In this document: one piece after another, positions 1-64,000 of the stretch
Numbering within the stretch: the first letter of the stretch is position 1
How the letters are laid out: each line of letters opens with the position of its first letter
From: Carya illinoinensis
Taxonomy: Eukaryota; Streptophyta; Magnoliopsida; Fagales; Juglandaceae
Length of the DNA stretch: 64,000 nucleotides
Direction of reading: 5' to 3'
Assembly (NCBI RefSeq): GCF_018687715.1
Contig: NC_056761.1
Span: forward strand, 14,434,501 to 14,498,500
The notes under the pieces: generated by a model
Database searches by the model: none
Seen by the model: the letters and a program-made list of their open reading frames with translations, nothing else
What the model was told of the DNA's origin: nothing
Made by a program: the position numbers and the translations under genes

Positions 1-86
1 CCCAGCGATTAGATAATCGCTGGGAAATGAATTCAAAAACGTAAAGCGATTTACCAGCGATTAAAAAATCGCTGCCAAATAATATC

Positions 87-329
87 CCAGCGTTTTTTTA
101 AACGCTAGCAAAGGTATTCCATAACCGAATTTTTTTCCCAGCGATTATTTAATCGCTAGAATATAAAATGCCAGCGAATTCTCAAATGCTGGCAAAGAAG
201 ATTGAGAACCGAAAATGAAATAGCAGCGATATTTTAATCGCTACCATTTAGTATCCTAGCGATTTAGTAATCGCTGGCAAAAAAATTTCGGTTATGGAAT
301 ATCTTTGCCAGTGATTAAGAAATCGCTGG
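87..329. repeat. Large inverted repeat made of hairpin units (about 84-bp arms)
   Basis: The stretch 87-170 is closely matched in reverse complement by 245-329, including the unique spacer TATTCCATAACCGAA at 115 against TTCGGTTATGGAATA at 287-301. The similarity continues outward into about 52-86 and 330-365. The spacer between the arms (171-244) contains two further hairpin units. This is a palindrome built of palindromes. Confidence 0.8.
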
Positions 330-420
330 CATATTAAATGGCAGCGATTTATTAATCGCCGGCAACTTAATTTATCAACCGAAGAGAAATGGCACAGGAA
401 AAATTATATGCCAGTGATTT

Positions 421-570
421 ATATACCAACGATTCGAAAGTCGCTGGGTTATTTTATAGCAGCGATTTAAGAATCGCTGGCATATAAATTCTGAAACGTG
501 AATGCAATTCCTAGCGATTCAAAAATCGCTGCCATTTAATAAGCCAGCGACTTTCGAATCGCTGGTACAT
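421..570. repeat. Second large inverted repeat in the hairpin array (60-bp arms)
   Basis: The stretch 421-480 pairs with 510-570 over almost its whole length, including the unusual spacer CGATTCGAAAGTCGCTGG on the left against CCAGCGACTTTCGAATCG on the right. The loop is about 30 nt. It has the same architecture as the 87-329 inverted repeat, which suggests the array grew by inverted duplication of multi-hairpin blocks. Confidence 0.8.
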
Positions 571-705
571 AAATTCAAAGCTTGAAATTGTTTTAGTCGC
601 TGCTAAATGAATATTGCAGCCCATAACCATTTATTTCATGGTTTTTAACATTTTTAAATAGCAAGTTTTCAATCGCCGCCAAAACAATTGCATCAAATTT
701 TAATA

Positions 706-753
706 ACCCATTATTCTTACTGGGTCTCATGAGACCCAATAAGAATAATGGGT
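706..753. repeat. 48-bp near-perfect palindrome without loop
   Basis: Arms of 24 bp meet at TCTCATGAGA (centre between 729 and 730). Only one position pair (C at 720, A at 739) fails to match. The arm sequence ACCCATTATTCTTA..TGGGT is unrelated to the AGCGATT units next to it. Its role is unknown; see findings. Confidence 0.9.
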
Positions 754-3096
754 CTCATTAATAGTTCCCAAGCATAAAAATTCACCTAATTTTCTCCCTT
801 TCATCCAATTGTACCTGATTGACATCATCAATTAACATTTCCATACATCATTTCAATATAGCTGAGACCATTCTATCAAATTCAATAATTTCACACAATA
901 ATTCAATTCAATTAACTATCATTGGGTGGAAATTCTTACTAATCATATCTCAAATAGAAGCTGAGCTATTAATTACATAATAAACTATTTGCACTATTAT
1001 ATAATTGATTTGAAGACTATAGTATCACTAAAATAATCTGTACCAAGTTACACATTGAAAGTTTGAAGTGAGACTTATGTTTCAACAGTTCCACCCACAC
1101 TTGGGCACTTTGGGCATTTGATTAACAAAGGTGGCGAGCACGAATATAGAAAACTGACGCCTATTTCTGTGATTGGCCAAGCTTGTATGGCCATATCACC
1201 CCGCTAATCAATTACTCTTCTGATCTATTGCATGGAAGTCAGTACATCCGTATTTTCTGCTGATCATAAAAACAGTGAAACCCAATCATAATGTATTCAA
1301 GTAATTGGAAGAGATACCCTCAAAACTAATATTTAGGTAGTTACCTAAGTCTTTGTATTAAGTGCATCCCGGGCCCATCATTGCTCCATGGTTGGAGTTA
1401 GTAGAATTGCTCATTTGCTATGCAGTAGGAAGATCCACCCCCATATGTTGCATGTATACGCTTTAAATCCCTTTAAAGTACTCATCAAGTAGCAATCAGA
1501 TCCAACACGGATGCAACATATGTCCTGGAAACACAAAATAGAATCAACAGCAGTGCACCGGTACTATTCAGCCCCAAGAGTGAAGTGCAACCTGAACAAG
1601 GAGGAAAGGACAAATAAATGTTCCTATTTTGTAGTCAGTTAAATGACCAGGCAATTATTTAGCAATGACTCCATCAAATTTATAACTATGGATCAACAAA
1701 GCATTCTAAAAACAGTTGCGATATATGACACAAATCTATTACACCCAACCTATGTATGATGATATAAACATATCTGCCTTTTCATAAACATACATTGTGC
1801 TGAATGTATATACCATTAATTCATGTTTATTCTTCTTTTTTTGGAATCTTTCATTTTTTAATTGGATAAAACAGAAGTAATTTATGAAATGCAATGCTTG
1901 TGCGAATCAGAACTTGTCCTGTTGTGCTTACAAAAGAGGACCCCTCAATACATTCTAGGAAAGAGATATTAAACAAGGCAAAATGTCTCGTATATGCAGA
2001 AGTTCATACAATAATTACACATTCAGCAATTATAACCGAACATATCCAGGCTGAATAATCTGGATATGTTCTTATGGACATCACATCAATATATAATGGT
2101 ATCACCGAAGTTTTTAGGAGCTCTGTTAATAATTACATGGGAATACAATGTGGTTGTGTTTCTATATTGGTATATTTCTGCTTCCTCTCTACATTACCCT
2201 ACTGCCAAGAAATACAACACCTGTGACCATTATATAGTTATTATAGTCATAGAATTGGCTTGGTGGGGGTTCACTATTTGTTTCCTTCAAAGTGATTTCT
2301 ATAAAATAGATGAATGCTTTCCACTTTCTGAACCCAAAATATCTCTAGAAGCCATTATTATTGTCCCTTGGGATATTTTCATGAAAATAATTATCACTTT
2401 GAACAGATGCAACGATAAAACATTTCAAAATATTCTGTTATTCCAACAATGTGCTCTATCATGTTGTCTGGCTGCTCAGCATGCATCCATATGTGGCCTT
2501 TTACTCAGGAGTAGTAATGTGCAGTTGTTTTTAGCATCATCTAGTTGTTCTAGGTTTAAGGCAGATAGGGCATAATGGTTCCTCAGTCAAATGAGTTAAG
2601 TTAGTTTTAATCCCCAAAAGGATGTATGAATCATGGTTTTAGCTGGCAGTCTCTGTCACCTTAGCCTTCTTTGAGCAATGCGCAAGTTATTATTTCTCAT
2701 TGTTGCGCATGTAATGTGCTAGAATTCGGTGATCTCTCTATCTTTTTTTAATTGCTTGCAGGATTTTTTTAATAGCCATTTCTGGGAAAGCTCTATACTG
2801 TAATTTGGCACATCCACTAAACTTGCTAGTAAAGGGATCCCAGCGTATAACCTAATGGGTAGCTTATTTAATCCCCCTTTTGGCTTCTAAAATCTAACGT
2901 GAATAATGCCTTGTGTAAGACATGATTGGCAACCTGCCTTAAAGTAATTACATAACTATAGTTTCATATAGAAGAAGCATGGAAAATTAGATTATGGGTG
3001 AAAAACCCACCGGGTCCATCAAAATGGTTTTAGTTCATAATCTACCAAGAAACATGTGAAATTTGAGGAATAACAACTGAATTAAAGTGACCAAAC
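754..3096. other. AT-rich interior of the CACTA element, no gene recognised
   Basis: No domain or exon could be identified with confidence. A 169-codon open frame (2066-2575, plus strand) has no recognisable motif and biased low-complexity composition; I do not regard it as a gene. Since the neighbouring segment carries captured host-gene pieces, intron or UTR fragments of host genes may be hidden here. Confidence 0.5.
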
Positions 3097-3520
3097 CTGG
3101 CAGGCAATAACAGCACTACAACACCCTTCCGTATGTCCATTCATTCTATCAGTAGCCCCACCTGCGCCTCCTCCATCACTCCCCTGCAATATGTTTTTAT
3201 CACAGTTACATATTTTTACATGGAATATATATTCAGTTCTGACCCATCCACAGAATTAAATCTCCATTACCATGTAAAATTTGACAGCCAAGAATTTCGG
3301 CATCGACTTCCCTGCTGCTTTGTAACAGGTACCAACCATCTCAGCCAGTGGAGTTGAATGCTCCTTGCAAGCTTCAGCCTCAACTGGAATTGTTGGGAAG
3401 TAATTCTGATAGAACAGAGATGTAGGCCTATTCTTGAATTCAGCCTCAACACTCTTTTCCAGCATGGACATGAACCTCTTACCACCCCAGGATCTCCATC
3501 TGAAACCAAATCCATTAATA
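3097..3520 (-). pseudogene. Captured fragment of a PLC-like phosphodiesterase gene
   Basis: Two exons of a plant PI-PLC X-domain-like (PLC-like phosphodiesterase) protein can be read on the minus strand. Exon A (about 3520-3271) contains GDPGVVRGSCP in one frame, then, after a frameshift near 3440, NYFPTIPVEAEACKEHS, PLAEMVGTCYKAAG and MPKFLAVKFYM. A GTAATG donor follows; the intron (3270-3184) ends in TTGCAG. Exon B (3183-3097) reads RSDGGG...DRMNGH...CQ and stops at a GTTTGG donor-like site. Family members are extracytoplasmic, often GPI-anchored proteins; this piece covers only part of the C-terminal half of the domain. Frameshift, missing ends and location inside a CACTA element indicate a captured non-functional copy. 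Family recognition rests on motif order recalled from plant homologues. Confidence 0.75.
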
Positions 3521-4007
3521 GACCAAGTCAGCGATTGTGGATAAAGTCATAACAACATTACATTCTTCACCAGCCCGCCTTCATTTTCCACCATCTACTT
3601 CCACTTCCATTCAAAGTGTTAGTGTCATGTTGCTGAAAGATTTCAGTGGATACATTATTAAATTTCTTTATGACACTTGTGAAAAGATAACACTTTTTTT
3701 TTTTTAGGAGTAGCACCAAACAGTCTAAAATGATTTCTTATAGATCCCCTGAAACAAGTAGTCTGAATGGCAAAATAACCATCTAGATGACATAGATATA
3801 CACCAACCTCTAAGGAGCATGCATGGTTTTCCACTTACTCTAGAATTCAAATAGTAGATCTCCCACACGGTAAATGTTGGTTATAATAGTAGCAACCCAA
3901 AACTATCCCAAATCTAATTCCTAGAGTACTACTCCAACATTTATTTTTTAAGTAAAATTCGGTTTATCCAAATCATCGTTACCTTTTCGGGTCAGCTCAT
4001 TCGTTCA

Positions 4008-4789
4008 TCATTGCTGAGCACACTGGATCCTCTGTGCACCACCAGGCATGTCCTCATCCTCGTCTTATGCCTCTTGGGCATGTGCTTGCTTGCGTCTCAT
4101 TTCTTCCTCTATGTTCACATCATGTAGTGTAGTCTCTTCGCATTCATTCAGCTCCATGTCCGTCAGCTGCACCGAACTCCTTGGAGGCAGCACTGTCTCC
4201 AATGTGTTGCACTACTCTAGGCTAAGGGTGTCTGGGAATTCGACTGCAAAGTGAATGTACAATTTCCCTTTCATGAATGACCTCTGGTACATTGGAGTAC
4301 AATCATTTATACCCTTGTATTGGTCAGGCATGACTACTTCTCCAATTTCTGATTTGATGAGGAGCTGCCTAGCATCCAAATGGGTGAATATGAATTGGAA
4401 GCCGCAGTGTGCTTTTGGTTGGTACAAGGTGTGCTCAACAAATATGATAGTTTCACCTGTACCCTTACACTTCAGCAAGCATGCTGCATTTGCTAAATCA
4501 TAGAAGGACCAAGGTGCCTAATTGAGACTTTGATTCAAGAACCTTGACAACCAGAACAATTGTTTGAAGCACCTAACTTGGAGCCTTTACCCTTGCACTT
4601 GGAGCAGATTGCATTGCGAGAGAGGGACAGCTTCTTGGATGTTCCATTGTAGAGGTCCTCCAAAGAAACATTGAGGGGATGGACCACATCCTCTCCCCTC
4701 CTCCGCCTGTGGCCTCTGCTGCTTCCACCACCACCAAAAGGGTTGCCACCAAAGAACGACCGGAATATGTCAAACGCATCATGTCCGCT
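4008..4789 (-). pseudogene. Captured fragment of a type I DnaJ (HSP40) co-chaperone gene
   Basis: On the minus strand the exon begins after a TATCTCAG acceptor (4790) with [15 protein letters not shown] and a Gly-rich segment. It continues with [40 protein letters not shown] and a broken zinc-finger region containing two stop codons and a frameshift. After CKGTGETI about 70 residues are missing. The sequence then resumes with FVEHTL, CGFQF, THLDARQLLIKS, PMYQRSFMKGKLYIHF and ends in DEDMPGGAQRIQCAQQ plus a stop at 4008-4010. That order and the CAQQ tail match plant cytosolic DnaJ homologues (ANJ1 type), which stimulate HSP70 ATPase. The J domain is absent, two zinc-finger repeats are lost and the frame is broken, so this is a dead captured copy. 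It lies in the same orientation as the tnp2 gene and the other captured pieces. Confidence 0.9.
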
Positions 4790-5951
4790 CTGAGATATGA
4801 ATCAAAAATTAACTCATGAATTTCAAGGAACAAAGTGGACAAAGAACAAACATTTTAAAATGATATGAGGAATAAAGCCAGCAGCATATCTCCTTTCAGT
4901 CACCCACTTTATGATCTCAACCAGCCATAAACAAGATATTGAAATGGGCATTCCCAACTAGATATAAAACAAACAGTACTAGCCTCCTAGTGTTTGAATA
5001 AGAATATCAATTATAACTCTACCAAAAAAACTCGGGAGAAAAGACTCATAACAGCCTTAAAAAAGAAAATGATTTGATATGTAAATTTACAATATAATGA
5101 ACAGAATAAAAAAATACGTTTGTTGAATATAAACAAAACCAGGAAAATAGAAATTGCTACAATAGAACTCATTGTTCCATTGTATAACACAGATTAAAAA
5201 AACCATAGAGAAGAAATCCTCATATTTGTCCAATAAAACTCATAATGTCATCAACTCTTCCTGACAACCAATACCATGGAGAAATACAATTGAAGTGTAT
5301 TCTAACAGAAATAAAGACAAACAATACTAGGCAGAGTAAGCATCTCAGAGAAAACCAATTATCAATTTAATTTTTTACAAGTCAGTCATCTCAGCTAAAA
5401 TAAGTGCCACAACCAAGTCTAAAATGGTGAAAGGGGTCGGTGCAGTACAATTCCGAAAAGGTACACGTTGTTTACTATATTATTTTTGAAAATGCATAAT
5501 AAACACTTGACAGATACATCCAGGCGTTTTTACATTCAACCATAACAGCATACCTTAGGAATGCGTTTGATAGTATGTTTGACTGGAACTGCTGCTAAAT
5601 AAACAACAAGAAGGAAGAAAGAGCCTCAGAGAGAGTCTTAAAGTGAGAAGCATATAAGAGAGTGTCTCGATCAAAAAAGCATAGAAGAGATTATTAACAT
5701 AGGTCATACTAAAAGAAGTTGTGAGAACGCTAATAGTAACATTTAATTTTGCTATTCGATAAAAGCATACGACTGGAAAGTGACAAATGACTGCTAAATA
5801 TTGTGCGTGATCTACTACTACGAACATTCATATTAGTCTCGCCAAAGTGCCTATTACGTGCAAAAAAATAAACACGCATGTAACAAGTCGGACGAACTAA
5901 AATTAACATGTAAGAAGCCTAAGGCCAATAAGTTATGCATTTAAGTCAAAC
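4790..5951. other. AT-rich stretch between DnaJ and kinesin fragments
   Basis: The part next to 4790 looks like a host intron, because the DnaJ exon starts behind a proper AG acceptor. The remainder has no exon I can name and presumably mixes captured intron sequence with transposon filler. Confidence 0.45.
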
Positions 5952-6432
5952 CTTCTCTTGATTCTATGAGCTTCAACACTTGCTTTGCGTTGCTAACAAT
6001 TTCCGCCCTTAGACCTGCAACAAATTTCCCACGCTAAACGGCAAGAAAAATTAGTGATTCTATACATCTAAACGAACTATAATAAACTCTAAAATTGTCA
6101 ATACCAACCTCCAAACTCTCATGTATTTGCAATTTCTGGTTCTCTACGGCTAAAAGATCATTAATTTCTGGGAAGTTCAAAGTTTCTGTCAAGGAAACCC
6201 GAATTAGAAGCATGACGGTCAGATATCTGAATTTATTACGCACCAACAGAAATCCTGTTAGATTTGAAAAGATCATTATAAATAAATACAACATCAGGAA
6301 CATTCATGGACCTGCTTACCATATGAATTTTTGCAAATATATCAATCACTACCTGGCGAATAATCCCTGGATCAGTTTTATAGCCATTCATAGTGAAAGT
6401 CTTGCCACTACTAGTTTGTCCATATGCAAATG
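5952..6432 (-). pseudogene. Captured kinesin motor-domain fragment, three exons
   Basis: Three minus-strand exons with GT-AG borders. Exon 1 (6432-6320) encodes FAYGQTSSGKTFTMNG, the kinesin P-loop, then DPGIIRQVVIDIFAKIHM before GTAAGC. Exon 2 (6236-6109) follows TTTCAG and, after a small frameshift, reads LLIRVSLTETLNFPEINDLL and AVENQKLQIHESLE before GTTGGT. Exon 3 (6033-5952) follows GTTTAG and reads RGKFVAGLRAEIVSNAKQ then VLKLIESREG. Residue order and spacing fit the N-terminal half of the motor domain of a plant kinesin-7 (CENP-E-like). Switch I/II and the rest of the motor are absent, and exon 2 is out of frame. Together with the DnaJ and PLC pieces it shows host genomic DNA, introns included, acquired by the transposon. 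The subfamily is a recollection-based guess; the kinesin identity is firm. Confidence 0.9.
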
Positions 6433-6913
6433 CTGTTCAGAAATAAAAGTGCTCCTTAATCAGCTTGAATGCTAATAACTAAATGACATGTCTAATTAAA
6501 AAAGAAAATCACTACATTCTTCTTTTCACATTCCGCGTTAAATAGACATAGAAGATATTCTGGTTAAGCTCTAATACTGTTGTTGTGGTCACCTCGACCA
6601 CTTGAAGAGTGGTCGTTAGAGAGTACTTACCTCTTGGTACTAAAGTATTATGAGTTTGGCATGGCAAAGAGGTAGCGGAACTCTCGTATAAGTTTCCTAG
6701 CAATTTAGAAGCGAAATACATGCTCAAAAAAGTCCTAAAAAAAGATGACATCGGGCCGAGCCTTGCGTCTTCTCCCCAGTGTTGACATAGTACGTTTTAA
6801 GCACATATATATATATATAGTAATATATATATAATATATATATATATATTGCCTAGCTGTCATGGCGACTACCAAAAAACCACCCAAACGTCCAAAAAAT
6901 GTAGGAACCCCCC
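6433..6913. repeat. TA-rich microsatellite and junction segment
   Basis: A run of TA dinucleotides with small interruptions occupies about 6805-6850, between the kinesin fragment and the 3' end of the transposase-like gene. Nothing coding is recognised between 6433 and 6913. Confidence 0.6.
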
Positions 6914-8924
6914 TTATGGGTCGGGGGTCTCATTACACTGAGTTTGTCGATATGACTCAGTGAATGACGGATGATCCTTAAAAAAGGACTGAAGCAGTCT
7001 GTCAGTCACAAACTGATGCTCCCTAAGAGCCCGCATCTCTGATCTCATTTCTTCCAGCTGACTCTTATAGTCATCAGTATCTTTCTTATGTTGTTCAGCA
7101 TCTTTCTTGTGTCTTTCAATCTCAGATAGGTAGCATTGCATTTTAAGTTGGTCACGTTGTCGCGAGGACTCGGGGATGACCATCTCCCCGAGTCCTCCCG
7201 CATATCCAGGTCGATGGCCAAGGACCTCCCTAAAGACAGTCGCAGCTACCTCATCACAACGTTGCTCTGGTTCTAGGCCATCCAATCTACCTTGCATCTC
7301 CTTCTGCACAACGGTAAAACAATAATTATTAACAATCTCAGCATGTGCTATGTATGCAATATATTATTTTTAGAAAGAAACATAGAAGGACTAGGACTAT
7401 TCCAATGTACTACTCACGTAAGCATCTTCCGCAGCTTCTGTCACAAACTTATTTGACTTCTTCGACCAGCGCGTCTCCTTATAGAAGTCAACCAAATTCC
7501 CATTCTCAGCGCGCTACATTTTTGAGCATTAAGTATAAGATTTCAATTTTTCCCAGTTGAAAAAGTATTGGCAACCACATTTAATTTTAAGCTCAACATA
7601 TGCTTAATGTACTACTACCCAACACTCAGTTAATCATATCACCCAATTACAAAACACACTTTAAGTTCACATGTAGAGGGCAATATCTATTAATACTTAG
7701 AGGATACTTAAAAGTTATTGGTATGAATCCTCATACCTTTTGCTCAAGTATTCGGACGAATGATTTACGTCCTGATGTGTGATTAATTGCCTGCTTCTTT
7801 CAGTTTTCCCGATTTTGAGATGAAATTTTTTGCCATGCACATAAGTCATGTTAGCTTAGTTAAACAACCAGATTTGCCACAACAACAATGGAACATGACT
7901 AAATGGAAGAATTTCTGGTTTAATTTGAATAATTACATATATACCTTAAAGGCATCACTACCCCACCTGCCACACAACTTGACCCATACAAGGGGGTCCA
8001 CTAAGCTTGTCCCATGAGCTAACGCTTCTTCATGGCTTCCAAAGGATTCGTAAATCTTGTGTAAGTCGTGATGGAAGCTGTTGAAGCGCTTACGAAGTGC
8101 CTTTGTCACCGTCAATCGGTGGTTTTCATGTTCCCAGTCGAGCACGAAGTCAGACTACAAGTCATAGCAAACTAGTATTAATGTGATGGTTACCAACACA
8201 TAAACCACTTACAACTAATAATTTGAAAGTAACCAACCCGATAACTTACCCGAACGTGGTCAATTAGCTCCTCTTTCATGGCTTGTGGGACATCAGTCCA
8301 TTGCGCATAACTCATGTCGCAAAATTGTTTAACAATCCTTGATACTCGTGTTGTGAACATAGAAGCGTGTTCACAACACGGGGCAGTCTCACCATCGTTA
8401 ATCTTTAAAAGCACTTTATCGTGCTTCCTCACTTTCTCAAACTCGATGCATCTAGCGGGCCCACGAGATCTTTTTCTCTGTTGCTGTGTTACTTTGGGCT
8501 CCGTGGGGGCGTCCACAATTGTATATCAAAATATACACTAGATTAGTGTATGTAATCAAAAAGTGTATCTTTACACTTACAAGCACATATGGAAGGGTCA
8601 ACGCATTCATATTGACAAATCACACACCAGTTTGTGGTATACTACTTTCTTCCATTCTTGCGTCTTCTCTAGGAGGCGATTGTCCCCGCACTGATTCGGG
8701 TTCTCGAATAGGCGCAGATGTGGGAATTGGGTTGGTTGATGGTGGGGGACTTGGAGGCTGTGTCGAGTCATCCGAGGAGGATTGATTACACTCCTCAGGG
8801 CTATGATATGAGGCGATTTTTGCTCTCCGTGGTCAGTTGTGGCACGCCGAGTACGGTACATGGCGCCTAGCACGAATACCTCAGAGTCTCCCTCCACCTC
8901 TAGAACTAGGTCCCGCTTGGTCAC
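6914..8924 (-). pseudogene. En/Spm second gene, Transposase_24-like product (degraded)
   Basis: Exons on the minus strand, in order: a Pro/Ser-rich linker with a frameshift (about 8924-8640; frame with DSTQPPSPPPSTNPIPTSAP); 8516-8248 (RSRGPARCIEFEKVRKHDKV and WTDVPQAMKEELIDHVR) ending GTAAGT; 8153-7948 (SDFVLDWEHENHRLTVTKAL) ending GTATAT; about 7835-7735 (WQKISSQNREN, a TGA, KKQAINHTSGRKSFVRILEQK) ending GTATGA; 7515-7416 (NLVDFYKETRWSKKSNKF) ending GTGAGT; and 7309-6914 (LDGLEPEQRCDEVAATVF, then a heptad-rich coiled coil). This layout matches the plant transposase Ptta/En/Spm (Transposase_24) family found downstream of tnp2 in CACTA elements. Its proposed role is DNA binding or partnering in transposition. 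The TGA in the conserved exon and the linker frameshift make it non-functional here. Confidence 0.8.
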
Positions 8925-9610
8925 CTGCGTGTGTATGAGTTAATATCATTGTGTTTAAATGTTAGGTCCATTCCACAAAATAACTCAAAGTCACATAAAC
9001 CAATTGAAATGAATTGATCAGTTATCTATCGTAACCCATGAAGTAATCGAAAACGTGTATTTGAGTGACAATAACTTAACGATCTTCCTTATATACCTTG
9101 ATAATTGATAGTGCTCCTCATGCCTCCAACTTGAAGATGAGATTGCATGATAACCCAAAAGAATATGTGAAAGCAAATCCAACCCAAACTTTGTCCACTT
9201 CAGCCTTAATGCAACATAATAATGTTTTCCCCTCACCTGAGCAAGAATAATATGATACACATTAGAAGTCAAAAAAATTCAGAAGAAATAAATATATGAT
9301 AACATAAATGTTAAGAACTACATATTAGTTCAATCCTAGTATTAAAAAATTATACTTCAGATGGTTTTAATAAATCAATCAAAAAATGAATGTCATACTT
9401 AATGGTTTTAATCTGCCGTGGTCACCTTCCGGTCAGATTTTTGTTTCTGGCTTGTAATTATAAATCTGAAGCATACTCTTCGTCTGTGGATAGGTCATCC
9501 TCATCTTAATAGTCCCCCTCACTATACGCATCTCCAAAACCAGAAGGAATCATGTCATCATTAATAAACCCAGATTCTTCTATAACTTGACCAGCCACAT
9601 GCATGACTTC
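8925..9610. other. Spacer between the two transposase genes
   Basis: No domain found. An 84-codon minus-strand frame at 9018-9272 has no recognisable motif. The segment probably holds introns or UTRs of the CACTA genes. Confidence 0.4.
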
Positions 9611-12600
9611 TCATGCATCAATATGACTAGGTGGTATATCAATCCTATCCAGTGGAGTTGACACTGGATCTGCATTATCGCACTGAACTGGTTCATAATA
9701 AAATGATGACTCACTTTCTTGATCGTCTTCATTAGTACTTGGAAAACCCACATTAATATCTTCCTGAGTGCTCAACACGGACGGAATGTTGAATACATTC
9801 CTATTTGTATAGTTCTGCACAACACCCCAATTCCCTTTCGACCTTAAATCTCTTATGTAGAAACATTGTTCAGCCTGACTCGCCAACATGAATGGTTCAT
9901 CCTTATACCAAGTCCTGTTCATGTTGACACTAATCATATGGTCATTCACCCGAACTCCTCGTTTTCTATCACCAACGTCAAACCAAGCACATTCAAATAG
10001 GTACACCCGAGCCACTCCATGTAGCATAACTCGATGATATTTTTAAGACAACCGTAAAAGTCTGCGTTATTTGTGGCATCATCCCCGGTTACCAACACTC
10101 CAGAATTTTGTGTATGTCGGTGCGTTTCACGATGCTTCGTATGAAACATTTTTCCATTTATTATGCAAGCATCATATGATGCAACCAACCGGTCAGGCCC
10201 ACAAGCCAACGCATACAGATCAACAGAGACATCAAGTGGATTCTCGGTACGATGTTCCTGGATCTATAAGAAAAAAAAATTGAAAATTTACAATGTATAT
10301 TTTCATCATTCCAAAACATATCAAAAAATCTATAATATTTGACATGTGATAAGGATGGAGAAGAACTTACACGGTGCTTGAACCAAGTTGGAAAGTCAGT
10401 TTGATGTGTGCGATCGATGGAACTTGGGTGTTGCACCTTACATTTCTCGTAGTGTTCCCTACATTTGGAGCACGGAATTGCAAACCAATAATGGCAAGAC
10501 GTTATTCTTGCATATATAAAAACTGGTTAAAATTGAATGTAAATAGAATTTGCAGTAAACTCGTTGATGCTTACTGTATATAGGGTCCAATCTCTGAACA
10601 ATTGTTGAGCACATACCAGATGGCTGCCTTAAAGAGTTTATCTTCTAATTGCACATTGGAAGCTATACCCAAGGGACGAACTTTTTGGTTAAAAATTCTG
10701 AATCCATCTATAGTTTCCTCTTCATCAGCATCAATATTGCGGTCCGCTCGATTGAACTTCATCTCTACATCTTGGAGGTATATGGAGCAAAATGTCAGGC
10801 ATTCAGTGTGAATGTAGGCCTTGGCTATTGAACCATTTGGTCGGGCTTTATTCTTAACATACCGCTTGAATTTGCCGAGATATCTCTCAAATGGGTACAT
10901 CAACCTATATTGTACTGGTCCCCCAAGTATGGCCTCACGGGGCAAATGAACAGCTACGTGGACCATGATATTGAAAAAGGAGGGAGGGAATATCATCTCC
11001 AGTTTGCAAAGAATTGTAACAATATCTATTTGGAGCTGGGATAGGCGATTCACATCCAGTGTTCGAGCACACAACTCTTTGAAGAAAGTGCTAAGTTCAG
11101 TCAAAGTCAAGGCAATGTCACTTCTTAAAAAACCCTAGCAACGATTGGGAGTAGTCTTTGAAGGAAAACATGACACTCGTGGCATTTCAACCCAGTGATT
11201 TTGCAATCGCGTAGAGAAACACAGTTTGAGATATTGGAAAAGAACCCGTCTGGAAATTTTAGTTCAGACAGCCACTCACAAAATTATTTCTTTCATCTCC
11301 GTGTAATGTGTACAGTGCATTTGGCATTGTTACATGATCACCTTCATGCCTCAAATGTAACTCTTTTCTATAGCCCAATATCTCCAAGTCATGCCTTGAA
11401 TTGATATTATCCTTCGTTTTTCCTGAACTGTTCATTAAAGTGAATAAGATGTTTTCGGAAATATTCTTCTCAATATGCATAACATCTAAATTATGCCAAA
11501 GTTGAAGTGTTGACCAATAAGATAACGTGAAGAATATGCTGCACTTTGTCCAATTCAGCTCTTCAGCAGTACGTTTTCTCTTCCTACGAGATTTGCCAAA
11601 CATCACATCCCCAATCATTTGCAATTGAGTTAATATATCGTATCCTCCTATATCTCTTGGTGGCATGCGATGATCTTCTTTACCATTGAACAACCCTTTT
11701 CTCCTTCTCCACATGTGATCTGGCTGTAAGAAACGTCGGTGTCCCATATAACAATGTTTTCGGCCATATTTCAACCAATAGCAATGTTTTCGGCCATATT
11801 TCAACCAATTGGAGTCTGTGTTGGCATTACAAGTCGGACAAGCTAATTTTCCCTTTGTTGACCAGCCAGAGAGATTCCCGTAGGCAGGAAAGTCATTGAT
11901 TGTCTACAATAATGCAGCATGCAACCTAAATGTCTCCTTAGTTGAGGCATCATAGGTAGGTACCCCATATTCCCAAAATTCAAGCAATTCATTGATCAAC
12001 GGCTGCAAGTAAACATCGATCTCATTCCCTGGTGACCTTGGGCTTGGAATAATCAAAGATGTTATAAAGAATTGGTCTTTCATGCATGACCACGGCGGCA
12101 AGTTATACGGGACAAGGATCACAGGCCAAATGCTATGAGGTTTAGCCAAGTTGTTGAACGAAGTGAAGCCGTCACTTGCTAGTCCGAGCCTAACATTGCG
12201 AGGATCCACAGTGAACCAACTATGATGTTCATCAAATTTCTGCCAACACTCAGAGTCAGCCGGATGTCTCATACTGGTATCTTCTATCGGCCGTTGGTCT
12301 TTATGCCATCTCATTTCACCTGCTGCAATCTCGGTTAAAGAGACGCTACAATCTCGGTTTCAATGGAAAATGACGCAACACTTTTTGAGGTATAACACGT
12401 GATCCATGCGTATTTGGAATCCACCTTGAAGCCTTACATACAGGGCATTCATTAAGAGCGGCATTTTTCTTCCAGAATAAATTGCAGTCGTTGGGGCATG
12501 CATGGATTTTGTTGTAATTGAATCCCAACCCGCACTCCAAAGACTTTGACTCCTCATATGATTCTGGCAAAAGCGCATCAGGAAAGGAAGACTGCAACAG

Positions 12601-13158
12601 ATCAAGGAGCATGTCAAATGACTTAATTGACTATCCACCGATTGATTTGATATGTAATAACTTGACAATGAATGACAATTTTGTAAATTTAGTACACCCG
12701 TCAAAAAGAGGACGTCGGGCATCCTCCAGTAGCTGGTCAAACGTAGTTGATGGTGAACCTTTTGGTATTGGTGGCCTATTAGGCGCAGTAGTGTTGTCTT
12801 CGGGCACATCAACAAAGGTGCCTGACCGGATGTCATCCAACATATGCTACATGTCGTCGATGTAATCATCTTCTGGTAAAAACTCGTCACCAACAACATC
12901 GTCACTGACGTTCAATATTGCCTCCTCCTCCCCATGAAATATCCACTGTGTGTAATTTGGATTGATCCCTTTGATAAACAAATGGGATTCCACCTCATTT
13001 GTTGGTAGCCACAGATTGTTAAGGCATGTACGACATGGACAACGAATGCGATCCCGTCCAGAAGCATGCCTTCGTGCTTGTGTGAGGAAATTTTTAACCC
13101 CTTCGGTATATACAGGCGATAAAAGTCTATCGGCCTCTTTCATCCAACTTTTGTCCAT
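9611..13158 (-). pseudogene. CACTA tnp2-type transposase (degraded)
   Basis: Minus-strand gene with the family's domain order. It starts at MDKSWM (13158) with a transposase-associated domain (CPCRTCLNN, HLFIKGINPNY), then the Tnp2 core: YNKIHACPNDCNLFWKK with CPVCKASRW, DPRNVRLGLASDGF, TINDFPAYGNLSGWSTKGK, and LWHNLDVMHIEKNISENI. Next comes DUF4218 (about 11110-10571; FFNIMVHVAVHLPREAILGG, PFERYLGKFKRYVKNKARPN). DUF4216 lies at about 10209-9611 (ACGPDRLVASYDACIINGKM, VYLFECAWFDV), separated by intron(s) near 10240-10570. Breaks: TAG codons around 12849, 12630 and 11903 (the last where the family has Trp, L-L-W-T-I-N-D-F), a frameshift plus stop near 12315-12350, and frameshifts near 11260 and 10020. 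Intact relatives catalyse excision and insertion at CACTA ends with 3-bp target duplication. This copy cannot make a full product. Confidence 0.9.
11752..11811. repeat. 30-bp in-frame tandem duplication inside tnp2
   Basis: Two adjacent copies (11752-11781 and 11782-11811) starting CAATGTTTTCGGCCATATTT differ only in the last bases. In the transposase frame this doubles the peptide KYGRKHCY(W/M). Because it keeps the frame, it may predate or be neutral to the other inactivating changes. Confidence 0.9.
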
Positions 13159-13159
13159 C

Positions 13160-15304
13160 TAAAAAAAATAAAGAAGGGAAAAAGAGTTAAATCAACAGAG
13201 ACCGTTTTGGCACAGTAGTTGATGAAGTCACATTTTGCTATTAGCACGGGAGAAATGGGGAATACTAATATATGGTCGATGGATAGTATGGCGGGGGCAA
13301 AATGAAGTATGAACAGTAATGTTTCATGCAAAAGTCGAAGAATGGTCTCATGCCACTTGTTGACATAAAGTGTATAATTCATCCTTATCACTCCTCTACA
13401 AGTGTATCATATTTGATTTCATGTCATACTAGAAAGGTGGGCATGTTAGGCTATTAGCATAGAAGCACTATGAGTTGAAGGACTGAGTGATGTTGCACAG
13501 TTGTAAGTTAGGAATCGAGTATTGGAGAAGCCTAAAACCCGATGGTACTCCAATATTGATTGAGTGAATATGCAGAATCGTTATCAATTAGACACGTCAA
13601 CTACCCATATACCGTTAGTTGTGCCCAGAGGAAGAATGTTTAAATTGAAGAACATTTATTTTCAGGGCAAACTAACTATCGCTAGACCTTTCTGGTCATG
13701 TATGGCTGAAGGATAATTGGTTGTATGGACGTATATGTACCAGATGAAGATCATGATGCAAATGGGCAGATATTAATATAATTTGCATCTTGTTTATTGC
13801 ATTAAGTGGGTTGCTCATTTCTGGGAATTTTTCCCGGATAAGTCGTCATCTACATTAAGGTGATGACAAACGTGGAAATGATGCTAGCTCCGTCGTCCCT
13901 AGTTGTCTATATAGGAAATGACACGAAATGGATAAAAACCCCTATATAGTATATTTGCTGCTGGTCTATACATCTATTGTATTGGCCAACCCAATCATGT
14001 CTACACACTGTAATTAGTAATAGATAACTAGTATTAAAGCATTCACACACGACAAATCAGATCGGGCCATTCATTAAGCTAATTCACCTCGAGCCATTAC
14101 TTGGAAAAAAAAAAAGGAAAAACATGTGATAGTATTAACTACATGTAGCGTAACAACATGTCAGCCACCCTGACTCTCATATAGAAATGGGAAAAAATCA
14201 AGAGTAAGAAGTAGTCATGTGAAACTATCAAAGTGAAAGAAAAGCTATACCTCAATTAAATCATACATTGAGGTATAGTCAAAATAGGGTTTGAATTACT
14301 CGAAGATCAGACAACGTAGATATCCAATTAAAGGTCTACAATTCATGCCAAAAATATATTTATTAAACAAAGACATAAAGCCGAACCATTATGTTCAGAG
14401 ATTTCTTGAAACGAAGTAAAAACATCATATTAAATACAATGATTGCAGTAGTTACCTTCAATACCCAACTAAGAAAGGTTCGGATGTGCCCTGCTTGAAA
14501 TGACGCCCCAAAACAATTCGCTCAACCTTAGTCAACACAGATTTAACTCAATGCCACTCGATGTCCATCCTATTACTCTGCACTGGAAAATCCAAGTGAT
14601 TTTCAGTTTCAAATCAAAAGTAGCATATAACAATAACAAGCCACAGGGGAAAAAATGTATGAAAAAATAAATAGGAGTAGTGGTTTTAAGCACACCATTA
14701 ACTATAGAAACCAACAAGGCTACATTTTAATACAAAGCACATTTGAAGGGTAAAATCAACTACAAAGAACAACTTTAACCCATTTAACTTCTCTCCATAC
14801 ATTTGAGCACACAGCCAAACCTTTAAAACTCCTAAGTACCGCAGAACTACGCATGTAAATGAATCCATGAACATGACTAATAGCATGCGTGCTGTTGAAT
14901 AACGGCCATTGAGTTTTTTGGGGTGTTCAATATATTTATCTGCACAGATAAATTCAACCCAATAGTTGTATGTTGAAATATGATGCATACACATTCCAGT
15001 TTCGGGCCACATAGCAAGCATTAGACCCTTTGCCCTTAAACGTTCCTACTTCAACTTGATGTTTTTAGGATAATGCTTGCTAGACATGAATATATCATGT
15101 GCCAATACATACTTTGAAAAAGGTCCTGGAATTTATCGTTCATTTTCTAGGCGATATGATTTTCTGCTTTAGTGATTAATGGAGCATGGGTAGCAAAATG
15201 AGTTTCTGATGTTTCACCCAAACATAAGGAATGTAAAGAGGGGTTTTCTTTTGTATACTTCCAATCAATCCATGTGGCTAATTTCTAAACATTTGCTTCT
15301 AATT
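13160..15304. other. CACTA interior upstream of tnp2
   Basis: AT-rich, no recognisable domain. A 107-codon minus-strand frame (14698-15021) and a 61-codon one (14532-14717) have no motif I recognise. The region would contain the tnp2 leader and first intron(s) if transcription starts near the 5' terminus. Confidence 0.4.
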
Positions 15305-15314
15305 AAATTACTTC

Positions 15315-17052
15315 CAATCTATGGGGTTCTTCTTTGGAGAATAGAAAATGAAAATGGGTGTCCTGGAATATGATTTGCAAGCCTATGGAGGAGGGGGGGG
15401 TCTTGGTATTCGTGATTTGGTGGACGTACAGGAATCGTTGTTTATGAAGTTTGGTTGGAAATTAATTTCGGGAAATTTGATGTGGTATGAATTTTTCCAG
15501 AAAAAGTATCTTCGCCGGGAACATGTTTATAAGGCTATGCAAATGAAAAAGGGTCACGGTTTTGAAAGGGAATAATGGAGATTATGCCCAAAATTATACA
15601 GAACTCGAAGTGGTTGATTGGGAATGGTAACATTAATTTTTGGATGGATAGGTGGATTGGGAGTGAACCTTTGCAGGAGGTGTGTCCGGTTATTGGGAGG
15701 AATGATTTGCTACTTGCAGATGTGGTGGATGAGAGAGGGCCTAATATTGACGTGTTACGTAATCTGGTTCCGTCAAATATATTGCATCAGATTTGTGAAG
15801 CAGGTGTGCGTATAAAGGATAGACTAGATGTGTTTGTGTGGGAACATTCTTTGGATGGAAAATTTACTACAAAATCAGCATGGGAATTATGCAGGAAGCG
15901 TGGAGTACCTTGTGAGTGGAAGAAATGGTTGTGCCTTGACAAAATTCCAAAAAAAATGTCCTTCCTATGTTGGAGGGCAAATAGAGGAATAGTTCCGACA
16001 GATGATGTAATTTAGAATCTATCCATTCCTTTAGCCTCTAAATGCAATTGTTGTATTGCTCCTAATATTGAATCTTTGCAGCATGTTTTATGTGAGGGCC
16101 CGAATGCTCAAATGGTTTGGAAATATTTTGCTAATATTAGCCAAATTAGGTTGCCGCATATTAGAAATTGGAAAGGGATGATGTCTTTTTGGTGGCAACG
16201 AGCTAATAAACAATCTCAAGCAGGATGGATCCGTGGTATGTTACCTATTGTTATTACTTGGTGTTTGTGGAAAGCAAGGTGTTCGGCAAGGATGGAAGGG
16301 GTTCCGTTTCAGGTTAAGGCTATTATTCGGCAAGTTAAAATTATTGTGAAGGAAAATGAACGTTTAGTTATGGAGGAGCTCAATATTCCGGTTGCTTCTA
16401 TAAAAGGAAAAAAAGTTACCTATGTGAAGTGGGAGTTGCCGAGAAGGGGTATGGTTAAATTGAATGTTGATGGTGGGGCTCATTGTAATCCGGATGAGGC
16501 AGGGGGTGGGGGTATTATTCAAGACTCTAACGGTAGAGTTATTGCTGGGTTTGCACATCATTATGGGATTGCTACAAACACGGTTGTGGAATGTCGTGCG
16601 TTGCCAGATGGGTTAAGGCTTTGCAAAATCTAGGTATGCAAAATGTTTTGGTAGAATCAGATTCTTCAGTTATCATGAATTGGATTGCTTCTGAAATATG
16701 TAGACTTTGGTTTCGTTGGGACTTTTGGGAAGAGATAAAGGAGTTATCTAGGGAGATTAATGCTCGGTTTAGGCATGTGTTTCGAGAAGCTGATATGGTT
16801 GCGGATTTTTTAGCGAAGAAGGGGACTTTTGGGGATAATACAGATTTTGTGGGGCTGGATTTTGAGTTTGTAAGGCTTAGAGGTTTCATTCGTATGGATA
16901 GGTTGGGGATGGTTGTTATTAGAGAGAAGTGATTTTTTATTTTCCAAGTTTTTGTATCTAAGGTATTCCTCCATTAGAAGTGAGGGTTTTTTAATAATAT
17001 TTGGGGTAGGGATCCCTCTACATGGGATCCTGACTTTAAAAAAAAAAATAAA
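15315..17052 (+). mobile_element. 5'-truncated LINE inside the CACTA element
   Basis: Only the 3' part of a plant L1-type ORF2 is present. After the frame with KWVSWNMICKPMEEG, a run of eight G (15393-15400) shifts the frame to GLGIRDLVDVQESLFMKFGW. Then follow NSKWLIGNGNINFWMDRW, a zf-RVT region, and an RNase H domain with VKLNVDGGAHCNPDEAGG. Stops or shifts lie near 15573, 16013 and 16610. The RNase H tail runs to a stop at 16932, then a 3' UTR and an A-rich tail at about 17038-17055. A target-site duplication AAATTACTTC flanks it (15305-15314 and 17053-17062; the leading A's could be tail). Reverse transcriptase catalytic motifs are missing, so it arrived dead, as truncated LINE copies do. 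Confidence 0.85.
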
Positions 17053-17062
17053 AAATTACTTC

Positions 17063-20000
17063 TTGCTTATCCAAAAAAATAAATAGAGATTCAACTTTAT
17101 TTAATGATCTATAACAGGGAAAATGTGGGATTATCTTTTTTCCCATCTGTTTTGGAGCAAATATATAGGTTGTATAAGCAAGTTTTGTGTCATATGAATT
17201 GGAAACTGTGCTGGTCTAGTTTTATAATGGGTTTTGCATCATGTTGTTACATTCAAACATTAGATGTTGATTGCAAATTTTGGGGGGTATTTGTGAACCT
17301 CTATAATTATTTTCTAAAGAATCTGACAAAGGCAATGGCAAGCATCCTTACATTGCTCACTGTTTTAAAACAAATAGAATGCTAGCCTAAAAGACTAAAT
17401 CCAATGACAGAAATGAAGATCATAAAAAAGTGAATCTCCATTAACAATGTTTCATTCAACTGTGATGACTGAAACTAATATGGTTAAATAAACAAATTCA
17501 CATTTACCTATACTACCCAGTACTATCATGATAAGAACATTGAAGACAAATATTTACCAGCAAAATGATAGATAGTAGTACTCGGTTTACAGGAGGATGA
17601 CTTATAATCCTAGCTACATCTTCAGATTTTACCGTGAAAATTTCAAAAAATCAAGAGTACTCAAATCTTTTCCCCTATTGTTTGGAATGAACTCATGAAT
17701 ACATGAAACAGAAGGATGATAAGCATCAACAGATTACATAAGTGCACAAAAGAAGATTAAACTTGACAATAGGTCAGGATTTCTGTTGTTTGTATTATTC
17801 CTTAAAAAAAAATAAAGCCTTTCACTTCAAGTTTTAAGTATTTATCAGACAACTTCATGTATGTACATGAAGGTTAAGATAGACAGCTCTGGTGATCTTA
17901 ATTACTGGTATCACCGGATTTCAAAGGGTCTCATCAATTTCTCGACTCCAGACAATGGCTGGATTGTATTAGATTGTACATCAGAAGGCATTTTAGGTAA
18001 ATATCTCTAGAACAATAATTCCTCAGCCAAAAATAACATTAGCTAAAAAAATTATAACTCAGCAGTAAAAGCTAATATATATATCCTAAATAATTATCCA
18101 AATCTAAATGATATGAGTCAGTACATCACATAAAAATATAAGTAGTACAGTAAGAATGAGATATTAAAAACCATTAATTTGCAGGCAACACTCTTGTACC
18201 ATTAGGTCTCGTGTATTATATTATATATATGGAGATCACATAGCTATCTAGCTGTTGAAGTTGTGGAGACAACATTACTAACAACTTTCTGTTGCAAGAT
18301 AAAGGCTACCAATTCTAATTTCTGTACAGAAAGAGAAAATGGAAAAAGAGACTCCATGTATTCAAGTAATTTATTGAGGATATATATCCAAATATATTTA
18401 TATAATATATTTGGATAATATATGACACAACCAGTGTTGAGAATGGCATTCAAAATACTACTGACATTAATAACACAAAGTATATTATTGGAGGAGTAAC
18501 CTTTATATATTTATACACTCATGATCATGATCATCATGTACATGCAATATATAAGAAAAGCAGGCAAAAGAGATACAAAGTGGAGCCAAGCCTTTGAGAT
18601 GCATGGCGGGCCAAAGACCCCACAGAGATAAAGGAAGGGAGAAAACAGCTTTATAGGGAATATGGAGGGGAGTTTTGGATGATTGAACTGAAGTAAACAT
18701 ATACTCTTCCTTTTACTGATCAATTCTTATTGATTGTATAAAAATATAAATTAAAATGTTTTATATTTTTTTAACCTAATAGGGTTTCTAAGATGGTTTA
18801 TTTTAAGAAAAATTCAAAAAAGAGATGAATAGCAGAAAAAGGCAAAGGGCATGAATATGACATGACTTAGTCCGGGTGGATTTTGCAGTGGAAACCTTAA
18901 GCTGTGGAGGGTGGTGGCATGGGAATACAAAATAGAATTAATTATAATTATAATCATAATATATATATATATAAGTGGATTGCAAGAGAGTTTGTAATCA
19001 TGGGGGAAGCATGTTCACTTTCTGCCTTTTCATCACTTTCTAAGGCATGATTAGAAAAAAGTATCTCAATCTTCTCCCTCACCTAAAGGAAAGCATTTCC
19101 CATATCACACCCTCATTCCCTTCACTTTCTTCAATACAACACCAAAACAGAAGTTCGCTTCTCAAGACTTCTACTGCACTAAATAGAATATTGACTAGAG
19201 GAGAGATACTTTACTTACATGATTTTAGCAGAGAAATACTTTATCTATATATTTAAGTTTATAAAAGTAAAAAAGCCTTTACAAACTAGCTTTACACAGC
19301 GATTTTTTGAACATATATAAATTCAAAATCGAGCTAGATAACTCATATACTTGTTATATAAAAGTGTTTTTATCGTCATTGTCTTAGTTATTTGGTGATG
19401 GAAAATTAATAACAAAAGTTGAGATAGATCAAATAATTTATGTTACACATCTAGTCATGTTTAGTTTGGATTTCAAATTTTTCCTTTATATATATATACC
19501 ATCATTAGAAATTAAGAGAGTGATATATGATCTCATAATTGTGTTTAACTAATCACATTAATCTAACACATTCAATAGTTTAATGATGCACTAAACAGAT
19601 TGAGCCACTATTTTAAAACTCAAATTATGATAATTTGAGTTTTAAAAATTGAGAAATTAAAAACTGCCGCCTAAATAAGTAATTGGATGATCGAACGAAG
19701 TACCCTGATTTCAAAGCAACACGGGTCTCATTGAGAGTGAAGGGTTGGATGAGTACTTAAGCTTAATTCCACTTTGATCTAAAACTAGTTTAGGTTTGTT
19801 CAATCAAACAATCAAGAGTTAGATGACCCACTTTCAATCTTTATTACAATATTTGGTGAATCAAATTTGTAACTCAGGATCTAAGACTGTCTTTGCCAGC
19901 ATGGAATCTGAATCAAGAAGCAGGAATTTTGTCTTCATGCATGAGCTGGTGGGGGTTATATAGGAGACTAGAGAGGAAAGTAGAGGGGTTAAAACATTCT

Positions 20001-20990
20001 GGAATTATATTGTTGAAATAGTGAGCGATATCATTTTTGGAGGAATTGTGGAGTCTTAGCACCAAGCAGAAAAATATGTTCATCTTTCTTTATAATAATT
20101 CAGTATTAATGGGATATAATACTGCTCTTGTAAACATATCTATTACACAGTGTTAAGCTTATTGCCTACAATCATATTATAAAATATATCTAACTTTTAT
20201 TGTTTAGGCAGTTACCTAAAAATTGACATCTTCATCTGCCTATAATAACATAATACCATATTCCTCCATATCTGTCTACATTTTGTCATGCTAATTAACA
20301 ACATGTGACTTTGTCAGTGATTCTCAACTAATAGTGGGTTTTGCTAGGAAATAGCATTTTTATCAAAACTGAATAAATATAAGTAAGCTTAAAAAGACAG
20401 CTTTAGGAATAAATAAACATTACCATGAGCTTTGTTTGAAAATCCCACCTAGTTTCAAGCAACCAAGCATACCCAAATGGAATTTAACAAGCATGATGAT
20501 TTTTGGAAAGAACAAAAGAAACTCTTGGTATATACAATTTTTTGTTTAAAGCCTGCATGGACAATGTTGGAGATATACGGTTACTTTTTCCCTAATCAAT
20601 AATCTACCAAGAATGTAGCCCTAAAACTAACCACAAATGCACATTGTTAGATGAATGGAGAAATCACAGCAACAAATATATTGATCAGTGAAACTGCATA
20701 TATATTTGAGGTTATATATGCAGAAATTGCCAACTACCAAGAATGATATTCAGCCCCAATGAATCGATAATATGCACCCAATCGACAGATCACAAAAAAA
20801 AAAAAAAATACATATAAAAAACTACAAAAAGTTTATTCAGAAATAATTTGTGCATGTCATCCAACAATCCAAGTAGACAAACAAATGGCGCTATGTTCAT
20901 GCTCAACATATGGAGAAAATAACGAGTTCCAAACAGAGTTTGTGAGTAGGAAAATACCTTGGACACGCTGAGCAGCACCTGAGCAGTGGA
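17063..20990. other. CACTA interior, no gene recognised
   Basis: AT-rich sequence with TA runs near 18215 and 18960. A weak minus-strand frame at 17890-17995 (DVQSNTIQPLSGVEKLMRPF) could be an exon piece, but I cannot name it. Another at 18244-18453 is similar. No transposase domain was found here. Confidence 0.4.
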
Positions 20991-21641
20991 TTTTGGACAA
21001 CCGAGGGCTCAGAATGGATTGGCAAGCCTCAAAGACAGGATGTTTGGGACACCAATTTTAGTGGGATTTCTGGTAGCTCTAATGCACAATAGAGGGTGAT
21101 TTTGGCAGCAATCGCCGTGTGTACATATGCATTCAACAGAAGGGGGATTTAATTTTTGGTAGCTGAAGTATTGGGTGGCCGAAGTGGAAGATTTGAAGGG
21201 GGTTCACAGCAAAACTAATGGGTAAGCCGATCGATGGATTTAATCGCTTGGAGACCAAAGATGGAGCTTCGGGAGCATTTCGGAAATGGGGAGAAAGGAA
21301 CTACCACGTATGGATTCGCCGGAACCGATTTTAGTTGCAGGTGATGGAAAATCGCTGACAAACACACACGGAGAGCAAAGAGGGCACAATACTGCATAAG
21401 TCGCAGGGAGGGAAATAAAATCCAAGTTTGGCGCCGGACAATATTTATTACATTTAGCAGTGAAAATTTTCGCCGCTAGAAGCATTAATTTCACTACTAT
21501 ACAGGCAGTGACCCTTCTCGCCAGCTTTCCAATTATTTTCTCTAGCGAGTAAAAAATCACCGTTATAAGTAATATATGCCAGCGATTTCTTTGTCAGCGA
21601 TTCAAAAATCGCTGGTAAAAGCCCAGATTCTTGTAGTGATT
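20991..21641 (-). mobile_element. 5' terminal region and terminus of the CACTA element
   Basis: Terminal CACTACAAGAATCTGGGC on the minus strand ends at 21638, with ATT outside. Hairpin units of the AGCGATT/AATCGCT type lie at 21578-21616 and degenerate ones at about 21480-21560. Only two or three units are seen, against about a dozen at the other end, so the two subterminal regions are strongly asymmetric. This end should carry the promoter for the minus-strand transposase genes. Confidence 0.85.
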
Positions 21642-22392
21642 ATTTAATTATTTGGCTACGTCAACTATATATAAAAGAAAATTTCTAATATCAAGTAGGT
21701 AGATAGAACACATATAATAAATTTTAAAATTAAAATATTATAAATAAAATCTTTCTATTGAAGTAATATATACGGATGATGTGGTCTACCAACTTGAGAA
21801 TATATAGAATAGTCTATTTCAAAAAAAAAAAAGAGAATATATAGAATAACTCTATATAAAATGCGATTCTTTTAACAATTAAACCATTTATAACTTTTTA
21901 TAAAATTCTGAGAACAAACTACGGAATTAGTCCCGTCTTTCTACATAAATATAATGTTATTTTTTCTTTTGATTTTTAATTATTGATGAATACGAAGTTT
22001 TATCAATTAAAAAAACATTCTGCTTATTATTTTCTATCTACAATATCACACATTAATATTAATTTATTATTTTTCTTATTTTATTTAAATATATATTGGT
22101 ATATAAATATATATTTAAAGAGAATCATAAAAATGATCAATCATGATATACGTTGTAGCTAGAGACGATAAATATGATTCAACTATTCAACAGACACGTA
22201 CACGACGTTGAAGAAGAAGTAATTAATTAATTTGATGGTCGTGACTCGTGGGGCTTTTCTCTCCTAATCGTAATTTCGGGACGATGGAATCCCTTTAAAT
22301 ATAAGTGACGTCTCGCTTCTTCTTCCTCTCACAGTCTCACTGCAACAACACCACTATAACTTCAAATACCTCAACCAATATATACGCTACTC
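21642..22392. other. AT-rich upstream region of the receptor kinase gene
   Basis: All of the DNA between the CACTA terminus and the kinase start codon. Very AT-rich up to about 22180, then a more balanced stretch with a TATA-like element and a CT-rich leader. No coding sequence. Confidence 0.5.
22294..22305 (+). promoter_or_regulatory. Putative TATA box of the LRR receptor kinase gene
   Basis: TTTAAATATAAG lies 88-99 bp before the ATG, followed by a CT-rich leader (CTTCTTCTTCCTCTCACAG) typical of plant 5' UTRs. A TGACG motif directly after it resembles an as-1 half site. Position and composition are the only evidence. Confidence 0.5.
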
Positions 22393-25300
22393 ATGGCGGA
22401 CCCAACTTCTTTCCTCTTCCTCCTTTCTATGACGCTGCTTTTGCAACAATCTTACCCATTTAGCTTTGCTAATGCAGAAATTCTAAACGTTACCACCGAT
22501 AAATCTGCTCTTTTTGAATTGAAAGCTCACATTTCTTCTAAGGACTCTCATCATGTTTTGATAAGCAACTGGTCCTCCAACACTCATATTTGCACTTGGG
22601 TCGGTGTTACCTGTGGTTCTAAACATCTCCGAGTCAAAGCTTTAAACCTTTCCTACATGGACCTTATAGGTACCATTCCTCCGCACATTGGAAATCTTTC
22701 GTTCCTGGTTAGTCTAAGCATAGGCAACAACAGTTTTCATGGTTCATTGCCTAATGAGTTGTCTCGTCTTTATCGGTTGCAATTCCTAGACTTGAGTTAT
22801 AATGAATTCAGTGGAGAAATCCCAGCATGGATGGGTTTGTTAAACAAACTTCAAATATTGTTTCTTCATGGTAACAATTTCGAAGGTAGTATTCCACAGT
22901 CTCTATCTAACATATCATCATTGCAGTGGATTGATCTTTCATATAACCAGCTTTCAGGCTCCATACCTTCCTCTTTATTCAAGATGCCTACCTTGCAACA
23001 AATTGTCCTCCGCTCAAATAAGCTTTCAGGTCCAATAACCTCCATCTTCTTCAATGCGTCTTCACTACAATACATTCACCTCGGTCATAACAAGTTATCT
23101 GGTGGACTACCGACGTATATGTTTGATCTTCTTCCCAACTTACAATATCTTTCTATCTCCCAGAACCATTTCTCTGGTGTACTCCCAGAAATAGGGAACT
23201 TAACAATGCTTAGAGAATTAATTCTTTATGACAACAACTTTGAAGGTACATATATATGTTTAGGTTTAAATGATCGATTGACTATTATATTCTTTAGTTG
23301 GTTTGCAAACTCCAAAATTAATTTCTGGATCTTAAATGTTTCACAGGTACAATTCCATCCTCGTTGCTGAAGTGTACACAGCTGCAATATTTAGATATGT
23401 GGAATAATAATTTCACAGGAAGACTATCCCCAGAAATAGGGAATTTAACTATGCTTACGTACTTATATCTTGCCCAGAACAAGTTTGAAGGTACGTATGC
23501 TCATAATTAGTCTTGTTTTAGCAAAATATACATGGTAAATATCAAGAATGATTTAGTATGCATGATTTATGATCATATCTGATTAAGTACCTTTTCAATT
23601 GAAAGCACAAAAATAGTTTTCCACAACATATATATGTGCATGGAAACTAAAAGATTTTACTGTAGTCTAGGAAAATAAAATGCATATAGAGGATAAATAA
23701 TCCTTTATTGCCCCTTTCTGAACGTCATTCTTTCTTATTTTTCATTAAGAAAGAGGACTTTTTTTATAATCGAGGATCATACTCTTATCCGTTAATAGCG
23801 CATGAAATCAATAACTAGTTGTTGAAAGTGGCCGGAATGATCCGAAAAGGAAAATGGAATTTTAGGTAATTAATTAGAAGTAGACAGTTATAATAAAGTT
23901 TAAAATAAAAATTTGGATATTGAACAGGTAGTTGCAATCCAACTCATTTTATTATTTCTTTCATTTTCAGTATAGATTCACAAGCTTGTTATTGTTCATG
24001 CCCCCAATATGGTAAAATCCCTGTGTACGTGTATTAATCATGTACAAGATCAGTTGCTTGAGGAAAAATCTATGGAAATATCCAATGATAATATTAAATC
24101 GATCCATGAACATATCATTCCCTACTCATATATTTAGAATTATGGATTCCATATCTAATTAACATGGTATCATGCGTCCATAGCAGGGCTGAAAACTGAA
24201 CCTACCAATTTTTTTCTGTTTTCAACTTGGAGCAAACCGACTGGGGAAGAGAGAACCGGCAGGACTAGTTCCGGCTGATTTGGCTCTTTGGGACAAGAGA
24301 TGAGAGAGAGAGATGGGAGAGGAGAGAGATATGCCAGCCAGACCGAATGGAGGCCGGTGGAGGCCGGGAGAGGCGAGATCTACGTGAGGTCTGAAAGATG
24401 ATAGAGATAGAGAGAGGACGATGTAGTGAGTGAAGACTGAGAGAAGAATGAAGAAATGAGGAAGAAGATCATGAGAGCTGGGAGGGATGGCATTCGGGTC
24501 CCTTTTTTTTTTTTTTTTCTTAATCGCAGGGTGACAATTAACCGATGCTATTTGAATCATTAAACCAAAAAACTTTGTTTTTATTATTTTTTTCTAACTG
24601 CACGGTAATAAAATGATGCTGTTTAACTTAAACGGTATTGTTTTATTTAAGAATAAAATAAATATATATAAAAATTTAAATCGGAACCGAACAGATCCAT
24701 ATCTATTAATTCTCTCGAGTTAAACTGTTCTCCACCAATTTCTCCACCATAAACATGGCCAACTTATCGGATAAATAAATTAAAGTGCCGCTTTGTCAAT
24801 ATTTTAAATCTTTGTTCTTATCTTGGGCTCTTTTACAGTCAACTATATTAGTTGAAATCTTAGTTTTTTTGCATAGGAATTATTATTCATATACTTGTAT
24901 GATTTACCATATGCACCTTTTTTAATAAACATATATACGAATTATTATTCATATACTTGTGCAGGTGCAATACCCAGTCAAATTGGAAATCTGCAAAAAC
25001 TAGAGCTATTCGCTGCTGACATAAACTATTTATCTGGACCGATTCCGTATGAGATCTTCAATATCTCAACTTTACAAAAAATTTCAATGGTATCAAATAA
25101 TCTCTCAGGTCACCTTCCATCAAGTACAGGCAGCCTTTTTGTTCCAAATATTCAGATCCTTACTCTTGGTGATAATGAATTGAGCGGAAGGATTCCCAAC
25201 TCTATTCTCAATGCTTCACAGCTCATCATGTTAGATTTAAGTCATAACTCATTCTCAGGCTCAATTCCAGAAGCAATTGGTAATTTAAGGTTCCTCGAGG

Positions 25301-27446
25301 TTCTAAATCTCGTATCAAATAAGTTGACAATTTCGTTTTCAGAACTGAGGAGCCTTTTCTCTTCTTTGTCAAGCTGCAAACATCTCAGATTTTTAAGTTT
25401 GTCCAAAAATCACTTGAATGATGTCCTTCCTAATTCAGTTGGGAACCTCTCAACATCTCTTCAAAGACTTCACCTATATTATTGCAATATTAAGGGCAAC
25501 ATTCCAGAAGAGATTGGCAATTTAAGTAGCTTGATTGATTTGAGCCTACACCACAATGAACTGGGAGGACCTGTTCCAACTACAATTGGAAGATTGCACA
25601 TGCTCCAAGGTTTGGTTCTTTATGGTAATAGACTAAAAGGTTCAATTCCATATACGCTCTGCCATTTAGGAATCTTGGATACACTAAATTTAGGTGGTAA
25701 TGAGCTTTATGGAAACATTCCAGCATGCATAGATAACATGACTTCACTACGAACTCTTGACTTGGGTTTCAACCAATTAACTTCTTCAATTCCTTTGAGG
25801 TTGTGGAGGCTTACAGATCTCTTGTTGGTTGATTTATCATCAAATTCTCTTAATGGTCCTCTACCTTTAGATATTGGGAACCTGAATGTCTTGAGAGCAT
25901 TAGATTTGTCAAAAAACCAAATAACAGGTCGTATCCCAGTTACAATTGGTGGGCTAAAAAATATTGTGAATCTATCTTTGGCAGTCAATCGACTAGATGG
26001 CTCAATTCCTACATCTGCTGGTGAATTGGTAAGCTTAGAGGTTTTAGATCTTTCCTACAATAACTTATATGGAGAGATTCCCAAGTCCTTAGAAAAACTC
26101 TCAAACTTGAAACATCTAAATTTGTCATTCAATAAACTACAAGGAGAAATTCCTTCCAGAGGACAGTTTGTACACTTCCCAGCTACATCTTTCATGTCAA
26201 ACAATGGACTTTGTGGTGAGGCTCAAATGCAAGTCCCCCCATGCAAAGGAAAAAAGGCCATAGGATTGCAAATACTGAAATATGTCTCAATTACAGTGGG
26301 GTTAGTGGTACTTGGAATGTGTCTTGTATTTTTCTCAATAAAACGCCGTAAGAGGAATGCTAAATTGTCACATGACACAAATTCAATGCCTTTAGCAACA
26401 TGGAGGAGAATTTCACATCAAGAACTTATTCGAGCAACAGAAGGGTTTAGTGCAAACAACTTACTTGGAGAAGGGAGTTTTGGGTTTGTTTACAAAGGAA
26501 CACTCTTAGAAGGTACAACTGTTGCTATAAAAGTTTTAAATTTGCAAGTGGAGGGGGCATTCAAAAGCTTTCACATAGAATGTGAGGTATTACGCAATAT
26601 TCGTCACCGGAATCTTGTCAAAATCATTACCGCTTGTTGTAACATGGACTTCAAAGCTTTGGTATTAGAATACATGCCTAATGGGAACTTGGATATGTGG
26701 TTGTACTCTGAAAACCGTTGTTTGAATATGTTACAAAGGCTAAGCATAATGATTGATGTGGCAAGAGCAATAGAATACCTTCATCTTGGTTATGCAACAC
26801 CTATTATTCATTGTGATTTGAAGCCTACCAATGTCTTATTAGATGAAGATATGGTTGGACATGTCGCTGATTTTGGCATCGCCAAACTCCTTGGTGATGG
26901 AGTTTCTCTAACACAAACAATGACTCTCGCTACAATTGGATATATGGCACCAGGTGAGGTTAAGTTCCACATTTACCATTCTAGTACTCTCATAAAAACA
27001 CATATATTGTTCTCTTTTGGTAATGTATTGACCATTTTCATTTTAGTACCATATAATTATATTTTCTCATTGTAAGTTGTAACATATGTATAGAGTATGG
27101 CTCTGAAGGAATTGTTTCTACAAGGGGAGATGTGTATAGTTATGGCATTTTATTGATGGAAACTTTCACAAGAAAGAAGCCCACAGATGATATGTTTACT
27201 GGAGACATGAGCTTGAAGTGTTTGGTACAAGAATCATTAGCCCTTTCTGTACTTGAAGTTGTTGACACCAATTTGTTAAGCAACCAAAATGATTATCCTG
27301 CAATGGAGGAGTGTTTGCTATCCACCATGGGATTGGCTTTGCATTGTTGTGCCGACTCGTCTGAACAGAGGATTGGTATAGAAAATGTTTTAGCTACACT
27401 CGACAAGATCAAATTGAAGTTTCTCAAAGATATTACTGGACACTAA
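22393..27446 (+). CDS. LRR receptor-like serine/threonine kinase, four exons, intact
   Basis: Spliced model: 22393-23245, 23347-23490, 24965-26953, 27094-27446, all introns GT-AG, giving about 1112 residues without a stop. Order: signal peptide (1-28, hydrophobic, ending FANA); LRRNT with CTWVGVTC; about 20 plant-type LRRs (LxGxIPxxIGNL) to about residue 740; a Cys pair in GLCGEAQMQVPPC; one membrane segment (about 772-791) with a KRRKR stop-transfer; and a cytosolic kinase. Kinase motifs: GEGSFGFVYKG (about 834), VAIK lysine (about 855), HCDLKPTNVLL (about 948), DFG (about 968), GYMAPEYG across intron 3. Cys replaces Arg before the catalytic Asp, making it a non-RD kinase, a feature of immune receptors such as the FLS2/EFR/XA21 group (LRR-RLK XII). 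A role in pattern recognition at the plasma membrane is therefore inferred; the ligand is unknown. Introns 1 and 2 split the LRR region, which is unusual for this family. Paralogous debris lies at 41.4-52.7 and 60.75 kb. Confidence 0.93.
24184..24694. mobile_element. Possible hAT-like insertion in kinase intron 2
   Basis: Within the 1474-bp intron a block with distinctly different composition (GA-rich purine tracts, higher GC) begins CAGGGCTGAAAACTGAACC and ends near CGGAACCGAACAGA, wording typical of hAT ends. The flanks share only TCCATA (left GTCCATAG, right ATCCATAT), so an 8-bp duplication is at best imperfect. A 112-codon minus-strand frame inside (24222-24560) is low complexity and not a gene. 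Confidence 0.3.
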
Positions 27447-28168
27447 TCTTGTGAGAGAATAAGGTTTGTTTATACTACTGATTTCATGTTTATGGCTTTC
27501 CATATGGTAATATTTACAGTAAATTGGGACTCTTCGAAAATGACTTTTTTATGGTAATTAGTTTGTCATGGGACTTACTAGCTAATAGAAGTTAGAAGTT
27601 TACATATGTTGCAGCCGATGACTGGATTTAATATCATTAGCATCCAATGGGTTTTGAAATCATATTTTAAGCAATGGAGGCAAGCAAAATCATTGTTTCA
27701 CTCTGGTGGCATAATGGGAGAAGAGTTTTTTTTTTTTTTTTGGTGACGTTCGTATATATCATTGTCTGTAGACATGCTGACTACAAAATAGGGAAGAGTG
27801 AGGGTGGTTTCAAGTATATATGAAATCTTACCTTTTTCTCTACATACAGTTACTTGAAAATAAGTACATAGTAACATGAATTCTTGCCATTTTGTACCCA
27901 ACTATCTTCAAAATCATCATTATTATATCATGAAAAAAAAGTCAGTCTAAGGAAATCATTACTCTGCTAGATTTATGTCTACTATACAAGAATTTGATCA
28001 AATGGTGGAGAACCTCAACCTAAGCTTTCTTTTATTCACTGGGAAAAAAATTAAAATACTTATGCGAGTCAATGATGTGATTTATGCAGGTTAGTTGTAT
28101 TTTCTCTATTTCTCAAAAGACGTCAAAAGATTCATATTAAATGTGTTGGCCGGACAATTGTTTCAACA
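27447..28168. other. 3' flank of the kinase gene
   Basis: AT-rich, non-coding, with a T-run at 27726-27741. It should contain the 3' UTR and polyadenylation site of the kinase, but no strong AATAAA was identified close to the stop. Confidence 0.5.
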
Positions 28169-28178
28169 GGCCTTTAGC

Positions 28179-28445
28179 TTCTCTTATTTTGTTTTGTCTT
28201 TACCTTAACCGGATTGTTTTATTTTGTATGCAGGTATGTTTTGTTTGTTTTTGTTGTTTGGTCTTAGTTTGTTTGTGTAATGTTTAGATTGATTTTAATA
28301 TTGGTTTTAACACCTGGGTTGGGATTTTATGTTTATTTGTAACCCTCAGGTGTTTTTGGTTGTAACCACGGTATTCATCCGCTATAAATGAGGGTTATCA
28401 ATAAAATTAGAGTACCGTCCTCTTCTTAAATAAAAAAAAAAAAAT
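28179..28445 (+). mobile_element. Short LINE 3' tail with target-site duplication
   Basis: A 267-bp T/G-rich segment ending in ATCAATAAAATTAGAG..., then an A-rich tail, flanked by perfect 10-bp repeats GGCCTTTAGC (28169-28178 and 28446-28455). No coding part. A severely 5'-truncated LINE 3' UTR is the simplest reading; a SINE is an alternative, but no tRNA-like A/B box head was recognised. Confidence 0.75.
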
Positions 28446-28626
28446 GGCCTTTAGCATTATGCGTTGGTTATCATGATTTGGTGGTCGAATAACTTAATAT
28501 AATGGGTATGCTCTGCTAATTAGATGGGACGATATTAATGGACTACAGATATACAGAGATTATATCAATGAAATAAAAACGATTGTGTGTGTATGTCTAC
28601 AGTGCAATATTTGGGATTCACCTCAC

Positions 28627-28967
28627 CTCCGAGTGGTCACCAACGTTAACCACGAATGCATTGGGAATAGAATTACATTGACCCACTGTCCTTTATGCTG
28701 CACCTGAAGGCTGGAGATCCCATTATATATAAGGAGGCTCAAGAGGCAGTGATCAGAATGAGACGGCATGCCCATTGCTACTTCTGGCACTGGACATGGC
28801 GGATACAAGTTTGCAGCTAGGATCTATAAACCTGATCCCAAATTCATGGCCTTTTCCACAAATCCATCTTCTAATCCCAAGCTCACTGATATATTCCTTC
28901 CATCAAATCTCCAGCTAGTTTTTGGGTTCTTTTGCCGTACTTAGGCCAATGAGATCTCTCTGTGGCA
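28627..28967 (-). pseudogene. 2-oxoglutarate/Fe(II) dioxygenase pseudogene fragment
   Basis: On the minus strand: RSHWPKYGKRTQKLAGDLMEG, a 2-bp insertion, then SLGLEDGFVEKAMNLGSGL, a stop, and ILAANLYPPCPVPEVAMG, MPSHSDHCLLSLLI, NGISSLQVQHKGQWVNV. A frameshift follows before SIPNAFVVNVGDHSEV and a GTGAGG donor. This is the C-terminal catalytic domain of a plant 2OG-Fe(II) oxygenase (flavonoid/gibberellin oxidase-like superfamily). The HSD motif holds two of the three iron ligands; the distal His and the 2OG-binding RxS would be on the next exon, which is absent. Frameshifts plus a stop make it a pseudogene. It lies between transposon pieces, so it may be a remnant of an original neighbour or a transported fragment. 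Confidence 0.85.
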
Positions 28968-29078
28968 ATAAATACAAGAGCCAATTGAAATTAAATTGAC
29001 ATGGTTTCACTGAGATAGAAACTAGGAAGCATATTATCCAATATCCAACAAATAAAACAGAGTTTGAAGCCCGCTCCT

Positions 29079-29312
29079 TGTTATTATATGGGTAAATATT
29101 AGTGATTTAATTGAAGTATTTTCAAGTAAGTCTATAACTAACTGGTTTTCTATTTTTTACTAGTTAGTTACTTTACTTCTTTTACCTTTACGTTACCTTT
29201 ACGGCCTTAGCCTTTAGCCTTTTAGATGTATAAAAACAGAGACCGATGTAACTGTAACTCCATTCATACTATACATAGAATAAATTTCTTCTCTCTGTCG
29301 AATAATTTTACA
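29079..29312 (+). mobile_element. Possible 5' LTR of a Ty1/copia element
   Basis: Begins TGTTATTATATGG and ends TTTTACA, contains TATAAAA at 29229-29235 and a CT-rich stretch after it, and lies just upstream of a copia gag relic. No tRNA primer-binding site was recognised after it and no second LTR was found, so the boundaries are tentative. Confidence 0.45.
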
Positions 29313-29357
29313 TCCTCATCTTTCTTCCTCTAGGGTTCTGTCCCTTTCTTCGTTGCA

Positions 29358-29880
29358 ATGCCAAATTCAACCTCCGTTAAGATGTATGGTGATGATCAAT
29401 CAGCGAATCCCTTTCATTTATAGAGTGCAGATTTGACTGGTTCTATCTTGGTAATTTCTCAAGTCCTAACGGGGGATAATTACCACATATGATGTAGATC
29501 CATTCAAATAGCTTAGAAGGCTAAGAACAAGATGGGGTTTATCAATGGAATCATAAATCAACTAGTCGATTCCAATCCTATGTATGAAGCATGGGAGCGA
29601 TGAAATAATATGATACTGTCTTGGATCTTGAATTCTGTATTGAAGGACATTGCAGGGACAATCATATATGCAACGACTACAAAAGAAATGTAGGAAGCGT
29701 TAAAGAATCAATTTTCTAAAAGAAATGGGCCACAGATTTTTCAATTGCAAAAGGATCTTGCTTCACTTTCACAAGATCAGTTTTCTACAGAAAATTTAAG
29801 TTCTTGTGGGATGAACTTCTTAACTACAACCAATTCCTACTTCAATTAAGTCTGTAATAGTGAAGACTTTAATTTTGGGA
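29358..29880 (+). pseudogene. Ty1/copia gag relic
   Basis: From ATG at 29358 the frame reads ADLTGSILVISQVLTGDNYH, KAKNKMGFINGIINQLV, ILSWILNSVLKDIAGTIIYA, KNQFSKRNGPQIFQLQKDLA and FKFLWDELLNYN. This is the conserved order of copia-type gag polyproteins in plants. At least five in-frame stops (TAG, TGA) interrupt it, several at positions where the family has Trp, Gln or Arg. After about 29880 similarity ends; protease, integrase and RT are absent. Confidence 0.8.
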
Positions 29881-30660
29881 GATATGACCTCAGGGCCAGT
29901 ACTATTAGACGATATGTAGTTCATGGGTGGATGCGGTACATGAGCAGAATACTTCTACACAGTCGAGATTATAACACGATCCAAATAGGATTTCCCGTCG
30001 ATCTTGTTGTTTTGCTCATGAAGTTCCATGAATTCCTCAAGGGATGGTCTACTTCAATTTCTCTGGCATGCTTGAGCTGGGTGAAGAAGAATACACGTTT
30101 AATAGTCATTTTCATGCTTTTTATGTCTTTTCTTCACTTTTGTAGAGTGAAGTTTGAAGCTTCCATCTCCAGCCCTTGGAGCTGTCATCGCCTAGCACAC
30201 ATCTCGTGGACTTGTTCCACAAAATACATTACAACCTAGTCTCTCCCCTAAACAGAGTGAAATATCCCCATACCATATGAATTGCAAATCTATGTTGATT
30301 TTTTTGCTCCTTTATTTTATTTGAAAGTTCTATCTACCATTGATTTCAAGGATTTTAATTTTTTTTTTTTTTTACTTTTTTTAAAAATGGTCCTTTTATA
30401 TCATATCAAAATATGATAAAAAGATACAAATACTAAGAAGGATAAAGTTAAATGTATTTAAGAAAAATTTACATAAAACTTACTTCTCTACTAGTCAGTT
30501 ATTAATAAGCTGAAAATTATGAAATTTAAATTTCAAAAGAAAACTAATAGAATGAATCTTGTAAGTAAAAATGTAAGTAAAAGAGTAAGTATATGTAGCT
30601 ACACTTAAAAGAACAATGAAAAACACTTTTCTAAAATTTCTAGGTTGGTTCAAATTAAAT
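29881..30660. other. Unassigned AT-rich sequence
   Basis: No recognisable gene. A 102-codon plus-strand frame (29931-30239) has no motif I recognise and starts at the broken edge of the gag relic; I treat it as chance. A T-run occurs at 30360-30373. Confidence 0.4.
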
Positions 30661-30674
30661 AGAATATTTTTTGG

Positions 30675-30990
30675 ACCAACGATGCCCTACCTTCGGTCGA
30701 GTAATCTGGAGGACTTGACACGAGTTCAACATATCTACCAAGTAGATTCCTTTTAAACTTAATTTTTTTTTTGTATGTGCATTTGAGTCGTTTTAACACC
30801 ATGCCTAATTACAGCCTCAATCAAGGCCACCTTTTAGACTAATGATACCCTATCCTCCATTGAGTAATGTGGAAGACTTGACACGAGTTCAACATACCTT
30901 CCAGATAGATTCTTTTTAAAAGTATAATTTTTTTTGGCATACATTTGAGTCTTTTTTTTTTTTTTTTGGCGTATGTGCATTTGAGTCATT
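30675..30990. repeat. Diverged direct repeat of about 95 bp plus short satellites
   Basis: Segment 30675-30770 (CGAGTAATCTGGAGGACTTG, ACACGAGTTCAACATA...) recurs at 30837-30932 at roughly 80% similarity. The sequence GTGCATTTGAGTC or close variants follows at about 30777, 30940 and 30976. T-runs of 10 to 16 nt follow each long copy. Adjacent to the 3' side of a minus-strand LINE, this could be a duplicated LINE 3' UTR with oligo(A) tails. Confidence 0.6.
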
Positions 30991-31000
30991 TGTCACCTTA

Positions 31001-32420
31001 TTACATCTTAACCATAAACTCCAGGAAAAACAAGGTGAAATCTCCCTCATTCCTTCTTTCCGAAACAAACCTAACAGTTTCCTTGAAAGTTAACTGGTGT
31101 TGAATTTGCTGCAATAAAGAGAGAATATACTGCCATAACAGTCTAACATGAGAGCAAAATAGAAGAGCATGTGTCACATCCTCTCCACTCGCCTGACATA
31201 AACAACATATATTTGCCACATCAATTTTTTTATGCCTCAAGTTTTGCAAAGTTGGTAGAATCTTTTTACTAACTCGCCATGCAAAGATCTTTATTTTTCT
31301 TCGAACTTTCATTTGCCATATACCCTTCCATATTCTCTTATCAGACATGAGAGATGAACTTTCCCCATTACCACCAAAACTTAGATTTTGAATCAATCGA
31401 TAGGCACTTTTCATAGTAAAGTTCCCACATGATTATTCATTCCAAATCCACTTATCCATGTAATCATTGTTTGACAACCTGATCTGAAAAATCTTATCAG
31501 AACATTTGGATTGAAGAGATCTTACTTGACATATCTTCCACGATCGAGTAGCCTGGTCAATAAGAGAAGCCACTGTTTCTTCCTCTTGTGCCTCATTAAC
31601 TGAAATCCCATCTAAAGCTAGCTGTAAACATCTATAATTTGGCACCCAAAAATATTTCCAGATTTTAATATTCTCCCATGTACCAACTCTCCACCAACAC
31701 CCTGCCCATAACCACTCCTTAGCTTCAAATATCCCTCTCCAAGCATAAAAAGGATTAGGACCCAACTTAGCTTGAAAGAAAGAACCATGTGGAAAATATT
31801 TTGCCTTGTAAATTCTTTGTAGCAAAGAGCCATTATTTTGCAAAATCCTCCACCCTTGTTTTGCTAGCAAAACCACGTTAAAGAAATATAAATTCTTGCA
31901 ACCCATTCCACCTCTATATTTCGACATGCAAAGCCTTTGCTAACTCATGCAATGCACTTTCCTCTCATCTTCCTTTTGCCCCCACCAAAACCTAGTCATT
32001 AACCTCTCCAATTCTCTACACAAACCCAAAGGTAATTTGAAACAACTCATAGCATAAGTAGGCATGGATAATGCTATAGATTTAATAAGAACTTCTCTTC
32101 CTCCTTGAGATAATAATTTTCCTTTCTAACTTTGCAATTTAACCCAAACTTCCCTTTTAATAGCCTCAAATGCTCTAGTTTTAGATCTCCCCACTAGGTT
32201 AGGCAAACCTAGATACTTATCACATTGCTGAAAAGTTCTAATACCCCACAAACCAAGAAGCTCTTATGTCTAAAATCTGGAACATTCTTAGAAAAAACCA
32301 TACCAGTCTTTGTTTTATTAACCTTCTGACTTGAGGTTAAATCTAACCTTTGTGGATGAAAAGAGACAAGTGTGTTTCTTTCATGGGCCTTCACATATTT
32401 CAAAGTCTACAGGAGTTGGT
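31001..32420 (-). mobile_element. LINE fragment: end of RT and zf-RVT region
   Basis: Minus strand, in order: NKTKTGMVFSKNVPDFRHK, YLGLPNLVGRSKTRAFEAIK, GGREVLIKSIALSMPTYAMS, FWWGQKEDERKVH, MSKYRGGMGCKNLYFFN, KYFPHGSFFQAKLGPNPFYA, and MKSAYRLIQNL followed by the zf-RVT segment KIKIFAWRVSKKILPTLQNL and CCLCQASGEDVTHALLFC. Frameshifts and stops lie near 32250, 31930 and 31430. The RT palm (YADD) is upstream of the preserved part and the RNase H is missing. A degraded, doubly truncated plant L1 copy. Confidence 0.85.
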
Positions 32421-33285
32421 TTAAATCATAATCCGTTTTTTTCGCATCTATCTTACTACTTTCCTTTTGATCTTTTTATTGTTAATTAAAATAAAAAAAG
32501 AGTTTGTCTCTAGGATGCTTGACTGTAGAGATTGAATTTTATCTTTCTATGAAGGGTGAGGTTGGGTTTCTGTTTAGACAGAGAGTGTTGTCTCTTAGAT
32601 GTTTATCTTAGAGAATATCGGCAATAGTGAAGACCAGACCAGTCAAAAAAGAAAATAGTATATTGGTAGAGCTCCAAATACATTATTTTGGTTTATGATG
32701 TCATGTTTGACATAGAAACATCACAAAATGTATCCGATCATGGATGTAAATTTTTCTAATTAATGCATGATGACAGTTTCCCTTAAAAAAAGTATATATT
32801 TAAAGCACTTTCAAACATGTTATATCTTTTTGGAAATAAAGTAAAAAAGTGTTTTCTGAGCTAGGAATGTCAATTATTTGATTTTTTAAATATTACCATA
32901 TCATTGAAAATTTGAAAGTAGTAATTATCTTAAAGTTGTATATATATATTTTGCCCATTGATAATCTTTTAAAATTTATATTACATTCTACATTATTCAA
33001 AAAAGTATGCTTTTCTTCGAACGTAATGTTTAACGTATTTTAAATTAAAAAATATTTTAATATGTAACATCAAAATAGTCTAATTTTTTTATAAAAAATT
33101 TTAAATTTATTTAACATTTTTTAATACTCTTAACGCAAAATCCAAACTGACCATATTATTTCTTAAAAGTGAGTTATCTAATGTGAAAATAGGTATGAAG
33201 AGATAGGGAACATTATATATCACATATTGTCTGCATTAGAGTATAAAACATAACCCATCCTGCCTAACTTACTATTTAGGACAAG
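32421..33285. other. AT-rich intergenic sequence
   Basis: No gene, repeat unit or terminal motif recognised; long A/T runs only. Confidence 0.5.
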
Positions 33286-33655
33286 TTTGGGGAGTGATAT
33301 GAAATGAAATTTTTTTGAATACTAATAAGATAGTTTGTGAATATTAATGAGATAGTTTAAGTTTTGGAAAAGTTTTATGGAGTTTTTAGAAAGGAGAGAG
33401 AAAAGTTTGAATAAAAATAATATAAAGTTAAAATATTGTTTAAAATATAGTTTTTAAATATTATTTTTGTTTAGGGATTTGAAAATGTTAAATTATTTAT
33501 TTTTTGAAAGTTTGAAAAAGTTGTAATGATTAGTTTAAAAAAATTGTAATAATTAGTTTGAAACTATTTGTATTTGAGTGATGTTTGAGAATGAGATAAT
33601 ATGAGATGAGATGCGATGAAGATTTTGGGATAAAATATTTTTCCAAACAAGCCTT
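33286..33655. mobile_element. MITE-like element (GAGATGAG family)
   Basis: Left edge AAGTTTGGGGAGTGATATGA and right edge GATGAGATGCGATGAAG ... TTTTTCCAAACAAGC form degenerate terminal inverted repeats around a short AT-rich core. The same wording recurs in a clearer copy at 56471-56670. No coding capacity. The exact ends and duplication were not resolved. Confidence 0.5.
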
Positions 33656-33856
33656 TAATATTCAAGTTGCTGTCATCATTTCAACCAAGGTTTTAGAATT
33701 TCAGATGTTGCTGGCCTACCAATTTGAGGAAATTTACTTAATTAAGAGCTAGCCTATTTTATTTAATCCCAACTACGTTTGTTGCCTACAAATTTTTTAT
33801 GATAACATGTAGTAGTATATCATATTATAATTATAATTATATATATATTACGTTAA

Positions 33857-34564
33857 GAACTACAATAACAAAGATTTTTTGCAACTAAAAGTTTTTTCCT
33901 AGCTAGCATATACCTTTTTTGCAACAAAAGTCTATTTCTAATTGCAAATGTGGCCATCAATTGTGACGAAATAATTTTCTTGCAAAATCATTGTTGCAAT
34001 TAACCTCAAGTCTGGAATGCTAATTTATCCTACAATGATTTTGAGACAATAGTAATGACATTATGCAGTTTCAAAAAGTTTCTATTCATTAGCGATGATT
34101 TAATTTTGTTGAAAAAACAAGTATGCTCATTCGCTGTAAATAGATTTTTCTTTTTTGTTGCAAATAACTATTTGCAATGAAAGTATTTCAGTGCTAACAT
34201 ATCATTACCATTTCGTTGGTGTAGTACATTTGCAACGGATGCAATTTGTTGCTTGAGTCTGTTTGCAACGAATGCTATTCGTTACTTCAGTAAATATGCA
34301 ATGATTCAAATTCATTGCAAATTCACTTTTGCAATGAATAGAAATTGTTGCTAATGTATATTTGTAACAGTAAAATTTGTTGCAAAAAATGACATATTTT
34401 GTTGGTAAAAGACCAATTGCAACTGTTGTCATATCCTCTATATGGACAATAGCAAGGAGAATATATATATATATATGCATTTGCAATGAAAAAAAATCGA
34501 CAATTCTGAAAGGATGATAACAAAAAATGTTCGTTGCAAATAGTCAACTGCAATGAACATTAAT
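33857..34564. mobile_element. Array of TTGCAA-type subterminal repeats (non-autonomous element)
   Basis: More than fifteen short motifs of the kind TTGCAACGAAT, ATTCGTTGC, TTGCAATGAA and TTTGCAAC in both orientations over 700 bp. The left edge reads ACTACAATAACAAAG and an internal site at 34214-34227 reads CGTTGGTGTAGTA, both resembling CACTA-type termini (CACTACAA.. / ..TTGTAGTG). At the right the array stops abruptly inside the RNase H frame of a LINE at 34564. One or two small CACTA derivatives inserted there would explain this; the family assignment is tentative. Confidence 0.5.
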
Positions 34565-37500
34565 CTCCTTCAGTTATGACATCCGAAAATTGTAAGTGCT
34601 TTGCCATATTAATAGCAAGTCTAGTTGCAAGCGCTTTTGCTACTACTGGGATTGTTGTGTCAATTTCCTTTATCCATATTTCTATTGCATTCCCTTTTGA
34701 GTCGCGACATACTACAGAAGCCCCTGAAGATGAAGACTTGGCTACCGCATTGAAGGAAATGCTTACATGATCGGGATTAGGATTTTGCCATAGTAGTAAT
34801 TGCTGGTGAATGCTCTTCAATTCCCAAGCCTTTAGGTTTTCTTGATAGGATAAATCTAGTTGTTCCTTTGCTTTCTAGAGAGATAAGATTGATTGATTGT
34901 GGACTATATCATTTCTCATTCGCCAAGTAAAATCCAACATAAAAATAGCAAATAATTGGAAAGGATGCACTTCCTGTGAGCTTAGACCCAATTTTAGCTT
35001 TGGGTTGAGAATGATAGAAATCCAATCCTGTATTGTCGTAATTGCCAAGAAGGAGATGTTTAATGGCCACTTACTTTGAATCTACGTGTCTTAAAAAAGG
35101 GCACTCAATATAGAGATGGAGCAGTGTTTCTTCTTGCTCATTGCACAATGGGCAACTAAGGGAAGGCAAAAATGGTAAGAAACTCTTTAGTCTTCCTTTG
35201 GTGGGGATTATATCCTGGAGAATTTTTCATAGGAGGAGCTTGTGGTGATCATGGATTTTTAATTTCCAAGTTTTCTCTAATGCAATATTTGGGATGTTTG
35301 CTTGGAGAGCATTGCCGATTTTTGCTACCAGGTGGTAGGTTGTTTTAACTGTGAACTTCCCACTATGGTTTTTGATCCATATGCGGCAATCGTCTTTGAA
35401 GCTTGTACAAGGCAATGGTATTTTTAGAATTTCTCTAATGCTTTCATGTTGAAAAAGAGTATTCGTTTGCATGTTCCAAGAGTGGGTTACTTGGTTGATG
35501 AAATCTGAGACTTTGAGTAATGGAGATAAGTCCATGATATGATTGAGCAATATTGGTTTGAAGTTTTCAAGAGAAGGTATCTTGGGTCTAACCAAGCTCT
35601 CACTGATGTACCATTAGAGTCTGGTAACACATACCTTGTTCTAATAGTTTTCGAGTTTGTAGTAAATTCTTCTACAAAATACAGTCCATGGCCTTTGAAA
35701 TTACTTGCCAGAATGTGTTTGTCTTCAAGTATTTTTTTGATAGAAGTGAGTGCCATATATTTGTACTTGGTTGGCTTATTTCCCATCCCATCTTGGCTAG
35801 TAGAGCAGCATTCATATTTTCCACCAATCTCAATCCCAATCTACCTTATTTTTTTTGGTTGGTAGATCGATTTCTAGGATTTCAAATAAAGCTTGTGCTT
35901 TTGATCCTTCTTTGTTCCCCACCAAAGATTTTTAAAGCTAATATTCATCAACTTACACATAGATTTTAGTAAAAGATGTGTCAACATTTGATATGTGGGT
36001 ATTATGCTTGCCAATGTGTGAATGAGCATCGTTTTACCTGCCTATGATAATAGTTTTGGTTTCCATCTCTCTAACTTGTTATTTATTTTTTCTAACAGCT
36101 TGCTATAGCTTTCTTTCTTGGACCTTCCAAAAGAGGTTTGAATTCCTAGATACCTCATTTTGGATTTAGTTTCTTTATACTCTAACTTCTCTAGCCCTTT
36201 TTGTTGCTTGGTTTGTGTTGCCTGTGATGAAGATTGAGGATTTTTTTATTATTGATTCTTTGGCCTAACCATGTCTGGTAATTGTCTAGATTCTCATTTA
36301 TGGTCCTTGCTACACTTTCTTCGGCTTCCCAAAAATGATGAGATCATCAGCAAAAAATATATGGGAGATCGGCGGGACAATTTCTACTCAGTTTGAGGCC
36401 TTTCATGTTGCCAATGACCTCCGACCTAACAATTAATCTTGATAGAACCTCCATGCATAATATAAACAAAAATGGTGAGACGGGATCACCCTGTCTGAGG
36501 CCTCTCTCTACTTTGAAAAAATCTATTGGAGAGCCACTTATAAGGACCGAAAAGGATGCCGTCGTTATACATTCTCTGATGAGATTGATCCACTTATTGT
36601 TATAGCTTATAGCTTTCATTACTACAAACAAGAAATCCCATTCTATAAAATCAAATGCCTTCTCCATGTCTAGCTTGATTGCCATTTGGCCCGTCTTCCC
36701 TTTTAATTTCTTGAGATGGTGAAAAAGCTCATGGGCAATAATAGAGTTCTCCTTTATGTTGCGACCAAGAACAAATGTTATTTGAAGAGGAGAAATTATA
36801 CTTGGAAGGGTTTATTTTTTCAAACAATTTGTCAGGATTTTTGTGATGGTTTTATAGATAACATTGGTCAAACTAATTGGCTGGAAATGTTTTGGTGAAC
36901 TTGGATTTGGTACTTTTGGAATCAAAGTAATGTTTGTATTGTTTATATGTTTTAGTAGCTTCCTGCTTCTAAAGAAATTTTGGATTGTTGCAATGACTTC
37001 TTTTTTAACAATATTACAATAATGCTTGTAGAAAAGAGCTGTCATACCATCCAAACCTAGAGCTTTGTGGTTTGGGATTTGTTTGAGCACCCTATAAATT
37101 TCTTCTTCTTCTGGTATTACTGTTAAACAAACATTTTCTTGATCTGATATTTGCTTTTGAAATAAATTTTCGAGCTCTAATGGAATGATAGGTTTTGTAG
37201 AGGTGTAGATGGCCGTGAAATGATCTATAAAAGTTAATTCAATAATATCTTAATCCATAGTCCAGTTACCTAGACCAATCTTGATAGAGTTGATTCCATT
37301 GCTTCTTCTTCGGATTGTTGTTGAAAGATGGTAGAACTTTGTGTTTAGATCCAATGTTGTTAGCGAATTGATTCTTGACTTCTGTCGCCTTAGTGTTTCT
37401 TCATATTTCAATTGGTCTTGAAGTTTTATTTGCAACTAACGTTCTTTCTGAAGACCACTAGGACTTGGTTGGGCCCATTGAAGATGAGTGATCTTTGATT

Positions 37501-38430
37501 CTAATTGTTGGATGTTCTCTTGAATTCTCCCAAAGTGTACTTTGTTCCAATGCTCGAGTGCTTCTTTTGTGGCTTTAATTTTGCTGCAAAGAACCAACAG
37601 GGGATTACCATTGACCTGTTTACACCATGCTTCTTGGATGATTATACAACTAAGAGGTTCTTTGGATCGGAATTCTTGAAATTTAAAAAGGATGCTCTCT
37701 TTTGTACTCTCACTGTACTCAACAAAAGGGGATGATGGTCTGATGTCTTGAAGTGAGAAGTTGAAAAGTAGTGTCAAGAAACAATAATCTCCATTTTGCA
37801 TTCACTATTCCTCTATCAAGTGGTTCTCTGATAAGGGCTCTTCTGTGTAGATTATTAGTCCAAGTGAAAGTGGGTCCCAAGAAACCTATATCAAATAGTC
37901 CATGAGTAGTCATCAAATTTTTCAAACCACCTATTGAACTAGAAGTTACCGGACGCCCCCTGTTTTTTCTAATTGATTCACTAGATCATTGAAGTCCCCT
38001 ATGCATAGCCAAGGACCCGGGTATGAGTTGTGGATGGTGTCTAAAGAGGCCCAAAAATGTGCCTTTTGTTGCCATCGTACTGGAGTATAAACATAAGTGG
38101 CTAAGCAAGGAAAGTGAGAAGGGTAAGAGTATACCAAAATAGAAATAGCAATAGTATTTATATACACCGGTTCTATATCTACAAGATAGAAATAGCCCTC
38201 CGTTTTTTCCTAAGGCAGGGTAATTAACAAAAATATGGAAACCTAAACTGATTACTATACTATAAGTGCGTATGTTAGGCATCACGTTTTCCAACAAAAA
38301 GATAATACTAGATTAAATTTCTTAATATTGGCCCTAATACCTCTAATTGCTTTAGGATGGGCCAGGCCCCAGAAATTCCAAATTAGTGTCTTTATAAATC
38401 TAAAGAAGGCCCAAAATCCCCCACCTTGCC
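34565..38430 (-). pseudogene. LINE ORF2 (endonuclease, RT, RNase H), degraded
   Basis: Endonuclease: TLIWNFWGLAHPKAIRGI (about 38390), PWLCIGDFNDLVNQLEKTGG (about 37970), GPTFTWTNNLHRRALIREPL (about 37850). RT: NHKALGLDGMTALFYKHY (about 37060), VPNPSSPKHFQPISLTNVIY, MAIKLDMEKAFDFIEWDF (36685), GLRQGDPVSPFLFILCMEVL and FADD near 36345. zf-RVT: TWKLKIHDHHKLLL and LPSLSCPLCNEQEETLLHL (about 35165). RNase H: PNPDHVSISFNAVAKSS to FSDVITEGD at 34565. Frames change many times and stops are frequent, so the copy is old. Its order of parts matches intact plant L1 elements. Confidence 0.85.
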
Positions 38431-38699
38431 TGCAAAGTATACGACTCATTTTTGGTGTAGTCCTTTTTTTTTAATTTTCCCAGTAGCTTTGTTCTGCATG
38501 GAAAGGAGCATTTGAGACAAGTCTTTATCCTCCTTGCTAATATTGATTCCCATAGCCTGTTCAATCTGATGATCCTTTGTAAGCTTCGGCATTTTGCTTT
38601 TAGTTTTCTACTCTTCTTCAATTGTCGAGAACATATTCCTTTTCAAAGGGCTAGGGACACTAATCTGGCCATCAAGAAGGACAGGGTTGGGCTATGACA

Positions 38700-41215
38700 A
38701 ATCTGTGACTTGCTCAATTTGGATTGTGGGGATAGGCCTTTCAAAAGACTTGAGCCCCTAATAGCTACTGAAAATAGGTGAGAGAAGTGGGTTTGCTTGA
38801 GTAAAAGAGACCACCGTATTAAACTGGCCCTATTTTGATTTAGCGAGGCCTTGGGAGACTTGTGTGGATAGAGTTTCTTAGGACCCTATAGAAGTCTGAA
38901 TCAATTTTGGGCCCATTGATGAAGACCTACTTGAGTGGACCGAAATATGAGAATTAAAGGACCCAACCCATTGAGAATGCTGAGCTTTAAATCTCATAAC
39001 CATAGTGTGTATCTGCTTCCAGTTCTTAGACCATGCATCAGGGTTCAAGGCAGAGAGGTAAGTGAAACTCTGAAGCACCGATTCCATCAGGTTGCTGTAA
39101 AGAAGCTACTGTTCCGTCAGTTGGGAGTGAGCGTGACTCAATGGATTGACTGATGCGAACAGGTTCGAAGGAAAGGTATTAACTTCCTATGTAATGGGGG
39201 ACTTGTTGGTTGTTGAAGAGACTTTATGGTCTATAGTGATCTGATGAGGGATGGTGAACAGTGAGCTTGTGGAAGAGCCGCTTGCGAGTTTCATTCCCTT
39301 CTGGTTTCTAGTGCCATCGTGAGCATTTTACTTTTGTGACAAATTTCCTGCATATTTTCCTTTGCTGGGATTACTTTTGTGCCCTTGTGTTTCTATATTG
39401 CCGATTGGAACTCTTTAGTCAAGAGGTCTCCAAGGGATGAAACCCTTGTGGGAATTTGAGTGAAAATTGGATTTTTGGTAGCCAAAGGAGGGTTCTCAAA
39501 TATAATCCGGGATCACTTCGGCTTTTCGATTAAAATTCCTTTGCCTTTGTCTGAGGGGTCAATTAATTCGCTTGGCTCTGATTCTTTGTCTAAAACCATA
39601 TGAACGGCCTTGTTAGGATTTTCTGCATTAACATAGGCCATTGGCCCTTGAAAAACCACAGAGGGGGACAATTCTTTCATACTCTGAATTTCAATGATAG
39701 CAATAGCATTTGGACTTTCTAAGTAATTTTCCTCTTCTGGTAGTTTGTCCAGTTGAATGGATCTAGGGGGAATAGCTTGAACCTGGTGTGGGGGGAGTAT
39801 GGTTCCCAAATTTTGGTACTTAGCTCTTAGCCATGGGCTATGGGGAGAGGGTCAAGGATGACTTTTAGAAAGTGACAGAAAATTTGGGAGTACCCAAATC
39901 TACCACAGGCATGGTAGAAATCCGAGTATCTCATATTTGAATGATACCCATGTGTCAATGTTATAGTCCGTACAAAACCAGAAGCATTGTTTGAGGGTTT
40001 TTTTTTTTATATCTATTTCAGCTTTGATCTTAACAAACGTTTTGCAAGTGATTCCAAAATTAGGATCAATGTCTATGTCCAGTAGAGTTTCGAGTGCTTC
40101 TCCAATCTTTGTAACATTTCCAATAGTTGTATGATCAAGAATAAGACCATGAATTTGAATATAAAATACTGATGAGTTGAGGCTTATCTCTTGCTAGATT
40201 GATCCTACTAGCCAATCCTTGAGGATCAAAAGATGACCCTTAAAATTCCAAGGAGCCTAGTTCAGGATCCTTTGTTTATCTCGAGCAGATTGGAAAGTGA
40301 AGATGAACTTATTAACCTCCAGATCTTCAATGCAGGGCCGGCTCTTCCATTAGGCAACTTAGGCAATTGCCTAAGGCTCCTAGTGAAAAAAGGCCCAAAA
40401 AAATTATAAGTAAAATTAATTAAAAAGAAAAAAAAAGACCTAATTAAAAAAAAAAACAAATTAACTCAATGGGAAAATATCAAATGTATCAAATAGATAT
40501 TATGTTATTACTAGTTTTAAAAGTATCTCCACGTAATAATTATCTCTCGTACTCTCCTTATAAAACTTCACTTCTCCTTTGTCATTATTAATTTAATATA
40601 TAATGTGAAAATTATAAATAACATAATCTAATTTTTGAGTGTTTATAACAAGTTTTTGTATTATCATTTAAAGAGGCAAGGGCCAAAATTTTTCCAAATA
40701 CGTAGATTGTTTATAGAAATTTATTGAAAATAATTATTATAATTGCTTATAAGAGTCTAAAGCACATATTGTAAAATTAAATTAGATCAAATCTTCTCTA
40801 AATCGATAATTTTCTAATCAGATTAAGTCGATTATTAGTTAAAAATGTGATATAAAATTATGCTCAATAATTTACTTTGCAAAAGGATATGAATTATTTT
40901 TAAATAGAAAAGTAATGTAAAAATTAAATTTAAATTTATTTTATTTTTTTAAAATAAAAAATATTTTGCTCAAAATTTTCGCCTTAGGCCCAACAACATA
41001 TTGAGCCGGCCCTACTTCAATGTGAAACTTCTTGGGAAGCTCCATGTTACTTTGAAAGTGGCATGTAGTGAGATTTTGTTTAGTGGCCTTGTTGCCACAA
41101 TTATTCCTATTAATACCAAGTCAATTGTTTCTTTTGCAAAGTCATCTATTGGGATGAGATCAAGATCTTCTCAAGATAGTGATTCAGTTTGCTCTATGAG
41201 AGAGTCCATATCCAT
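38700..41215 (-). pseudogene. LINE ORF1 (DUF4283/zinc-knuckle gag-like), interrupted
   Basis: Starts MDMDSLIEQTESLS, a TAG, EDLDLIPIDDFAKETIDL, IIVATRPLNKISLHATFKVT. It is then broken by the hAT element and resumes at about 40325 with NKFIFTFQSARDKQRI, APWNFKGHLLILKDWLVG, EISLNSSVFYIQIHGLILD, then a YEILGF..C zinc-knuckle relic near 39900. This is the DUF4283-type nucleic-acid-binding ORF1 of plant LINEs. The linker frame at 39513-39809 is low complexity. Several stops and shifts; no product expected. Confidence 0.75.
40333..41014. mobile_element. Non-autonomous hAT element, 682 bp
   Basis: Ends CAGGGCCGGCTC (40333) and GAGCCGGCCCTA (41014) are inverted repeats with one mismatch in 12 bp. 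The element is flanked by a perfect 8-bp duplication CTTCAATG (40325-40332 and 41015-41022). Removing it and one duplication restores a continuous LINE ORF1 sequence context. Subterminal GCCTTAGGCC / GGCAATTGCCTAAGG motifs are present. The core is AT-rich and non-coding. The 8-bp duplication and CAGGG end identify the hAT superfamily. Confidence 0.93.
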
Positions 41216-41382
41216 AATGCGAGCTAGAAGATAGCCTACAGATCTCCAAAGAAGATGCTCACATGTTCTGCTTGCCAGACCCACAGAGAGAGTTCTTTTC
41301 ACCAGAATCAAAATGTACTTGCCATAATATTTATAAATTTGAATATAAGGCCCATGTACTTGACAATATCTAAGAGCTCTAA

Positions 41383-42140
41383 GCTCACCAATTCACCAAA
41401 AGATATTGGAAATGAGCCATCTAGTCGATTAACTGCCAAAGAGAGAGTAGTAAGACTTTTTAGCAAACCAATTGTAATAGGGATATGTCTTGTTCTTTGG
41501 TTTTTTGACAAATCTAATATTCTCAAGGCATTCATATATCCAATATCTAAATAAAAAGAGAACCACTACTTAAATTGATCAAGTAGTTAATTGCCAATCT
41601 CTTTTGGAATGTTGCCCTTAAATTTCAATCATGTAGTTGAAGATTTTGAAGAGAGATTGAGAGGTTCACACTAGAATTTGGAAGAATTCCATTTAGGTGA
41701 TTATTGGATAACCCTAAATATCTGAGATATCTGCAGTTCGACAAGGATGATAAAAGGCTCCTAAGTTCTGGAAATTGAATGACCAAATTATATGCGAGAT
41801 ATTGAGCACCTCGAGAAGCGTAAAATTCCCAATTGGTTTTGTAATTGAGCATGAGAATGCGTTTTGACTCAATTCTAGCATGGTGAACTGTGAAGCTTTA
41901 AGAATAGAGTTGGGAATCGTTCCACGTAGTTTATTAAGGCCAAGACTCTTTATGAAGATTTGGAAGCAAAGCCCATATTTGATGGATGGTGACCAGAAAG
42001 ATTATTTGATATCATTAGAACAACTTGTATTGTTGAGATATTGAAGATCAAGAATGGAATTGGTCCAGAAAAATAGTTTAATTCAATTTCAAAATGCTCT
42101 AGTTTTTGCAGATTTCTAATTTCACTTGGTATTGTACCTG
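41383..42140 (-). pseudogene. Antisense LRR receptor kinase pseudogene, part of exon 3
   Basis: Minus strand, following an intron acceptor (GTGGCAG at about 42141): GTIPSEIRNLQKLEHFEIEL, NYFSGPIPFLIFNISTIQ, SNNLSGHHPS. After shifts and stops come KGNIPKEIGN and ALRILDLSKNQRTRHIPITIG, LAVNRLDGSFPISFGELVSL. It aligns piece by piece with exon 3 of the intact gene at 24965, including the exon start, with at least one internal deletion of several LRRs. It is cut at about 41383 by the LINE. Exons 1 (end) and 2 of the same pseudogene lie at 52.4-52.7 kb. No kinase domain remains. Confidence 0.88.
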
Positions 42141-42821
42141 CCACAATATGAATAATAATTAATATTTACGTTCATGCAAAAGGAAAAATGTGGTCATAAT
42201 AAATCACACAACTTAGAAAATTCTTAAACAAATACCGTTGACCGTAAACTGCCTAAGATAAGAACACAATTTAAATACCATTGAGGTGGAATATTTAAAT
42301 TGGTTGAGAGCTAGCATTATTGAATGTATTTATTTTCTTGAGGTCTCACGGCAGTACATTCACGGTGGACTTGCCTTGCAGTGCTGAGGAATGCTGGTAG
42401 CTGGAGGGCTTCATGCCGTGATGCTTGCTGTGCTTGGGAGGGACTGCTGTGGTGTTGAGGGAGAAAGGGATGGGCGACTGACGTGAGGAAACGAACGGTA
42501 TTCCTAGGGCTTGAAGAAGTTCTTGATGCATGAAGGAGATAGGCGTACGGTCTTATGTATGTGTTATATATGGCAGCCTTAGCTCTGTGAGGAAAGGAAG
42601 AAAGTCCTGTGTGCATGCATGGGTTTCTATGTGGGTTGGGTCCCACATTGGGCTTAAGTCTTGAGCATTTCATTCGGTTTTGGGTCGTGGTTGGTCCATG
42701 GGTCTTGGACGTAAATATGGAATTCGTCGCTTATCAACTCATCTTACAAATATTTTTAAAATTTTAAAATAACTCTTGAACCAATCACTAAATAAATAGG
42801 ACTAACTTGATCCATAAATAT
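42141..42821. other. Remnant of pseudogene intron 2 with an unidentified insertion
   Basis: 42141-42310 is AT-rich and intron-like. 42317-42720 is distinctly GC-richer. On the minus strand it carries a TATATAACAC motif near 42565 and ends in A-rich AAAATAAATACATTC. This resembles a partial LTR or promoter segment, but no duplication or partner was found. A 118-codon frame across it lacks any motif. Confidence 0.35.
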
Positions 42822-43727
42822 GAGTAATTCTATTCGTCAGCCTACTGTTCACTTCACACTGCATACCTTACGTGTATTTTTATTTTTTTAATATCTTCTA
42901 TGTATCTGTGAAAGCCTTCACTCCATTGCCATATGAAGCTTTTGTCAAATAATTGATTTGACTGACCTTCTGTCAAAAGATGTCCATCCTAGATTTGTAC
43001 TTTTGTTTTCCTTTTGAAATTCAAATCCACAAATCTCATATCCTCTTGTTTTCCTTTCATTTTTGCCTATAATCCTCTACCTAATGCTTCATATCCCTCT
43101 CTCCCAAAGTGGCACGCCTCCCTCCCTCCCTCCCCTCCTCTCATTTGAAACCACAAAACAGAAGCAATCTCAAAGCTCCACATCCATTTCTCTCAAAAAC
43201 TGAGCAGCAGAGCTCCATTTTTGCGTGGAGATGTATGCTTCTCTCTTACTCTGTATGCTTCTCTCTCTAATTTTCACTTCTCAGTGGTGTGGGTATGAAT
43301 TATTAGTTTCTTGTTTCTATTTATGGGTGAATTTGGATTTCTAATTCGTGATAGTGGTGATTGCCTGTGTGAGTAATCATTTTATGGGCTTTAGGAGTGG
43401 GGTATCAGTTTTTGTTTTGTTTTATTTTTTTCTAATTTGATTTTATTCGTGACCACTTGTTTGTTTGCTAAGGAGAAGTTGAAGGAAAGTTCGGTTTGGA
43501 TATTTTTTGGGGTTTTCCAATAGACTTAACTGTCTAATTCTTCTATTTTATTATGCTTGAATACAATATTTTGATTTGGTTATTTTGGTTTCACTATGCT
43601 CATCATTCTAGGTGTTGGCACCAAGTTGTGTTGCATTTTTTTTTAAATAATAGTTGATGGATTTGTTATTTGATTTTTCTCTCAGAAGCTATTTTTTTTT
43701 ATTTGAAGAAAAACCTATATGTTGTAT

Positions 43728-46700
43728 TCATGTAATTGCTGAGTTACATAGTTTATCAAACTTTACACACTTAAGAATCTCTTGTGGATAATCTTCCATC
43801 CACACCCTCTCCTCTTGTATACTTAATGCAATTTTAGCAAGACTATGTGCCACATTATTACAGCATCTGTTAGCATATACCACAGACCAGTCTATTCTCT
43901 TCCTTAATACATCTTTAAGATCTTCAATTACCTGACCGTGTCTCTCCCAACATTCATCAGAGCTATTTACAGCATTCATAACAGATAAAGTATCACCTTC
44001 AAATTGAACCTTTCTGAAATTCAGTTCAGCACACAATTTCATGGCCCTCCATAGTGCATACACCTCAGCTACTATTGCATCTTGCACCTTTGTTCTAGGA
44101 CAGCAGAGAGAAGCAATTATTTTCCCACTACTATCTCGGATCACCACCCCAATCCTACTTATATCCTTCTTAATTTTCCATGCCACATCCCAATTAATTT
44201 TCAATACATCACCCATAGGTGGTTTCCAATGAGTAGCCTTGTTGCTTATAGAAACACCACTGCTTGCTTTACTGGTTTGCTTCACTTGAGCCAATTGAAA
44301 ATTTGTCAAACATTGAACAGCTTGGTTAAACACTTCATTTGGCCCTACAAGCTTATTATCAAACACCAAGCCATTACTTCTCAGCCCTATCCTCCTCATT
44401 ACCACAGCCATAATTTCTAATTGATCTCGAGACAGCTTTAGAAACCAGTCTGACCAGAGCTCAAACATGTCCCTTTCACCACTCGACCATTTATGCACTG
44501 GACTCCTCTCACAAGCCCATACATCACTTGCCCCCTCCAACTCCACAAGACATGATAGACTGATTCATTTTCATTCATGCAAACTGGACAGGTAGCTTCC
44601 TTCACAACAGACCTCTTCATTAAGTTCATCTTTGTTGGCAGGCAGTTCAACATAGCCTTCCAAAAAAATACTTTAACTACCCCTGGGATATTCAATAACC
44701 ACACCTTCCTCCACACCTCTCCTGATTTGTTTGACATCTCCTTTTTCTCCCTTCTTTTTCTATTGATTTCCACATGATATGCACTTCTAACTGTGAACAA
44801 GCCATTTTTTGAATATGCCCATATCTGCTTGTCTGGTAATCCCGAGAGACTAATAGGTAATTTGCATATTATATCTGCTTCCTCTTCATTCAGCACTTCT
44901 TTCACTAGCTCCACATTCCATTCTTTTCTCTCAACTGAAATTAGTTGCTCCACCTTTGCCTCAGCATGCAAAATACTGATTGGGGATTGAATTTTAAAAG
45001 TAACAGCCCTTGGAACCCATATATCCTTCCAAATCTTAATACTCCTTCCATCTCCCACTCTCCAAACCAATCCCTCACTCAACAGGTCCCTTGCATTTGA
45101 TAGGCTTCTCCAAATAACTGAGGGTCTGAATCCTAAGGGAGCATGCAACAGATCAGTATATTTGAAATATTTTTCTTTTAATACCACAGCTGCCACAGAA
45201 TAGGGTTTCATCATTACTCTCCAACACTGTTTTGCAAGAAGAGCTTGATTAAAGGTTTCAAGCTCTCTGAAACCCAATCCCCCATCATTTTTAGACCATC
45301 CCATCTTTGCCCAACTTCTCCACTGAATTCTATTCTCCTTTTGCTTGAATCCCCACCAAAATTTTGCCATTTGAGAAGCTATCTCATCACTCAACTTTTT
45401 TGGCAGCTTGAACACACTCATATAATAGGTTGGAATTGCTTGAATGACTGCCTTAAGTAATACTTCTTTTCCTGAGGGTGATAGAAACTGATTCTTCCAA
45501 TTACTCAACTTCTTCCATACCCTATCTTTTACAATGCTGAAAGATTGGTATCTCGATCTATCAACCATGATTGGCAATCCTAGATACTTCTCACAGTTGT
45601 TTTGTTCTCTAGATCTACAATCTTTGATAATGGCCTTTCTCATTTCACTAGCAACTGTTGGACTGAACAAGACTGTTGTTTTATGCTTATTTAAGCTCTG
45701 ACCAGAAGCCTTTTCATATACCTCCAAAATCTCATTGATCTTCCTCCATTCATTCCAAGAAGCTTTCCCAAAGATTAAGCAGTCATCTGCAAACAAAAGG
45801 TGAGTCATTTTAACACCCCTACGAGCCACTACAACCCCTTCCAATTCACCTCTTTGCTTTGCTAGCTCAAGCATAGAGCTTAACCCTTCAGCACATATTA
45901 GGAAAAGATAAGGAGATAAAGGGTCTCCTTGTTTTAATCCTTTTGAAGGAGAAATAAACTTCCCTGCTCTACCATTAATTAGAGTAGCATATGTTATTGT
46001 TGAAATACACTTCATTATCAAGTTTGTCCATCTTGCCCCAAATCCAAGCTTCCTCATAATTGCCTCTAAGTATTGCCACTCCACCTTATCGTAGGCCTTA
46101 GAGATATCAAGTTTTATAGCCATGCTCCCCACTCTGCCTTTTTATCTACATTTCATAGAATGAAGAACCTCATAAGCTGCAATAACATTGTCTGAGATCA
46201 ATCTTCCAGGTATGAATGCACTCTGACATCTTGAGATAACTCTATCCATAACCTTTTTGAGCCTATTTGCTAGAGTCTTTGCAATGATCTTATAAAATAC
46301 ATTGCAAAGACTTATCGGCCTGAAGTCATTAACAATTTTTGGATCATTAATTTTAGGAACCAGTACAATAAAGGTCTGATTGATAGAGTCCTTCAACCTG
46401 CCTCCATTCAGAAACCTCAACACTGCTTCACTTACATCATTCCCAACCACATTCCAAAAGGATTGAAAGAAAACAGCTCCATACCCATCAGGTCCTGGAG
46501 CTTTCATAGGCCCCATCATTTTCAAAGCCACCTCCACTTCCTCTCTTGTAAAAGCCTTCTCAAGAAACTCATTCATAGATTCAGACACCCTGGGCTCCAA
46601 CTCAGCAATACATTCATTAATACTTTCTTTAGATGGTTGTGCACTAGAGTAAACTTATGCAAAATGTTCTCTGAATGCAGCTTCAATACTCTCCTCATTA

Positions 46701-47830
46701 TCCCTCAAAACTGACTGATCATCCATTATCGCCACAATCTTGTTTCATTTTCTTCTTTGATTAGCACATTCATGGAAGAATCTAGTATTTTTATCTCCCA
46801 TCATGTACCAATTCCTCTTAGCATGATGTTTCCACTTAATATCCTCCTGCTCCAGTAATGTACCAATTTTTTCTTGCAGCTGTTTTAATTCTATCATCAC
46901 TTCCTGAGAAAGCTCCCCTTGGAGCTCTTTAATTCTCTTTGAAATTGTTTCAATTTCCTTGATTCTGCCTTTATCACTCTCCTTAAAGCAAGATGACAAT
47001 ATGCCACTGTAGACTTTTAGTCTAGTTTGAACTTTCTGTACAGGTTCAGTGTCAGCTATTCTCTTCTCCCATCCCTGCTTAATTGCTTGCTCACAGCCCT
47101 CTTGCTTGATCCAACAAGTCTCAAACTTGAATGGAACTCTCAACCTTCTTTTGTTATAATCACCATCACCAGCAGTGAGTAAGATTGGCAAGTGATCTGA
47201 ACATCTCCCAATTAAGGCCTCCACCTTCAGTTCCTTAAACAAGGCTCTAAAATTATTGTTTACCACAAACCTGTCTAGTCTTTCCTTCGTAAAGGATAAA
47301 TCCTCTTGTTTATTTGACCAAGTAAAAACATTACCTCTGCATCCAATGTCATCTAAACCACATTCCTCCAAAGCTTCTCTGAACATTTTAATCTATTCCT
47401 CTGGTCTGCTCTTACCTCCTACCTTCTCATTCTGCCATAAGATCTCATTGAAGTCTCCCCCTACACACCAAGCAGTGGCATTGGCAGGTTTTAACTGCCT
47501 CAATAGTTCCCATGATAGCCTTCTTTTTCCTGTTTCAAGGTGGCCATAAAAGCCAGTAAAGTGCCAATCACCCCCTTCCTTTTCCCCTTTAACTAGAACA
47601 CTAACATGCCAGTTTAAATAATTGATCACTTCCACTTCCTTGTCATACTTCCACATTAACACCAAACCTCCTCTCCTTCCAACTGGATCCACAATTAGGC
47701 ACCCTTCCATGCCTAATCTTCTTTGCAAACTAGAGATCTTACATGATCTAGCTTTTGTTTCACAAACAAAAACTATAGTGGGCTGCTTATCCTTAACCAA
47801 CAGGCTAAAGTTCCAACATAGGATTCTCAT
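43728..47830 (-). pseudogene. LINE ORF2 polyprotein (EN-RT-RNase H), few stops
   Basis: Endonuclease: MRILCWN, then an apparent short deletion, VKDKQPTIVFVCETK, GLVLMWKYDKEVEVINYLNW, WCVGGDFNEIL, NVFTWSNKQEDLSFTKERLD and CSDHLPILL. RT: MGPMKAPGPDGYGAVFFQSF, NDFRPISLCNVFYKIIAKTL, SAFIPGRLISDNV, MAIKLDISKAYDKVEWQYL, GLKQGDPLSPYLFLICAEGL and LLFADDCLIFGKASW. zf-RVT: KVFFWKAMLNCLPTK with CPVCMNENESVYHVLW. RNase H: KINWDVAWKIKKDIS, AEVYALWRAMKLC, FEGDTLSVMNAV, with the D-E-D residues present. Breaks: stops at 47393, 46745, 46655 and 46142, and a frameshift near 44540. All catalytic motifs are otherwise visible. As it stands the copy cannot transpose on its own. Confidence 0.92.
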
Positions 47831-49086
47831 AATGCCAGGTGGTGCTGCTCAGCAGCAACCACCCTTAGTCTGTCATCATTATAAACCATCTCAATATCAC
47901 CTTTAATTCTTTTTCCTTCACTCACCACCTCACTAGCATCTTCAATTGATTCATGATTTATTTTCAACAGAGAGTGAGGACTAGAATACTTACCTGACTC
48001 AGGTCTAGCTCTAGTTCGTCTCCTCCATCTAGCAGCCTTTTTGTTGTCTGGAGCTTGGTCAGCATCATTTGAGTTCAGTTTTTCAACCAACAACCTACTC
48101 TCATCCACAATAGTTTGAACATCTTCCACATTCAAATAGGATTCTGCAAATTCCTTATTCAATTCTTGCTTCATCACTGTTAACTGTTCTTCATTAGGCA
48201 TCATCACCTTGGAACTCTCCTCCCTTACATCCACTTCCTTTTCACTAGAATTATGTTTGTTATTCCCCCCTTCATTCTCTTTATTAGCACAATTTGATCT
48301 CAATTGTTTCTCACTCTCCTCACTCCTAAGATTTGTTTGCTTTCCCCCACACCTACCATCACTCTTTCTAGCTTGAGGCATAGCTTGAAGCCACACTCCA
48401 TACTGACTAGAACTACCTTTCTCAGCCTTACAGCCCTCCTTTTCATGAACAATTCTACCACAACCAAAACACATTCAAGGCAATTTCTCATATCGAAAAG
48501 GAATCCAGCTTTTCCTTCCATCTACTAAAATAGTTCTCCCTCTAGCTATAGATCTCCTTAGGTCACATTCCACTTTGACTCTCAGACACCTTCCCCAAGC
48601 AGAGCCATCCTCCTGGACATCTACCTCCTTCACCTCCCCCATCGACCTCCCTATAACTTCCCCCATCTTCTGATTCATATAGCTTAATGGCAAATCCAAC
48701 ATCTGTACCCATAGATATGCATGATCGAAGTCTATTCTACTAGGTTTTGTTTCACCATCAAACTCTTTTATCACAAGCAGATAACTGTCAAAAAGCCATG
48801 GACAGCCATCTAAAACTCTCATTTTATCTCTTCGAGTAACAAAAGTAATTACGAAACAGTTACTCCCTATCTCATAAAATTCCAATGGCTTACTGACTTT
48901 CCATACCTTTTCCATCATCGACCTCACCACCTCCTTTCCTATCCTACGATCCAAAATGATCTTCCCTACCAGACTTCGTTCACCTTTCAACCTCAATGCT
49001 CCAATCGAGTTTTGCTGGATCTTAATCGGATGCTCTTCTTCATCATTCAATTTCAGATGCTTCCATACTTCCTCCATTTCCTCCAT
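47827..49086 (-). pseudogene. LINE ORF1 (DUF4283 plus zinc knuckle), one stop codon
   Basis: Starts MEEMEEVWKHLKLNDEEE. The DUF4283-like domain follows (GERSLVGKIILDRRIGKEV, MEKVWKVSKPLEFYEIGSN, GCPWLFDSYLLVIKEFDG, YLWVQMLDLPLSYMNQKMGE). Then comes a Cys/His zinc knuckle (CFGCGRIVHEKEGC) and a hydrophilic tail to about residue 418. The product would be an RNA-binding chaperone of the LINE ribonucleoprotein. A single TGA at 48475-48477 separates the DUF4283 part from the zinc knuckle; otherwise the frame is open. The ORF1 end and the ORF2 start (47830) overlap by 4 bases. Confidence 0.9.
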
Positions 49087-49667
49087 CCTTTCCTTTATTT
49101 ACAATTGCAAGCATAGAAACCTTCTCTCCTCAATTGAGAAATGAAGACTCACACTTCTCCTTAGTCACTTTCCATAAACAGAAAACGGTTGAGAGAAGAC
49201 AAATTTTGATTCTTAAAAGCTTATAATTTATAATTTAAGTAATCTCTCAGAAGCTATTTGTTATAATATATAGACCTAGTTTTTTTTTCAGCTAAATAAT
49301 TCTACTTGTTAGATTCTGAGTGTTGGCACCAAGTTGTGTCGTACAACGGTTGATGGATTTGTTATTTGATTTTTCTCTCAGGAGCTATTGTTATAATAAA
49401 TAGGCACGTTTTTGTTTTTTGGGCTAAATAACTATGCTTGTTAACAACAGATTTATCTGATCTACATGTCCTTGATTATTTTCTATGGAAACAAACACAT
49501 ATTTGGTGTTTTAAAATTTTCAAAAGAAAAGGTTTATGTTCTCAAGTGTATGAAACAATGTGATAAAAGCACTTATGATCTTTTGATTTTTTTTTTTATG
49601 TGATAAAACAATGTAAAATCATGAAAAGCTCTCTGCCACACAGTAATAGGATCAAAATTTGATTTTT

Positions 49668-49860
49668 TTATGTGCCTTGACTATGTGTTGCTTGTATCTT
49701 TTGAAATTCGATTTTTGATCTACCAATTGGCTGTTGAAATAAATTGATTGTCTTTTGTCTATATACTGGAATTTTTGGATCATACCAATAGAAAAATCTG
49801 CAAGATTGCCCAACCTGCAAAAGCGACCAGTACATACTGGCAAACAACAGTACAAACACA
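49668..49860 (-). other. Central unique core of the Mutator-like element, possible GRF zinc-finger scrap
   Basis: This is the part between the inverted repeats. On the minus strand one frame reads LLQVGQSCRFFYWYDPKIPV. The CxFFxWYDP wording resembles the end of plant GRF-type zinc fingers (C..FF.W.D). The upstream Cys residues of the finger are not visible and the frame is closed on that side, so capture of a host-gene scrap is possible but unproven. Confidence 0.3.
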
Positions 49861-49909
49861 TATTAGCAAACAAGACTACTGAGTGTCTCAAACATTGGGC
49901 ACTTAACTC

Positions 49910-50300
49910 TTGGATACTACTACACACAATCAAGGCACATTAAAAAAATCAAAATTTGATCCTATTATTGTTTATTAAGTTGCCTGCACTTTTAGTGGCA
50001 AAGACCCTTTCTTGATTTTAGATCACAAGTGCTTCTGTCAAATTCTACCATGTTACAAATAAAACTAGGTTTCTTATAAACACGGGAATTTCTTGACAAA
50101 TTGACTCAGAGGGATGAAATATAAACCTGTGATGGACAGTTGGTTCAAAAAATTAGGACACACAATCAAGGCACATAAAAAAATCAAATTTTGATCCTGT
50201 TATTGTTTATTTAGCTGCCTGCACCTTTAGCGGAAGAGAGCCTTTCATGATTTTAGATCACAAATGCTTCTATCACACTGTTTTATACACTTGAGGACAC
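49910..50300. repeat. Direct repeat of about 130 bp at the inner edge of the right arm
   Basis: CACACAATCAAGGCACAT... at 49923 and again at 50161, each running through AAATCAAA(A/T)TTTGATCCT, a TTAAG/TTAGC-TGCCTGCAC stretch and TTTTAGATCACAA(G/A)TGCTTCT. A third, inverted and deleted copy lies at about 49575-49690 in the left arm. Confidence 0.8.
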
Positions 50301-50369
50301 AACCTTTTCTTTTGAAATTTTTAAAACACTAAATGTGTGTTTGTTTCCATAGAAAATAATCAAGGACAG

Positions 50370-50710
50370 GTAGAGATGACTCTGTTGTTAATAAGCAGAG
50401 TTATTTAGCTAGAAAAAAAAAAGCATTTCTATTTATTATAACAAATAGCTCCTGAGAGAAAAATCAAATAACAAATGCATCAACTATTGTAAAAAATAAT
50501 AATAATAATAAAATGCAACACAACTTGGTGCCAACACCCAGAATGATAGAGATGAATCTGTTGTTAACAAGCAGAGTTATTTAGCGAAAAGAAAAAGGTC
50601 TATATATTATAATAAATAGCTCCTGAGAGAAAAATCAAATAATAAATCCATCAACTATTGTTAAAAAAAACAAAATGCAACACAACTTGGTGCCAACACC
50701 CAGAATGATG
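50370..50710. repeat. Tandem duplication of about 170 bp within the inverted-repeat arm
   Basis: Two adjacent units (about 50370-50546 and 50547-50707) share GAGATGA(C/A)TCTGTTGTTA, AGCAGAGTTATTTAGC, AGCTCCTGAGAGAAAAATCA and CAACTTGGTGCCAACACCCA. The left arm has the same doubled unit in inverted orientation (about 43605-43694 plus 49260-49450), so the duplication is older than, or was copied between, the arms. Confidence 0.85.
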
Positions 50711-51506
50711 AGCATAGTGAAACCAAAATAACCAAGTCAAAATACTGTATTCAAGCATAATAAAATGGAAGAATTAGACAGTTAAGTCCATTGGAAACCA
50801 AAAAATATCCTAAATTTCCTTCTACTTCTCCTCAATGAACAAACAAGTGGTCACGACTAAAATCAAATTAGAAAGAAAAACAAAAACTGATACCCCACTC
50901 TGAAGCCCATAAAATGATCACTTGCACATGCACGCAATCACCACCGTCATGAATCAGAAATCTAGATTCACCAAGAAACAAAAACAGGAAACTAACAATT
51001 CATACCCATGCCATGTTGGAAATAGAGAAGTGAAAATTAGAGAGAGAAGCATACAGACATATTAACAAGCACTTCATAACCACACTAGAAATGGAGCTCT
51101 GTCGCTCAATCTTTGAGAGAAATGGAAGTGGAGCTTTGAGATTGCTTCGATTTAATTTGTGGTTTCAAATGGAAGGGAGGGGAGGAAGGAGGGAGGGAGG
51201 CATGCGACTTTGGGAGGGAGGGATACAGAGCATTAGGTAGAGGATTAGAGGCAAAAATGAATGGAAAACAAGAGTACATGAGATTTGTGGATTCGAATTT
51301 TGAAAGGAAAATGAAAGCACAAATTTGGGAGGGACATCTTCTGACAGGGTGTGAGTCAAATCAATTATCTAACAGGAGCTTCAAAAGGCAAAGAGCAGTG
51401 AAGGCTTTCACAGATGTAGAGAAGAAATTAAAAAAATAAAAATACACGTAAGATGTGCAGTGGGAAGTGAACAGAAGGCTGACGAGCAGAATTACTCCAT
51501 AAATAT

Positions 51507-52436
51507 TAATTGAGCTTTAAATTAATTATTGAACCTGACGAAAATTCCTTAATTTACCTTAATAATTTATAGGTACTTAGCCAACTCAAAATTATCAACT
51601 AAATCTTAACTAGCCTTAAATAATTGTGGAATCCAAGCCACATAGAAACCCATGCAATGCATTGTATATGACCTATGAGCTTAACTAGAATTCCTAACCA
51701 AGCTCAATAAATAATAGTTAATTTTATTATCTAATACGATTAAACATAGTAGTTTGAATAAAATTATTTCTATTTATCTCTAATTATTTCGGATCAGGTT
51801 GTTACATATACAATGTTTGAAAAACTCTATTTACTAGAGTTTTTTTCATACCGTTGTTATCCAATATATTAAGGCGATCAAGTGTCATTACTTATCTGCT
51901 AGCACTTTTGAATTATTTTTTAAAATAATTAATAATAATCCGAAGGTCATGATTGAAAGTACAATATCTATAAAGTGCGATGCAAGTGAGATATGAATAT
52001 AATATATAGCTAACATTACGTACTCATGATAATATCTTCTAGTACTGACTCACTCATGACTCCCAAGATTCTTCGTGGATTCTTTCGATTTCTTGTATAC
52101 TAATTCACATAAATGGACTTAACTCTATTTGGGAATGATCAAAATAATTATAAGTCTGTGAATGTTTGTTGAAAACGGAATAAATAATAAAAAAGGAGTT
52201 GGATTGCAATTGTAACTCTCTACCTTGCGACAATAATTTCTATTGTATTTCTCTATTTATTTATTTTTTTAACTAGAGTCAAGTGGTTAAATATTTTAGT
52301 TTCCACATATGTTGCGGAAGTACAAATTATTTTGTGCTTTCAATGAGAAGGTACCAGCTACTTACTCAGATACAATCATAAACATTGATAATAGTAGTAA
52401 TACCATATATATTTGCTAAAATAAGACTAAGCATAC
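51507..52436. other. Remnant of pseudogene intron 2, AT-rich
   Basis: Continues the intron on the other side of the Mutator-like element. No gene or clear terminal repeat was recognised. Confidence 0.5.
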
Positions 52437-52696
52437 CTTCAAAATTATTCTGACCAAGTTCAAATTAGTACGTAAGCATAGTTAAGTTCCCAATTTCCTG
52501 GAGTAATCTTCCGGTGAAATTATTATTCCACATCTAAACGTTCGTGTGCACTTTAGCAACCAGGATGGAATAGTACCTGTCATGGAATATCTAGCTACCA
52601 TTTAGAAATTAAGTTGGAGTTAGCTAATCATTGAAAGATCAATATAATCAACTAATCAAAGCTAAACATACCTTCAAAATTGTTATCGTAAAGGAA
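52437..52696 (-). pseudogene. Antisense LRR receptor kinase pseudogene, exon 2 and end of exon 1
   Basis: Exon 2 (52576-52437, minus strand) lies between GACAG and GTATGC borders. It reads GTIPSWLLKCT, then in a shifted frame MWNNNFTGRL, EIGNLTMLTY and GQNNFEG, matching exon 2 of the intact gene (23347-23490) except for a 4-bp shortfall and a stop. The last 25 bases of exon 1 (52696-52672) encode YDNNFEG before GTATGT, identical to the intact gene's LYDNNFEG end. Beyond 52697 exon 1 is replaced by LINE sequence. With exon 3 at 41383-42140 this makes one gene in the same order, expanded by inserted elements. Confidence 0.88.
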
Positions 52697-53575
52697 TCAC
52701 GATGTAAGAATGGTAGAAATTAAAGAACTAGAAAGAGAAACTATTATCACAAGATGGAAAGGAGATCCTCATCAAAGCAGTTGTGCTGTCTATACCCACA
52801 TACTCAATGAGTTGCTTTAAGATACCTGAAACTTTGTGTACTAAGCTAGAGCGACTAATGGCTAGCTTCTGGTGGGGTCAAAGGAGGAATGAGTGTAAAA
52901 TCCATTGAGTTAGCTGGTCCAAGATGTGTGCATCCAAGTTAGAAGGAGGGATGGGCTTTACGAATCTAAAAACCTTTAATATGGCCCTTCTAGCAAAGCA
53001 AAGGTTGCGCATTCTACAATAGGAATCATCCCTTATGCATAAAATCTACAAAGCTAGATACTTTCCCCATGGCCAATTTCTAGAAACAGGCCTAGGACAA
53101 CATCCTTCCTATGCATGGAGAGGAATATGGGAGGCAAAAGGTAAGCTGAAACAAGGATGTATTGGAGGGTAGGCAATGGGAGATCAATCAACATATGGTC
53201 TGATAACTGAATAGAAGGCTTCAGGCCATTGACTTACAGCTTAAGGGAGGCAGAACATGCTCATATGGATGCCACAGTTACACATCTCATTGATTAAACT
53301 ATCATGTGGTGGGACCCGGAAAAAACCATAAGGTTATTTCAACCATAGGTAGCAGCAGAGATCTTAAAGATAGGGCATGGAATAGGAGAACATGCCGACA
53401 AACTGGTATGGGGAGAAGCAAAAGATGGCAAATACAGTGATAGGAGTGCCTATAGGTTCTTCAAAGAAAGAGGCAAGAAAGGTAGTAAAGGGGAAAGCTC
53501 AATTGCAAGCAGACACAAGGGGGTGTGGAAATTGGCATTTGAGTTGAAAAGGATCATCTCTCACTAGAGTCTTTC
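52697..53575 (+). mobile_element. LINE fragment (late RT region), degraded
   Basis: Plus strand: [88 protein letters not shown] and HPSYAWRGIWEAKGKL, with stops in between. It lacks both ends. The piece replaces exon 1 of the antisense kinase pseudogene. It resembles the LINE at 31-32.4 kb (KARYFPHG against KAKYFPHG), so they may belong to one family. Confidence 0.8.
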
Positions 53576-54885
53576 TCCACTGAATAGTGTCTTCCCATTC
53601 TCTTTTGCTATCAACTTTTCATCACCTTCAAACTTTCTTTCTCATGAACCCAAATTTATGCCCCTGAAAAAAAAAAATGGATGCGGAGAATCCGATACAA
53701 CAAACAAAGGCCCTCTCTTGGGAATATCTCAACCTTCTTCTAGAAACAAACACTACAAATGAAAATTCTGAACTATCACTCATTGGAATGATAGTGGCCA
53801 CCCATCCTCTTAATAGGATTTATCTTCATTCAACCTTCAAAGCAGCTTAGAGCTTTGTAAAAAATTTCCATATTGAAGACTTGGATGTCAACCTTTTTCT
53901 CTTCACTTTCCAATTAGAAGGTGACAAGCAAAGAGTTTGGAATCAAGCCCCTTGGAAAATAAAAGGCCATCTTCTCATCCTCAAGCAATGGCCAGCTGGT
54001 TCTACATGGCAAGAGATAAGTCTTAATACTTCAAATTTTCATGCTCAAGCTCATGGCTTTACAAGAGACTATATGAACGAAAAAAAATGCTAAGAAAATA
54101 GGGAATGCATTGGGGAATTTTCTGGAAGTAGATGTGGACCCTCAGTTTGGTATTGCTTGCAAAATGGCACTTAGAATCAAGGTTGAAATTGACATCACAA
54201 AGCCTTTGAAAATAGGCTTTTGGTTCCCAAGAGATCACAATATTGACAGTTAGGTATCTTTCCTTTCAATCATCAACTATACAGAGGAAAAGATAGAGGC
54301 AACAATTGATAAAGGGAAAGGATTGATGGTGGAAGAGGAAAATCCCTTAGCTGTAAACACTGAGAAGTGGATGCTGTCGAATGAAACCTTCCCGAGAGCT
54401 CCTCTATTAGCACCAATATGGGTTAATTCACCCCGAGATCTCCTCACAAAAGCACCAAACACACTGGTTAGAAGAAGTGAAATACAAAAAGAAACTCAGA
54501 GTAGGAAGATGAAAAGCTTTACTAAGAAAGAAATCCTCTTAACTCCAGCTGATCTAGGCGGTGGTACAATGTCAGCCTCTCAGATCCGATCGAGCGTGCA
54601 CAAAATTGTCTAAAAAAGAATCGCTGCAAGCAAAAGGAACGGCCAATGTAGGTCACTGTAGCATCATGGCTAGATTCAGATGTTGTACAATTCAACATGT
54701 CAGATGCATGGGGAATGAAGCAGCTCATAGTTTAGTTAGACATGCATGGCATGTAGATGACATTTCAATTTGGTGGGAATCTTGCCCAAAGTTCTTACAA
54801 CAAATTGAATGGGTAAACAAATTATTGTAACAGCTTGATTATTTCAATGAAGCTTTTTCAATAATAATAATAATAAAAAGTAATG
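53576..54885 (+). mobile_element. Internally deleted LINE: ORF1 joined to RNase H tail
   Basis: Plus strand: a CT-rich leader (about 53576-53680), then ORF1 from ATG at 53679 (MDAENPIQQTKALSWEYLNL, IGMIVATHPLNRIYLHSTFK, VNLFLFTFQLEGDKQRVWNQ, APWKIKGHLLILKQWPAGS). At about 54640 it passes directly to the end of an RNase H domain (FRCCTIQHVRCMGNEAAHSL, WWESCPKFLQQIEW), a stop at 54830, and a TAATAATAATAATAA tail at about 54863. Endonuclease and RT are completely absent. ORF1 resembles that of the LINE at 34.6-41.4 kb. Confidence 0.8.
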
Positions 54886-54984
54886 GTACTTTTGACATTG
54901 GGTGGAAAGTATTTCATAAAAGGAATATATAAAGCCTAACTCTTGACAGAATCGATTCATGTAGAACCTGCTAGATTAGGGACT

Positions 54985-56225
54985 TGTTGAACCCAAGGTT
55001 TCAAGTTTTGTATAATTATATATCCACACATAGATTTTGATGATAACAAATAAATTCAAAGAATAAATGAGTCTCAAGCTTAAGTTGTCTACACAATGGA
55101 GTTAAGCACATCAAGGAACCAAATATGAGCAAGAAGGGAACAAGTTCACATTAAAGTAGGATTAAGGCTTAAAATTAATATTTTATCATAAAGTATTAAA
55201 ATACATTTTCTACATGTGCATGAATATTTTGAAAATTAAATTTGAAAATTTTGAAAGATGATTGATTGTCATCTTTCACATGTGCATTACATGATGAAAT
55301 GTTTGAACTTTGAAAATATTAAAGATGATTGATTGTCATCTTTCACATGTGCATGCTTTATTTGAATTTTTTCAAAAGTGATTGATGCTCACTTTGACTT
55401 ATGCAAAAGGTAGATGATTTTATTTGAAAATTTTGAAAAGTAAAGTGTGCTCCTTTTGCAATATGCAAAAAATAAAAAAATTAGGTTTGAAATTTTTGAA
55501 AAGTAAAGTGTGCTCCTTTTGTTATATGCAAAAAATAAAAAGATTAGGTTTGAAATTTTTGAAAAGTAAATGATGTTGTATTTGACATGTGAATCTTTTT
55601 AAATTTGAATATGAAGTCTTATATGCCTATAAATAGATCATTTGAGAGCTTTACATTTACAACACCAAGAGTATACAACATTCATTCAAAACTTTCATTC
55701 TATCTTCTCTAAGCATTTAGTTTTAATCCTTGTTTATTTTGAGAGAGATATAGTTTGCGCTGTATTGTTCTTATTTCACTCATTGATGAGTGTTTTCTGA
55801 TAATCTACCCACTATCAGCTATTATATTAGTAAAATGATGTGTATAACCCTTGTGCATGTAGAAAATGTTTTACACAGGAAATAGTTGAATAACTACGTG
55901 TAAGGTGATTGCAAATGTAGAGGGTGTTCTACAAGGATCATTTGTAGCGGTGTTGTTCAAAGGTGTAATAGGTTTCTATCTCCACCTGAAGGAGGTTGAA
56001 TAGTGAATTTGATAATCCTCAAGGGGTAGCTTGAGGCGAGGACATAGGCAGTGGGGCCGAACCTCGTTAACATACTGAATTTGCTTCTCTCTTACCCTCA
56101 CTCTTTATATTTATTGTTTTTTCGTATTTTTTTTTATATTTTATATTATATATTTAATTTATAGTTGTTATTTTTTTAAATACAACTCAATTCACCCCCC
56201 TCTTGTGTTAGTAATATGGGCAACA
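54985..56225 (+). mobile_element. Solo LTR of a copia (SIRE/Maximus-like) retrotransposon
   Basis: Begins TGTTGAACCCAAGG and ends TCACCCCCCTCTTGTG...GGGCAACA, wording known from plant SIRE/Maximus-type copia LTRs. Flanked by a perfect 5-bp duplication GGACT (54980-54984 and 56226-56230). Length 1241 bp, with a TATAAATAG promoter motif near 55628. No internal retrotransposon genes are adjacent. The direct 5-bp duplication around a single LTR shows that two LTRs recombined and removed the interior. Confidence 0.92.
55190..55580. repeat. Short tandem repeats inside the solo LTR
   Basis: Diverged units of about 60-75 bp, such as GATGATTGATTGTCATCTTT (55256 and 55323) and GAAAAGTAAAGTGTGCTCCT (55434 and 55497), follow one another. 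They form an enhancer-like repeated U3 region upstream of the TATA motif. Confidence 0.75.
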
Positions 56226-56470
56226 GGACTACATGCATATCCCCCAAAGAGGACTTGGTAATTTTAGTAACTAAGTAATTAAACAGAAACGGTAAACCCA
56301 GAGCATTCGGGCCAAAAAAATATAAGCAACATTATAATTCCCCACCGGCCTCTGCTAATTATCTAAATAAATCCAATATGTATATATCATGATGTGTGTA
56401 TATTGTTAATTAGGTACTACCACTAAATTCTCAGATATTATAATCATAGACCTTTACTCAGAACATGCTC

Positions 56471-56670
56471 GGTTTGGATTGAGATAGGCTTTCCACCTAT
56501 CTCATCTCATCATTATAACTTTCACAAATTTTCACACAAAATATAATAAATAATTTAACTTTTTTAAATTTCAAAGCAGTAATAATATTAAAAAATAATA
56601 TTCTAACTATATTTTATTCAACTTTCAACTTTTATTTCTACTCATCTCATCTCAACACACTATCCAAACC
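56471..56670. mobile_element. MITE-like element, about 200 bp
   Basis: GGTTTGGATTGAGATAG at the left and CTCATCTCAACACACTATCC plus AAACC at the right form imperfect terminal inverted repeats around an AT-rich core. Same GAGATGAG wording as 33286-33655. Superfamily not resolved because no clean duplication is visible. Confidence 0.6.
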
Positions 56671-56693
56671 TAACTTAAGAGTTAGACAACGTT

Positions 56694-56962
56694 GGATACT
56701 GAGCTGAGTTCTTTATGAATAGTAGTGAGTTGAGTTGGTGGAGTGAGTTATGTGAAATGCATCTAAAATGAGTTTAGATGTGTTTGAATATTAAGATGAG
56801 TTTTGTGCTATTTATAAAATAGTTGAAAAAGGTTGTGGGTCTGACGTATAAGGAGGTTTTGAGTTGAGATGAATTTTGTAATTTGAGAGTTTGGTATTTG
56901 GATGTTAGATTTGACTTAAAATTAAATTGATTTTAGTTGAGCCTTACAACCAAATGAGTCCT
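56694..56962. mobile_element. Second MITE-like element next to the first
   Basis: The left edge GTTGGATACTGAGCTGAG and the right edge, read in reverse complement as TTTGGTTGTAAGGCTCAACT, form degenerate inverted repeats with repeated GAGTTGAG motifs. Non-coding. It directly follows another MITE, a common preference of such elements. Confidence 0.45.
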
Positions 56963-59900
56963 TAATATGGATTCGGTACGCAATGGGAATGCTTAATTTG
57001 TACTATATTATTGTACGTATGTCTGAATCGGTCCATTTGACGAAGTTGCATATATGTGTGTAAAAACGGGTAACAATCATATTTGTCTATCGCTATATCT
57101 CAATCATTGTTTTAAGTGCTCCATAAATGCTATTGAGTCTTAGTACATATATATGATCTCCCGCTTTAGACCTTAAGAACTCTAGAAGATCCAAATCATT
57201 GTGATTTAATCATATGCATTCTTTCTTGAATATAATTAAAACCATATTATTGTTTGCGAGGATCACATAGACACTCAGCTCTTGGATCAAACTCCCTTAA
57301 TTTTTTTCCCAAACTCAAAGATTTCAAGTACAAGAAAGATAAACACATACAGTGAGCCCTATAGTTAATTGTTGCTCGTTTAAATAATTTGGGCAATATC
57401 AAAGGAACAATAAATTTTACTTGTACAACAATCTTTATTCATCGTATCTCTTTTTGTTTTTGTAAAATATATTCGTTAATGAACCCATTTATGAATCGTA
57501 TATAAGACTATAATTGTTGGAAAAAAATGAATAAGAAGATATATACGTGCAAACGCTTTGTAAACTACAGATAAGTACTAACATAAGAAGAACAAATTAG
57601 AAAGAGAAAACTCAGTGTTGAGGCACGTTGTGATGGACACTCCTTAGAATAGATCATGTCACCTCCAAATCTTAACATGCAATAAGCTTCTTGACAGTCT
57701 ACTTCTAAGATACAACAACATCAATTTTCATTAATCTCATTTTCGGTGCTCACAAAAGAAAATATTTGAATCTAATATAAAATAGCCAAAACCCAAAGAA
57801 AGTAAAATAAAATGAAGGAGGAAGTATTTTTCTAGATTTCTAAAGAATTTAGAGGTACTAAATTCGTTCGTGGGTAATGTTCTCTATTTATAAAGAATGA
57901 AATGACACTTGTGAAAAGTCACAACTAAAATAAAATAGTACTTGAGAAAAGTCAAAACTTCTCAATTTGTAGAGAACACATTGAAAATGTATCTAATTCC
58001 CCAAATGACAAACCCCCTTGTTTGGTGACCAAGCCGTTAAGGCTCTTATCCCAAATAGGCATGCATTCATTCGAGTAACCATGACAACTTTTCATTTAAA
58101 CTTTTGACCAACAAACCAACAAATTGACTAATAACACTGATTCACATAATTGCTTACATGTAGTAAAATATTTTAATCATCCCAAGTCTAAAGGAAACAA
58201 TCCACCACCTAATTAAAGTATTTTAAAAGACAGAGTATATGAAGTTTATTTGGGCAAAGTATTATGCATTAATAGAGGTAGCTTGCAGCTTCAGATGTTT
58301 ACCTAGTGTTAACATGTTTCCATTTGAAACATCCTTGGTAAACCAAATCTTAAACCAGAATTTTTTAACTCAAGTTTCTTCACACCACATACATAGTACG
58401 CCTGATATGTATGCCATATATCACGTTCCTATCAAAGTGGTGCATGACCTTTATGCACCATATTTGGATTCATGAGAGCTCTAGAGAATAGCCTAATTAT
58501 CATAGACTACAGCCCCACACCCACACTCACATAGATGAGTCCTCGAAGGGTACATGCAATTCAATAACTCTCCTCAGTCTTGGATATGTTCAAAGCATTT
58601 AGCTTTTTCTTTGCCCTTGCAGTTGTTGTGAGAACCGCAGTAGCAGAAGGGGACATACCATCCATCAATTGTGAGTGGGAGGCAACGATAAGAAACACTC
58701 CATTGCTTTGATGAAAAATAGATGCAGGTGCAGGAGAGTGCATCTAATCTAGTACATGGGCAAGCAAACACTTTGTAGAAAGCCATCACAAGGTGAATAA
58801 GGACTTTTCACCTTATGGTAGGCAAGCCAGAAAAACTTTATAATGTGCAAAGGCAAGAATAAGGAGTTGTAGAAGTTGGTAGCCTAGACGAGAAAGCGAG
58901 TTACCCACCTAAGGCAAGCAATAGTCAAGGAAGAATTAAGGCAGATATGTGAGCTTTCCAAAACAATATAGAAATGCTCATAAGGTGGTAGTCTCATATA
59001 CAAAAACCCACACTCCATTTGAAGAGTCACATATGGTGTGTGTCTATAGAAAATATTATGACTCGGCAGATCATATCATCTAATTGAGATGTATGGTCCG
59101 ATGCCATGTGGGAGATCCTCATTTGAGGAGAGACTAAGAACATAAAAACCATATCCTGCAAGGTTGTCTTTGTTATCCTGTAGTAGGACGTTTAAAACTA
59201 AATGACTTTTTTTTAAGCATTCTTGGAGTCAGAAATACGTTAGAAGGATATCTAACGGTCCCATCCTATAAATGAGATTGGACAAGGAACAAAATCCCAC
59301 TTTTAAGATCGCAAACACATGAGCGTCCATAAAGTTAGATTCTTTAGGGAAAGCAAGAGATTTCAAGGGAGGCAAAGAGAGCAGCAGTGCAACACCATCG
59401 TGGTAATGTTGTGAGGTAGATTAACTTCCAAGACAATGCTGATAAATGACAGATGAATGTTGTGAGAATATATGAAAATGGCATATGCATACTCTGTAAT
59501 CTCCCCATTTTTGATAATGAATTAATAAATGTTTTGCCATTATATTTATAAATATTTTTACTTCTTATTTTATGAGATCTTGAATAATACGGCGATTGGA
59601 TTAATTCTGTGTGATATTCGGGTGTGCGTAACCTTATCATGTGTCAATCATTATAGACGGGTAGAGAGAGTCCCCAGACCATTCCTATGGTACGTTGCCA
59701 TGAGCTTCTATAGGTAGAGAGAGTCTTTATGATGATTGGGGTGGGACGGTATTGTGTTGACCTCACCTGATAGACGGAAAGGAGAATTCCCCCAAGTGTA
59801 TCACATGTGGTATATTTGAATTAGTTGGTTGGGTAGACGTTCCCAGTACAACATGTATATCTCTATGTGAGTGTTGACATGTATGAGATAGGCAAGTCTG

Positions 59901-60744
59901 CTTGCACGTTGTTTGGGTGGGAGTGATTCCCCAATTTTGACCAGTGAAGTGGCTTCCCATGTTGCCATATCAGGTGTCAGATGTTTGTGTGAGAATGTTT
60001 TAGTATGATGAGCATATGTGGGATGATTTTTATGAGTTTTATGTATTGAAGAGGAGGGTCATTCTTCGCCTTAGTGATATTTATGCTCAATGATGTTTTA
60101 CACATAAGGTAACTCTTTAGAGGGTGACTCCTTGCCATGTTGACAAATAAATGTATTTATGCTTGAGAGGGGATTCCTCGCCATGCACAAATATATGTGT
60201 TCATCTATTTGTTACACAAAATTATACAATGCATCTTCATGAGCATTATCTCTTATTAGTGGTTTTGTCATCAATGTTTAACCTACCTATGGTTTTAATA
60301 TCGAAACCATAGACTTTGATGCAGAGATAGACCCAAGAGCAATACTTGAGGTGGAAGAGCCAATCCTACTCAAATTGTAGTCATGAAGGTTTGTCTCCAT
60401 TGTAGACACTGTATATCTTTGGAAGTTGTACATATCTTTTAGTTGGGCGACCACTTGTACTCAGTATGCCTCATTTTGGTTGTATGAACAAAGTATTTGG
60501 ATGCATGTGTATCTATTCGAAGAAATGGAGTAACTTGTGAAAATTGAGTGAATTTATAAATGGATTAGATTTCTTGTACTATAACGTTTAGCCTTAAGAC
60601 TAAACATATATTTTTCTACTACGATTCAATATATATATATATCCTAACACATCCACTTTTATGTGATCGATGCATGCTTGACTCGATTCAAACCTTAGGT
60701 GTTGTTGACTGGCTAGCACCCTTGGCACCACAAATCCTCGCCTA
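56963..60744. other. Long stretch without a recognisable gene
   Basis: AT-rich. Weak internal repetition occurs at 60051-60190 (three loose copies of GAGGG-GA-TCCTCGCCATG) and at 59660-59730 (GGTAGAGAGAGTC twice). Small frames at 58239-58475 and 59344-59640 show no motif. It could be heavily decayed retrotransposon DNA. Confidence 0.45.
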
Positions 60745-60990
60745 AGTCTTTGGAGTGCCACATTTAGTAGATGAATCATTTTTGCTTTCGATACTAGAAG
60801 TTATTGATCCTAATTTGTTGAGCAATGAAAATGACTATGTTGCTATGGAGACCTGCTTATCAACAACTATGGGGTTGGCTTTGCATTGTTGTGTAGATTT
60901 GCCTGAAGAGAGGATTGATATAAAAAAAATGTTTTAGCAAGACTTAACAAGATCAAAGTAAAGTATCTACATGATCATGGAGGAGGGTAA
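60745..60990 (+). pseudogene. Orphan last exon of an LRR receptor kinase
   Basis: Plus strand: HLVDESFLLSILEVIDPNLL, SNENDYVAMETCLSTTMGLA, LHCCVDLPEERIDIKK. After a one-base slip in an A-run (60921-60929) it continues VLARLNKIKVKYLHD. It matches the end of the intact gene's exon 4 (VLEVVDTNLLSNQNDYPAME.., GLALHCC). The upstream exon part and all other exons are missing. A relic of a third receptor-kinase copy in the cluster, same orientation as the intact gene. Confidence 0.88.
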
Positions 60991-62895
60991 TTTGAGTATC
61001 AAGTTTCTTGATAGCTAAGGCCACAATCACGCCTAGTTAAGTAGAGTTTGTCACCAATCTACAATGTAATCTACAATCGGTACATTATTTATCTATCACA
61101 CTTATTTGAACTTGTTCATGAACCGTTTGATTAATTATTATTTTCTTAGAAGAATAAGATTCATTAAAAAAAAACTAACACATGAATTCATATAAATAAT
61201 TACTTAATTATGTCACAGTTATATGAATTAAATTGGCAATATAATTGTAAAATATATATAAAAGTTAAAAAACTAGCAAATCTATCCATTGGCACAAGCT
61301 AATATATATATATATATATGACATCTATAAGAAAACAGATTGAATGTGTATAGTCGTGCGAACACACACAAAATATCTTATCTCTATCCACAAACTTCGG
61401 CAAAACAACTTTAAATTAATATAAATAATATAGCTATTATAAATACATATCAGTACAATGATTTATAATATTCATATTGACTCAAATCATGATATCCATC
61501 GTATCATCATGCTAACAGCATGATTCTCTCTTGTATTTTAAATACTTGCAAGTGCTTGGCATAAAGTTTAATATAATATCAACAAAATAATAAATTTGAA
61601 GTTGTACAAGTTTATACAAGTCATAACGAGTTTAGATACAGTAATTAAAAAAATCAGGAATGATCCCAACATTTCTATGCTCCCAACATTGCAGGAGAGG
61701 AGCAAGGGGTTGAAGTCAAATAATCCTTGTTTCGGCAGCTTGGGTAATCCTTGTTTTGGTAGCCGGGGTAAGTCTCCTATTTTGCACTCTCTTCGTGAAT
61801 CTAGGGTGCCTTAAGGGATGTGGCATTGCCCATTTTAGACTTGTATAGTAATGATAAGTTTTTGAATATGATGGATATTGGTTTGTATTACAATACAAAA
61901 AGGAAACTACAAGCATTCAAGTTGTTTAACATTTTCACCCATGTCATGGTAGTAATAGTAGATCATGAATAATAAAGTAAGATTTTTTTTTCTTCAATGG
62001 AGAAATTAATATTTCGATCCAAAATTAAGGTCTTAATAAAGAAAAGGAAAACAGTTCAATTCACAAAGATATAATAGATATAAACAAATACATTGTTCCT
62101 CTTAGGAAAAAAAAATACATCTTGTAGGGGATAAAATATACCAGACCAAAAGTAGTTTCTAATCCCAGCCTCAGTCTCATTAAGAGAAAAGAAAGAGAAA
62201 AGGAGAGGATTAAAGGCTGAGGAAGCACAGGGTGTCAAGAGGAAAAGAGGATATGTGACATAAAGGAGAGGTGATGTGGCCTAAAGGAACAAGGGACAAA
62301 CGATAAAGAGGAAACCAGATGATTTCAAGACCTTCTTCTTCTAGACTTCTTCCAAACTTTGACTTTGACCTCTCCTTCAACATTTTCAACTTGGGAATAA
62401 GAGCACTAATGGTAGGCTCACCTTCAGAAAATAGATATCTGATCTCATTGTACAACAAGGATGAGTGACCATGAGAGCTTGTAAAATAATCATTTTATAG
62501 TAGATTCTCTTCCCCTAAATGAGCCGTGGATGTAGATATTATGCTAAACCATGTAAATCTGTGTGTCTTTATCTCATTTACTTTCTCTGCATTTATTTCC
62601 TATTCTTTAACATGGATGTAAGCACAAACACCATACAACCGCACCAGACCATTGCTGGAGGCTTCATACCACACCGATGGAGCTACAGATTGCTATAACA
62701 GGCCAATATTGACTCTTTCTCCCCTTCTGACCTGTTGTGCTTTTTTTAGACATTAACAGTTGCCGCTATATGTGGGATCTAAATAAACATCAAACGAGCA
62801 GATGACATCCTTACAGATAAATGCCCTCAACCTTTCAGTTTTTATTTTTGTAAAAATCATTGCTATAGAAAATGGGCGACTAAATCCATTCTTGC
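60991..62895. other. AT-rich sequence without a recognised gene
   Basis: No domains. TA-run at 61300-61319. Short frames at 61596-61814 and 62210-62458 show no family motif. Confidence 0.45.
61722..61769. repeat. 24-bp tandem repeat, two copies
   Basis: AATCCTTGTTTCGGCAGCTT (61722) and AATCCTTGTTTTGGTAGCCG (61746) head two adjacent 24-bp units differing at four positions, all of them C/T or G/A differences apart from none that change length. No function can be assigned. Confidence 0.8.
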
Positions 62896-63310
62896 CTAGG
62901 TGGGGAACCAAGTTACTTGCCATTTGAGTTGCAAACGCTTAGTGTACTTTGGGTGCATTGTGCAAAAAGAGGGGGGCAGTAAATGGGTGCATGGTGCATT
63001 TAGCTGCACAGTGCCTTGCACGTCTCATTGTGCACGGCATGCACAACAACATGTACAGTGCACCTATAACAACATGTACAGTGCCCCATAGGTGCATGTT
63101 GTCGTGTGCTCAGAGGCTTGCGATGTCTCGTCTCTAGTCCAATTGACCCGTTGGCGGTTACCGTGTGGACCGCCAGTGGTTTCTAGCTCTATCACGATGG
63201 CCCCATCCACGAGGGCTGTGAATAGTGCAACTCGTGTGCATCTTGCTATGCAAATGAGGGAACCACTCGGACGAGCTGTGGTGCGTGATTATGCCCAAAG
63301 AATAACGCAT
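62896..63310. other. GC-richer patch with GTGCA-type short repeats
   Basis: Composition changes sharply from the AT-rich surroundings. GTGCA/TGCAC words are frequent and ACAACATGTACAGTGC occurs twice (63047-63062 and 63069-63084). Frames of 62-73 codons overlap here but show no protein motif. It may be part of an LTR retrotransposon extending to the right. Confidence 0.4.
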
Positions 63311-64000
63311 TAGTTGTAGCATAGTTTTGGGGTATCGATTCCATAGAGAGACAAAGTAAAATAATAGCAGAAGGAACAAAGAAACTAAAAATTTAAGAAA
63401 ATAAAAATCGAAGAAGCAATGTAAAACAAATCATTTCTGAAAAGAAATGAACTAAAGCGCCAAAATGTAATAATGAAAATGTTTGACCAGAATTAATAGC
63501 AATGAAGCATCGGGAACCCCTTACTTGAACTTGATAATTCCATACATATTAGATTCATTGAATACTCAATTAGAGATCATAGCACCAGACTCTCTAATCA
63601 GAAAATATATCTTTATAACCAATTTGTTCAAATGTAATTCTTGAAAACTACTCGTCTTTTGAAAGCATGGATTGCTATCCTATTAGACTTAGATTCAAAG
63701 ACGACAATTAGCAAAGAATCACACCAATAAGATCAACAACTAGATCATAAATACCTCAACAACCCCATAGAGAAAGCATGACTAAATCTATGAAAAGTAT
63801 TGGTTGTAAAATTATCCAAATACAAGGAAGACTAATAAGAGATGATAAATAAGAATTGTATCAACAAGAAAATTTATTACATGAATCTGATAAAATTGAA
63901 ATCATCATCATTCAAGCAAGTTCATCCCTAACCTCACCAATAAATTAGCTCCCCATTTGGAAAAAGAAGAATTCTTTTTCTGGAAGATGAGTCTCTCTAA
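63311..64000. other. Possible retrotransposon-derived sequence at window end
   Basis: Starts with GGGGTATCGATTCCATAGAG, a phrase often seen in plant LTR-element DNA, then AT-rich non-coding sequence to the window edge. No coding domains, so the assignment is weak. Confidence 0.25.

Follow-up and report, generated by a model that had tools for sequence, protein, structure and literature searches.

A CACTA transposon of pecan with host-gene pieces that match five separate loci

The window, i.e. the complete stretch of 64,000 nucleotides of Carya illinoinensis DNA that was analyzed, begins within a CACTA (En/Spm) transposon, both ends of which are present. An element of more than 21.6 kb had been predicted from the window alone, with the matching left end and ATT duplication to be sought further leftward. 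The left terminus CACTACAACAG was found there, in flanking C10 sequence on the plus strand at window position -175 (C10:14434325), 176 bases beyond the window edge, and the right terminus CACTACAAGAA lies on the minus strand at 21628-21638, which gives a span of 21,814 bp. The ATT at -178 to -176, before the left end, pairs with the ATT at 21639-21641, after the right end, as target-site duplication. Between the terminal sequences at -175 and 21638, 21 of 28 bases are identical in inverted orientation. The features by which CACTA / En-Spm elements are recognized are all found, namely inverted CACTA termini, a 3-bp target-site duplication, subterminal repeats at both ends and a TNP2-type transposase. 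The terminus of the element reads CACTACAAGAATCTGGG; CACTACAAGAAAACATG is another pattern, and its two matches (L001 and L002) are uninformative on the family.

About a dozen palindromes form the 3' subterminal array at 1-594 (minus strand), with eight exact copies of AGCGATT and nine of AATCGCT in 1-600, and this hairpin array extends on towards the terminus at -175. The folding of 1-600 is far better than that of shuffled sequences (z -24.5), and a long hairpin was seen only in this terminal array. The 5' subterminal repeats and the right terminus occupy 21535-21638 (minus strand). At 600-2140 (minus strand) follows the element's own 3' non-coding region, which is common to many family members and matches many loci at 72-96%. 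Two transposase genes had been predicted on the strand of the host pieces. The TNP2-type parts are confirmed as gene remnants on the minus strand at 9611-13158 (Transpos_assoc, Transposase_21, DUF4218 and DUF4216), whereas the second gene, at 6914-8525, is recognized weakly, by a Transposase_24 match of 15.8 bits that is under the cut-off. The Transposase_21 match reaches E 7e-91 when stops are read through, one of which lies near 11904 within the tnp2 domain, and the transposase is disabled. A nested, 5'-truncated LINE end on the plus strand (15315-17052; zf-RVT and RVT_3), flanked on each side by AAATTACTTC, is no part of the gene capture. A read-through Pfam search of 600-3100 and 13150-21640 for extra protein-coding cargo returned the LINE domains and a sub-cut-off DUF7419 match (E 0.022) only, and no RNA family matched in the window at the gathering threshold.

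The 3' half of the element holds pieces with best matches at five separate loci, on C7, C5, C13, C1 and C11. Three host genes had been predicted, and the kinesin, DnaJ and PLC-like pieces indeed lie inside the element on the minus strand, in the interval bounded by the second transposase gene and the hairpin array at the 3' end, but the count fell short, as further pieces match C5 and C11. A second CACTA end separating the pieces from tnp2, which had been named as evidence against the prediction, was rejected, as none was seen in the motif search; the terminus search gave one match with one mismatch only, at 10444, and the total matches are at chance level.

The kinesin motor piece (segment E; 5794-6559, minus strand; Pfam match E 6e-28) has its probable parent at C7:37709782-37710543. 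It had been placed correctly in identity and strand, but is longer at both sides than the predicted 5952-6432. Its exon parts at 6320-6434, 6109-6210, 5953-6033 and 5796-5855 are separated by introns, through which it can be aligned to the parent (771 columns, 88%), and the splice acceptor ahead of the last exon part is lost. The motor exons of the C7 parent extend past the captured part (profile 76-308). The PLC-like phosphodiesterase piece (segment B; 2964-3691, minus strand; probable parent C1:2263470-2264441) is identified by PF26178, which is carried by all five of its protein matches. Here identity, strand and a retained intron, between exons near 3511-3271 and 3183-3097, agree with the prediction, but the piece runs beyond the predicted 3097-3520 and lacks 243 bp of parental coding sequence at 3598-3605. 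It also has a frameshift near 3432, in an exon through which the C1 parent is open. Segment D (4821-5770, minus strand) is an 86% match to C5:6825230-6826163, a stretch that falls between PFU and PUL matches, both over the cut-off, and is probably mostly intron of this PFU/PUL-domain gene. Segment A (2156-2768) matches C11:43434197-43434803 at 90%. The C11 stretch lies near a weak MutS_V (MutS domain V) match (21.8 bits against a cut-off of 30.2); if segment A came from such a gene, an identity that is weak, it may be sense on the plus strand, opposite to the other pieces.

The DnaJ piece (segment C; minus strand; probable parent C13:4393927-4396149) is assigned to DnaJ subfamily A by a PDB match (E 1e-40) and by plant protein matches. 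The predicted identity and strand hold, but it runs from 3707 to 4789 instead of 4008-4789 and is intronless at the positions of the parental introns. The missing parental GT-AG introns measure 85 and 598 bp, and a further copy of the element, at C13:32.4 Mb, has a spliced junction of GATGAAGCG with CCCGATACT at the site of another parental DnaJ intron; this copy also retains 214 nt that are absent from the piece in the window. The natural stop and the 3' UTR are kept and are directly followed by a poly(A) tail at 3694-3705 (12 T on the plus strand), while the 5' end is truncated and the reading frame contains four in-frame stops and one frameshift. As the parental introns are missing and a 12-base poly(A) is present, the piece is a spliced retrocopy, likely made from a messenger RNA, and its capture as genomic DNA was rejected. 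The predicted acquisition of genomic DNA rather than mRNA, based on persisting introns, consequently fits the kinesin and PLC-like pieces but not DnaJ. Processed pseudogenes made by LINEs are intronless, 5'-truncated and end in poly(A). The DnaJ copy resembles them, but it sits inside a DNA transposon, and no exact target-site duplication is visible at its flanks, for which reason an insertion of the LINE type is unproven.

The kinesin, DnaJ and PLC-like genes were sought in the genome as the original prediction had proposed, and the C7, C13 and C1 loci are, by similarity, their probable parents. The donor loci appear to number at least five, in a search that covered the window's own genome and scored 40 of 255 first-look candidates, so that nearer donors were possibly missed. 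Five donors from five contigs are thereby represented within 4.4 kb, four of the five pieces on one strand and nearly end to end; two short fillers, at 4790-4820 (31 nt) and 5771-5793 (23 nt), have no traced source. This compact and largely co-oriented layout would suit a single capture from one pseudogene-rich host locus in which all pieces were already joined. We think that such an origin is very improbable, as no listed non-element locus among the 40 of 255 scored candidates holds more than one piece (a locus with the three predicted fragments in the same order had been named beforehand as a refutation of the prediction), and as a relative at C1:2.79 Mb has two pieces only and five others have kinesin only.

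Other copies of the element, for which a search had likewise been proposed, carry the full block. A second element with both ends (C1:44261817-44284822, at 44.26 Mb) is flanked by CGT on each side, contains all five pieces and is 94.5% identical to the window element over 7,169 columns, and the copy at C13:32.42 Mb holds all five as well; the C13:32.42, C16 and C1:2.79 copies were compared without their right ends. As both the C1:44.26 Mb and the C13 copies have the complete set, the mosaic likely spread as one unit. The C1:2.79 Mb relative contains the kinesin and C11 pieces, both longer than in the full copies, and is without the PLC, DnaJ and C5 pieces. At five distant family elements (C1:30.68, C8:37.75, C14:29.65, C4:32.92 and C14:14.41), the genome-search matches listed, with 40 of 255 candidates scored, are confined to the kinesin stretch and the 3' region of the element. 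These family members with kinesin but no PLC, DnaJ or C5 piece support stepwise growth, which had been predicted and is likely, although the relatives could have lost the remaining pieces, which would count against a stepwise order.

Several observations support that kinesin was captured once. The C1:2.79 Mb relative and the five distant elements have one common kinesin border, at position 1392 of the parent locus. In the three full copies, 28 of 741 kinesin columns are derived with respect to parent and paralog (11 of 724 once the C1:2.79 Mb relative is included), and in the kinesin tree these four copies stand apart from the parent with UFBoot 100. The distant elements may nevertheless reflect separate captures, because the deciding branches of a 178-bp tree that includes them have a support of only 79 and 66. 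Two features of the C1:2.79 Mb relative count against the explanation given below: it has changed much less than the other copies (kinesin tip length 0.019 against about 0.089), which is at odds with a clock, and its kinesin and C11 pieces are the longer ones. Differences amount to 48-55 in 741 columns for kinesin and 21-37 in 576 for DnaJ, which is a weak signal for the order of capture as the outgroups are unequally distant.

The explanation that we consider fairly probable is that the CACTA element gathered the pieces of five host loci stepwise, through the patching of breaks and the addition of an mRNA-derived DnaJ copy, and that the mosaic then moved as a unit. Breaks inside the element would have been patched step by step with copies of unlinked host DNA, the genomic pieces possibly by repair with template switching and the DnaJ piece by reverse transcription. 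Kinesin would have come first and the C11 piece early, followed by the PLC, DnaJ and PFU/PUL pieces, before the finished mosaic was carried to new sites as a single unit. A more specific version appears rather unlikely. In it, a CACTA lineage would have had a preferred docking zone, with the second transposase gene on one side and the 3' hairpin array on the other, where it kept collecting pieces of genomic DNA, from four chromosomes, as well as a spliced mRNA copy that went in as repair filler and left no target duplication of the LINE type. The living relatives would then represent the stages with kinesin, with the C11 piece added and with all five, and if this holds, capture order and joints would be directly readable from them. 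It has also been proposed for Arabidopsis Pack-CACTA, in the parts of the sources considered here (PMC13317346, PMC8903248), that two related CACTA elements inserted close together lose their facing ends and move as one hybrid that includes the intervening host DNA, and repeated rounds of such a fusion could give a mosaic. Small hybrid-like relatives exist in pecan, for example at C14:26.98 Mb (3.7 kb, AGT on each side). Still, we regard this origin as unlikely, given five donors from five contigs within 4.4 kb and a motif search that found no clusters of terminal motifs between the pieces; moreover, flanking chromosomal DNA could supply a spliced mRNA copy only if a pseudogene of this kind had been present in it beforehand.

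Under the patching explanation, fusion transcripts of transposon and host exons are a prediction only. Small RNAs against the parent genes, which the original prediction had suggested, are unsupported, as the inverted repeats found in the element pair no two fragments, save for short AT-rich stretches no longer than 50 nt. The pecan gene model I3842_10G099300, a 103-aa model with exons matched at 3471-3094 and 1594-1571, spans captured PLC sequence as well as DNA native to the element; its last exon (VALHSWG stop, 1571-1594, minus strand) belongs to the latter, and the PLC piece supplies the remaining ones. This annotation, along with the chimeric transcripts reported for soybean Tgm-Express1 (PMC1947982), could point to a used chimeric transcript or protein. 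Such a product is highly improbable in view of the small size of the model, the PLC frameshift relative to the parent, the four stops in DnaJ and the about 5% difference of the C1:44.26 Mb copy. The kinesin, DnaJ and PLC-like fragments are all disabled and look like cargo with no protein function. Annotators should be warned that I3842_10G099300 sits across a transposon.

Multi-gene capture by CACTA elements is already known, and the window element adds another case. The 5.7-kb Tgm-Express1, as far as the source describes it, joins segments, exons and introns included, from five host genes that are unrelated to each other (an unknown protein, CDC2, fructose-6-phosphate 2-kinase, malate dehydrogenase and cysteine synthase) (PMC1947982). 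The pecan element is similar in this, but it is 21.8 kb long, involves other genes, retains transposase remnants, exists in several copies and includes one spliced retrocopy. It shares CACTA ends around host DNA with the Pack-CACTA elements of Arabidopsis, maize and rice, as these appear in the part of PMC8903248 consulted, where Pack-TYPE elements are described as non-autonomous; its own, disabled transposase genes rule out that class despite the host gene fragments, and the C14:26.98 Mb copy is nearer to the Pack kind. Chenopodium CACTA elements likewise come from a eudicot, code for transposase and contain host gene fragments, but in the portion of that study considered they have one captured gene kind per element, in the 5' region, as opposed to five donors in the 3' half here (PMC8978399). 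Open-licence literature yielded nothing on CACTA gene fragments with kinesin and DnaJ or joining PLC-like phosphodiesterase and CACTA, and, among the matches listed (titles and abstract starts), no captured retrocopy or processed pseudogene in a CACTA element; the matches listed for Carya illinoinensis CACTA apparently all stem from words like Cactaceae.

The route by which CACTA elements acquire host genes is still debated. One pecan assembly holds five donors, several finished mosaics and apparent intermediates, which allows a base-by-base comparison of the borders, and a spliced mRNA copy among the cargo of a DNA transposon is a useful constraint on the mechanism.

Host-gene sequence in the element was traced by searching positions 600-6900 against the window's own genome (674 Mb, 17 contigs), which returned 83 matches. 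Among the 40 of 255 candidates that were scored, to which all best loci named below refer, five stretches each have a separate best locus outside the elements. The three pieces named in the original prediction keep their identities: kinesin by Pfam (E 6e-28, with CENP-E motors as the closest solved structures), DnaJ by a match to human DNAJA2 (E 1e-40) and to plant DnaJ A members, and the PLC-like piece by PF26178. The stretch at 2156-2768 matches best at C11:43.434 Mb (90%), where a MutS_V match below the cut-off lies 1.2 kb off on the strand equivalent to window plus. The stretch at 4821-5770 matches best at C5:6.825 Mb (86%), between a PFU (40.8 bits, cut-off 26.2) and a PUL match (31.6 bits, cut-off 25.5), a domain pair that we take to be PLAA/Ufd3.

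The DnaJ piece (3707-4786) is a spliced copy, that is, a retrocopy. Its best locus is C13:4.394 Mb (89-97%), next to a second locus in tandem at C13:4.389 Mb (82-95%). In the parent, two introns with GT-AG borders (85 and 598 bp) lie at places where the window sequence is uninterrupted; by coordinates, the parent also has an 82-bp gap near window 4731. A further 214 nt that are missing from the window are kept in the C13:32.4 Mb copy, in which the exon junction is spliced where the parent has an intron. A 12-base poly(A) run at 3694-3705 directly follows the DnaJ 3' UTR, and the sister copies have similar runs; no target-site duplication was seen around the DnaJ copy. The proposal that genomic DNA was acquired thus does not hold for DnaJ, as the parental introns are absent and poly(A) is present, but it stands for kinesin and PLC, which kept introns.

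The kinesin piece (5794-6559) has its best locus at C7:37.710 Mb (88%) and a paralog at C8:5.578 Mb (73%), and unlike DnaJ it can be aligned to the C7 parent straight through introns. Since further kinesin motor exons extend past the captured part, the C7 locus is a gene and not another fragment. The PLC-like piece (2964-3691) gave no Pfam or PDB match by itself, PF26178 being present in all five matches of its protein search, and its best locus, C1:2.2635 Mb (89-94%), showed no Pfam match either. It keeps the intron between two exons. A protein function of these three pieces is unlikely: kinesin has lost the splice acceptor ahead of the last exon part and is rearranged in one other, DnaJ carries 4 in-frame stops and a frameshift besides the 214-nt loss, and PLC lacks 243 coding bases of the parent and shifts frame near 3432, where the parent is open through GDPGVVRGSCPKRKES...SASLFFQNYF. 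The Carya illinoinensis gene model I3842_10G099300 (103 aa), returned by the PLC protein search, is a transposon annotated as a gene: its last exon, VALHSWG, equals window 1594-1571 in the element's own 3' DNA, and its other exons equal 3471-3094 in the captured piece. These matches make it very likely that the window, at C10:14434501-14498500, belongs to pecan chromosome 10. Another stretch of the five-piece mosaic is annotated as the pecan model I3843_16G049500; among four element copies it is closest to that at C16:2.12 Mb (81% over 64 aa).

The CACTA assignment was borne out by leftward extension. The right end CACTACAAGAA (21628-21638, minus strand) has ATT directly beyond it, and the left end CACTACAACAGATTGGAG, found in the 20 kb left of the window at -175, has ATT directly before it, so that the element measures 21,814 bp end to end. 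The terminal 28 bases of both ends agree at 21 positions, and the CAGCGATT/AATCGCT motif is concentrated close to both; CACTACAAGAA-like matches with up to 2 mismatches are at chance level over the whole window (27 vs 25.35 expected). The array at 1-600 (folding z -24.5) would, if transcribed, form a predicted long hairpin that could silence the element itself, and the host fragments would not be its direct targets because they are not inverted. Bordering the 3' array on its inner side is a near-perfect 24-bp palindrome (706-753) that is conserved in other family members (85-96%). Transpos_assoc, Transposase_21, DUF4218 and DUF4216 matches occupy 9611-13158 on the minus strand, with a stop codon within the tnp2 domain near 11904; a second transposase-side gene (6914-8525) gives a weak Transposase_24 match, and a nested LINE 3' end (about 15315-17052, plus strand) is flanked on both sides by AAATTACTTC. 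Outside the element, an LRR receptor-kinase-like gene (22360-27075, plus strand; LRR by domain matches, kinase part judged by eye) probably starts near 22393, about 750 bp from the right end, and a run of frames at 43728-49098 (minus strand) looks reverse transcriptase-like on visual inspection and resembles a long LINE.

Among the copies, the element at C1:44261817-44284822 has both ends, with CGT on each side, and is 94.5% identical to the window element over 7,169 columns, and that at C13:32.42 Mb likewise has all five pieces, its 3' part being enlarged by additional DNA. Deletions in the C16:2.12 Mb derivative have removed 4316-4712 and 5151-17164, and with them kinesin and the transposase genes. 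At C14:26.98 Mb, -175 to 2925 is joined almost directly to 21350-21638 between AGT repeats, a compact 3.7-kb Pack-CACTA-like element carrying the C11-derived piece; at C3:32.8 Mb, -175 to 2095 is joined to 21049-21635, with no clear target-site duplication at the borders.

The relatives support the stepwise acquisition that had been suggested. A relative at C1:2.79 Mb has the C11 and kinesin pieces, each exceeding its window counterpart in length, with DNA common to the family member at C3:23.65 Mb between them, and has no PLC, DnaJ or C5 piece. Five distant family elements (C1:30.68, C8:37.75, C14:29.65, C4:32.92 and C14:14.41 Mb) match about 315 kinesin columns at 83-84%, start at parental position 1392 as the C1:2.79 Mb relative does, and gave no PLC, DnaJ or C5 match among the candidates scored. 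In the kinesin tree, rooted with the C8 paralog, all four element copies form a group that excludes the C7 gene (UFBoot 100). The four share a derived state at 11 of 724 columns, and the three full copies do so at 28 of 741. Because of this tree, the shared border and the piece content of the relatives, we think that the lineage most likely acquired kinesin in a single early event, had the C11 piece by the time the C1:2.79 Mb relative branched off, and gained the others later. Against so simple an order stand the longer pieces of the C1:2.79 Mb relative, its low divergence from the kinesin parent (26 sites vs 48-55 in the full copies) and the support of only 79 and 66 for the deciding branches of a 178-bp tree including the distant elements. 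The kinesin tip branch of this relative measures 0.019 vs about 0.089 in other copies, and its low change may reflect a rate difference or gene conversion. The kinesin pieces of four of the five distant elements are nearly identical to one another, which points to recent amplification.

No paper describing a retrocopy with genomic pieces, transposase and preserved donors and intermediates was found in the searches made of open-licence papers. What is unusual in this element is that a spliced retrocopy lies among genomic pieces, that transposase genes are retained alongside the host pieces, and that donors, copies and apparent intermediates are all preserved.
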